Below, piece after piece: positions 1 to 36,270 of a stretch of DNA of 36,270 nucleotides. Position numbers and translations under genes: made by a program. The DNA comes from an uncultured Oscillospiraceae bacterium (GTDB taxonomy: Bacteria; Bacillota_A; Clostridia; Oscillospirales; Oscillospiraceae): contig CAJTTS010000012.1 in NCBI GenBank assembly GCA_910579155.1, forward strand, positions 32,754 through 69,023. The letters are read 5' to 3'. Each line of letters starts with the position of its first letter. Position 1 is the stretch's first letter. The notes beneath the pieces are model-generated. The model was given only the letters and a program-made list of their open reading frames with translations, did not search any database and was not told the DNA's origin.

Positions 1-55
1 AAAGGCTTCCGTGGGCATCTGGACCGTGCCCAGGGAGCGCATCTTCTTCTTACCC
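1..55 (-). repeat. Partial duplicate of the lepA 3' region
   Basis: Bases 1-55 are identical to bases 252-306, which lie inside the end of lepA. Read on the minus strand the copy encodes the same residues, from [12 protein letters not shown] to MPTEAF. The match breaks at base 56 against 307, so the copy lacks the rest of lepA upstream. It runs off the window edge, so its true length is unknown and it may continue to a second lepA stop codon. It could be a gene remnant, an attachment-site-like duplication, one unit of a tandem repeat, or an assembly artefact. Confidence 0.85.
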
Positions 56-218
56 GCCCCACATGGCTCTGCCATGCGGGGACCCCCATTTTATTTCACT
101 GCTCGGGCGGGAATGAATCCCGCCCTGCGCAAATTCTTCGCCGCTGCGCGGCTACGAATTTACGGCGCACCTGCGCCGCCCCGCCTTTGGCGGGCAGCGC
201 AAGAATAAGCTGCGCCTT
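56..218. repeat. Hairpin-rich spacer between the two lepA 3' copies
   Basis: This non-coding stretch is a string of short inverted repeats: CATGGC/GCCATG near 62-76, GGGCGGGA/TCCCGCCC near 106-126, GCCGC/GCGGC near 141-153, GGCGCA/TGCGCC near 164-177, and CCGCC/GGCGG near 181-193. I see no coding potential. The closely stacked hairpins resemble dispersed intergenic repeats (REP-like), and a similar core occurs at 6467-6625. One of the hairpins could end lepA transcription, but there is no clear run of T on the minus strand. Confidence 0.5.
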
Positions 219-2030
219 CTATCCCTCGTCATCCAGCTTGAGCACAGCCATAAAGGCTTCCGTGGGCATCTGGACCGTGCCCAGGGAGCGCATCTTCTTC
301 TTACCCTCCTTCTGCTTCTCCAGCAGCTTCTTCTTCCGCGTGATATCGCCGCCGTAGCATTTGGCCAGCACGTCCTTGCGCAGGGCCTTGAGGGTCTCCC
401 GGGCAATGACCTTGCCGCCGATGGCCGCCTGGATGGGCACCTCGAACATCTGGCGGGGGATGTTCTCCTTCAATTTTTCGCAAATCCGCCGGGCCCGTTT
501 ATACGCCTTCTCCCGGTGGGCGATAAAGGACAGGGCATCCACTTGGTCGCCGTTAAGCAGCAGGTCCACTTTTACCAGGTCGGAGGGGCGGTACTCGTCC
601 AGCTCGTAGTCCAGGGAGGCATAGCCCCGTGTCTTGGCCTTCAACGTATCAAAAAAGTCGTAGATGATCTCGTTTAGGGGCATGAGGTAGCGGATTTCCA
701 CCAGGTTGGTGTCCAGATACTGCATGTCCTTGTACTCCCCCCGGCGATCCTGGCACAGGGGCATGATATTGCCCACGTAGTCCGGGGGCGAGATGATGGA
801 CACGTTGGCGTAGGGCTCCATGGCCTCCTTGATGGAGCCCGGGTCAGGGTAGTTGTGGGGGTTATCCACCCGCACCACAGTACCATCTGTTTTTGTCACC
901 TCATAAATTACCGAAGGCAATGTGGTGATGAGGTCCAGGTCAAACTCCCGCTCCAGCCGTTCCTGAATAATCTCCATGTGGAGCATCCCCAGGAAACCGC
1001 ACCGGAACCCGAAGCCCAAGGCAATGGACGACTCCGGCTCGAAGGACAGGGAAGCGTCGTTGAGCTGGAGCTTTTCCAGCGCGTCCCGCAGGTCGGGGTA
1101 CTTGGAGCCGTCCTCGGTGTACACGCCGCAGTATACCATAGCCTGGGCGGGACGGTAACCGGGCAGGGCCTGGCTGGTGGGCCGGGCGGCCTCGGTGATG
1201 GTGTCGCCCACCCGGGTGTCCTTTACGGTCTTGATGGAGGCGGTGAACCAGCCCACCTCGCCCGCGGACAGCTCCTTGGCGCTCTCCATGCCCAGAGGCC
1301 GCAGGTAGCCGCAGTCCAATACGTTGTACTGGGCCCCGGAGGCCATCAGCTTCACCTGCATCCCGGGCCGGATCGTCCCCTCCACCACCCGGAAGTAGAC
1401 GATAACCCCCAGGTAGGGGTCATATTGGCTGTCGAAAATCAACGCTTTCAGCGGAGCCTTGGGGTCGCCGGAGGGTGCGGGAATGTTGTTCACGATGTCC
1501 TCCAGCACCGCCGGGATATTGATCCCCTGCTTGGCGGAGATCTCCGGCGCGTCCAAGGCGGGCAGGCCGACGATATCCTCAATCTCGCGCTTCACCCGCT
1601 GGGGGTCGGCGGCGGGCAGGTCAATCTTGTTGAGCACCGGGCGAATCTCCAAATCGTGGTCCAGCGCCAGATAGGTGTTGGCCAGCGTCTGCGCCTCCAC
1701 CCCCTGGGCGGCGTCCACCACCAGCACCGCCCCCTCGCAGGCGGCCAGCGACCGGCTCACCTCATAGTTGAAGTCCACATGGCCCGGGGTGTCGATGAGG
1801 TTCAGGCAGTAGGTCTCCCCGTCGGCAGCCTTGTAGTCCATGCGTACCGCCCGGGCCTTGATGGTGATGCCCCGCTCCCGTTCCAATTCCATGTTGTCCA
1901 GCAATTGGGACTCCATCTGCCGCTGCTCCACCGCGCCGCAGATCTCAATCATCCGGTCGGACAGGGTAGACTTGCCATGGTCGATATGGGCAATGATGGA
2001 GAAGTTGCGAATTTTAGATTGGTCCGTCAT
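219..2030 (-). CDS. lepA: Elongation factor 4 (LepA, back-translocating GTPase)
   Basis: The 603-residue product is full length for LepA/EF4, a ribosome-associated translational GTPase that acts on stalled or mistranslocated ribosomes. The N-terminus shows the G1 loop AHIDHGKST (about residues 14-22), the switch region [16 protein letters not shown] (G3) and NKID (G4). The C-terminal LepA-specific domain ends with [18 protein letters not shown] followed by a short tail. The ATG is preceded by a GAGG-type ribosome site. It lies 33 bp downstream of the XRE regulator gene on the same strand, so the two are probably co-transcribed. The hemW-type gene that often follows lepA is not seen; instead there is a hairpin-rich spacer and a partial duplicate of the lepA end. 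Confidence 0.98.
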
Positions 2031-2063
2031 GTGTCAAACCTCGGTTTCCGGCCCTTGGCCGTT

Positions 2064-2768
2064 TCAGCGTGTGTTCTCCAGATGGCCGCCCATCTCGCCG
2101 TTGATCCGCTCGCCGCAGGTGTGGACGATCTGGAGCAGGGACTGGTAGGTCCCGGGATAGGCCGCCTTCATGGAATCATGGTCCAGGGGCGGGAGCTGCG
2201 CGTCCTTCCCCGGGTGGGCCAGAGCCTCCACATACTCCGCCTCGTTCATGAGCATATCCGCCCGGGGCATCCCCGCCAGGAACCATTCCTCGGGCACATT
2301 GAAGAAATCATCGTTCTCGTTGCCGCTGGCCCGGTGGAGATGGCGGAACAGAATATATACCGTGTCGGACAGATAGTTGGCCGCCGCCCGGATGGCCTTT
2401 TTGTTGCCCACCCGGCTGAGCAGGTCGAACAGCAGGCCCACGGAGTTGACCACCAGCTTTTTGGACAGGGTGGCCAGCACCGAACCCCGGAGGATGTTGT
2501 CCCGCTCGTTGGACACATCGTACAGGGTGTCCGCGTCCAGGATGGTGGTGCCGTCCCGGCTGAGGGTGCGGCCCAGCAAGAAATCGGCGGACACATTATA
2601 AAAGTCACAGGCCTTCACCACAAACATCAGGCCCGGTTCGCGGGCCCCGTTTTCATAGTGGGAAAGTAGTGCCTGGGATATACCCAGCGTCTTTGCGGCC
2701 TGCCGCTGAGAAATACCCTTCTCCTGCCGCAGCAGGGAGAGGGTTCGTGCGAAATCGGGATTGGTCAT
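2064..2768 (-). CDS. XRE-family HTH transcriptional regulator
   Basis: This 234-residue protein begins with a Cro/C1-type helix-turn-helix (residues about 7-62: LLRQEKGISQRQAAKTLGIS, then LLSHYENGAREP and the common clostridial ending FYNVSADFLLGRT). The remaining roughly 170 residues are a helical domain of no recognised function, so the effector or partner is unknown. The ATG follows an AAAGGGGG ribosome site. A good sigma-A promoter lies upstream (2879-2907) and lepA follows 33 bp downstream, so it probably leads a two-gene operon. Its target genes cannot be told from the sequence. Confidence 0.85.
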   Translation of the reverse strand: MTNPDFARTLSLLRQEKGISQRQAAKTLGISQALLSHYENGAREPGLMFVVKACDFYNVSADFLLGRTLSRDGTTILDADTLYDVSNERDNILRGSVLATLSKKLVVNSVGLLFDLLSRVGNKKAIRAAANYLSDTVYILFRHLHRASGNENDDFFNVPEEWFLAGMPRADMLMNEAEYVEALAHPGKDAQLPPLDHDSMKAAYPGTYQSLLQIVHTCGERINGEMGGHLENTR

Positions 2769-2878
2769 CCTGATTTCCCCCTTTCCTAGTGTTGCTCTGC
2801 GGGACTGGGAGTTTCATAAGATCCCTTTTACGTCACCTCGGGCCGGCACGGTGGCCGACCCTGAAACACAGCAAGTAT

Positions 2879-2907
2879 AGTATAGCGATCCAAATACGTT
2901 TTGTAAA
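2879..2907 (-). promoter_or_regulatory. Sigma-A promoter for the XRE-lepA operon
   Basis: On the minus strand TTTACA is followed after 17 bases by TATACT. It points toward the XRE gene with a leader of about 100 bases. Confidence 0.65.
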
Positions 2908-2971
2908 GAGCGCATCTGGGGAATGCCCGAGAAATTCCCCGGTATTTTTTGTGATTTTGCCCATATCCCTC

Positions 2972-3000
2972 TTGAAAAAGGCGAGGGATGGTGTTAAATT
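2972..3000 (+). promoter_or_regulatory. Promoter for pta
   Basis: TTGAAA at 2972-2977 is followed by an extended -10 (TGT plus TAAATT at 2995-3000), spacer 17. The leader contains a perfect GC-rich hairpin (CCCGGGC at 3040-3046, GCCCGGG at 3054-3060) just before the GGAGGT ribosome site at 3074-3079. Confidence 0.5.
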
Positions 3001-3087
3001 AGATAAGAGCACTCTTAAAAATTAACATCGGGCAAATCCCCCGGGCGCGGCGTGCCCGGGCGTGCCGGAAATCGGAGGTAGCATTCA

Positions 3088-4065
3088 ATGTTCAGACTGA
3101 TGATCCAGAAGCTGAAAAAGAACCCCAAGAAGATCGTATTTACCGAGGGCGAGGACCCACGTATCCTGGAGGCCGCCGCCCGGCTCCTGTCCGGTACCTT
3201 CCTCACCCCCATCCTGATCGGCGATCCCGAAACGATCTATAAGGCCGCGGACGAGGAATGCCTCAACATCAAGGGCGTCACCATCCTCCAGCCCCACACC
3301 TACGACAAGATGGACGAGATGGTGGCCAAGATGGTGGAGCTGCGCAAGGGAAAGATGACCGAGGATCAATGCCGCGCGGCCCTCCAGAAGGGCAACTACT
3401 TCGGCACCATGCTGGTGGCCATGAAAGAGGCGGACTGCCTGCTGGGCGGCGCCACCTATTCCACCGCCGACACCGTGCGCCCCGCCCTCCAGCTCATCAA
3501 GACCAAGCCTGGCAACAAGATCGTGTCCTCCTGCTTCATTCTGGTGCGTCCCTTCGCCACCGGCGGCAACCAGGTGCTTGCCATGGGCGACTGCGCCATC
3601 AACATCGACCCCTCGGAAGACGACCTGGTGGAGATCACCCAGGAGGTGGCCGCATGCGCCCGCCGGTTCGGCGCAGATCCCAAGGTGGCCATGCTGAGCT
3701 ACTCCACCATGGGCTCCGGCGCGGGCCCCATGGTGGACAAGATGCGCAACGCCTGCGAGAAGCTGAAGGCCCTGAACCTGGACTTCCCCGTGGATGGCGA
3801 GTTCCAGTTCGACGCCGCCGTGTCCCCCACCGTGGGCCGGCTGAAGGCCCCCAACTCCGAGGTGGCCGGTCGGGCCAACACCTTCATCTTCCCGGATATC
3901 TCCGCAGGCAACATCGGCTACAAGATCGCCCAGCGTATGGGTAACTTCGACGCCTACGGCCCCATCCTGCTGGGCCTGAACGCCCCCATCAACGACCTGT
4001 CCCGGGGCTGTAACGCCCTGGAGGTCTACTCCATGTCCATCATCACCGCCGCGCTGGCCGACTGA
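3088..4065 (+). CDS. pta: Phosphate acetyltransferase
   Basis: The 325-residue protein is the short, single-domain form of phosphotransacetylase, which converts acetyl-CoA and phosphate to acetyl phosphate and CoA for acetate production and ATP generation by fermentation. Family features include KKIVFTEGEDPRILEAA near the N-terminus, YFGTMLV and GGATYSTADTVRPALQ in the centre, LSYSTMGSGAG, and the C-terminal NLSRG-like segment (NDLSRGCNALEVY). A clear GGAGGT site precedes the ATG. It is monocistronic, with its own promoter and a strong terminator. The usual partner ackA (acetate kinase) is not adjacent, so it must be elsewhere. Confidence 0.95.
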   Translation: MFRLMIQKLKKNPKKIVFTEGEDPRILEAAARLLSGTFLTPILIGDPETIYKAADEECLNIKGVTILQPHTYDKMDEMVAKMVELRKGKMTEDQCRAALQKGNYFGTMLVAMKEADCLLGGATYSTADTVRPALQLIKTKPGNKIVSSCFILVRPFATGGNQVLAMGDCAINIDPSEDDLVEITQEVAACARRFGADPKVAMLSYSTMGSGAGPMVDKMRNACEKLKALNLDFPVDGEFQFDAAVSPTVGRLKAPNSEVAGRANTFIFPDISAGNIGYKIAQRMGNFDAYGPILLGLNAPINDLSRGCNALEVYSMSIITAALAD

Positions 4066-4141
4066 TTCGGGACAAGCTCCACATCCCCCGCTTCCGCCTT
4101 CGGCGAAAGCTCGCTCATTTCACTGTCCCTCATCTCCCCAT

Positions 4142-4175
4142 AAAGCCCCCTCTGCCGCTGGCAGAGGGGGCTTTT
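4142..4175. terminator. Bidirectional terminator between pta and the arginase gene
   Basis: A perfect 15-bp stem (AAAGCCCCCTCTGCC / GGCAGAGGGGGCTTT) with a 3-base loop is flanked by A and T runs. It sits between convergent genes; its right end meets the stop codon of the minus-strand gene. Confidence 0.9.
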
Positions 4176-5047
4176 CAGTTCAGCTTTTCCGCCACCGTCC
4201 GCAGAATGCCCATCAGAGTGCTCAAGTCCCTCTGATCCGGGTCCATCGTGGGATTGTACTCCACGCACTCAAAGGAACAGGTCCGCCCCGTGTCAAGCAC
4301 AGCGGACAAAATCCGCTCCACCTCCGCCACGCTCAGCCCCTCCGGGATGTTGTAGCCGGTGGCGGTGAACTCCGAGGGGTCCAGCACATCCACATCGAAG
4401 CTGATGTGGACGCGTTTCCCCTTCAGGGCGGGCAGGAGCTCCGCCAAAACCGCCCCCAGCCCCCGCGCACGGACCTCTTGGGCCGTGTGGAGGTGGGCCC
4501 CGGCCCGCTCCACCACGCCCCACTCCGGCGGGTCGATGCTCCGGGCCCCGATGATGTGCAGGTTTTCCCCCAGCAGGTTCACCTTATTCTTCCCCACGGT
4601 CAGCGCGTCGCAGCACAGCCCGCAGGCCGCCGCCAGATCCATGCCGTGGATATACCCGCTGGCCGAGGTCCGGTCGGTATTGATGTCGGTGTGTGCGTCC
4701 ACATACACCACCGCCAGATGTTCCGGCCCATAGAACTCCCCCAGCGCCGCCAACGACCCCATAGCGCAGGAGTGGTCCCCGCCGATGACGATGGGATATC
4801 CCCCCCGCTCCAGCACAGACAGAGTATTGGCCCGCAGGCGGCGGCACACCTCCATCACCGTGTCCAGGTGCCGCAGACCTTCCGGCCATGCGGCGCACGG
4901 GACCGGCTTTTCCATCGGCATCAGCGCCGCCCCGCCGAACAGCGTCCCCAGGCCGGCCCCTGCCAGCGCATCAAAAGCCCCCTCGCTCCCGCGGGTTGGG
5001 GAGCCGCAGGAGACCGCCGCCTCCACCAGCGCGAATCGGCGCTCCAT
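4175..5047 (-). CDS. rocF: Arginase / ureohydrolase family enzyme
   Basis: This 290-residue enzyme has all manganese-binding signatures of the ureohydrolase family: GGDHS (residues 89-93), DAHTDIN (117-123), HGM (134-136) and SFDVDVLDP (216-224). The family hydrolyses guanidino compounds: arginine to ornithine and urea, or agmatine to putrescine. The combination of DAHTDIN, SASGYIHGM and overall length favours arginase over agmatinase, but formiminoglutamase-like activity is not excluded. It stands alone between convergent pta and the rpsT terminator, with no arginine-catabolism neighbours. The ATG follows a GGAGGCGG ribosome site. Confidence 0.85.
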   Translation of the reverse strand: MERRFALVEAAVSCGSPTRGSEGAFDALAGAGLGTLFGGAALMPMEKPVPCAAWPEGLRHLDTVMEVCRRLRANTLSVLERGGYPIVIGGDHSCAMGSLAALGEFYGPEHLAVVYVDAHTDINTDRTSASGYIHGMDLAAACGLCCDALTVGKNKVNLLGENLHIIGARSIDPPEWGVVERAGAHLHTAQEVRARGLGAVLAELLPALKGKRVHISFDVDVLDPSEFTATGYNIPEGLSVAEVERILSAVLDTGRTCSFECVEYNPTMDPDQRDLSTLMGILRTVAEKLN

Positions 5048-5062
5048 TGCGCCCGCCTCCTT

Positions 5063-5101
5063 TCCACGAAAAAACCGCCTGCCTTCTGGCAGACGGTTTT
5101 G
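5063..5101 (-). terminator. Terminator of rpsT
   Basis: On the minus strand a 13-bp stem (AAAACCGTCTGCC / GGCAGGCGGTTTT, one G-T wobble, 4-base loop) is followed by a run of T. It lies about 12 bases past the rpsT stop codon. Confidence 0.85.
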
Positions 5102-5112
5102 TCAGCGAATCC

Positions 5113-5376
5113 TTACGCCAGCTTGTTCAGCTTCAGGGTCATGGCGCTCTTCTTGTTGGCAGCGTTGTTACTATGCAACAGACCCTTGGCGGCGGCCTGG
5201 TCCACAGCCTTGACGGCCACCTTATATGCGGCATCGGCCTCGCTGCGGTTGCCGCCGGCCACCGCGGCCTCAAACTTTTTCAGGTTGGTCTTGAGGGCGG
5301 ACTTCTGCGCCTTGTTCTGGGCGGCCTTCGTCGCATTGACCAGGACGCGCTTCTTGGCAGACTTGATATTGGGCAA
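5113..5376 (-). CDS. rpsT: 30S ribosomal protein S20
   Basis: The product is S20, a primary 16S rRNA-binding protein of the small subunit: PNIKSAKKRV at the start, helical and lysine/alanine rich, with LLHSNNAANKKSAMTLKLN near the end. I place the start at the TTG codon at 5376. It gives the family-typical N-terminus M-PNIKSAKKRV and 87 residues, and it lies 7 bases after a GGAGGAGG ribosome site. The alternative GTG at 5385 overlaps that ribosome site and would add the atypical residues MFG, so it is unlikely. Divergent from gpr, a common clostridial arrangement. Confidence 0.95.
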   Translation of the reverse strand: MPNIKSAKKRVLVNATKAAQNKAQKSALKTNLKKFEAAVAGGNRSEADAAYKVAVKAVDQAAAKGLLHSNNAANKKSAMTLKLNKLA

Positions 5377-5436
5377 ACCAAACACCTCCTCCGATATTTT
5401 TGATTTTCTGGTTGCGGTTTCCCGTCGCAGATATGT

Positions 5437-5465
5437 ATTCTAACATTAAAAAGAAAAAATTGCAA
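5437..5465 (-). promoter_or_regulatory. Sigma-A promoter of rpsT
   Basis: On the minus strand TTGCAA, 17 bases, then TAGAAT. The spacer is T-rich. The leader to the TTG start is about 55 bases. Confidence 0.7.
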
Positions 5466-5484
5466 CACCTTTTTTCATTTTTTC

Positions 5485-5513
5485 GTATAGAAACTTTCTC
5501 CCGGCAAAAAATA
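5485..5513 (+). promoter_or_regulatory. Possible forespore (sigma-G type) promoter for gpr
   Basis: GTATA at 5485-5489 fits the sigma-G -35 pattern, and AAAAATA after 17 bases matches five of seven positions of the sigma-G -10. No good sigma-A promoter is visible upstream of gpr, which fits known forespore expression of this gene family. Weak evidence on its own. Confidence 0.35.
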
Positions 5514-5568
5514 GGAGCAAACAATCTGCGCGGCCACAACATCTGGTATCTATAAAGGAGGAATATCC

Positions 5569-6465
5569 ATGGCTCAGCGCCGCACCGACCTGGCTGTCGA
5601 GGCCCACCAGCTCTGGAAGGAGGGAGCGGGGAACGCCTCGTCCCTCCCCGGCGTCCGGGCGGAGGAGGAGAACCGGGAGGGCTTCCCCGTCACCACCGTG
5701 ACCATTTCCTCAACCGAGGCGGCTCAGGCCCTGGGCAAGCCCCGGGGGACCTACGTCACCCTGGAACTGGACGGCCTGCTCCGCCGGGAAGAGGACGCCT
5801 TCCGGCGGGCGGTGGAAGCGGTGGCCGGCTCCCTGCGCCCGCTGCTGCCGGAGGCCGGTCCCGCCCTGGTGGTCGGCCTGGGCAACCGGGCGGTCACCCC
5901 CGACCTCATCGGCCCGTTGGCGGTGGACCACCTGCTGGTCACCCGCCATCTGGTAGCGCAGGTCCCGGAGCACTTCGGGAATCTGCGCCCCGTGGCCGCC
6001 GCAGCACCCGGGGTACTGGCCTCCACCGGCATGGAGAGCAGTCTGGTCGCCCAGGCCCTGGCGGGCCGTCTGCGCCCCTCCTGCGTCATCGTGGTGGACG
6101 CGCTGGCCTCCCGGTCCCTGGACCGGTTGTGCCGCACGGTGCAACTATCCGACGCGGGGGTGGTGCCCGGCTCCGGGGTGGGCAACCACCGGGACCCCTT
6201 GGACCGGGAGAGCCTGGGCGTGCCGGTGTTCACCGTAGGCGTGCCCACGGTGGTGGACGGGGCCACCCTGGCCCTGGACCTGCTGGAACGGGCGGGCGGG
6301 CCCGTCCCGGACCGCAGCGGCCTGCCCGGCGGCGAGGACTTTTTCGTCACCCCCCGGGAGGTGGACCAGCGGGTGGCCGACCTGGGCAAGGTGCTGGGCT
6401 ACGCCGTGAGCATGGCGCTAAACCCCGCGCTGAGCGTGGACGAGCTGACCATGCTGCTGGAATAG
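5569..6465 (+). CDS. gpr: Germination protease GPR (SASP-degrading)
   Basis: GPR is an aspartic-type endopeptidase made as a zymogen in the forespore; at germination it degrades the small acid-soluble proteins that coat spore DNA. The match is clear: RTDLAVEA at residues 5-12, VGLGNRAVTPDLIGPLAVDHLLVTRH, VVDALASRSLDRL, SDAGVVPGSGVGNHR and VGVPTVVDGATLA. The aspartates in TPDLIGP and VDALA match the conserved acidic positions of the family. At 298 residues it is shorter than Bacillus GPR (about 370), lacking a segment before FFVTPREVDQ. The RTD-LAVE autoprocessing site is only about 7 residues from the start, so the propeptide is unusually short. An AAAGGAGG site precedes the ATG. Confidence 0.95.
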   Translation: MAQRRTDLAVEAHQLWKEGAGNASSLPGVRAEEENREGFPVTTVTISSTEAAQALGKPRGTYVTLELDGLLRREEDAFRRAVEAVAGSLRPLLPEAGPALVVGLGNRAVTPDLIGPLAVDHLLVTRHLVAQVPEHFGNLRPVAAAAPGVLASTGMESSLVAQALAGRLRPSCVIVVDALASRSLDRLCRTVQLSDAGVVPGSGVGNHRDPLDRESLGVPVFTVGVPTVVDGATLALDLLERAGGPVPDRSGLPGGEDFFVTPREVDQRVADLGKVLGYAVSMALNPALSVDELTMLLE

Positions 6466-6698
6466 AAGCGCGAGGATAGCCGCGCAGAGGAGCTTGGACC
6501 GAAGCGGGGGCAAAGGCCCAGAGCCCGCGCAGAGGGATCGGGTTTTGCCCGAGTCGGAGGGAAAGCGCCCCGGCCGCGCGGCCAATCCGAGCGTGACAAG
6601 AAGCGCGCGAATAGCTGCGGCAAGGGGGGCGGAGAAGGGTCCCTCCGTCCCCCCCCCGCTCTCTGCCCCGTTCCCCGCCGGTTCGACCTTCTTTCCCA
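6466..6698. other. Gene-free GC-rich spacer with degenerate repeat
   Basis: I see no gene here. Two segments near 6467-6492 and 6600-6625 are related: both carry GAAGCGCG, then ATAGC, then a GCGGC or CGCGCAG core. They share this core with the hairpin-rich spacer at 128-218 on the other strand. No terminator with a T run is visible after gpr. Confidence 0.4.
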
Positions 6699-6727
6699 TT
6701 GCCCTTTTCCCCCTTTTCTGGTATACT
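6699..6727 (+). promoter_or_regulatory. Sigma-A promoter for the YihY-family gene
   Basis: TTGCCC at 6699-6704, spacer 17, TATACT at 6722-6727. The predicted transcript starts near 6734, which rules out the in-frame ATG at 6699 as the gene start. Confidence 0.65.
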
Positions 6728-6758
6728 GTCCCAAATGACCGACGAGGGGGGCATGCCT

Positions 6759-7622
6759 ATGAAACAGAGACTGGACAAGCTGCTGCGCGCCCACCCGCCC
6801 ATCCGCTTCGTAGTGGATGTGGCGGACGTGTATTTCACCAGGTGCGTCAGCCGGGCCGCCGCCGAGCTGGCCTATTTCCTGATCCTGACCTTTTTCCCCA
6901 TCATGATCTGCATCTCCGCCTTCGTCAACGAGCTGCACCTGGACCTGTCCTCCCTGATGGATCACGCCGACCCCTTCCTGCCCGAAGGCGTGCTGGTCCT
7001 CTTCCAGGACTACCTCACCTATATCGACACCAACCAGTCCTCCGCCATGCTGCTCACCGGGGTGTTCCTCACCGTCCTGTTCGCCTCCGCCGCCGTGCGC
7101 GGGCTGATGAACTTTATGCGGGAGCTTTACGGACGGGCCACCTTCCGGGGCCTGGGGCAACTCGTGGCCAGTATCCTGTTCTCCGTGCTGCTGCTGGCCA
7201 CCATTTACCTGTCCCTGGCGGTGGTGGTCACAGGCAACTGGTTCTTCCACCTGCTGGGCCAGCTTCTCAAGCTGGAGGGTCTGGTGGAGCGGTTCGGCAC
7301 CTGGCAGTGGGTGAAGTATCTGCTGCTGCTGGCCATGGTGTTCCTGTTCATTCTGCTGCTCTACCGCTTCGCCGCCCCCCTGGACAAGCCCCGGCCCCCG
7401 GTGGTGCCCGGGGCGCTGGCTGCTGCGGCGGCGCTGGCGGTCGCCTCTATGGTCTTCTCCCTGCTCATGGGCAATTCCACCCGGTATAGCCTCATCTACG
7501 GCTCCCTGGCGTCCGTCATCATCATGCTGGTGTGGTTGTACTTGTGCGGCAACATTCTGATTCTGGGCAACGTGGTCAACTACGTGCTGTTTACTCACCG
7601 CCGGGAGCGGGGCTACGCATAA
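6759..7622 (+). CDS. YihY/BrkB-family integral membrane protein
   Basis: This is an inner-membrane protein of the YihY/BrkB family (once called RNase BN-like, though most members are not nucleases). It has about six hydrophobic segments, including AELAYFLILTFFPIMICISAF, LLTGVFLTVLFASAAV, ILFSVLLLATIYLSLAVVV, YLLLLAMVFLFILLLY, ALAAAAALAVASMVFSLLM and VIIMLVWLYLCGNILILGN. The G-x-N-near-the-end signature (CGNILILGNVVNYVL) is typical. I choose the ATG at 6759 (MKQRLDKLL, 287 residues), because a GAGGGGGG ribosome site lies 7 bases before it and the promoter -10 ends at 6727. Transport or envelope roles are suggested for the family; the substrate is unknown. Confidence 0.85.
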   Translation: MKQRLDKLLRAHPPIRFVVDVADVYFTRCVSRAAAELAYFLILTFFPIMICISAFVNELHLDLSSLMDHADPFLPEGVLVLFQDYLTYIDTNQSSAMLLTGVFLTVLFASAAVRGLMNFMRELYGRATFRGLGQLVASILFSVLLLATIYLSLAVVVTGNWFFHLLGQLLKLEGLVERFGTWQWVKYLLLLAMVFLFILLLYRFAAPLDKPRPPVVPGALAAAAALAVASMVFSLLMGNSTRYSLIYGSLASVIIMLVWLYLCGNILILGNVVNYVLFTHRRERGYA

Positions 7623-7682
7623 AATCCGGCCCAAAAGCCAAACTATCCCTCAGCGCGGTACATAGGTTGGGAGGTGCGGCAC

Positions 7683-8153
7683 ATGTGGCAGATCGGGGTC
7701 TGGGAACAGGACGAGGGGCTGGCGGAGCGGGTGAGCCGTCTGGCGGAGGGCGCGGAAGAAAAGGCCCTGGTGCGGGCCTGCCGCCACCCGGCGCTGCTGG
7801 CGGGGCTCAGCCTGGACCTGCTGGTGGTATCCCCTGGCGCCACCGGCTGGGCGGGGGCGGGGGCCCTGAACTGCCGCACGGCCCTGCTTCCCGGCGGGCG
7901 GTCCGCCCTGACCCGGGCTCTGCCCGCAGGGATGGTGCTCAGCTACGGAGCGTCCAGCCGGAACACCCTGACCCTGTCCAGCCTGGACGGGCTGCGGGCC
8001 TCGGTGGCGGTACAGCGGGAGTTTATCTCCCTGGACGGGCGCGCCGTGGAACGCCAGGAGCTGATTCTGCCCTGCGACGGCTGCTCCCCCGACCTGCTGC
8101 TGGCCCAGGCGGGGGCAGCGCTTCTGCTGGGACGGCTCCCGGCGGAAACATAG
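7683..8153 (+). CDS. Conserved hypothetical protein, function unknown
   Basis: A 156-residue protein starting at the ATG at 7683, 8 bases after a GGGAGG site and about 60 bases after the YihY-family gene, so probably in the same transcript. It starts MWQIGVWEQDEGLAERVSRL and has a central segment LDLLVVSPGATGWAGAGALNCRTALLPGG that looks like an alternating strand/loop fold. There is no signal peptide or membrane segment. Cysteines occur in ALNCRTA and LPCDGCSPD; the last could bind metal, but that is a guess. I do not recognise the family. It ends at a strong terminator. Confidence 0.7.
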   Translation: MWQIGVWEQDEGLAERVSRLAEGAEEKALVRACRHPALLAGLSLDLLVVSPGATGWAGAGALNCRTALLPGGRSALTRALPAGMVLSYGASSRNTLTLSSLDGLRASVAVQREFISLDGRAVERQELILPCDGCSPDLLLAQAGAALLLGRLPAET

Positions 8154-8159
8154 GTAGCG

Positions 8160-8200
8160 ATAACAAAAGCGGCCTTACTCGGGCCGCTTTTGTTATTTGG
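8160..8200. terminator. Bidirectional terminator
   Basis: A perfect 15-bp stem (ATAACAAAAGCGGCC / GGCCGCTTTTGTTAT) with a 7-base loop, ending in T-rich sequence. It closes the YihY/unknown-gene operon. Confidence 0.9.
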
Positions 8201-8210
8201 CAAAAACCTC

Positions 8211-8239
8211 TTGCATTTCTCGGCATAATGGTCTAAAAT
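8211..8239 (+). promoter_or_regulatory. Sigma-A promoter of a candidate structured RNA
   Basis: TTGCAT at 8211-8216, spacer 17, TAAAAT at 8234-8239. No ORF with a ribosome site follows within the next 280 bases, so it drives an RNA leader or an independent RNA. Confidence 0.65.
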
Positions 8240-8245
8240 CGGAGT

Positions 8246-8462
8246 GGAAGCATAAAAGGCGGCAGGCCATGAGGTGCGGGAACACCCCATGGCCCTGCGC
8301 GAGTGACCACACCACTCAACACAGCGATGTTACATCGTACCACGGGCTTATTATATCCGTTTTCCGCTGGAATAGCAAGGAGGGAAACGGTAAGTAGGCT
8401 TTGTGTTCGCATTGATTTTTTCAAGGCGGTGTTGAGTATTCAAGCTCGACACCGCTTTTTAT
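8246..8462 (+). ncRNA. Candidate structured RNA (about 215 nt) or leader/attenuator
   Basis: A promoter at 8211-8239 and a strong intrinsic terminator at 8426-8460 define a transcript of about 215 bases with no convincing reading frame. It can fold into several hairpins: GCAGGCCATG with CATGGCCCTGC (about 8260-8297), GAGTG/CACTC (8301-8317), CGATGT/ACATCG (8325-8337) and CCGTTT/AAACGG (8357-8390). A lipoprotein gene starts 80 bases after the terminator without its own visible promoter. The RNA may therefore be a riboswitch-like attenuator for that gene, or a free small RNA; 6S RNA has a similar size but I could not recognise its fold. I do not assign a family. Confidence 0.5.
8426..8460 (+). 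terminator. Intrinsic terminator of the candidate RNA
   Basis: An 11-bp stem (GCGGTGTTGAG / CTCGACACCGC, one G-T pair) with an 8-base loop, followed by TTTTT. Confidence 0.85.
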
Positions 8463-8541
8463 GTTTCCGGCGGGCCGCCGGGGCGGGGCTCCCTGCCCCG
8501 GGCCGGTCTGTTGGAAAACATAACAGAAGGGGAGAAATCAC

Positions 8542-9120
8542 ATGAAAAAACGAATCCTTGCACTTTTGCTTGGGGCAGCCGTAGTCCTGTCTCTTGCCGC
8601 CTGCGGGACTTCCGGCGGCAACGGGGTGGGTAAAGAACCGGACAGCTCAAGCGAAGTATCTGAGCCAGCCCCCACACAGGTTCCCTCGGAACAGGGCTCC
8701 GAGCCATCCGGCGGTGAGAACAGCGACAATGACACCCAGTCCGCCGGTTCCGGAGATTTGGGTGACTATCATGTTGAAATCAAAGGAGCGTCGTTTGCGA
8801 AGGACTATGAAGGAAAGTCCGCCATTGTCATAACCTATGCGTGGACAAACAACAGCGATGATACGACAAGCGCCATGGTGTCTGTCGGCACAAAGGCATT
8901 TCAAGACGGCGTACAACTTGAATCTGCGATGATTGTAGGCGATGATTCCTATGATTCCGGAACGTCTATGAAAGATGTCCGCCCCGGAACAACGATTGAC
9001 GTGCAGTGTGCATATGTCCTGACCAGTGAAACCTCAACGGTTGAGTTTGAAATGACGGAGTGGATCAGCTTTTCTGACGATATGGTAACAATGAATTTTG
9101 ACCCTGCCGATCTCACCTAA
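8542..9120 (+). CDS. Secreted lipoprotein with DUF5067-like domain
   Basis: A 192-residue lipoprotein. The N-terminus is a type II signal peptide (MKKRILALLLGAAVVLSLAAC) with lipobox LAAC, so Cys21 should be lipidated and the protein anchored outside the membrane. A Ser/Pro/Glu-rich linker follows to about residue 70. The C-terminal domain (GDYHVEIKGASFAKDYEGKS, then AIVITYAWTNNS and DDTTSAMVSVGTKAFQDG) is an immunoglobulin-like beta fold as in DUF5067 proteins of Firmicutes; function unknown. The codon choice is visibly less GC-rich than in the neighbours. A GAAGGGGAG ribosome site precedes the ATG. It lies downstream of the candidate RNA and its terminator. Confidence 0.85.
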   Translation: MKKRILALLLGAAVVLSLAACGTSGGNGVGKEPDSSSEVSEPAPTQVPSEQGSEPSGGENSDNDTQSAGSGDLGDYHVEIKGASFAKDYEGKSAIVITYAWTNNSDDTTSAMVSVGTKAFQDGVQLESAMIVGDDSYDSGTSMKDVRPGTTIDVQCAYVLTSETSTVEFEMTEWISFSDDMVTMNFDPADLT

Positions 9121-9214
9121 AGGCGAGCTGCGCGGTCGCAGGCAGATCGTCACCTTCCTCCACCGCGCCGATGTGGAAGAGGCCCGTCTGACCACAAAGC
9201 AAATCCGGATCCGC

Positions 9215-9247
9215 GCCGTCCCCGTTCCCACGGGGGCGGCTTTTTTT
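9215..9247 (+). terminator. Intrinsic terminator after the lipoprotein gene
   Basis: An 11-bp stem (GCCGTCCCCGT / ACGGGGGCGGC, one wobble) with a 4-base loop and seven T. Confidence 0.9.
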
Positions 9248-9259
9248 GCGTTTTTCCCC

Positions 9260-9288
9260 TTTACGTCCCCAAAACGATGTGATATAAT
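9260..9288 (+). promoter_or_regulatory. Sigma-A promoter of the DUF1836-degV operon
   Basis: TTTACG at 9260-9265, spacer 17, TATAAT at 9283-9288; the leader is short, with TTGGAGG before the ATG at 9316. Confidence 0.7.
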
Positions 9289-9315
9289 TCCAGGTATCAG
9301 ATTGGAGGCGATTCC

Positions 9316-9849
9316 ATGGAGGAGCTGGCCGAACTCAAACGGCAATTGACCGAACAGCGCCCCAGCGGCTGGGACAAGCTGCCCGATATCCCGCTGTATA
9401 TGGACCAGGTGGTGTCCTACTTGTCCCGGCAAATGATCTCCATCGGCGACGGCGACGCACTCACCTCCGCCATGATTAACAACTACATCAAAGACGGCCT
9501 GGTGGAGCGGGCCAACGGCAAAAAATACGGCCAGGAGCATCTGGCCTATCTCACCGCCATCACCGCCCTGAAGCAGGTGATGAGCGTGCGGGAAATGAAG
9601 GTGCTCACCACTGTGGGCCGGGAGATGCGGGCCCCGGAGCGCCAGTACGAGTATTTCTGCGACTACCTGGACCGGGCTATGTCGGACGCGGCGGACCTTC
9701 TGGACCCCGGCACCGCCGACCATGACCTGCCCAAGCTGGTACTGGACCTGACCATGCGCAGCTATGCTTACGGGCTTGCCGCCCACCGGACCCTGGCCAT
9801 CCTGGCCCAGCACACAGGGCATGAGGATCTGCTCAAAAAGAAGCGCTGA
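9316..9849 (+). CDS. DUF1836 domain-containing protein
   Basis: A 177-residue soluble protein. The segment IPLYMDQVVSYLSRQMIS, followed by LTSAMINNYIKDGLVERANGKKYGQEHLAYLTAITALKQ, is the DUF1836 signature, a winged-helix/MerR-like fold that probably binds DNA. The ligand and target are unknown. The ATG is preceded by TTGGAGG. It lies 50 bp upstream of a DegV gene under one promoter. DUF1836 and DegV genes are often neighbours in Firmicutes, which hints at a link to fatty-acid handling (inference). Confidence 0.85.
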   Translation: MEELAELKRQLTEQRPSGWDKLPDIPLYMDQVVSYLSRQMISIGDGDALTSAMINNYIKDGLVERANGKKYGQEHLAYLTAITALKQVMSVREMKVLTTVGREMRAPERQYEYFCDYLDRAMSDAADLLDPGTADHDLPKLVLDLTMRSYAYGLAAHRTLAILAQHTGHEDLLKKKR

Positions 9850-9899
9850 GCCGTCGTGAGCAGCACACCCACACAATTTCAAAATTGGAGGCAACAACC

Positions 9900-10772
9900 A
9901 TGAGCGACTATATCATCATCACCGATTCGTCCTGCGACCTGCCCGACAGCATCGTGAAGGAGCTGGAGCTGGAAGTGCTCCCCCTGGCTTTCATCATGGA
10001 TGGCAAGACCTATCGGAATTACCCGGATAACCGCGAGATGTCCCCGGACGAGTTCTACGGCAAGCAAAAAGACGGCCTGATGGCCACCACCAACGCCGTC
10101 AACGTGGGGGAGGCCACCGATGCCATCGAGGCCGTGCTGAAACAGGGGAAGGACGTGCTGGTGCTGGCCTTCTCCTCCGGGCTATCCACCACCTACAACT
10201 CTTTTAAAATTGCCGCCGACGAGCTGGCCGAGCAGTACCCCGACCGCAAGGTATACGCCGTGGATACCCTGTGCGCCTCTCTGGGGCAGGGGATGTTTGT
10301 CTACCAGGTCGCCACAATGCGGAAAGAAGGCAAGTCCATTGAGGAGGTCCGGGACTGGGCGGAGGAAAACAAGCTGCGCCAGTGCCATTGGTTCACGGTC
10401 AACGACCTGTTTTTCCTGAAGAAGGGCGGGCGGGTGTCCGCCGCCACCGCCGTGGTGGGGACCATGCTCCAGATCAAACCGGTGATGCACGTGGACAACG
10501 AGGGGCATCTGATTAAAGTGACCACCGCCCGGGGGCGCAAGGCATCGCTGACCGCCCTGGTGGACAAGGTTGGAGAATTGGCGGAGGACCCCGCCTCCCA
10601 GACCATGTTTATCAGCAACAGCGACTGTCTCGACGAGGCCCGGTTTGTGGCGGACGAGATCAAGAAGCGCTACGGCACCAGGGAAATTATCATCAACTCC
10701 ATCGGCCCCGTCATCGGCGCCCATACCGGCCCCGGCTGTGTCGCCCTGTTCTTCACCGGAAAGCACCGGTAA
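9900..10772 (+). CDS. DegV family protein (fatty-acid binding)
   Basis: DegV/FakB proteins bind a fatty acid in a deep pocket and present it to the kinase FakA for phosphorylation, feeding exogenous fatty acids into phospholipids. Signatures are IIITDSSCDLP near the start, LPLAFIMDGKTY, TTNAVNVGE, FSSGLSTTYNS, LFFLKKGGRVSAATAVVGTMLQIKPV and the C-terminal IGPVIGAHTGPGCVALFF. Start at the ATG at 9900, with GGAGG 10 bases upstream; the in-frame upstream option overlaps that site. 290 residues, normal for the family. No fakA is present here. Confidence 0.93.
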   Translation: MSDYIIITDSSCDLPDSIVKELELEVLPLAFIMDGKTYRNYPDNREMSPDEFYGKQKDGLMATTNAVNVGEATDAIEAVLKQGKDVLVLAFSSGLSTTYNSFKIAADELAEQYPDRKVYAVDTLCASLGQGMFVYQVATMRKEGKSIEEVRDWAEENKLRQCHWFTVNDLFFLKKGGRVSAATAVVGTMLQIKPVMHVDNEGHLIKVTTARGRKASLTALVDKVGELAEDPASQTMFISNSDCLDEARFVADEIKKRYGTREIIINSIGPVIGAHTGPGCVALFFTGKHR

Positions 10773-10846
10773 GCCCCCCTTTCGTGGCCCCGGCTTGCGC
10801 GCCCAGGTCAATTGAATGATTCTCCGTCGTTTATAACGTTGATTGA

Positions 10847-10886
10847 CGGCGCTCTCCCACTTTGGGAGGGCGCCGCCTTTTTTGCC
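10847..10886 (+). terminator. Intrinsic terminator after degV
   Basis: Stem GGCGCTCTCCC / GGGAGGGCGCC with a short loop, followed by GCC and six T. It separates degV from the following promoter. Confidence 0.85.
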
Positions 10887-10908
10887 AAAAATTTTTTGTG
10901 CCGCCCTC

Positions 10909-10937
10909 TTGACAGGAGCGTATATACCGTCTATACT
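10909..10937 (+). promoter_or_regulatory. Consensus sigma-A promoter of the YtrA/ABC operon
   Basis: TTGACA at 10909-10914, spacer 17, TATACT at 10932-10937: close to perfect consensus, so tight repression is expected. Confidence 0.85.
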
Positions 10938-10949
10938 GTATATATCGCA
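10918..10949 (+). promoter_or_regulatory. Putative YtrA-type operator overlapping the -10
   Basis: Imperfect inverted repeat GCGTATATA ... TATATATCGC spans the spacer and the -10 region. YtrA-subfamily GntR repressors bind such dyads in their own promoter, and this operon starts with one, so autorepression is likely (inference). Confidence 0.5.
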
Positions 10950-11052
10950 CATACACAAAATGCCAGGGGCTAACCGCAGGCGGTTCCCCGCAAGGCGTCC
11001 CAATCCCCGCCCAGCGGCCGCAGGGCAAAAAAACAAACCAATGGGGTGTACC

Positions 11053-11427
11053 ATGGACATCATCATCAGCAATTCCTCCGGCGTCCCGATCTATGAGCAG
11101 ATCGTGCGCCAGATGAAAGGGCTCATCCTTTCAGGCGAACTTCCCCCCGGTGAGGCGCTGCCCTCCATGCGGCTGCTGGCCAGGGACCTGCGCATCTCCG
11201 TCATCACCACCAAGCGGGCCTATGAAGAGCTGGAGCGGGACGGCTTTCTCACCACCGTCCCAGGCAAGGGCTGCTTCGTGGCCGCCCAAAGCCGGGAAAC
11301 CCGGCGGGAGGCCGTGCTGTGCCAGGTTGAAGAGCACCTGTCCCAGGCGGTGGACGCCGCCAAGGCCGGGGCCGTTGGCCTGGATGAGCTCATCGAAATG
11401 CTAAACACTTTGTATAACGAGGTTTGA
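11053..11427 (+). CDS. GntR-family regulator, YtrA subfamily
   Basis: A 124-residue repressor: winged helix (residues 11-78: PIYEQIVRQMKGLILSGELP, PPGEALPSMRLLARDL, RISVITTKRAYEELERDGFL, GKGCFVA) and a short C-terminal helical tail typical of YtrA, which lacks a large effector domain. YtrA proteins control adjacent ABC-transporter operons and often respond to cell-envelope stress. The ATG at 11053 follows a GGGGTG site, and the stop nearly abuts the ATPase start at 11431, so the genes are translationally coupled. Confidence 0.9.
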   Translation: MDIIISNSSGVPIYEQIVRQMKGLILSGELPPGEALPSMRLLARDLRISVITTKRAYEELERDGFLTTVPGKGCFVAAQSRETRREAVLCQVEEHLSQAVDAAKAGAVGLDELIEMLNTLYNEV

Positions 11428-11430
11428 TTT

Positions 11431-12279
11431 ATGACTAATTGTATTGAAATCAAGGGGCTGGCAAAGGAGTACAAGACCTTTACCCTGGGGCCCATCGACC
11501 TGACCGTCCCTAGCGGCTCCATCCTGGGGCTGATTGGGGAGAACGGCGCGGGCAAAACTACCCTCATCAAGTCCATTCTGGGCATCACCAACACCAGCGG
11601 GGGGACGGTCACTCTGCTGGGAACCGACCCGGACCACGCCAAGGAGGACGTCGGGGTGGTCATGGACGACTGCTTTTTCTCTGAGTACCTGCGGGTGAAG
11701 GATGTAAACAGCGTCCTCAGCCGGGTGTACAAGGGCTGGGACACGGGCCTGTTCCGGGACTATCTGGATAAGTTCGGACTGGCCGGGACGAAAAACATCA
11801 AGGAGCTGTCCCGTGGAATGCGCATGAAGCTGTCCTTAGCGGCGGCTTTGGCCCACAGGCCCAAGCTTCTTCTGCTGGACGAGGCCACGGCGGGGCTGGA
11901 CCCGGTGGTGCGGGACGAGATTTTGGATGAGTTTCTGGCCTTCGTCTCCGACGACGATCACGCCATCCTGATCTCCAGCCACATCACCTCCGACCTGGAG
12001 AAGGTGGCGGACTACATTGCCTACCTCCACCAGGGGAAGCTGCTGATGTGCGACGAGAAGGACCGCCTGCTGGAGAGCTATGGACGGCTGGTGTGCGCCA
12101 AAGCGGACCTGGACCAGGTGGACAAGGGCTACATCGTCTCCACCCGGAAGAGCCAGTATTCCACCGAGGCGCTGATCCGGCACAAGAACGACTTTAAGCG
12201 CACCTATCCCCGCCTGACGGTGGAGCCGGTGACGCTGGACGAACTGATGGTATTCGTGGTAAAGGGGGAGAAAGCATGA
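11431..12279 (+). CDS. ABC transporter ATP-binding protein (YtrB-like)
   Basis: A 282-residue ABC ATPase: Walker A GENGAGKTT (36-44), signature LSRGMRMKLSLA (126-137), Walker B LLLLDEATAGLD (146-157), and the switch histidine in ILISSHITSD. The signature is LSRGM rather than LSGGQ, as is usual in the YtrB/ABC-2 group. It should energise the permease encoded directly downstream, whose start overlaps its stop by 4 bases. The substrate is unknown; related Bacillus systems are induced by wall-active antibiotics (family knowledge). Confidence 0.93.
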   Translation: MTNCIEIKGLAKEYKTFTLGPIDLTVPSGSILGLIGENGAGKTTLIKSILGITNTSGGTVTLLGTDPDHAKEDVGVVMDDCFFSEYLRVKDVNSVLSRVYKGWDTGLFRDYLDKFGLAGTKNIKELSRGMRMKLSLAAALAHRPKLLLLDEATAGLDPVVRDEILDEFLAFVSDDDHAILISSHITSDLEKVADYIAYLHQGKLLMCDEKDRLLESYGRLVCAKADLDQVDKGYIVSTRKSQYSTEALIRHKNDFKRTYPRLTVEPVTLDELMVFVVKGEKA

Positions 12280-12926
12280 CCGGGCTGATTTTGAAGGATC
12301 TTCTCATTCTGCGCAAGACCCTGCGCAGCTATCTGCTGTTCTTAGTGGTGTACGCGGGCATCGCATTCAGCGGGGTGTGGTCGGCGGACATCGTTGGCGT
12401 GCTGATGGTAGTCGTGGTGATGATGCTTCCCATGAATGTGTTCGCTTACGATAAGCAGTGCCAATGGGACACCTACGGCCTGGCTCTGCCGGTGGGCCGG
12501 ACCAAAACGGTGGCCGCCCGGTATCTCTGCGTCCTGCTCCTGTGCCTGGGCGGCATCGCCCTGACAGCCGTCACCGGGGCGGCCCTGTACGCCGTGGGCC
12601 GCATTGAGGACCCCGCCGAGTTTATGGTAAGCTGTGCGGTCATGGGCCTGATGGCCGTGCTGATGAACGCCATTATGCTGCCCTTCCTCTACAAATTCGG
12701 CCCGGAGCGGGCCAGGATGATGTTCTACGGCGTGTTGGGCCTGCTGGTACTGGCGGGGGCGTTGTTCCTGTTCCCCCTGGGGGGCATGGAGTGGCTCAAT
12801 AGCCTGAGCGAACCCAACCTGGAGCAGGTCACCGCCATTCCCTTTATTGCGGCGGTCGCGGGCCTGATCCTGCTGGCCCTGTCCTTCCTGCTGTCCCGGC
12901 ACTTTTACGGAAGCAAAGACGTGTGA
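12276..12926 (+). CDS. ABC-2 type transporter permease
   Basis: A 216-residue integral membrane protein with about six hydrophobic segments: YLLFLVVYAGIAFSGVW, IVGVLMVVVVMMLPMNVF, YLCVLLLCLGGIALTAV, SCAVMGLMAVLMNAIMLP, MMFYGVLGLLVLAGALFLF and FIAAVAGLILLALSFLL. The central YDKQCQWDTYGLALPVGRTKTVAARY is the conserved loop of small ABC-2 permeases that pair with YtrB-like ATPases. It begins within the ATPase stop codon (ATGA overlap) and ends the operon. Confidence 0.85.
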   Translation: MTGLILKDLLILRKTLRSYLLFLVVYAGIAFSGVWSADIVGVLMVVVVMMLPMNVFAYDKQCQWDTYGLALPVGRTKTVAARYLCVLLLCLGGIALTAVTGAALYAVGRIEDPAEFMVSCAVMGLMAVLMNAIMLPFLYKFGPERARMMFYGVLGLLVLAGALFLFPLGGMEWLNSLSEPNLEQVTAIPFIAAVAGLILLALSFLLSRHFYGSKDV

Positions 12927-12950
12927 GCGCCACAACCTGTCCAAATTCTC

Positions 12951-12979
12951 TTGAAATTCTCCACAATATGGTGTATCAT
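12951..12979 (+). promoter_or_regulatory. Sigma-A promoter of the L,D-transpeptidase gene
   Basis: TTGAAA at 12951-12956, spacer 17, TATCAT at 12974-12979. The predicted transcript starts near 12986, so translation must begin downstream of that. Confidence 0.65.
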
Positions 12980-13058
12980 GTTGTGGGAAATGGTCGCTGC
13001 CTATGGCCCCGCCGCCATCCCACCGCCGTTCAGGCAAGACCAACTGGAGGAATTTCAC

Positions 13059-14189
13059 TTGAGGAAACAAATCACAGCGTTTGCCCTGGCCCTCATATCC
13101 GTCCTGCTGCTGTTGTGCTCCAGTGTGCAGACAGCCTCGGCGGCCCAGCCCCAGGAGGATTACATTGCGGCCGTCCACACCAAAAGCAACGGCAATCCCT
13201 ACTACATCATGGTGAACCGGGCTCAGAGCACCGTTACGGTGTACGGCCTGGATGACGACGGGTATTACACCGTCCCTGTGAAGGCCATGATCTGCTCCAC
13301 GGGCCGCAAGGGCCACGCCACTTACCTCGGCACCTTCTCCATCGGCGGCAGGTGGCCCTGGCTGCATATGATCGACAACTCTTACGGCCAATACGCCACC
13401 CAGATCACCGGCAACATCCTGTTCCACTCCGTATGCTACACCAAAAAGGACCCCTCCACCCTGATGACCGAGGAATACAACGGGTTGGGCGCTCCCGCCT
13501 CTCTGGGCTGTGTGCGGCTCCAGACGGCGGACGCAAAGTGGATTTACGACAACTGTGCCTCCGGGACCAAGGTCACCATCTATGACGGGGCCGACCCCGG
13601 CCCCCTGGGCAAGCCCGACAAGCTGGTGGAGTACATCAGCGAAGAGCAGGCCAACGGCTGGGACCCCACCGACCCCCGGGAGGAGAACCCTTGGCACGAA
13701 CTTTTGACCGCCGGCCAGGACCCCGATCCCGAACCCGGCGCGGATTCCACCGCCCCGCCCCAGGACGAGGATACCCTGTCCTACACCCAAATGGCCCAGG
13801 CCCTTTATGAGCTGTCCTCCGGCAAGACGGGCCTTACCCGGCCCGACGACCCCATCTCCTGGGCCTGGGAACACCACCTGTTGGACGATATCGCGGGGGA
13901 CGGCTTCGACCCCTCCGCCCCCATCCCCCGGCAGGACCTGATTACCATGCTCTACCGGCATGAGACGCTCCGCTACCAGCGCAGCGTCCGTAATTTAGGT
14001 TCTATCGCCCGTTTTACCGACTGGCCCGATATCCGCCAATACGCCCGGACGCCTGTGCGCTGGGCCCTGGGGAACCGCCTGCTCAAGGGGTATTTGAGCG
14101 ATACCTTTGATCCGGACGGCAGCGTCACCCCGGACCAATTGGACGCGATTCTCCGGCAATACGCCCTGCTCCACCCCTCCCAACAATAA
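13059..14189 (+). CDS. Secreted L,D-transpeptidase (YkuD) with C-terminal SLH-like repeats
   Basis: I start this 376-residue protein at TTG 13059 (MRKQITAFALALISVLLLLC), 8 bases after CTGGAGG. This gives a clean Sec signal peptide ending near VQTASAA, and the upstream ATG at 12951 lies inside the promoter. The YkuD domain (about residues 40-190) has the catalytic histidine in ILFHSVCY and the cysteine motif SLGCVRL. YkuD enzymes form 3-3 crosslinks in peptidoglycan or attach proteins to it. The C-terminal half holds degenerate S-layer-homology-like repeats (DGFDPSAPIPRQDLITMLYR; SDTFDPDGSVTPDQLDAILR), which could hold it at the wall. Acidic proline-rich linker between the domains. Confidence 0.9.
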   Translation: MRKQITAFALALISVLLLLCSSVQTASAAQPQEDYIAAVHTKSNGNPYYIMVNRAQSTVTVYGLDDDGYYTVPVKAMICSTGRKGHATYLGTFSIGGRWPWLHMIDNSYGQYATQITGNILFHSVCYTKKDPSTLMTEEYNGLGAPASLGCVRLQTADAKWIYDNCASGTKVTIYDGADPGPLGKPDKLVEYISEEQANGWDPTDPREENPWHELLTAGQDPDPEPGADSTAPPQDEDTLSYTQMAQALYELSSGKTGLTRPDDPISWAWEHHLLDDIAGDGFDPSAPIPRQDLITMLYRHETLRYQRSVRNLGSIARFTDWPDIRQYARTPVRWALGNRLLKGYLSDTFDPDGSVTPDQLDAILRQYALLHPSQQ

Positions 14190-14191
14190 CC

Positions 14192-14221
14192 AGAGCGCCC
14201 CCGCCGCGGCGGGGGCGCTCT
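14192..14221. repeat. Perfect GC-rich palindrome
   Basis: AGAGCGCCCCCGCCG directly followed by its exact complement, with no T run. It sits just before a true terminator and may act as an mRNA-stabilising hairpin or a back-up terminator. Confidence 0.7.
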
Positions 14222-14233
14222 GCCCGTCGAGAA

Positions 14234-14257
14234 GTCTGCCGTCGGCAGGCTTTTTTC
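14234..14257 (+). terminator. Intrinsic terminator after the L,D-transpeptidase gene
   Basis: Stem GTCTGCC / GGCAGGC with a 3-base loop and six T. Confidence 0.85.
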
Positions 14258-14288
14258 ACGTAAAGATGATAATAACCACCCTCAAGGA

Positions 14289-15776
14289 TCACGGCGCTTC
14301 ATGAATGATTCCCGGACCATACTTCGCCAACCCGCAGAAAATATAGGGGTTAATGCACACGTCGTCATTTTCCTTGGCAAACCGCCACAGCTTACGGCTC
14401 AGTTCCCTGACCACCGGCTGGAATTCCGGGCGGTCAATCAGGTTGACGGTCTCCCCCGGATCCTCGCTCAAATGATACAGCTCGTCGTAGTCGTAACCGT
14501 TATAGACAAACTTCCACTCCCGGGTCATCACGGACCGCTGGATGCCGTACAGCTCATTGCCATTGCTCTGCGTATAGAGCTCGTTCTGCCAACCGTCCAC
14601 GGGCTCCCCACGCAGGAAGGGCACGAAGCTCCGTCCGGGGCCTTCGCCTTCCGCCGTCACGCCGGCCAGTTGCCGGAAGGTGGGGGCAAAATCCGCCAGC
14701 GTGAGGAACGAGTCCACACAGCGCCCCGGCTCCTGGATTCCGGCGGGCCAGCGCACCACGGTTGGGATGTGATACGCTCCCCGGAAGCAAGGCAGGCCCT
14801 TGCACCACAACCCATGCTCACCTGCGTAATCGCCATGGTCGCTCATGAAGATAACCACTGTATTTTCCCGCTCGCCGCGCTCCTCCAAGGCGTCCAGCAC
14901 CCGGCCGAAGAGATCGTCCTCATAGGAGCAGAAGGCCAGGTAATGGCGCAGGGCCTCCCGGTGCTCCTCGGGGCTGAGCTGGTCGAAACGGTCCCGAATC
15001 CGGCGGTAAAGTCCGGGTTTGTCCCTCATGTTGTCGCTGAAGCTTTCCGGCAGGCGGATATCCTTCAGCGAATACATGTCCAGGTATTTTTTTGGCAGAT
15101 AATAGGGGTCATGAGGGCCCAGAGTCCCCACAAAGTAGAACCAGGGCTGTTCGCTCCGCTCCATGCCCAGCAGGCCCCGGACCGCGTCCGCCACCACGTC
15201 CTCGTCCTGGAAGGGATTCTCCTGTTCCCCGTAGAGCACAAAGGGCGGGTAGCCCTCCCGGAGAATTTCCGCCTCGCCCCGGAACCGGTCCTTCCGGGGA
15301 TCAAGGCCGTCGTACAGCCCCCACTCCCAGGTGTCCGGCCGGGTGTGGCGGTACTCTGTTCTTTTCAGATCCCCGATCACATACTTGCACCGGGTCCCCG
15401 GCCTGGGAACCGGCTCGTCCATCACATCGAAGCCCCGGTCCAGCGGGCCCTCCATGACGCTGGCGTGCCACTTTCCGCTGAAATGCATCCGGTAGCCCGC
15501 CTCCTTCAAATCCTCGCTGAACAGGCGCACCCCCTCGTAGAACCCCCGGGACAGGGCGTTCCCAAACTTGACGTTGTTCCAAACACCGTGCTGGGAGGGG
15601 TACAGGCCGGAGAAAAAAGTGGCCCGCGAGGGACAGCAGTGGGGGGCCACGGTGTAGGAATTGGTAAAGGTCACGCCCTCCCGCCGCAGTTGGTCCACAT
15701 GGGGCATGCGGGCCGTTTCCAGCGAGTCGCCCCGCTGCTGGTCGGTCATAAACACCAGAATGTTTGGTCTTTGCAA
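14289..15776 (-). CDS. Sulfatase (Cys-type, family S1)
   Basis: A 495-residue alkaline-phosphatase-superfamily sulfatase. Metal-binding DQQ at residues 12-14 (NILVFMTDQQRGDS), formylglycine motif CCPSR at 47-51 (Cys47 is the residue to be oxidised), FSGKWH, and SDHGDYAGEHGLW in the C-terminal half. The C-terminal subdomain ends with WKFVYNGYDYDELYHLSEDP, typical of S1 sulfatases. I start at TTG 15776, because GAGGAG lies 8 bases before it; the GTG at 15785 overlaps that site. There is no signal peptide, so it acts in the cytoplasm. It is last in the tctCBA operon (39-bp gap). Cys-type enzymes need an anaerobic maturase, which is encoded at 22179. Confidence 0.92.
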   Translation of the reverse strand: MQRPNILVFMTDQQRGDSLETARMPHVDQLRREGVTFTNSYTVAPHCCPSRATFFSGLYPSQHGVWNNVKFGNALSRGFYEGVRLFSEDLKEAGYRMHFSGKWHASVMEGPLDRGFDVMDEPVPRPGTRCKYVIGDLKRTEYRHTRPDTWEWGLYDGLDPRKDRFRGEAEILREGYPPFVLYGEQENPFQDEDVVADAVRGLLGMERSEQPWFYFVGTLGPHDPYYLPKKYLDMYSLKDIRLPESFSDNMRDKPGLYRRIRDRFDQLSPEEHREALRHYLAFCSYEDDLFGRVLDALEERGERENTVVIFMSDHGDYAGEHGLWCKGLPCFRGAYHIPTVVRWPAGIQEPGRCVDSFLTLADFAPTFRQLAGVTAEGEGPGRSFVPFLRGEPVDGWQNELYTQSNGNELYGIQRSVMTREWKFVYNGYDYDELYHLSEDPGETVNLIDRPEFQPVVRELSRKLWRFAKENDDVCINPYIFCGLAKYGPGIIHEAP

Positions 15777-15824
15777 GCTGTTCACTCCTCACCGAATTTT
15801 AAACTTTGACGGCCGGGCATCCGC

Positions 15825-17315
15825 TCACCCGGCCGCCTTATTCCGCTCCTTGGCCGCCCGCAGCAGGGGCGCCGCCAGAGCCAGCAGCCCCAGCGCCAAA
15901 AAGAATACTGAGACGGGGCGAGTGAAAAAGATGGCCGGGCTTCCCGCCGACATCACCAGCGACCGCCGGAGGTTGGTCTCCATCAGCTCCCCCAGCACAA
16001 GGCCGACGATGAACGGCTGGATGGGCATTTCAAATTTTTTCATGATAAAGCCAAAGAGCCCCGCCCCGATCATGATGAAGACGTCAAAGGAGACGTTGGA
16101 GATGGAGTAGGCCCCTACCACGCACAGGATCATGATGCAAGGGGGCAAAAGGACGGGCGGAATCCGGGAGAAATTGGCGAAGATGCGGGTAAAGGCCGCA
16201 CCCTGGAGCAGCATAAAGACGTTGATGAGGAACAGGCCCAGCATGATGCTGTACACCCAGGCGCCCTCGCTGGAGAACAGGGACAGGCCGGGGGTGATGC
16301 CCTGCATGGTCAGCGCCCCCAGCAGCACCGCCACCGAGGCGTCTCCCGGAATGCCAAAAGTCAGCAGGGGGATGAGAGTGGCGGCGGTGGTGGCGTTGTT
16401 TGCGGCCTCCGGCGCGATCACGCCCTCAATGCACCCCTGGCCGAATTCCTCCGGGTGCTTGGAGCGGCGCTTGGCGTCGTTGTAGGAGAACATGGCGGCG
16501 ATCACGCCGCCCGTCCCGGGCACCGTACCGATCACAATCCCGTAGATGGAGGAAAACAGCCACTCCTTCCAGTGCTTCAAAATGTCCAGCACCTTGATGG
16601 TGGCCTTCTGGTACTTGATCGCCCCCACGGTTGAACCCGGCCCCGCGCCGTACAGCTCCCCGGACTTGAACAGGATCTCGCACAGGGCGAATACGCCCAG
16701 CAGGATGCTCACCGGCTTCAGTCCGGCCATCAGGTTCAGGTTGCCAAACATCAGCCGCTGGGTACCCTCCACCGGGTCAATGCCGATGGTGGAGCAGGTC
16801 AGCCCCAGCAGGGCCATGATGATCCCCTTGATTACCTTGTCCCCCGCGATGCCAATAACTGTACACAGGCCAAAAATACACAGGGAAAAGTATTCCGGAG
16901 CTTGGATATTCAAGGAGGCCTTGGCGATCACAGGGGCAAAGAACAGCAGGGAGGCCGCGCTGAGCAACCCGCCCGCGCCGGACGCCACCAGCGCCGCCTT
17001 CAGCGCGTCCGCCGCCCGGCCCTTCCGGTTCAGGGGATAGCCGTCCAGCGCCGTGGCGCAGGCCGCCGGGGTGCCGGGGGTGTTGATCAGGATGGCGGTG
17101 ATGGAGCCGCCGTACACCGCGCCGCAGTAGGCCCCCAGCATGAGGTACATCCCGGCGATGGACTCCATCCCGAAGGTGAGGGGCAGCAGGATGGCGATGG
17201 CAAACACCACGTTCAGCCCGGGCAGCGCGCCGATGGTCACCCCCGCCGCCACGCCCACGTTCATCATCAGCAGGTTCCTGACGGAAAAGATGGTCTGTAA
17301 TACTTCCAAGCTCAT
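15825..17315 (-). CDS. tctA: Tripartite tricarboxylate transporter, large permease (TctA)
   Basis: The 496-residue large membrane subunit of a TTT carrier, with the normal dozen or so membrane segments. Family motifs are GALPGLNVVFAIAILLPLTF near the N-terminus, YGGSITAILINTPGTPA with ATALDGYPLNRKG, and the second repeat GTVPGTGGVIAAMFSY plus LTFGIPGDASVAVLLGALTMQG. Start at ATG 17315 after GGGGAGGG; the longer in-frame extension has no ribosome site. It follows tctB by 16 bp. TTT systems use an ion gradient and a high-affinity extracytoplasmic binding protein to import carboxylates. Here the neighbours suggest a sulfated ligand (inference). Confidence 0.95.
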   Translation of the reverse strand: MSLEVLQTIFSVRNLLMMNVGVAAGVTIGALPGLNVVFAIAILLPLTFGMESIAGMYLMLGAYCGAVYGGSITAILINTPGTPAACATALDGYPLNRKGRAADALKAALVASGAGGLLSAASLLFFAPVIAKASLNIQAPEYFSLCIFGLCTVIGIAGDKVIKGIIMALLGLTCSTIGIDPVEGTQRLMFGNLNLMAGLKPVSILLGVFALCEILFKSGELYGAGPGSTVGAIKYQKATIKVLDILKHWKEWLFSSIYGIVIGTVPGTGGVIAAMFSYNDAKRRSKHPEEFGQGCIEGVIAPEAANNATTAATLIPLLTFGIPGDASVAVLLGALTMQGITPGLSLFSSEGAWVYSIMLGLFLINVFMLLQGAAFTRIFANFSRIPPVLLPPCIMILCVVGAYSISNVSFDVFIMIGAGLFGFIMKKFEMPIQPFIVGLVLGELMETNLRRSLVMSAGSPAIFFTRPVSVFFLALGLLALAAPLLRAAKERNKAAG

Positions 17316-17331
17316 TGTAATCCCTCCCCGC

Positions 17332-17823
17332 CTAAGGCAGCACGACCTGGAGTACAAACCGGAACAGCACGTAGACAACAGCGGCAAAACCGTATACATA
17401 CAGGTAGTAGGTCCACTTTCGGCATCCCATCACCGCCAGGAGAGCGGGCGGAACCAGCAAGGTGGACCAGATATACCCGATTTTGGCAAACAGAACCCCG
17501 TAGAGCAGGATCAGCCCGAATACCGCGTAGGGGACCAGCGCCTTGGCCAGCGGCTCCTTCGCGCTCTCTTTCCGGGGCTGTTCCGCCGCCCGCCGTTTTA
17601 GAACAAAAATCTTCCGGACGGCGTCCGCCATCCCGATGGCGGACATCCCCATCAGCGCGATGGCCAACAGGCTGGGGTAGGTCCGGCTGGTGAACGCGAT
17701 ATCCGCCCCCCAGGTGCTCCGCAGGGGGATCTGCGCCGGGATCACCACCGTGTAAAACAGGATGCTCAGCACCAGAAGCACCGCCATAAAGCAGAACTCC
17801 CGTCTGGCTTTTTTCAGCTCCAT
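17332..17823 (-). CDS. tctB: Tripartite tricarboxylate transporter, small permease (TctB)
   Basis: A 163-residue small membrane subunit. Start at ATG 17823, after GGAGGAGG. It has four hydrophobic segments (FMAVLLVLSILFYTVVIP, YPSLLAIALMGMSAIGMA, YAVFGLILLYGVLFAKIGY, YLYVYGFAAVVYVLFRFVL), the usual TctB topology, with a charged cytoplasmic loop RRAAEQPRKESAKEP. It lies between tctC and tctA in the operon. Confidence 0.88.
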   Translation of the reverse strand: MELKKARREFCFMAVLLVLSILFYTVVIPAQIPLRSTWGADIAFTSRTYPSLLAIALMGMSAIGMADAVRKIFVLKRRAAEQPRKESAKEPLAKALVPYAVFGLILLYGVLFAKIGYIWSTLLVPPALLAVMGCRKWTYYLYVYGFAAVVYVLFRFVLQVVLP

Positions 17824-17865
17824 AAAAATACCTCCTCCCCGTACCGGGAACACGAAACAGAAGCC

Positions 17866-17905
17866 GCGGCAGGCGAAGCGCGGGGTCAGCCGGTTCACCT
17901 GCCGC
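17866..17905 (-). promoter_or_regulatory. Intercistronic hairpin between tctC and tctB
   Basis: 8-bp inverted repeat (GCGGCAGG / CCTGCCGC) with a 24-base loop in the 117-bp gap after tctC. No T run follows. It may stabilise the upstream tctC mRNA, as is common where a binding protein is needed in excess (inference). Confidence 0.4.
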
Positions 17906-17940
17906 AGGATTTCGCTACGTTACTTGTGGAACGCGGACTC

Positions 17941-19023
17941 TCAGCCCGCAGCCAGCCCCAGCGAGGCCAGCACATCCTGATACGCCGCGGAAGCGTCCTT
18001 CAGGTACTGGGTCACTTCCTCCTCGGTGTACTCGGGCAGGGGATCGCGCCCCGAATCCTTCAGATAGGTCTGGTAGGCGTCGGTGTGGACGGCCTCGTCG
18101 ATCTTCACCTTGAGCCATTCCACGATCTCGTCCGGCGTGTCCTTGTGAACCGCGACCCAGAGCAAGCCCTTGAAGCCGCCGATGTCCGTAACATCGTAAT
18201 CGGTAATGGCGGGCACGTCCGGTAAAAGCCCGCTGGGCTCATCACTGAGGATCGCGATGGCCCTCAGCTCACCGGCCTCCACACGGGGGGCCGCGTCGGT
18301 GGAGTCCAGCACGCCGAACTCCACCGTGCCGCTGAGCAGGGCGGCGATGTTCTCGCCGGCATTGGAGTAGGCCACGCAAGCCCCGGTATCGGCGCCAAGC
18401 TGGTTCAGGGCAGTGGTCAGGGCCAGGTGCCCGTGGCCGCCGGTGGCGGGGATGCCGTAGGTGAAGCGGCTGCCGCCGGTGACATAGGCGATCCAGTCCT
18501 CCACGTTCTGAATTTCGGAGGCGGCGGGCACCACCAGCACGTCGTGGACAAAAGCGCTGATGAAGCACAGGTGCCGGAAGTCGTCGATGGAATAGGCCAC
18601 CTCGTTCATGTTGGGCTGGATCAGCCCCCAGGCGTTGGCCCCGGTCAGCAGGGTGTAGCCGTCCCCACCCCGGTTCACAGCCTCTGTCGTTCCCAGGGTT
18701 TGGGATGCGCCGGCGATGTTCTCCACCACGATGCTTTTTCCCAGATCCAGACTGTCCGCCAGCGCCCTGGTGGGCAGGTCAATGGTGGCGCCTGCCGCAG
18801 CGGGGACAATCCAGGTGATGGTCTTGGAGGGGTAACCCTCCGGCTGCCGGACCCCCGCAGGCGCCGGGGTACCCTCCGGCGCAGGCGTGGTCGCCTCCGG
18901 GGTGCTTGTGGCCGGCGGCGGGTCGCTGGACGCCGATTCCTTGGGGGCGCAGGCGGCAAGCCCCACCAGCAGTCCGGCCGTCAGCAGGGTGGCGGTCAGC
19001 TTCTTCCAGGTCTTCCATTTCAT
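17941..19023 (-). CDS. tctC: TTT solute-binding lipoprotein (TctC/Bug family)
   Basis: The 360-residue binding protein has a type II signal peptide (KLTATLLTAGLLVGLAAC, lipobox LAAC, Cys25 lipidated) and a Thr/Pro-rich linker. The mature Bug fold begins YPSKTITWIVPAAAGATIDLPTRALAD and contains VVENIAGASQTLGTTEAVNRGGDGYTLL, a family ligand-loop region. Bug proteins hold small carboxylates through water-bridged contacts, and ligand identity cannot be read from the sequence. First gene of the minus-strand operon tctC-tctB-tctA-sulfatase, divergent from the ROK regulator. Confidence 0.95.
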   Translation of the reverse strand: MKWKTWKKLTATLLTAGLLVGLAACAPKESASSDPPPATSTPEATTPAPEGTPAPAGVRQPEGYPSKTITWIVPAAAGATIDLPTRALADSLDLGKSIVVENIAGASQTLGTTEAVNRGGDGYTLLTGANAWGLIQPNMNEVAYSIDDFRHLCFISAFVHDVLVVPAASEIQNVEDWIAYVTGGSRFTYGIPATGGHGHLALTTALNQLGADTGACVAYSNAGENIAALLSGTVEFGVLDSTDAAPRVEAGELRAIAILSDEPSGLLPDVPAITDYDVTDIGGFKGLLWVAVHKDTPDEIVEWLKVKIDEAVHTDAYQTYLKDSGRDPLPEYTEEEVTQYLKDASAAYQDVLASLGLAAG

Positions 19024-19088
19024 GTTCCATAACCTCCAGTCATTTTTCGGATGCGTTGTTGACGGTGTCGCTCTGTTGCCTCCAGTTT

Positions 19089-19105
19089 GATAAAATCGCT
19101 TTATC
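19089..19105. promoter_or_regulatory. Putative operator downstream of the tct promoter
   Basis: Dyad GATAAAATCGCTTTATC (6-bp perfect arms) begins about 10 bases past the -10 of the tct promoter, where a bound repressor would block transcription. The divergent ROK protein is the natural candidate regulator. Confidence 0.5.
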
Positions 19106-19113
19106 TAAGTTTG

Positions 19114-19142
19114 ATCATAGCAGACAATCATTAATTTGTCAA
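19114..19142 (-). promoter_or_regulatory. Strong sigma-A promoter of the tctCBA-sulfatase operon
   Basis: On the minus strand TTGACA, 17 bases, TATGAT. Confidence 0.85.
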
Positions 19143-19177
19143 CACCTTTTTGGCAGGAATCGCAACACGGATTTTGC

Positions 19178-19208
19178 CTGATAAATATAATAAAGAAAAA
19201 TATTCAGG
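19178..19208. promoter_or_regulatory. AT-rich inverted repeat in the divergent promoter region
   Basis: CCTGA...AAATAT and ATATTCAGG form an imperfect dyad upstream of both divergent promoters. It could be an activator site; nothing else supports this. Confidence 0.3.
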
Positions 19209-19230
19209 AAGAAAAAAGCAAAAAATAGGC

Positions 19231-19259
19231 TTGCATTTTCGTTCCGATTTGTTTATACT
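19231..19259 (+). promoter_or_regulatory. Sigma-A promoter of the ROK regulator gene
   Basis: TTGCAT at 19231-19236, spacer 17, TATACT at 19254-19259. It probably also reads into the downstream sulfatase and maturase genes. Confidence 0.75.
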
Positions 19260-19268
19260 TAAATAAAC
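19251..19268. promoter_or_regulatory. Putative operator overlapping the ROK gene -10
   Basis: Dyad GTTTATACTTAAATAAAC (6-bp perfect arms) covers the -10 element, an ideal autorepression site. Confidence 0.5.
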
Positions 19269-19335
19269 CAATTTTCTATAACAAAGCCATCAATTGACGG
19301 GCCGGCCTACGCGCCCGTCGGGAAAGAGGTGCGCC

Positions 19336-20478
19336 ATGGCAAAACAAACCGCTTCCGAAATCCATGACCACAATTTGAACCGCATTTATCGTCTCACCTA
19401 TCAGACCGGCCGGATCTCCAGAATCGCCCTGGCCGAGCAGCTTGGGTTGAGCCTGCCCACGGTGTCCCAAGCGCTGAAGCAGTTGGAGGAGGCGCGGCTC
19501 ATTGAGCGCAACGGGCTGTTCCAGTCCACGGGCGGGCGCAAGTCCATCGTCTATACCTGCGTCGCCAACGCCCGTGTGGCAGTGGGAGTCCAGATCAGTG
19601 AAAATCACCTGCGCCTGGCGGCCATCGACCTGTACGGCACGGTCATCAAGCGCGCCGCCCACCGCTGCCCCTATGCCCACCGCCCGGAGTATTACCAGAC
19701 CTTCGGCCGCCTGGTCAACGAGTTCTGCCAGTCACTGAACCTCTCCCCCCACCGCATCCTGGGCGTTGGAATCGCCATCAAGAGCCTGCTCTCCGCCGAC
19801 CATATGACCGTCACCCAAGGCATCCGGCTGGGCAGCGCGGGCGCCACGCTGTCCGACTTCGCCGCCTGTCTGAACTATCCCTGCCGCCTGATCCACGACG
19901 TGGACGCGGCGGCAGAGGCGGAAATCTGGTTTTCCCCCGACATCGTCAACGCCCTGTATGTCTCGCTGAACTACGACTTGGGCGGCTCCCTCATCATCCA
20001 GGGGCAGATCCACCGGGGCAAGGAGTACCGCAGCGGCTTGATTGAGCATATGTGCCTCTACCCCAACGGCCGGAAATGCTATTGCGGCAACCGCGGCTGC
20101 GTATCCGCCTACTGCTCCGCCCACGTGCTGCTGGACGACGGCGTCCCCTCCTTCGAGGACTTTTTCCAGCGTCTCCGGGGCGGCGAGGCCAAGTGCGGGG
20201 AAATCTGGCTGAACTACCTGGAGCAGTTGTCCATCGCCCTGCTCAGTATGCATATGCTGCTGGACTGCGACATCATTTTGGGCGGTGCGCTGGGGCGGTT
20301 CCTCACCATTGACGACGTGCGGCTCCTCCAGCGCACAATCCGCAGCCAGTCCGTCTTTGCCCCGGCCTCCGACTTTATCCGCATCGGCCACACCGAAACG
20401 GACATTTTTTCCTGCGGCGCGGCAATCCCCTATATCCGGGAGTATCTGGCCGGCTTTTCCCCCGGGCCCATCCCATAA
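19336..20478 (+). CDS. ROK-family transcriptional regulator
   Basis: A 380-residue NagC/XylR-like regulator. The N-terminal winged helix (residues 10-70) contains ISRIALAEQLGLSLPTVSQALKQLEEARLI. The ROK domain follows, with the zinc-site motif CYCGNRGC preceded by LIEHMC. A kinase-like DLGGSL-type turn is present (LNYDLGGSLIIQGQ), but the usual catalytic DxGxT is not clear, so it is a regulator rather than a sugar kinase. The ATG at 19336 follows GAAAGAGGTG. Divergent from tctC and upstream of sulfatase and maturase genes, it probably controls the whole sulfate-ester locus in response to the imported compound or its desulfated product. Confidence 0.92.
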   Translation: MAKQTASEIHDHNLNRIYRLTYQTGRISRIALAEQLGLSLPTVSQALKQLEEARLIERNGLFQSTGGRKSIVYTCVANARVAVGVQISENHLRLAAIDLYGTVIKRAAHRCPYAHRPEYYQTFGRLVNEFCQSLNLSPHRILGVGIAIKSLLSADHMTVTQGIRLGSAGATLSDFAACLNYPCRLIHDVDAAAEAEIWFSPDIVNALYVSLNYDLGGSLIIQGQIHRGKEYRSGLIEHMCLYPNGRKCYCGNRGCVSAYCSAHVLLDDGVPSFEDFFQRLRGGEAKCGEIWLNYLEQLSIALLSMHMLLDCDIILGGALGRFLTIDDVRLLQRTIRSQSVFAPASDFIRIGHTETDIFSCGAAIPYIREYLAGFSPGPIP

Positions 20479-20526
20479 GCCCAAGCCGGCACAGGAAATC
20501 ATTTACCAAGAAAGGGAGTTTTATCA

Positions 20527-22053
20527 ATGAACGAAGCCCGCGATCCCCGCCCCAACATTCTTTTGGTCGTGACCGACCAGCAGCGGTTTGACACACTGGG
20601 CTGTTATGGTAATCCCCATGTAGACACTCCCAACCTGGACAAATTCGCCGCCGGCGGCGTCCTGTTTGAGCGCGCCTACTGCCAGTCGCCGGTGTGCACG
20701 CCCAGCCGGGCGTCCTTCCTCACCGGGCGATACCCCCGCACCACCCGCTGCCGGGCCAACGGGCAGTCCATGCCCCCATACGAGCGCCTGATCTCCCGTG
20801 TTCTGGCAGACCAGGGCTATTACTGCGGGCTGGCGGGCAAACTGCACCTGGCTCCCTGCGGGCCCAACGCCTGCCCGATTTATGAGAACCGCATCGACGA
20901 CGGATTTGTGGAGTTCCACTGGGCCCACAACCCTTCCGGCATCGGCAACGACGGCCTCCCCGAGTCGGGCGGCACTTACTGGAGCGGCAATGAGTACAGC
21001 CACTGGCTGTTCCAGCGGGGGGTGGAGTACAAATGCACCGACTACGATAAAATGGGCTACGTAAAAATCGGGATGGATGAGGAGAACCACTTCACCCGGT
21101 GGTGCATGGATCAGGCCATCCACTGGATCCGATATTCCGCAGAGGAAAAGCGGAACATGCCCCGGTTCAGCTCCCCGCCCTGGTTCTATAACATCAACAT
21201 CTTCGACCCCCACCACGCCTTCGACCCGCCTAAGCGCCTGCTGGACAAGTACCTGGCGCGGGCGGACAGCCTGCCCCTGCCCAATTACCTCCCCGGCGAG
21301 TGGGACGGCAAGACCGTATTTCAGCGGCTGGACCACGCCAACGCCTACAACAACACCAGCACTCCCCACCACTTCTGCTTTGACGAGATGACCCCGGAGG
21401 ATCACCGGAACATCAAGGCCGCCTACTACGCCATGGTGGAGCTGATCGACATCCAGTTCGGGCGGCTGATGGCGGCGCTGGAGGAATCCGGGGAGATCGA
21501 CAACACCATTGTAGTGTTTACCTCCGACCACGGAGAAATGCTGGGCGACCATGGGATTTATTTAAAGGGCCCCTATTTCTACGAGGGCATGGCCCACGTC
21601 CCCCTGATCGTCTCCTGGAAGGGCCACTTTACCCCAGGCATCCGCCTCCAAACGCTGACGGAGCTGACGGACCTGGTGCCCACCTTCGAGGAACTCTGCC
21701 TGGGGGAGATCGAACCCGGCGTCCAGGGCCGCTCCCTGACCGGCGTGCTCACCGGGAAGCAGGACCCCGCGTCCCACCGGGACAGCGTTTACTGCGAGTA
21801 TTATGAGGCCATGCCTTGGCACGCCCAACCGGAGGCCCACGGCACCATGGTCTTCGACGGGCGGTACAAACTCTCCCGGTTCCACTCCTCCAAAGAGGGG
21901 GAGCTCTACGACCTCCAGTCGGACCCCGGCGAACTCCGGAACCTGTGGGCGGACCCCGCCCATTCCCAGGTAAAGATTCAAATGCTGGAGCTGCTGGCAG
22001 ACCGCATGGCGGATACGGTGGACCCCCTTCCCCTGGCAACGGATAAGTGGTAA
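20527..22053 (+). CDS. Sulfatase (Cys-type, family S1)
   Basis: A 508-residue sulfatase with the metal site DQQ (NILLVVTDQQRFDTLGCYG), the formylglycine motif CTPSR at residues 57-61 in SPVCTPSRASFLTGRYP, GKLHL, and FTSDHGEMLGDHG. The C-terminus GRYKLSRFHSSKEGELYDLQ is typical of the family. No signal peptide, so cytoplasmic. Start at ATG with AAGAAAGGGAG upstream. It is clearly not a recent duplicate of the 14289 sulfatase, since the two diverge outside the motifs; they may act on different ester positions or serial intermediates. Followed by the maturase gene on the same strand. Confidence 0.93.
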   Translation: MNEARDPRPNILLVVTDQQRFDTLGCYGNPHVDTPNLDKFAAGGVLFERAYCQSPVCTPSRASFLTGRYPRTTRCRANGQSMPPYERLISRVLADQGYYCGLAGKLHLAPCGPNACPIYENRIDDGFVEFHWAHNPSGIGNDGLPESGGTYWSGNEYSHWLFQRGVEYKCTDYDKMGYVKIGMDEENHFTRWCMDQAIHWIRYSAEEKRNMPRFSSPPWFYNINIFDPHHAFDPPKRLLDKYLARADSLPLPNYLPGEWDGKTVFQRLDHANAYNNTSTPHHFCFDEMTPEDHRNIKAAYYAMVELIDIQFGRLMAALEESGEIDNTIVVFTSDHGEMLGDHGIYLKGPYFYEGMAHVPLIVSWKGHFTPGIRLQTLTELTDLVPTFEELCLGEIEPGVQGRSLTGVLTGKQDPASHRDSVYCEYYEAMPWHAQPEAHGTMVFDGRYKLSRFHSSKEGELYDLQSDPGELRNLWADPAHSQVKIQMLELLADRMADTVDPLPLATDKW

Positions 22054-22119
22054 TCACGAAAAAGCTTCGCCGCGAAACAGACTGACGCGGAATTGGCGGC
22101 GGACGCCTGACAAACATAA

Positions 22120-22157
22120 AAGTCCGGCCCAGAGCAAGATTCTCCGGACCGGACCTT
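22120..22157 (+). promoter_or_regulatory. Hairpin between the sulfatase and maturase genes
   Basis: GTCCGG ... CCGGAC with a small inner hairpin, followed by only three T. It looks like a weak attenuator that would lower maturase expression relative to the sulfatase. Confidence 0.35.
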
Positions 22158-22178
22158 TCAAAGAAAGGGGCGGAGTTT

Positions 22179-23369
22179 ATGGGTAAGTCCAGACTTCATA
22201 TTATGCTCAAGCCGGTAAGTGGGCTGTGCAATCTTCGGTGCAAATACTGCTTTTACGCGGACGAGACCACAAAGCGGGATGTGGGCGACCGCGGGACGAT
22301 GTCCCCGGCCACGCTGGAAAACGTCCTTCGCAACGCGCTGGCCGAGTGCTCCGGCCATTTGACGGTGGCGTTTCAAGGGGGCGAGCCCATGTTGGCCGGG
22401 CAGCCGTTTTTTGAGCAGGCCATGGCGCTGGCGGAAAAGCACAACGTCCACCGCTGCCGGATCGACTGGGCCATCCAGACCAACGGCGCCCTGTTGGATG
22501 AGGACTGGTGCCTCCTGTTCGCCCGGGGCCGCTTCCTGGTGGGCGTGTCCCTGGACGGGGACAAGGCTCTTCACGACGCCAACCGGGTGGACCCCCAGGG
22601 CCGGGGGTCTTACAGCCGGGTGCTCCGGGGGATTCGCCTGTTGGAAAAGCACGGGGTGGACTTCAATATCCTCACCGTACTCACCTCCGACGTCTGCCGG
22701 TCCTTCCGCCGGGTTTACAATTTCTACAGCAAAAACAATTGGGATTTCCAGCAGTATATCCCCTGCCTGGACCCCCTGGGGGAGCCGCGGGGAGCGCGCC
22801 CGTGGTCGCTGACCCCGGAGCGGTACGCCCAGTACCTCAAGACCGCCTTCGACTGCTGGTACGGGGACATTCTGTCCGGGCGCAAAAAGTACCACCGCTA
22901 TTTTGACAACCTTCTGCTCCTCTTGGACGGGCAGCCGCCGGAGGCGTGCGGCATGGGCGGCATATGCGGGATGCAGTACGTGGTGGAGGCGGACGGCTGC
23001 GTTTATCCCTGCGACTTCTACATGCTGGACCAGTACCAGTTGGGCAATCTCAACGAAGACAGCTTCGCGGATTTGGACCGTCGGCGGGAGGAGCTGCGCT
23101 GGATAGAGCAGAGCCGGGAGCAGGCGGCGGAGTGCGCCGCCTGCCCGTGGCACGCGCTGTGCCGGGGCGGGTGCCGCCGGGACCGGGACTACTTTGAAGC
23201 GGGTATCGGAATCAATTATTTCTGCGCCGCCTACCGGGAATTCTTCCCTTACGCGTACCCCCGGCTGGTCCAGGTACATCAGCTTCTGAGCGCGGCCCGC
23301 AATCCGGCGGGGCAAACGGCAGACGGGCGGGTTTCCCCTATAGAGTTTTTCAAAAGTCGAGGCGTCTAA
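22179..23369 (+). CDS. Anaerobic sulfatase-maturating enzyme (radical SAM, SPASM)
   Basis: A 396-residue radical-SAM enzyme that converts the active-site cysteine of Cys-type sulfatases to C-alpha-formylglycine without oxygen. The cluster motif CNLRCKYC gives Cys17, Cys21 and Cys24. Other signatures are FQGGEPMLAG, IQTNGALLD and VGVSLDGDKALHDANR. The C-terminal SPASM domain has the auxiliary-cluster cysteines (CGMGGICGMQYVVEADGCVYPCDFY ends here in two blocks; CAACPWHALCRGGC; YFCAAYREFF). Its substrates are very likely the two CxPSR sulfatases in this locus. The C-terminal tail after YPRLVQVHQLL is variable. Confidence 0.94.
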   Translation: MGKSRLHIMLKPVSGLCNLRCKYCFYADETTKRDVGDRGTMSPATLENVLRNALAECSGHLTVAFQGGEPMLAGQPFFEQAMALAEKHNVHRCRIDWAIQTNGALLDEDWCLLFARGRFLVGVSLDGDKALHDANRVDPQGRGSYSRVLRGIRLLEKHGVDFNILTVLTSDVCRSFRRVYNFYSKNNWDFQQYIPCLDPLGEPRGARPWSLTPERYAQYLKTAFDCWYGDILSGRKKYHRYFDNLLLLLDGQPPEACGMGGICGMQYVVEADGCVYPCDFYMLDQYQLGNLNEDSFADLDRRREELRWIEQSREQAAECAACPWHALCRGGCRRDRDYFEAGIGINYFCAAYREFFPYAYPRLVQVHQLLSAARNPAGQTADGRVSPIEFFKSRGV

Positions 23370-23409
23370 TTGGGATCATTATGAAAAAAACGAGCACAGG
23401 AAAATTGCC

Positions 23410-23438
23410 TTGAAAGAGGGCCAGAACATAGTTATAAT
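23410..23438 (+). promoter_or_regulatory. Sigma-A promoter of the GIY-YIG gene
   Basis: TTGAAA at 23410-23415, spacer 17, TATAAT at 23433-23438. Confidence 0.8.
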
Positions 23439-23477
23439 AGTTTCAAGATCAATCAAAGTTGTAATGGAGGGACGCTT

Positions 23478-23729
23478 TTGGCCTGGTACGTCTATATGCT
23501 CCGCTGCGGCGACGGTACGCTCTACACCGGTTGTACCAACGACCTTCGCCGGCGCTTGCAGGCCCACCAAAAGGGAAAGGGCGGCAAATATACCCGGAGC
23601 CACCTGCCGGTGGAGCTGGTGTACTCCGAGGAAGCGGCGGACAAAGCCCAGGCCCTTCGGCGGGAGGCGGCGGTTAAGCGTCTTTGCCGGAGGGAAAAGC
23701 TGGCCCTCATCGGGGAAAAGGACGGATAG
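23478..23729 (+). CDS. GIY-YIG domain protein (UPF0213/YhbQ type)
   Basis: An 83-residue single-domain GIY-YIG protein. The motif appears as YVYMLRCGDGTLYTGCTNDLRRRL, where VYM/YTG replace GIY/YIG, and the conserved catalytic arginine lies in LRRRLQAHQKGKGGKYTRSH. The glutamate that binds metal is in ALRREAAVKRL. Members are small structure-specific or orphan nucleases of unclear role. The TTG start at 23478 lies 7 bases after GGAGG. Own promoter, so independent of the maturase gene. Confidence 0.9.
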   Translation: MAWYVYMLRCGDGTLYTGCTNDLRRRLQAHQKGKGGKYTRSHLPVELVYSEEAADKAQALRREAAVKRLCRREKLALIGEKDG

Positions 23730-23852
23730 GACAAACAGGTGAACCGGCCGAAACAACCCGGAAAATTTGCGAAAATACAATCTTCAAACACAGGAGGACA
23801 GCACATTGCCGCCATGTGGCATGGCCTCCGGCGTATCACAAACCGCAACACG

Positions 23853-23888
23853 ATTCTCCGCCGATTTTTCCGGCGGAGAATTTTTTCC
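23853..23888 (+). terminator. Intrinsic terminator upstream of the ECF sigma gene
   Basis: An 11-bp perfect stem (ATTCTCCGCCG / CGGCGGAGAAT) with a 7-base loop and T run. It ends the GIY-YIG transcript or attenuates entry into the sigma operon. A further small hairpin GCCATG/CATGGC lies at 23812-23826. Confidence 0.85.
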
Positions 23889-23946
23889 CTCATCGCAGCA
23901 ATTGGCCCCGCTGATGCGTCAATATAGGTGAAAGGAGGTGGCCCGC

Positions 23947-24432
23947 ATGTCCCATACATCCAACCGGCCGGTGGATTGGGAAACCCTTGTCATACAAAAC
24001 GAAAACCGCCTGTACCGGGCGGCGTTGGCCATATTAGGCGACCCCCAGGAGGCGGAGGACGCCGTTCAGGACGCCTTCATCCGGTTCCTGGAGCGCGCCC
24101 CCGAACAGCTTGAAACCCCCGACGCCTGGCTGATGCGGGTGCTGATGAACGGCTGCAAAAGCCGTTTGCGCCTGGCCTGGCGGTGGGTGGGCCCGCTGCC
24201 GGAAACGCTGGCCGTCCCCGGCCCGGAGGAACGGGAGGAACTGGATGAGCTGTTCTCCCTCCCCCCGGAGGACCGGGCGGTGATCCACCTGCACTATTAC
24301 GAGGGCTGGTCCACCGACGAGATCGCCCGGATGCTGGGCCAGCGGCCTGGGACGGTGCGCTCCCGGCTCTCCCGGGCGAGAGGAAAGCTGCGGAAGCTGC
24401 TGGAAAAAGAACTGCAAGGAGGAACTTCATGA
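23947..24432 (+). CDS. ECF-type RNA polymerase sigma factor
   Basis: A 161-residue ECF sigma factor. Region 2 includes YRAALAILGDPQEAEDAVQDAFIRFLE, and region 4 includes LPPEDRAVIHLHYYEGWSTDEIARMLG with PGTVRSRLSRARGKLRKLL. ATG 23947 follows AAAGGAGGTG. The upstream sequence has GCAAT (23898) and CGTC (23917), a weak match to ECF-type -35/-10 elements, so self-activation is possible. The stop overlaps the start of the membrane protein gene (ATGA), the usual sigma/anti-sigma coupling. Confidence 0.93.
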   Translation: MSHTSNRPVDWETLVIQNENRLYRAALAILGDPQEAEDAVQDAFIRFLERAPEQLETPDAWLMRVLMNGCKSRLRLAWRWVGPLPETLAVPGPEEREELDELFSLPPEDRAVIHLHYYEGWSTDEIARMLGQRPGTVRSRLSRARGKLRKLLEKELQGGTS

Positions 24433-25934
24433 GATATTATCATTCTTATATGGACCGACAGGAAATTTCTCCCTCGGCCCACGAGAAACTGCTGAATTTG
24501 CGCGCGGAACGCAAATTGCCCCGCCGCCCCTGGGTGAGATACGCCGCGCTGGCCGCCTGCGCCGCCCTGATCCTGGGGGTGGGGGTGTGGGGGCTGAATA
24601 CAGGCTCCACGGCGGACCAGCCGGGAAGCCCCTCCCCCGTGGATCAGGCTCCCGCTCCGACGGAGGCCGTGAACCTCCCCCAACCGGACGATGCCCAACC
24701 CGTGGAGCCTCCCGAGGGCTTTGTGGTGTCCGGCCCCGCCCAGGGCGATAAGCTGGCCTTCCCCATGATCCCGTATATTCACTATCAGGACGTGAGCGCT
24801 GTCCCGGAGACCGCCGCCTCCCGGGCCTTTGCCCCCGGTTCCTTCACAGTGGATCTGACCCGCGAGGACATCCAAGCCATCTTCTGGGGCGCCCAAGGCA
24901 AGCCGGAGGCCGGCCACCCCAAAACGGAACAGGGCGACCTGCCCTGGATGCTGTTCTGGGACGGCTACACCGTCCACGGCTATGCCTGGTACGACGGTCA
25001 GGGACAGCTCACCGAGCTGACCATCCGGGGGGATAAGGGCCGGGCTTCTTTCACCCTGGAGCTTCGGCTGGGGGCGCTGCCCTTCACCTGCTGCGTGGAT
25101 ATGAGCCGGGGCGACCAGATCAGCCAATTCAACGGCGTGGACATCGCCGCCTGGAGCCGGGTGTATGACCGGGACGGCGACGGCGTCACCGATTACATCT
25201 GCGGCAGCGAGTTTATGACGCCCGACGACATCGGCGTCCGGTTTGAGAACCACAACAGCGCCATGGAAGCGGAGTATGACGGCGGCACGGGCGGCGTGGA
25301 TCCGGCCCTGGACGGTGCCTGCACCTTCAACGCCCTCTTTGTCCGTCAGGCGCTGACGGCGGACGGCGGCCTGCACCTGGACCACCTGATGGCTGCCGAC
25401 TATATCCCCTCCTGGCGCGAGGAGTCCTTTGATACCCTGGACCAGGCCCGGCAGGAGGCGGACTTCGCCCCCTACCTGCCCGCCGCAGAGCCGGAGGGCT
25501 ACAGCGCCTATATTGGGAACAAGGACTTCCACGGACATCTCAGCTATCAGGAGGGACGGCGGAATATGCTGTTCGTCCGCTGGAGCCAGGGCTATGACAA
25601 TGTGGAGGTGGAGGTCAATTTCCCCGAGGGGAACAGCACGTCCCACTATGAACCGGTGGATATCAATGTGCCGGAGAGCTATGACGCCCGCCTGTATGAC
25701 ATTCCCTGGTGCGACAGCGTGCCGGAGGAATACCGGATGGATTTTTACAGCGTCACCTTCCGGGCGGAGGACATGTCCCTGGAGGCGGTGATGGCCCGCG
25801 AAGTCCCCCACGACACCGGAGGATCGAGCTTCCACTTCAGCGTCCTGCACGCCAACGGCGTGGTGGTGAGCTATTCCTGCGACGGCATGACGGCCCGGCA
25901 GGTGTGGGAGCTGGTGGAAGGGACTCTGCCGTAA
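24429..25934 (+). CDS. Membrane-anchored anti-sigma factor with large external domain
   Basis: A 501-residue protein coupled to the ECF gene by a 4-base overlap. The short cytoplasmic N-terminus (about 35 residues: ISPSAHEKLLNLRAE) fits the anti-sigma segment seen in related clostridial pairs. One membrane helix follows (YAALAACAALILGVGVWGL, about 37-55), then a Pro/Ser-rich stalk and an external region of about 430 residues. That region contains an EF-hand-like acidic loop DRDGDGVTDYICG, which may bind calcium. I do not recognise the external fold. It probably senses an envelope signal and releases the sigma factor. Confidence 0.8.
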   Translation: MRYYHSYMDRQEISPSAHEKLLNLRAERKLPRRPWVRYAALAACAALILGVGVWGLNTGSTADQPGSPSPVDQAPAPTEAVNLPQPDDAQPVEPPEGFVVSGPAQGDKLAFPMIPYIHYQDVSAVPETAASRAFAPGSFTVDLTREDIQAIFWGAQGKPEAGHPKTEQGDLPWMLFWDGYTVHGYAWYDGQGQLTELTIRGDKGRASFTLELRLGALPFTCCVDMSRGDQISQFNGVDIAAWSRVYDRDGDGVTDYICGSEFMTPDDIGVRFENHNSAMEAEYDGGTGGVDPALDGACTFNALFVRQALTADGGLHLDHLMAADYIPSWREESFDTLDQARQEADFAPYLPAAEPEGYSAYIGNKDFHGHLSYQEGRRNMLFVRWSQGYDNVEVEVNFPEGNSTSHYEPVDINVPESYDARLYDIPWCDSVPEEYRMDFYSVTFRAEDMSLEAVMAREVPHDTGGSSFHFSVLHANGVVVSYSCDGMTARQVWELVEGTLP

Positions 25935-25950
25935 AATTGATGGACAAACA

Positions 25951-25993
25951 AAAGCCCTCCATCTCCGCCATAAAGGCGGGGATGGGGGCTTTG
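25951..25993 (+). terminator. Terminator of the ECF operon
   Basis: Long stem AAAGCCCTCCATCTCCGCC paired with GGCGGGGATGGGGGCTTT through several G-T pairs, with a 5-base loop; the T run is only three. Confidence 0.7.
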
Positions 25994-26049
25994 CCCTGCT
26001 TCCACAGACGAGACGTGTGCCCGCAGAACGTTTCTGGCGCTCTTCCGCT

Positions 26050-26077
26050 TATGTTTTTCCGGAAACGGGACGATATT
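26050..26077 (+). promoter_or_regulatory. Possible flagellar-sigma (sigma-28/SigD type) promoter
   Basis: ACGATATT at 26070-26077 matches seven of eight positions of the SigD -10 (CCGATATT). The -35 counterpart about 16 bases upstream (TATG for TAAA) is poor. It lies 50 bases before a flagellin-like gene, which raises its credibility. Confidence 0.35.
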
Positions 26078-26126
26078 GATAAAAAGGAGCATGGCCTTGA
26101 CGGCCTGGCGAAAGGGGGCCCGCGAG

Positions 26127-29072
26127 ATGGGAGAACTGATCGTTCGCAGAAACAGGGGGATGACCGTAGCCCGGTATGAGAAGACGGGTAAGGCGGAGAA
26201 GCAGGCCGGTACAAGCCAGGCCCCAAAAACAGCCGCCGCCAACCGTGCGCCGGCCACCGTCTCAGACACGCTGCGGGAGCTGATGACCCGGGTGACCCAA
26301 CTGGGGCGGCAGGCCAGGGAGGGCCGCCGGACGCTCCAGTCGGGGGAGGCCGCCCTGGCGGAGGTAGAGGACAACCTGGAACGCATGGAGGGGCTGGCCC
26401 GGGAGTCTGCGGGAGGCGGGGCGGTGGACCGCGCCGCCCTCCAAAGCTCGCTGGAACGGCTGCGGGGAGAAATTGACCGGATCGCCCGGGACGGTGTGGA
26501 AGCGGGGCTGTTTCAGGACGGGGACGAAGGCGAGGGCCTGGAAGCGCTGATCGACGCGGTGATGGACGGCCTGTCCGCCCGGCAGGAGCAGGCTCAGAGT
26601 CTACCCGGTTGGCTGCTGAACGGGATCGCCGACGCCCCTGACAGGGCGGCGCTGCTGGCCGCCCTGGGGGTGGACGGCGACGCCTCCATTTCAGACCTGC
26701 TGACCGCCCTGGGGCAGCTTCCCTTGGAGAGCGATTCCGCCTCGGGCTACCTGGCCGCGCTCTACCTGGGAACGGTCATCGCCGGAGGACGCCCCTCGGG
26801 GACAATCGACCCGGAGCTGGCGGCGGAAGGGCTGCGGCTGCTGCTGGACGCGGTGGCGGACGGCGTTTCGCCGGACGAGGCCATTGAACGGCTGACCGGC
26901 GGTATGTTTATCAGCATGGCGGATTTTGAGGCACAGTTCACTGCGGGTACGGCTCCGGGATTGCAGCCCTTTTTGATGGACCTGCTGCTGTCGGAGGACG
27001 GCGAGGCCGCCCTTACCTCCATGCTGGCCCTGATGGCGGACGGCGGCGGTGGGAACCTGGATGTGCTGATGGAGCTGATGACGGCCCTGGGCGGCTCCGG
27101 AGGCGGGTTGATGGAGCTGCTGGACGGGGCGGGTATGCAGGAAAGCGCGGAGGGTGCGCTCCCCCAACAGGAGACGTTGGAGCTGGGCGCGCTTCAGTTG
27201 ACGGGCCGGGATGTGTCCGGCGTGAGCGCCGACCCGGAGACCGGCACGGTGACGGTAGCCGGAACAGAAAGTTTGATTCTCCGGAGTCTGGGGCAGGAAC
27301 AGGAGACGGCGGCGGTCCGGCTCACCGGCTCGGCGACGGTGACGCTCCAGCAGGTGAACGTGCCGGTGTTGACGGCGGAGTCCCCCCAGGTCCGGCTGCT
27401 CAGCGCAGGGGAGAGCGCGCTGCTCCGGCTTCAACTGGGGGAGGGAACCACCCTCACCATAGACGGCGGCGGGCTGCTGCGCATCGGCACTCTGGAGGGC
27501 GGGGCGTCCAGCGTCCTGCGGCTGGCCGGAGGCGCGGTGGCGCTGACGGACGCGCAGGCCGGGAACCTGGCCGCCCCGGTGATGGTGGACGGACCCGTTT
27601 CCCTGCTGGCGGCGGAGGGGATCACCGTGGTCAATGCCCAGGGGAAACCGCTGGAGCCCTTTGACATTGTGTGGAAGCTGTTGCTTCCCAATTGGAGCTC
27701 GATTACCTCCCTGGCCGTGGACGGCAAGCAGGGGCCGCTGACCCTGATGCGGGACAATCAGGAGGACCCGGTGCGGCTGTGGCTGCTCAAGCAGGATTCC
27801 GACCAGAAATATCCCGCCCACACGCTGGCGCTCCGGGGCCGGGATAAGGCGGGCCGCCTCAAGACCCGGTATGTTTATGTGCGCTGGGACGAGCGGGGAA
27901 AGACCTTCCAGGAGATCTCCATGTATCCCAACCCCTTCACGGTCACCGGCGGGGAACAGGGCGTGGACTGGCGCTACGAGGAGGAGAGCCACACCCTCTA
28001 CATCCTGTCCAGTCAGGTGACCGCCATCGCCGGGGGAACCGGGACAGACGGCAACGAGCTGCCCTTCAGCGGCAGGATCGTCCTGTCCGATGGAATCGGC
28101 AGGGTGTCGCTGACCCTGGACGGCGTGGAATGCCGGGTGCCTACCGGAAAAGCGTTTGACCTGGGACGGGGCAATGATGTCACCCTGCTGCTACAGCGCG
28201 GGACGGACAACGTGTTTGAAAGCGGCGCGGGCTGCGCGGGAATCTCCATGGGAGACGGCACCTCCCTGCTCATCGACCAGGCGAAGGGCGCCCGCGGGGC
28301 GCCGGACGGGACCCTGACCGCCACCGGCGGGTCCGGCGGCGCGGGCATCGGCCGGGACAGCGGCACGGTACGGGAGCCCACCGGCCCCATCCGCATTCAG
28401 GGCGGCACGGTCACCGCCGTGGGCGCCGGAGGCGGCGCGGGCATCGGCGGGGCGCTGGGTGCGCCAGTGGGAGATATCCGCATCCAGGGCGGTACAGTGA
28501 GCGCTCAGGCGGGCTGCTGCGCCGCTGCCATCGGCGCGGGCATCCAAGGGGCCTGCGGCGACATCGTCATCACCGGCTCCGCCAAGGTGGTGAAGGCCCA
28601 GGGCGGCGGGCCGGACGGCGACATCGGCGGGTGCCTGTTCGGCAACTGCGGGAAAGTCCGGGTGTCCGCCGGGACGGACATCGGCGCGGCCAAGCTGTGG
28701 ACCCAAAGGGGGCTGTCCATGCAGGTAGGCGAGTCCACCGTGACGCTGCCCAGGTTCCGCGTATCCACCGGGGCTTTGCACCTGGACGAGCTGGATATCT
28801 CCACCAGGGAGGCGGCAAAGACCGCCATGTCCGTGCTCACCTCCGACCGGCGCTGGGTCACCCGGCTCCAGGGGGCCTACGGCGCGATGTACGGCCAGTT
28901 GGCGCAGAGCTTTGGCAGCATGTACAGCGTCAACCGGTACTTCAGCGTGGTGCGGGACACCAGCGAGGCCAGTTCGCTGGTGATGGATATCCGCGAGGTG
29001 CTGCGCCAGTCCCCGCTGGCAAAATTCCTCCAGGAGCGCGGGATGGAGGACGTGGGGCAGTTGCTGCGGTGA
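26127..29072 (+). CDS. Giant flagellin-like protein with hypervariable insert
   Basis: A 981-residue protein. Start at ATG 26127 (MGELIVRRNRGM), 7 bases after AGGGGGC; this resembles flagellin starts of the type M-LIV-N. Residues about 48-132 look like the flagellin D1 helices: GRRTLQSGEAALAEVEDNLERM, then LARESAGG and LERLRGEIDRIA. The last 95 residues also match the flagellin end: ISTREAAKTAMSVL, LQGAYGAMYGQLAQSFGSMY, and RDTSEASSLVMDIREV to VGQLLR. The normal D0 helix region is degenerate. Between lie about 750 residues with a beta-rich region and glycine-rich repeats (GGAGIG, IRIQGGTV, about 730-825) as in carbohydrate-binding adhesins. No signal peptide; export would need a flagellar-type route. 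Monocistronic, with no flagellar genes nearby. Confidence 0.75.
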   Translation: MGELIVRRNRGMTVARYEKTGKAEKQAGTSQAPKTAAANRAPATVSDTLRELMTRVTQLGRQAREGRRTLQSGEAALAEVEDNLERMEGLARESAGGGAVDRAALQSSLERLRGEIDRIARDGVEAGLFQDGDEGEGLEALIDAVMDGLSARQEQAQSLPGWLLNGIADAPDRAALLAALGVDGDASISDLLTALGQLPLESDSASGYLAALYLGTVIAGGRPSGTIDPELAAEGLRLLLDAVADGVSPDEAIERLTGGMFISMADFEAQFTAGTAPGLQPFLMDLLLSEDGEAALTSMLALMADGGGGNLDVLMELMTALGGSGGGLMELLDGAGMQESAEGALPQQETLELGALQLTGRDVSGVSADPETGTVTVAGTESLILRSLGQEQETAAVRLTGSATVTLQQVNVPVLTAESPQVRLLSAGESALLRLQLGEGTTLTIDGGGLLRIGTLEGGASSVLRLAGGAVALTDAQAGNLAAPVMVDGPVSLLAAEGITVVNAQGKPLEPFDIVWKLLLPNWSSITSLAVDGKQGPLTLMRDNQEDPVRLWLLKQDSDQKYPAHTLALRGRDKAGRLKTRYVYVRWDERGKTFQEISMYPNPFTVTGGEQGVDWRYEEESHTLYILSSQVTAIAGGTGTDGNELPFSGRIVLSDGIGRVSLTLDGVECRVPTGKAFDLGRGNDVTLLLQRGTDNVFESGAGCAGISMGDGTSLLIDQAKGARGAPDGTLTATGGSGGAGIGRDSGTVREPTGPIRIQGGTVTAVGAGGGAGIGGALGAPVGDIRIQGGTVSAQAGCCAAAIGAGIQGACGDIVITGSAKVVKAQGGGPDGDIGGCLFGNCGKVRVSAGTDIGAAKLWTQRGLSMQVGESTVTLPRFRVSTGALHLDELDISTREAAKTAMSVLTSDRRWVTRLQGAYGAMYGQLAQSFGSMYSVNRYFSVVRDTSEASSLVMDIREVLRQSPLAKFLQERGMEDVGQLLR
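28300..28600 (+). repeat. Glycine-rich protein repeats within the flagellin-like gene
   Basis: Three successive units of the form GGAGIG or AAIGAG, then a spacer, then GPIRIQGGTVTA / GDIRIQGGTVSA / GDIVITGSAKV. Such units make a right-handed beta-helix-like stack in many clostridial surface proteins. Two adjacent cysteines (GCC) and further cysteines sit in this stretch, unusual for a filament protein. Confidence 0.65.
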
Positions 29073-29097
29073 ACGCGTCCACGATCTTCAGTATAAA

Positions 29098-29132
29098 CGG
29101 CCCGTACCGCCGGAAACCGGTGGTACGGGCCG
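29098..29132. terminator. Hairpin terminator after the flagellin-like gene
   Basis: An 11-bp perfect stem (CGGCCCGTACC / GGTACGGGCCG) with an inner GCC-GGAAA-CCGGT element, followed by CTTCTTG. It probably serves both converging transcripts. Confidence 0.65.
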
Positions 29133-29144
29133 CTTCTTGAAACA

Positions 29145-29498
29145 TGTCCGGGCCCGAAGAGCGGGCCGGAAAATCATCAAAGAAAATCATTCCATTGTCC
29201 AACAGCCAATCCACGGCTAAATCCAATGCCGCCAATTCCACATCCGGCTTCACCTTTTCCCGTGGAAATCGCTGCCGCCGACCTGGTGGAGACGGTATTT
29301 CTCCGTCAGGTGGATATAAAATTCCTGCTGCGCCGGTGTGTACTTGGGGTAATCGCATTCGATGGCATTCAGACCCCGGTCTTTGAGTTGCTTCACCAAA
29401 GAGTCCAACTCATCGTCCGGCAGTCCCACCAGCTCAACAGGACTGTACTACCCGTCCGACGCGGTGGTGTGGGTGTGAAGCTCCATCCGCAACTTCAT
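29145..29498 (-). pseudogene. Decayed PHP-domain phosphoesterase (TrpH/YciV type)
   Basis: The minus-strand reading begins MKLRMELHTHTTASDG, the HxH metal motif of PHP phosphoesterases, and then meets TAG at 29450-29448. The same frame resumes with YSPVELVG and jumps to LPDDELDSLVKQLKDRGLNA, then YPKYTPAQQEFY and VGGSDFHGK, the C-terminal motifs of the family. About 140 central residues are missing, and a frame change follows GKR before KPDVEL. So the gene has a nonsense codon, an internal deletion and a frameshift. Its ATG overlaps the stop of the nucleotidyltransferase gene (ATGA), showing it was once the coupled last gene of that operon. TrpH/YciV-type enzymes hydrolyse 3',5'-bisphosphonucleotides. 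Confidence 0.8.
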
Positions 29499-30238
29499 TG
29501 TGCCAGCTCCTTCCGGAACTCCCGCTCGTATACTTCAATGTCGCGCTCAGAATCACATTCCAACCAAAGCGCGTCTGTGGAGATAACCTGGATCGGGAAG
29601 TTCTGTTCCGTCATCCCCTGCAAAAGAGTGGTCATATCCAGCTTGCCCACCGTTTTTGGCAGCGGATGCCGGATTGTTTCCTCAACCCATCCCCAACTCT
29701 CCGGGGTAAACCGCAGCAGCCCCATAAACTGCCCCTGAACGTCGGCACGGGTTTGGGGCTTCTGTCCGATTTCCAGCAACCGGCCGCTTCCATCCGCCCG
29801 AAATGTTTCCAGGTCCTCCAACGGGTCGTCCATGCGCTTCTGCCACAGCCCCCAATAGCCCATATAGGATGTGATGGCCAGCGGCGCTGTGCAGTTTGCC
29901 AGCAGGCGGATTACCTCCGGCGCAAAAACGATGTCGGAGTAGCAGACCAGACAGGGCTCATTTTGCAGCCACTCCCTGGCCATTGTGAGGGAGTAGAACA
30001 TGTTGGTTTGCTCCCAGATTTCGTTGCGAAAATAGGTTACCCCAGGTACGGTAAACATACCGCTCCGATACCCAGTCACAATACCAATATCCGAACGGGA
30101 AATTCCCGCCCGCTCCAACGCTTCCATACAGCGGTCCAGCAGAGTCCGGCCACATAGCGTGCACATGCACTTGGGCTTATCTTTGGTCCGTGCGCCTAAA
30201 CGGCTGCCCCTTCCGGCGGCAAGAATGATGACCTTCAT
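29495..30238 (-). CDS. Nucleotidyltransferase, likely CTP:phosphoglutamine cytidylyltransferase (Cj1416-like)
   Basis: A 247-residue NTP-transferase fold enzyme: LAAGRGSRLGARTKDKPK at residues 6-23 binds the nucleotide, and the metal aspartate lies in CYSDIVF (Asp102). It resembles sugar-1-phosphate and LicC-type cytidylyltransferases. Its place after a glutamine-kinase-like and an amidotransferase gene matches C. jejuni cj1416c, whose product couples CTP to L-glutamine phosphate, giving CDP-L-glutamine. The specific reaction is inferred from gene order. Its start overlaps the amidotransferase stop by 4 bases, and its own stop overlaps the start of the decayed PHP gene. Confidence 0.85.
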   Translation of the reverse strand: MKVIILAAGRGSRLGARTKDKPKCMCTLCGRTLLDRCMEALERAGISRSDIGIVTGYRSGMFTVPGVTYFRNEIWEQTNMFYSLTMAREWLQNEPCLVCYSDIVFAPEVIRLLANCTAPLAITSYMGYWGLWQKRMDDPLEDLETFRADGSGRLLEIGQKPQTRADVQGQFMGLLRFTPESWGWVEETIRHPLPKTVGKLDMTTLLQGMTEQNFPIQVISTDALWLECDSERDIEVYEREFRKELAQ

Positions 30239-30801
30239 AAGCGGAACGCCTCCCTAAAACGCTGAATATCCTGCTCCCGGAATCGCGCGTATCGCTCCGG
30301 ATGCCACATGATCCCCTGTATCCACGGGCAGGCGCCGTGCCTTACCGCTTCCAAAACCCCGTCCGTACTCCATGCCATAGGGGTAAGTGGCGGATGACAT
30401 TCTACCGCCCCCCAGCCATGGAAGCTGTTGACCAAATCGCCGTTGTCCAAGGGGTGCTCTACCCGAATATGCCCCCCAATCCGTTGAAGCGGGGTCTCGA
30501 AATAGTCCAAAAGCACCTGCATCCCACGGCACACCCCGTAAAGCGGGGTTCCCGTTTCTATGGACCACCGGATCAGCTCGCGCTCTATCTCGTCCCGCTC
30601 CGGCGCGTCGCCGCCGCAGGAAGCCAGATCGTTTCCGCCGGTGAGGATGATCCCCGCGACGGGCAGCGCCTCCATCAGTTCCCGCACCGTCGGCAGATGG
30701 TTTGGCAGCGTCAACGGCAGAAAGCCGCAGGCTTCCATGAAGACCGCCCAATCCTGGGCGAGGGCGTCCCGCCGCTCTCCAATCGCTTCGATCCGCTCCA
30801 C
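30235..30801 (-). CDS. Class I glutamine amidotransferase, likely CDP-L-glutamine hydrolase (Cj1417-like)
   Basis: A PuuD-type class I amidotransferase domain: nucleophile Cys91 in YGVCRGMQ, His167 and Glu169 in IMWHPER, and the loop IILTGGNDL. The C. jejuni equivalent splits CDP-L-glutamine into glutamate and CDP-phosphoramidate, leaving the amide nitrogen on phosphorus. The GTG at 30801 gives 188 residues but omits the first beta strand. In-frame codons upstream read IKKLIALTQRV, which family members would be expected to contain; yet between the in-frame stop (about 30846) and 30801 there is no ATG, GTG or TTG. Translation may begin at a rare codon (ATC 30831, CTG 30822 or ATT 30819), coupled to the overlapping upstream stop. 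Start uncertain; family assignment firm. Confidence 0.8.
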   Translation of the reverse strand: MERIEAIGERRDALAQDWAVFMEACGFLPLTLPNHLPTVRELMEALPVAGIILTGGNDLASCGGDAPERDEIERELIRWSIETGTPLYGVCRGMQVLLDYFETPLQRIGGHIRVEHPLDNGDLVNSFHGWGAVECHPPLTPMAWSTDGVLEAVRHGACPWIQGIMWHPERYARFREQDIQRFREAFRL

Positions 30802-30818
30802 CCGCTGGGTCAGCGCAA

Positions 30819-33140
30819 TCAGTTTCTTGATACAATCACCACCGTTTGATTCCTACAGTCGATCTCCAGCCGCCGGGCGGCGGCGTACCGGTTGAATCGC
30901 TGCTCGCCTACGCCCACCACAGCAGGGATGCCGAACTCCGCCGCGCGGATCGCCATGTGGGAGTTGGCCCCGCCGTAAGCCGTGATGAACCCGGCAATCG
31001 AGTGGGAAAATATCCAGTCGTAGCCCGGATCCGCTCCCCGGATCAGCACCAGCTTCCCTTCCAGCGAGGATTCCGGCGCGGGAAGCTGCACGGTTTCCGC
31101 AGCGCAGCGCTTTTGTGTAATAAAATTGGGGCTCCCTTCCGGCATAAAAAAGCTGTATATCTGTCCCTCCTCCCACAAAAGCGGCGGAAGCGTAATGCCG
31201 GACGAAGCGCACTCCTGTTCCCGCCCGGCCAAGATGGAGTCCCGCAAAATCCGTTCCAGATCGTCCGCGCTGGAATAGGTCTCGGTGATGCGCCGGATGG
31301 ACGCGTAGGACATATCCTCCCGCGTCAGGCCAAACTCCGCCCCAAGCCGGACCAACAGTTCCAACACATCGGAAAGCGTCTGCGTAAAGACAAACTTGGC
31401 GTATTCCCGGCCCTCTATGGCGTACCGGATGAAGTGAAACAGGGATAGAACATCGGCTGGAAGCCGATGTTCCTCCAGCATATGCTGGAGGCGTTCAAAC
31501 TGCCCCAGAGACAGCTTGAATGCCGTCTCCTCCTCCGGGTCCCCGCCGGCGGATTTGGAAAAGTCAAAATACTGTTCCCGCCCCTGGTCGTACCGGGGGG
31601 AACAGATGTCATAGGTTCCGGGGCGAAGATGGCCGTACCGCGCTAAAAACGTGTCGGAGTCCAGCGCGGCAAAATCCCGCGTGATATTTTTGCCGACGGT
31701 GGACAGGCTGTTCATGTACAGCATGCGTTCTTCCTCGCTCATCACGCCGGTGGCCACCATAGAGCGCAGAAGATCCACCGCAATAAACCCCGCCCGGGCC
31801 AGCCCCGCAAAGGGCAACGTTCCGTAGCGCTTGCAGTATTCCAGGAGCCAGTATATCTTTTCCGCCGTCCCCAGGCTGCTGTTCACGATTTTGCAGCGCT
31901 TCTCCTGTAGGACCGCAATCTTTTCGGCATCCTTCTGCCACAGTCCGTCCTTGCGGATGATGGAACTGGTCAGCTCCCGCAGGGCATCCACAAGGCAAGC
32001 CCGCTCCTCTGCGGTAAAGCCATGGGCCTCCAGCGCTTTGACGCGTTCCGGCAGGTCGAAGGTGTAGCAGGTGAACGCGATCTCAAATTCCACCTTGTCG
32101 TGGAGCTCCGGCGAGGTCCGAAGCCGGTGCAAATAGTATTCCGTCAGCTTTTCCGCCAGCGGTTCCGGCAGCACCTTGGGCAGAAATGAATTGAAACTTA
32201 CCCGCGTATCAATATAGGGAAGCCCCTGAAAATCCACCATCAGGGGGAAGGAACGCAGGTTCCGATACCCATAGTTGTCCCGCTGGTAGGCCCACACGCC
32301 GTCGGTTATAATCTCCTTGTAGAGACTCAGCGCCAGCGCCCTGGGGCGGATGCCGATCATCTCCGCCGGATTCCAGTCCGGCATGACCCCATAGATCGTT
32401 TCCTTGCCGCACAGGTCCGGGTGGGGCAGCATGGACCCCCGCAGCTTTGCCCGGATTTGCTCAAGACTGCGCCGCTGCTCCTCCAGGTCCTTTACTGGCC
32501 GGCGCAGAACCAGCGGCCGCACCTGCAATAAGTATAATTCTCCGTCTGCTATGGCAAATTCAAGGTCCAAAGCGGGGCGCTGAAATAATTCCTCCAACTC
32601 CCGGCACAGCCGGACGACCTGCTCCAGCGGTGCGGGGGGCAAATCCGGCGAGCCCTTAAAATGGTAAAAGGTTTTCAAATGCGTCCCGGTTCCGTCCGTC
32701 ACGGAGGTGGTGGAGCCGGTGGCGCAGTCATAATTGAGGACGTAGTAATTGCCACCCGTATTGGGGTCCACAGTAAAGGCCACCCCGCACAGCTCCACAT
32801 CCGCCAAAAACGGCTGGATGAGGATTTGGTTTTCCGGGTCCGGTCCCATGGACTCCGCCACCTGCGCGACGGTGCGTAAGATGTCCGTTTCGCCCTTCAC
32901 ATCGGGGATGGAGAGGTATTTCCCGGCGTTGGAGCACTCCGCCGTATCTTCATTTTGGGCGCTGCTGCGGACAATCAAGCGCCGCTCCAGCAAGCCTGCG
33001 TCCCGCAGCATCGTGATGGCGCGAGCCGGACGGGACCGAGCTTCTCCGGCGGTCAGGCACACCTGGGGGAGGAGCTGCGCTGTGGTGAGTTTACCGGCAA
33101 GATCCCACAGTGTACCTGCTTTGGTTGAAAACTCCATCAT
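30819..33140 (-). CDS. PEP-synthase-like phosphotransferase, likely L-glutamine kinase (Cj1418-like)
   Basis: A 773-residue protein with an N-terminal ATP-grasp domain of the PEP synthase/PPDK type (VRSSAQNEDTAECSNAGKYLS; VELCGVAFTVDPNTGGNYYV) and a C-terminal phosphohistidine domain, TAYGGANSHMAIRAAEFGIPAVVG, with His at about 728. Only 45 residues follow that histidine. The PEP/pyruvate-binding barrel that follows it in PEP synthase and PPDK is absent, so the phosphoryl acceptor is something else. Cj1418 has this layout and phosphorylates the amide nitrogen of glutamine, using ATP to give AMP and phosphate. Start at ATG 33140 (MMEFSTKAGTLWDL) after AAAGGA; the ATG at 33173 would overlap the methyltransferase gene. 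Confidence 0.87.
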   Translation of the reverse strand: MMEFSTKAGTLWDLAGKLTTAQLLPQVCLTAGEARSRPARAITMLRDAGLLERRLIVRSSAQNEDTAECSNAGKYLSIPDVKGETDILRTVAQVAESMGPDPENQILIQPFLADVELCGVAFTVDPNTGGNYYVLNYDCATGSTTSVTDGTGTHLKTFYHFKGSPDLPPAPLEQVVRLCRELEELFQRPALDLEFAIADGELYLLQVRPLVLRRPVKDLEEQRRSLEQIRAKLRGSMLPHPDLCGKETIYGVMPDWNPAEMIGIRPRALALSLYKEIITDGVWAYQRDNYGYRNLRSFPLMVDFQGLPYIDTRVSFNSFLPKVLPEPLAEKLTEYYLHRLRTSPELHDKVEFEIAFTCYTFDLPERVKALEAHGFTAEERACLVDALRELTSSIIRKDGLWQKDAEKIAVLQEKRCKIVNSSLGTAEKIYWLLEYCKRYGTLPFAGLARAGFIAVDLLRSMVATGVMSEEERMLYMNSLSTVGKNITRDFAALDSDTFLARYGHLRPGTYDICSPRYDQGREQYFDFSKSAGGDPEEETAFKLSLGQFERLQHMLEEHRLPADVLSLFHFIRYAIEGREYAKFVFTQTLSDVLELLVRLGAEFGLTREDMSYASIRRITETYSSADDLERILRDSILAGREQECASSGITLPPLLWEEGQIYSFFMPEGSPNFITQKRCAAETVQLPAPESSLEGKLVLIRGADPGYDWIFSHSIAGFITAYGGANSHMAIRAAEFGIPAVVGVGEQRFNRYAAARRLEIDCRNQTVVIVSRN

Positions 33141-33148
33141 ACGAGAAG

Positions 33149-33901
33149 CTATCCTTTCTTCTGTGCCATCCAAATCCGCGTTGTATAGGGCACGGCAATC
33201 GTCTCCTGATGCAGACTCTCAACAGTGGCGCGAATCTCCCCGATGATTTTTTCAAACACCTCCGGCGATTGGCGGTACACTGTGCCGTGGGACTTCCAGC
33301 CCTCAATGAAGTCCTCGGCTGGGATGTGGTGGACCACCTGACCGGAAAAGAACTGTACGTCCTTGAACAGCCCCGAACTCTGAATCACTTCCGTCTGGTC
33401 TTCCCGGCGGGTGCCATATTGATAGCCCGGAATATTTTTCTTTATGACCGCCTCGATCTTTTGCTGGAGCGGATCGTCCAGATCGCGGTGGTTCCACATA
33501 CAGGCAAAGTACCCGCTGGGCTTCAAAATACGGCTGGTTTCCGCCAAGGCCTGCTGCCTGTCACAAACATTGAAAGACGAGCCGAACGTAACCAGATCGA
33601 ATTTCGATGCGTCCATGCCAGTATCCTCGCCCACGCCCTCAAACCACGAAACATTCGGATATTCACTCGTCCGCTTGATTCCATTTGCCCGCATTGCGTC
33701 ATTGGGCTCCACAGCGCACACAACCAGTCCGGCCTTTGCCAACTCCAGCGTCAGGTGAGCGGCTCCGGCGCCCACGTCACATGCGGTGTCCCCCTGCTTT
33801 ACCCCGGCGCGGATCAAAAGCTCCTGAATCGCGCTAGGCGCATAATCCGGGCGGCGCAGGTACGCATCCGCCAAATTTGTATAATCCCATTCTGTTTTCA
33901 T
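33149..33901 (-). CDS. SAM-dependent methyltransferase (Cj1419-like)
   Basis: A 250-residue class I methyltransferase: motif I CDVGAGAAHLTL (residues 41-52), the acidic ribose-binding end of strand 2 in VCAVEPNDAMRANGIKR, and LVTFGSSFNVCD followed by LAETSRILKPSGYFACMW. It begins MKTEWDYTNLADAYLRRPDY. In the C. jejuni MeOPN locus a methyltransferase lies directly before the glutamine kinase, as here, and is thought to O-methylate the phosphoramidate. Gap of 4 bases after the kinase gene. C. jejuni has two methyltransferases (cj1419c, cj1420c); only one is seen here. Confidence 0.88.
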   Translation of the reverse strand: MKTEWDYTNLADAYLRRPDYAPSAIQELLIRAGVKQGDTACDVGAGAAHLTLELAKAGLVVCAVEPNDAMRANGIKRTSEYPNVSWFEGVGEDTGMDASKFDLVTFGSSFNVCDRQQALAETSRILKPSGYFACMWNHRDLDDPLQQKIEAVIKKNIPGYQYGTRREDQTEVIQSSGLFKDVQFFSGQVVHHIPAEDFIEGWKSHGTVYRQSPEVFEKIIGEIRATVESLHQETIAVPYTTRIWMAQKKG

Positions 33902-33905
33902 GTCC

Positions 33906-34433
33906 TTACTCCTTTACATTTTTAATTGCCGATTGTAATACCGATATTTGTTCCTCCGGCGTCATGGCGCCGTCGTTCACCAGGATCATATCCGGCCTCT
34001 TGGGCTCCTCGACTTTAACGTGGAGTCCTGCCACATCCTGCCGCGCGGTGCTGTATAGCCCCTTTTGATCCCGGCGGCGCAGGGTCTCTTCGGTTACTTT
34101 GATGTACACCTCAAAATATCCGGGAATATTTTCCCGGTTCCACGCCCGCACACTGTCGAACATGGAAATTGTGCAGCACACCACCGTAAAGCCCTGCTTC
34201 CCCAGCAGTGCGCACAGCCTGGCGTTGCGCATGGCGCTCTTGCGGCGGTCTGCCTCTGTGTAACCCAGGTCGTCGCCAAATACCTGCCGGAGCTCGTCCC
34301 CGTCCAGGAAAACGACGTTTTCTCCTTCGGTCTTCAGCTTCTCATACCACAGCCGCCCAATCGTAGTTTTGCCCGCCCCGGACAGACCCGTAAGCCAATA
34401 TATACGGCCTGTGCTGTTTTCCAAGCTAGCCAT
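33906..34433 (-). CDS. CysC-like kinase, likely CDP-phosphoramidate 3'-kinase (Cj1415-like)
   Basis: A 175-residue P-loop kinase of the APS-kinase fold: Walker A GLSGAGKTT (16-24), DGDELR (44-49), GYTEADRRKSAMRNARL. A true APS kinase has a conserved SFISPYRxxRD segment; here the equivalent is CTISMFDSVRAWNRENIPGY, so the sulfate-side contacts are altered. There are no ATP sulfurylase genes. The C. jejuni counterpart adds a 3'-phosphate to CDP-phosphoramidate. The stop of the upstream sulfotransferase-fold gene overlaps its start by 8 bases. An automatic annotation as adenylylsulfate kinase would be understandable but probably misleading. Confidence 0.85.
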   Translation of the reverse strand: MASLENSTGRIYWLTGLSGAGKTTIGRLWYEKLKTEGENVVFLDGDELRQVFGDDLGYTEADRRKSAMRNARLCALLGKQGFTVVCCTISMFDSVRAWNRENIPGYFEVYIKVTEETLRRRDQKGLYSTARQDVAGLHVKVEEPKRPDMILVNDGAMTPEEQISVLQSAIKNVKE

Positions 34434-36084
34434 CCCCTTCCGGGCAAATCATATCTGTGATCAGCTCATGGCTGTCCTGGGCAAGGTAGTCCAGGATCAT
34501 CTTTACAACGCCGCTATAATAGGGCGGGACACCCGGTGCGAGATAGCCGTGCTTTTGCGTTTCCACGTATACTTCATTCACCCATTCTTCATACCGGAAT
34601 GGCTCTTGAAACAGTTCCTCCCAGAATGCCTCTGAAAAATTACGGTAATCCGGCAGATCGCAGTCGTAGCCATACGCTCGCTGAACATTTTGAAACGCAA
34701 AATTCAAACGAAACACATCGTAAGTACTTAAAAACTTTGAAAAATCATGGCAATCTATCGCTGTCGTGTCATGCGCAGAAATCGTCCTCTTTTTATCTGT
34801 AGCAGCGCTTGGGAAATAGACTTTGATCCCGTTGACCGTAGTCTCCAGCATGCACTCGTCAAATTTGATATCCATCCAGTTGCATACTGCTTGCATCGTC
34901 TCCCGCGTTCGCCGCTTGGCGTCTTCAAAACGAATGACTTTGATGATTTTATTTTGATTTTCTGCTCGCCTTTCCAGCCCTATGCCAAGGCTTCCTGAAA
35001 AGCATTTATAAAGTGCATCAGGATGAAACCAACGATATCTTCTTTCCAACACCCATCTCTGATACATCAGTTGGATACTGGAAAAGACCTGCTGTACGGG
35101 TTCTCTAATAATAACCCAATGCTCAAAGCGGTTAAAATCCTCTGGCGAGAGAAGTCCATCGTATTCCGTTGTATTACAGTCTGTCAGGTGAGTCTCAAAA
35201 AAAATCCAATAAGGCTGCCCAGGAATGTATTGTTTCCCAATTATGTTGTGGTACGCAGCAAAAATAGCCTTGAATAAACATGTAAAAGAGACACATCCCT
35301 TTCCCATCAGCAGTCCGGCCAATGCAGAAATGAACTTTGTTGGAGAGATATAGACTCTTTCTTCGCATTCGCCGTCGCTAGTCAAATAATGGCCTAATAG
35401 ATTCTGCTTTACCGCATGAGAAGTAAAATATGCCTGCATATGCCGTGCCACTTCTATGACCAACTCATCATCCTCCAAATATTGGAGTTGATCTAAATAG
35501 GCCTTCTTTAAAGAAACAAAGGCTCCGAACCCTCCAATATTCAATATGTTGGGGTGACCATCCATCAGCATATCAAAGAACATTGTTCCGCTGCGTCCCG
35601 TTGAACTGAACAGGACTATATTTTTAAGCCGCTCAGGTGTGAAAGATGAACTGTCTGGAATTTTGGAGTGTTTCAAAGCCTCTAAGCCACCGTCCAATAA
35701 AAACAAATAGCGCAATGGATAAAAGGCTGAATCCTTGCTCAACAAGTTTCTTTCCTTTAAACAAGTTTTCATCCGGTCCCGTGGGCCGTTCTTGGCGCCA
35801 CTTGTTGCTGTAATAATATAAATCGCACTAGGAAAGCGTTGTGCCGCTTCGTCCAAAGAAATAACCGGCACGGATATTCCGTCACATTCAAAATTACTGC
35901 CCTGCTTCTGGGGATCGTCGTCACAAAAGCAAGCCGGTTTTACCTGGAACAACGCAAATATCTGAAGTGCTATTTCCCCCAGGACACCGGCTCCGTATAG
36001 AACGAGGCCCTTTTCCCGAACGTGGTCCACAATTGAATAAATACTGCGATAGGATTCCATATCCGTTGACTTTTTCGGTTTCAT
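34426..36084 (-). CDS. Two-domain protein: Rossmann-like N-terminus and sulfotransferase-fold C-terminus
   Basis: A 552-residue protein. Residues about 26-110 form a Rossmann-like unit (GLVLYGAGVLGEIALQIFAL, then CFCDDDPQKQG and VPVISLDEAAQRFPSAIYIITA), like the nucleotide-binding domains at the front of some sugar-modifying enzymes. From about 150 the sulfotransferase fold begins: the 5'-phosphate loop VLFSSTGRSGTMFF (about 153-167) and a 3'-phosphate-type segment WVIIREPVQQVFSSIQLMY (about 315-333). The literal reading is a PAPS-dependent sulfotransferase. In this operon a 3'-phospho-CDP donor is more likely, making it a candidate phosphoramidate transferase (inference). The base composition is clearly less GC-rich than the rest of the window, which suggests transfer. 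ATG follows TTGGGAGAAT. Confidence 0.8.
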   Translation of the reverse strand: MKPKKSTDMESYRSIYSIVDHVREKGLVLYGAGVLGEIALQIFALFQVKPACFCDDDPQKQGSNFECDGISVPVISLDEAAQRFPSAIYIITATSGAKNGPRDRMKTCLKERNLLSKDSAFYPLRYLFLLDGGLEALKHSKIPDSSSFTPERLKNIVLFSSTGRSGTMFFDMLMDGHPNILNIGGFGAFVSLKKAYLDQLQYLEDDELVIEVARHMQAYFTSHAVKQNLLGHYLTSDGECEERVYISPTKFISALAGLLMGKGCVSFTCLFKAIFAAYHNIIGKQYIPGQPYWIFFETHLTDCNTTEYDGLLSPEDFNRFEHWVIIREPVQQVFSSIQLMYQRWVLERRYRWFHPDALYKCFSGSLGIGLERRAENQNKIIKVIRFEDAKRRTRETMQAVCNWMDIKFDECMLETTVNGIKVYFPSAATDKKRTISAHDTTAIDCHDFSKFLSTYDVFRLNFAFQNVQRAYGYDCDLPDYRNFSEAFWEELFQEPFRYEEWVNEVYVETQKHGYLAPGVPPYYSGVVKMILDYLAQDSHELITDMICPEGDG

Positions 36085-36127
36085 TTTTATTCTCCCAAAT
36101 CGTTTATTTAAGAAAAGTTATTGATGC

Positions 36128-36156
36128 TACATACCAGACGTTAGAAACCGTGCCAA
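36128..36156 (-). promoter_or_regulatory. Possible promoter of the phosphoramidate-type operon
   Basis: On the minus strand TTGGCA, 17 bases, TATGTA, about 45 bases before the ATG at 36084. The -10 is only fair, and the operon might instead be read through from the gene to the right. Confidence 0.4.
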
Positions 36157-36172
36157 ATCCAACGCGCAATAG

Positions 36173-36270
36173 TCACCTGATAACAAGTTCCTGTATTATC
36201 TTTACGAGCCGGCTCGCCCCGTTCCCATCCACCATTGCCTGCATCCGTTCCGCCATGTGCTGGCGGAGGG
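36173..36270 (-). CDS. C-terminal end of a PseG-like nucleotide-sugar hydrolase or glycosyltransferase (partial)
   Basis: The last 32 codons of a gene that runs off the window: LRQHMAERMQAMVDGNGASR, then LVKIIQELVIR and TGA. The DGNGASRLV ending resembles the C-termini of PseG and related GT-B-fold enzymes (DGKGA-R). PseG acts in pseudaminic acid synthesis, a sugar used on flagellins and capsules. The short fragment makes this tentative. Confidence 0.4.
   Translation of the reverse strand, partial: LRQHMAERMQAMVDGNGASRLVKIIQELVIR

What the first reader, a model, noticed from the sequence alone, without database searches (positions are those of the whole stretch)
29495..36084. An O-methyl phosphoramidate (MeOPN)-type biosynthetic operon in a Gram-positive spore-former
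Seen: a CysC-like kinase, a SAM methyltransferase, a PEP-synthase-like kinase without PEP domain, a class I glutamine amidotransferase and an NTP transferase, all on one strand with overlaps or gaps mostly under 20 bases. Known: the C. jejuni MeOPN locus (cj1415c-cj1420c) has these five families, and the order methyltransferase - glutamine kinase - amidotransferase - cytidylyltransferase is identical. Pathway there: Gln to glutamine phosphate, to CDP-glutamine, to CDP-phosphoramidate, to its 3'-phospho form, then methylation and transfer to capsule. Inference: this gut Firmicute decorates a surface glycan with a P-N group, a modification mainly known from Campylobacter capsule and linked there to serum and phage interactions.
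Basis: partly seen in the sequence, partly recalled or inferred. Interest (0 to 1): 0.94.

Follow-up and report, generated by a model that had tools for sequence, protein, structure and literature searches.

The report
Phosphoramidate-tagging operon beside a flagellin gene
A likely spore-forming bacterium related to gut Oscillospiraceae carries a tight six-gene cluster that is predicted to build a phosphorus-nitrogen (phosphoramidate) tag, known in print mainly from the Campylobacter capsule, and to attach it with a sulfotransferase-like enzyme, likely to its flagella; related clusters occur in many bacterial phyla, often close to flagellin genes.

Summary
In detail: minus-strand genes at 29495-36084 encode a glutamine-kinase-like dikinase (K), an amidotransferase (G), a cytidylyltransferase (C), a CysC-like kinase (A) and a methyltransferase (M). 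G and C accompany K in 83 and 82 of 86 loci from many phyla; A is fused to K in nine. Of 39 carrier genomes (my pick), 34 have an S-type domain, 30 within 10 kb of K; none of 390 other genomes of a class draw has one at that threshold. In 25 of the 39 no ATP sulfurylase was found, so sulfation is unlikely there. Best reading (inferred): K, C, G and A make 3'-phospho-CDP-phosphoramidate, a PAPS look-alike, and S transfers its P-N group. Flagellin lies within 25 kb of K in 15 of 39 carriers (2.6 expected), and one genome has three flagellin-S-A modules, two with another cytidylyltransferase; a flagellar glycan is the likelier acceptor, and 3'-phospho-CDP donors may be a general class. No chemistry was shown, no Campylobacter sequence could be fetched, and the window's G gene lacks a usual start codon.

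The parts
34426..36084 (-). S: predicted (methyl)phosphoramidate transferase, 552 aa; residues 23-126 Rossmann-like domain, 141-477 sulfotransferase fold with a 5'-phosphosulfate-type loop (SSTGRSGTMFF..HP) and a 3'-phosphate-type motif (REPVQQVFS); motif names recalled
33906..34433 (-). A: CysC-like kinase, predicted CDP-phosphoramidate 3'-kinase (Cj1415-like)
   Evidence: PF01583 2.5e-31; PRK05541 over cut-off; departs from two solved APS kinases at the SPY and lid motifs
33149..33901 (-). M: SAM methyltransferase, predicted to O-methylate the phosphoramidate intermediate or product
   Evidence: PF08241 1.2e-13; present in 63 of 72 loci with A against 3 of 14 without A; one M-K fusion (L021)
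30819..33140 (-). K: predicted L-glutamine kinase (Cj1418-like), 773 aa from ATG 33140; the ORF extends to TTG 33173
30235..30831 (-). G: predicted gamma-glutamyl-CDP-amidate hydrolase (Cj1417-like); homologous frame begins with ATC (30831-30829), first usual start is GTG 30801
   Evidence: NF045546 4.5e-29, 101.9 bits, cut-off 250; GVCRGMQ and MWHPE motifs; start codon comparison
29495..30238 (-). C: predicted CTP:phosphoglutamine cytidylyltransferase (Cj1416-like)
   Evidence: PF12804 3.3e-17; best solved relative CTP:phosphocholine cytidylyltransferase 1jyk, E 4.9e-7
29190..29498 (-). remnant of a PHP-domain gene that follows C in L002; early stop and missing middle part
   Evidence: read in the sequence; intact relative L002:13634-14455, PF02811
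26076..29072 (+). flagellin-like protein, 998 aa, convergent with the cluster; possible carrier of the modified glycan
   Evidence: Flagellin_N 36.8 bits, cut-off 26.6; weak matches of both ends to flagellins of L008 (E 9.6e-13) and L002 (E 1.7e-10)

Best explanation
The six minus-strand genes at 29495-36084 form one tightly packed cluster, likely an operon, that is predicted to make a 3'-phosphorylated CDP-phosphoramidate donor and likely to transfer its (methyl)phosphoramidate group, by a sulfotransferase-fold enzyme, onto a surface glycan, most probably that of flagella. Proposed steps, all inferred from family membership: K phosphorylates the amide of L-glutamine with ATP; C couples the product to CMP; G removes glutamate, leaving CDP-phosphoramidate; A phosphorylates the 3'-OH of the nucleotide; M adds the O-methyl group at a stage not known; S uses the 3'-phospho-CDP-phosphoramidate as sulfotransferases use PAPS and moves the P-N group to a sugar hydroxyl. 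Shown here: the gene set and its conservation, a sulfotransferase fold for the predicted model of S, the linkage of S with K, the failure to find ATP sulfurylase in many carriers, and the nearness of flagellin genes.
For: (1) Families and domain content of the six proteins. (2) Conservation with K: G 83, C 82, A 72, M 66 of 86 loci. (3) Fusions: A-K in 9 loci, M-K in L021, C-like stretch with K in L083, K-G in L086; A with a methyltransferase domain in L093 and L094. (4) K fold: best match rifampin phosphotransferase over its whole length; no PEP domain. (5) S fold: sulfotransferases. (6) S-domain profile at E<=1e-12: 34 of 39 carriers, 35 of 45 segments within 10 kb of K; 16 of the 21 carriers that did not feed the profile; 0 of 390 other genomes of the class draw, seven of which have weaker matches. 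(7) ATP sulfurylase: Sat in 2, CysN over cut-off in 11, CysD over cut-off in 9 of 39 carriers; counting G035 (matches below cut-off) as positive, 25 have none, among them the complete chromosome of Anaerotruncus colihominis; all 25 have a CysC-family gene, 23 within 10 kb of K. (8) Flagella: flagellin in 35 of 39 carriers against 36 of 150 genomes of the G009 family; flagellin within 25 kb of K in 15 of 39, 2.6 expected; order flagellin-S-A-M-K-G-C in L008, and in L091 and L098, which are the contigs of L004 and L009; flagellin-S-A without K in L089 and L090; FlgK and a flagellin-domain protein (FlgL by my reading) just upstream of K in L045.
Against: No activity or product was measured. No Campylobacter sequence could be fetched, so homology to Cj1415-Cj1422 is indirect. 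G is below the NCBI equivalog cut-off. In the window G lacks a usual start codon and the PHP gene after C is broken, so this copy may be weak or decaying. The window's own genome is not held: the lack of ATP sulfurylase and the presence of flagella are known only for relatives, and 14 of the 39 carriers do have, or may have, an ATP sulfurylase. S is found near K in only 27 of 86 loci in the strict tally (34 with the domain profile), and in five of 39 carriers the profile finds none; other families (Sulfotransfer_1/3, Glyphos_transf) lie near K in some loci. S with A is 26 of 72 against 1 of 14 without A, p 0.055 only. In the S proteins of L008, L089 and L098 the first nucleotide loop reads SHNG or THNG and the second motif is altered. 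Four carriers have no flagellin. The flagellin-like protein of the window is atypical.
Confidence: 0.62

Rival explanations
1. Sulfation: A is a true APS kinase, S a PAPS sulfotransferase that sulfates a surface glycan, and K-G-C do something unrelated.
For: A's closest solved relatives are APS kinases, S has a sulfotransferase fold, and up to 14 of 39 carriers have an ATP sulfurylase.
Against: In 25 of 39 carriers no Sat, CysN or CysD was found, yet all 25 have a CysC-family gene and 22 an S-type domain; A is fused to K in nine loci; the family differs from two solved APS kinases at the SPY and lid motifs.
Confidence: 0.06
2. Same pathway, but the acceptor is a cell-surface polysaccharide (capsule, wall glycan or exopolysaccharide), as in Campylobacter, and the nearness of flagellin genes only reflects shared glycan islands.
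For: Glycosyltransferase and sugar-nucleotide genes lie near the cluster in L001 and L002; four of 39 carriers (G020, G035, G037, G039) have no flagellin gene; Campylobacter uses its capsule (PMC3907429, passages).
Against: Flagellin-S-A modules without K (L089, L090); 15 of 39 carriers have flagellin within 25 kb.
Confidence: 0.3
3. The cluster makes an unmethylated phosphoramidate, and M methylates a sugar or serves another step.
For: Cj1419 and Cj1420 have no assigned function (PMC11800397, passages); unmethylated phosphoramidate occurs in Xanthomonas and Shewanella LPS (as cited in PMC3907429, passages).
Against: M is tied to A, 63 of 72 loci against 3 of 14, p 1.8e-6, and methyltransferase domains are fused to A or K in three loci.
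Confidence: 0.2
4. The window's copy is decaying and no longer functional.
For: G has ATC at the place of the usual start; the PHP gene is a remnant.
Against: The other five reading frames are full length against their families; non-ATG starts exist.
Confidence: 0.15

Closest known systems
Campylobacter jejuni O-methyl phosphoramidate pathway (Cj1415-Cj1418, transferases Cj1421/Cj1422)
   Same: Same enzyme families, same order methyltransferase - glutamine kinase - hydrolase - cytidylyltransferase, CysC-like 3'-kinase; the Campylobacter enzymes make CDP-phosphoramidate 3'-phosphate, called the likely donor (PMC11800397, passages).
   Different: CysC gene before the methyltransferase, one methyltransferase instead of two, a sulfotransferase-fold first gene, no capsule gene recognised among the 20 left-hand ORFs scanned with Pfam (an ABC-2 transporter pair lies at 11431-12926), a flagellin-like gene beside it. 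Whether Cj1421/Cj1422 share the fold of S was not tested.
PAPS-dependent sulfotransferases (CurM ST domain, tyrosylprotein sulfotransferase)
   Same: Fold and the two nucleotide-binding motifs of S.
   Different: S has an added Rossmann domain, 9-15% identity to the sulfotransferases listed, and relatives of it sit in genomes where no ATP sulfurylase was found.
Rifampin phosphotransferase / PEP synthase / PPDK superfamily
   Same: Nucleotide domain and swivelling His domain of K.
   Different: K lacks the PEP/pyruvate domain; its middle part is mostly helical.
Flagellar glycosylation islands (described for Clostridium botulinum in PMC2674064, section read; Pseudomonas recalled)
   Same: Glycan genes next to flagellin or flgK-flgL.
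   Different: Phosphoramidate is not among the flagellin glycans described in the section of PMC2674064 that I read.

Membership tests
C. jejuni-type phosphoramidate pathway | Dikinase with nucleotide and His domains but no PEP domain (glutamine kinase type) | tested here: met
   PPDK_N and PEP-utilizers only; PRK05849 over cut-off (that this model covers Cj1418 is recalled); His motif in 83 of 87 long ORFs by pattern, missed in L011, L029, L057 and L073; fold
C. jejuni-type phosphoramidate pathway | gamma-glutamyl-CDP-amidate hydrolase equivalog (NF045546, cut-off 250 bits) | tested here: inconclusive
   best NCBIfam model by far, 101.9 bits, below the cut-off; ten G proteins of other loci score 75-129 bits, none over it
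C. jejuni-type phosphoramidate pathway | MobA-like nucleotidyltransferase next to hydrolase and kinase | tested here: met
   CTP preference itself not testable
C. jejuni-type phosphoramidate pathway | CysC-family kinase in the cluster | tested here: met
   substrate not testable
C. jejuni-type phosphoramidate pathway | Direct homology to Cj1415-Cj1422 sequences | not tested
C. jejuni-type phosphoramidate pathway | P-N group on a surface glycan; enzyme activities | not testable with these tools
   needs 31P NMR, mass spectrometry and assays
True APS kinase / sulfation module | ATP sulfurylase in the same genome | tested here: inconclusive
   none found in 25 of 39 carriers, present or possible in 14; the window's own genome is not held
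True APS kinase / sulfation module | SPY and YE.P..P lid motifs seen in two solved APS kinases (their weight as APS motifs is recalled) | tested here: not met
   consensus of 73 family sequences against 7yq0 and 2yvu
Sulfotransferase fold | fold plus 5'- and 3'-phosphate-binding motifs | tested here: met
   first loop altered in some relatives
PAPS-dependent sulfotransferase (function) | PAPS as donor | not testable with these tools
   no route to PAPS found in 25 of 39 carriers
PEP synthase / PPDK | PEP/pyruvate-binding domain | tested here: not met
   no such Pfam domain in K; best fold rifampin phosphotransferase

The most novel reading that the evidence does not exclude
Nature has a second PAPS-like currency: nucleotide donors of the form 3'-phospho-CDP-X, made by a CysC-like kinase and spent by sulfotransferase-fold enzymes that transfer a phospho-group X instead of sulfate. 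In this operon X is (methyl)phosphoramidate made by K, C and G; in sister modules (flagellin - S - A, L089 and L090) an IspD/ribitol-phosphate-type cytidylyltransferase stands in their place, so X would be another phosphate ester. The acceptors are flagellin glycans, so flagella of gut Clostridia, Pseudomonas and others carry phosphorus-nitrogen tags.
Probability: 0.38. Interest if true: 0.93.

Novelty: new variant of a known kind. Interest (0 to 1): 0.82.

Why it matters
In the papers I saw, phosphoramidate glycan tags are described almost only for Campylobacter (a 2022 review speaks of a C. jejuni-specific glutamine kinase, PMC9561416, passages), where they bear on serum resistance and phages (PMC3907429, passages). 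If this reading is right, the pathway is a widely but patchily spread bacterial trait, the odd 3'-phosphate on the donor gets a purpose (it is the handle for a sulfotransferase-fold transferase), and flagella become the likely carrier in many species. Labels seen on records of this family, such as phosphoenolpyruvate synthase and adenylyl-sulfate kinase, would then mislead.

Tried and rejected
Sulfation: judged unlikely because none of the nine carriers closest to the window (L001-L009) has a Sat match or CysN/CysD over cut-off. True PEP synthase: rejected, no PEP domain and another best fold. The tail of the ORF that ends 88 bases upstream of S (36270-36173) was compared by short BLAST with the ORFs of all loci then held; nothing was found, so whether it is a flagellin end is open. 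Reaching Campylobacter proteins: plasmids and phages, the 14 control genomes and a homologue search with a mixed S alignment gave none. Promoter- and terminator-like sites were near chance level (9 against 5.1 with sd 2.5, and 7 against 7.5). The first neighbourhood profiles were contaminated by fused proteins, so counts come from single-sequence searches, which leave out L087 (a second copy of L020) and the window. The pattern hunt for sulfotransferase motifs gave leads only. The S-A association on the strict tally is borderline (p 0.055).

Limits of the genome counts: the 39 carriers were picked by me out of 80 loci, many because S had been seen there; 18 fed the S profile, hence the separate count on the other 21, and even these are not fully independent (G001 and G017 bear the same species name). 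The class draw has 391 genomes: G001 itself, one more K carrier (G301, without S) and 389 others. Kinship of L001-L009 with the family drawn was not checked, and two of them (G007, G008) have only weak flagellin matches.
Full report
What is there. Six minus-strand genes fill 36084-29495: S (552 aa), A (175 aa), M (250 aa), K (773 aa from ATG 33140), G (198 aa if read from ATC 30831) and C (247 aa). S-A and G-C overlap by 8 and 4 bases, A-M and M-K are 4 and 8 bases apart. Pfam and NCBIfam place A in the CysC family (PRK05541 over its cut-off), M among class I methyltransferases, K in PRK05849 (924 bits, cut-off 501) with the PPDK nucleotide domain and the PEP-utilizers mobile domain only, G in class I GATases with NF045546 (gamma-glutamyl-CDP-amidate hydrolase) as best model but below its cut-off, and C in MobA-like NTP transferases. 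The best solved relative of C is CTP:phosphocholine cytidylyltransferase.

How widespread is it? A scan of genome contigs with two K motifs gave 592 stretches (limit reached), 528 of them relatives; 80 loci were kept. By their record titles they come from Firmicutes, Proteobacteria, Acidobacteria, Verrucomicrobia, Spirochaetes, Planctomycetes, Nitrospina, Elusimicrobia and others. Five plasmid loci and one record filed under phages were added. In these 86 loci single-sequence searches find G in 83, C in 82, A in 72, M in 66. A is fused to the N-terminus of K in nine loci, M to K in L021, a C-like stretch to K in L083, K to G in L086; A to a methyltransferase domain in L093 and L094. M goes with A: 63 of 72 loci against 3 of 14 (p 1.8e-6). 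The trait is patchy: K at E<=1e-100 in 2 of 391 genomes of one class and 1 of 300 of one family, the centre genome counted in each. So K-G-C looks like a core and A-M like an add-on.

Does S belong to the pathway? In the 86 loci the strict tally has S in 27, and a domain profile at E<=1e-3 finds it in 34. In 39 carrier genomes (of 80 loci, picked by me and not at random) a profile of 22 S-type domains gives 45 segments at E<=1e-12 in 34 genomes; 35 segments in 30 genomes lie within 10 kb of K. Of the 21 carriers that did not feed the profile 16 have it, against 0 of 390 other genomes of a class draw, one of which is a K carrier; seven of the 390 have weaker matches, 3.5e-11 to 7e-6. Near clusters where the S profile found nothing there are other Sulfotransfer_1/3 proteins in L027, L052, L055 and L077, and Glyphos_transf proteins in L046, L070 and (below Pfam's cut-off) L082.

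Why a sulfotransferase fold? In Campylobacter, Cj1415-Cj1418 make CDP-phosphoramidate 3'-phosphate, which PMC11800397 (passages) calls the likely donor. A 3'-phosphate on the nucleotide is what sulfotransferases read in PAPS (established knowledge). S with A thus makes sense of the CysC-like step. True sulfation is hard to hold for most of these carriers: PF01747 (Sat) is found in 2 of 39, CysN over cut-off in 11, CysD over cut-off in 9; counting G035, with matches below cut-off, as positive too, 25 carriers have none, including the complete A. colihominis chromosome. All 25 have a CysC-family gene, 23 within 10 kb of K, and 22 an S-type domain. The A family (73 sequences) also lacks the SPY motif and the YE.P lid of two solved APS kinases.

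Where does the tag go? Beside the 3' end of the cluster, convergent, lies a 998-aa flagellin-like protein (26076-29072): Flagellin_N over its cut-off, both ends weakly similar to flagellins of L008 and L002. In L008 a typical flagellin ends 98 bases before S. In L091 (strain D16-76, the contig of L004) and L098 (an Oscillibacter MAG, the contig of L009) the order is flagellin-S-A-M-K, then C, with G between K and C as read in L004 and L009. In L045 FlgK and a flagellin-domain protein (FlgL by my reading) lie just upstream of K, and similar proteins do so in L033, L044, L050, L051 and L072. Flagellin is encoded by 35 of 39 carriers, against 36 of 150 genomes of the family of G009. On the contig of K, flagellin is within 25 kb in 15 of 39 carriers; 2.6 are expected from flagellin density, and 0 of 200,000 simulations reached 15. 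Four carriers have no flagellin, so flagella cannot be the acceptor everywhere.

A wider principle. For strain D16-76 (G005) no ATP sulfurylase was found, but three of its flagellin genes are each followed by S and A (L089, L090, L091). Only L091 goes on with M and K. The other two go on with an IspD/ribitol-phosphate-type cytidylyltransferase (ribitol-phosphate model at 160.7 bits, cut-off 166, in L089; IspD models best in L090, below cut-off), in L089 with an FkbM methyltransferase between, in L090 with two epimerase-family genes after it. The simplest reading is that S and A handle 3'-phospho-CDP-linked groups of more than one kind. This is inference.

Doubts. Nothing biochemical was measured. 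No Campylobacter protein could be fetched, so 'Cj1418-like' rests on NCBIfam models, on literature and on what I know of the family; that PRK05849 and PRK05541 cover Cj1418 and Cj1415 is recalled, not tested. The window's G gene has ATC at the place where relatives have a usual start (32 of 32 tested have one within twelve codons), and the PHP gene after C is broken, so this copy may be impaired. S has 44% G+C against 55-62% for the other five genes and 62% for window 1-26000, which suggests that it was acquired separately.

Prior art. Searches of the open-access library showed no title or opening of an abstract that links phosphoramidate with flagellin modification, with a sulfotransferase-type transferase, or with Clostridia; some searches listed 20 of 31, 15 of 45 and 10 of 47 papers, and I opened passages of ten papers in all. 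Subscription papers, the original enzyme papers of 2017-2018 among them, did not appear in the listings. PMC9561416 (passages) speaks of a C. jejuni-specific glutamine kinase; PMC3907429 (passages) found orthologues in 13 of 30 Campylobacter strains and cites phosphoramidate in Xanthomonas and Shewanella LPS.

Verdict.

Noticed in passing
L089, L090 (G005, strain D16-76): Two extra flagellin - S - CysC-like modules without K, with an IspD/TarI-like cytidylyltransferase instead; suggests other 3'-phospho-CDP-linked groups.
   Followed up: partly
window 26076-29072: 998-aa flagellin-like protein with a long glycine-rich, beta-helix-looking insert (by eye) between flagellin-like ends.
   Followed up: partly
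window 30829-30831: ATC at the place of the start codon of the amidotransferase gene; GTG ten codons further in is the first usual start.
   Followed up: partly
window 29190-29498: Remnant of a PHP-domain gene that is intact after C in L002.
   Followed up: partly
window 36173-36270: End of an ORF 88 bases upstream of S, cut by the window edge; its tail weakly resembles the end of the 998-aa flagellin-like protein by eye.
   Followed up: partly
window 20527-23369: Sulfatase gene followed by a radical SAM/SPASM protein (possible sulfatase maturase), after a ROK regulator.
   Followed up: no
L085 (Agrobacterium vitis plasmid), 8908-13997: K-G-C followed by a LysE-type translocator and a CDP-alcohol phosphatidyltransferase family gene; no CysC or methyltransferase found there: perhaps another phosphoramidate end product.
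   Followed up: no
L086 (MT837632.1): Record named Bacteriophage sp. holds a K-G fusion beside ORFs that look by eye like thioredoxin reductase, PRPP synthetase and a Mur ligase; it may be a piece of a bacterial chromosome.
   Followed up: no
L028 (Paenibacillus kobensis) 2799-5567: S-type domain behind what looks by eye like an adenylate-forming (ANL) domain.
   Followed up: no
L010, L024: Radical SAM/SPASM gene directly after C in K-G-C loci.
   Followed up: no
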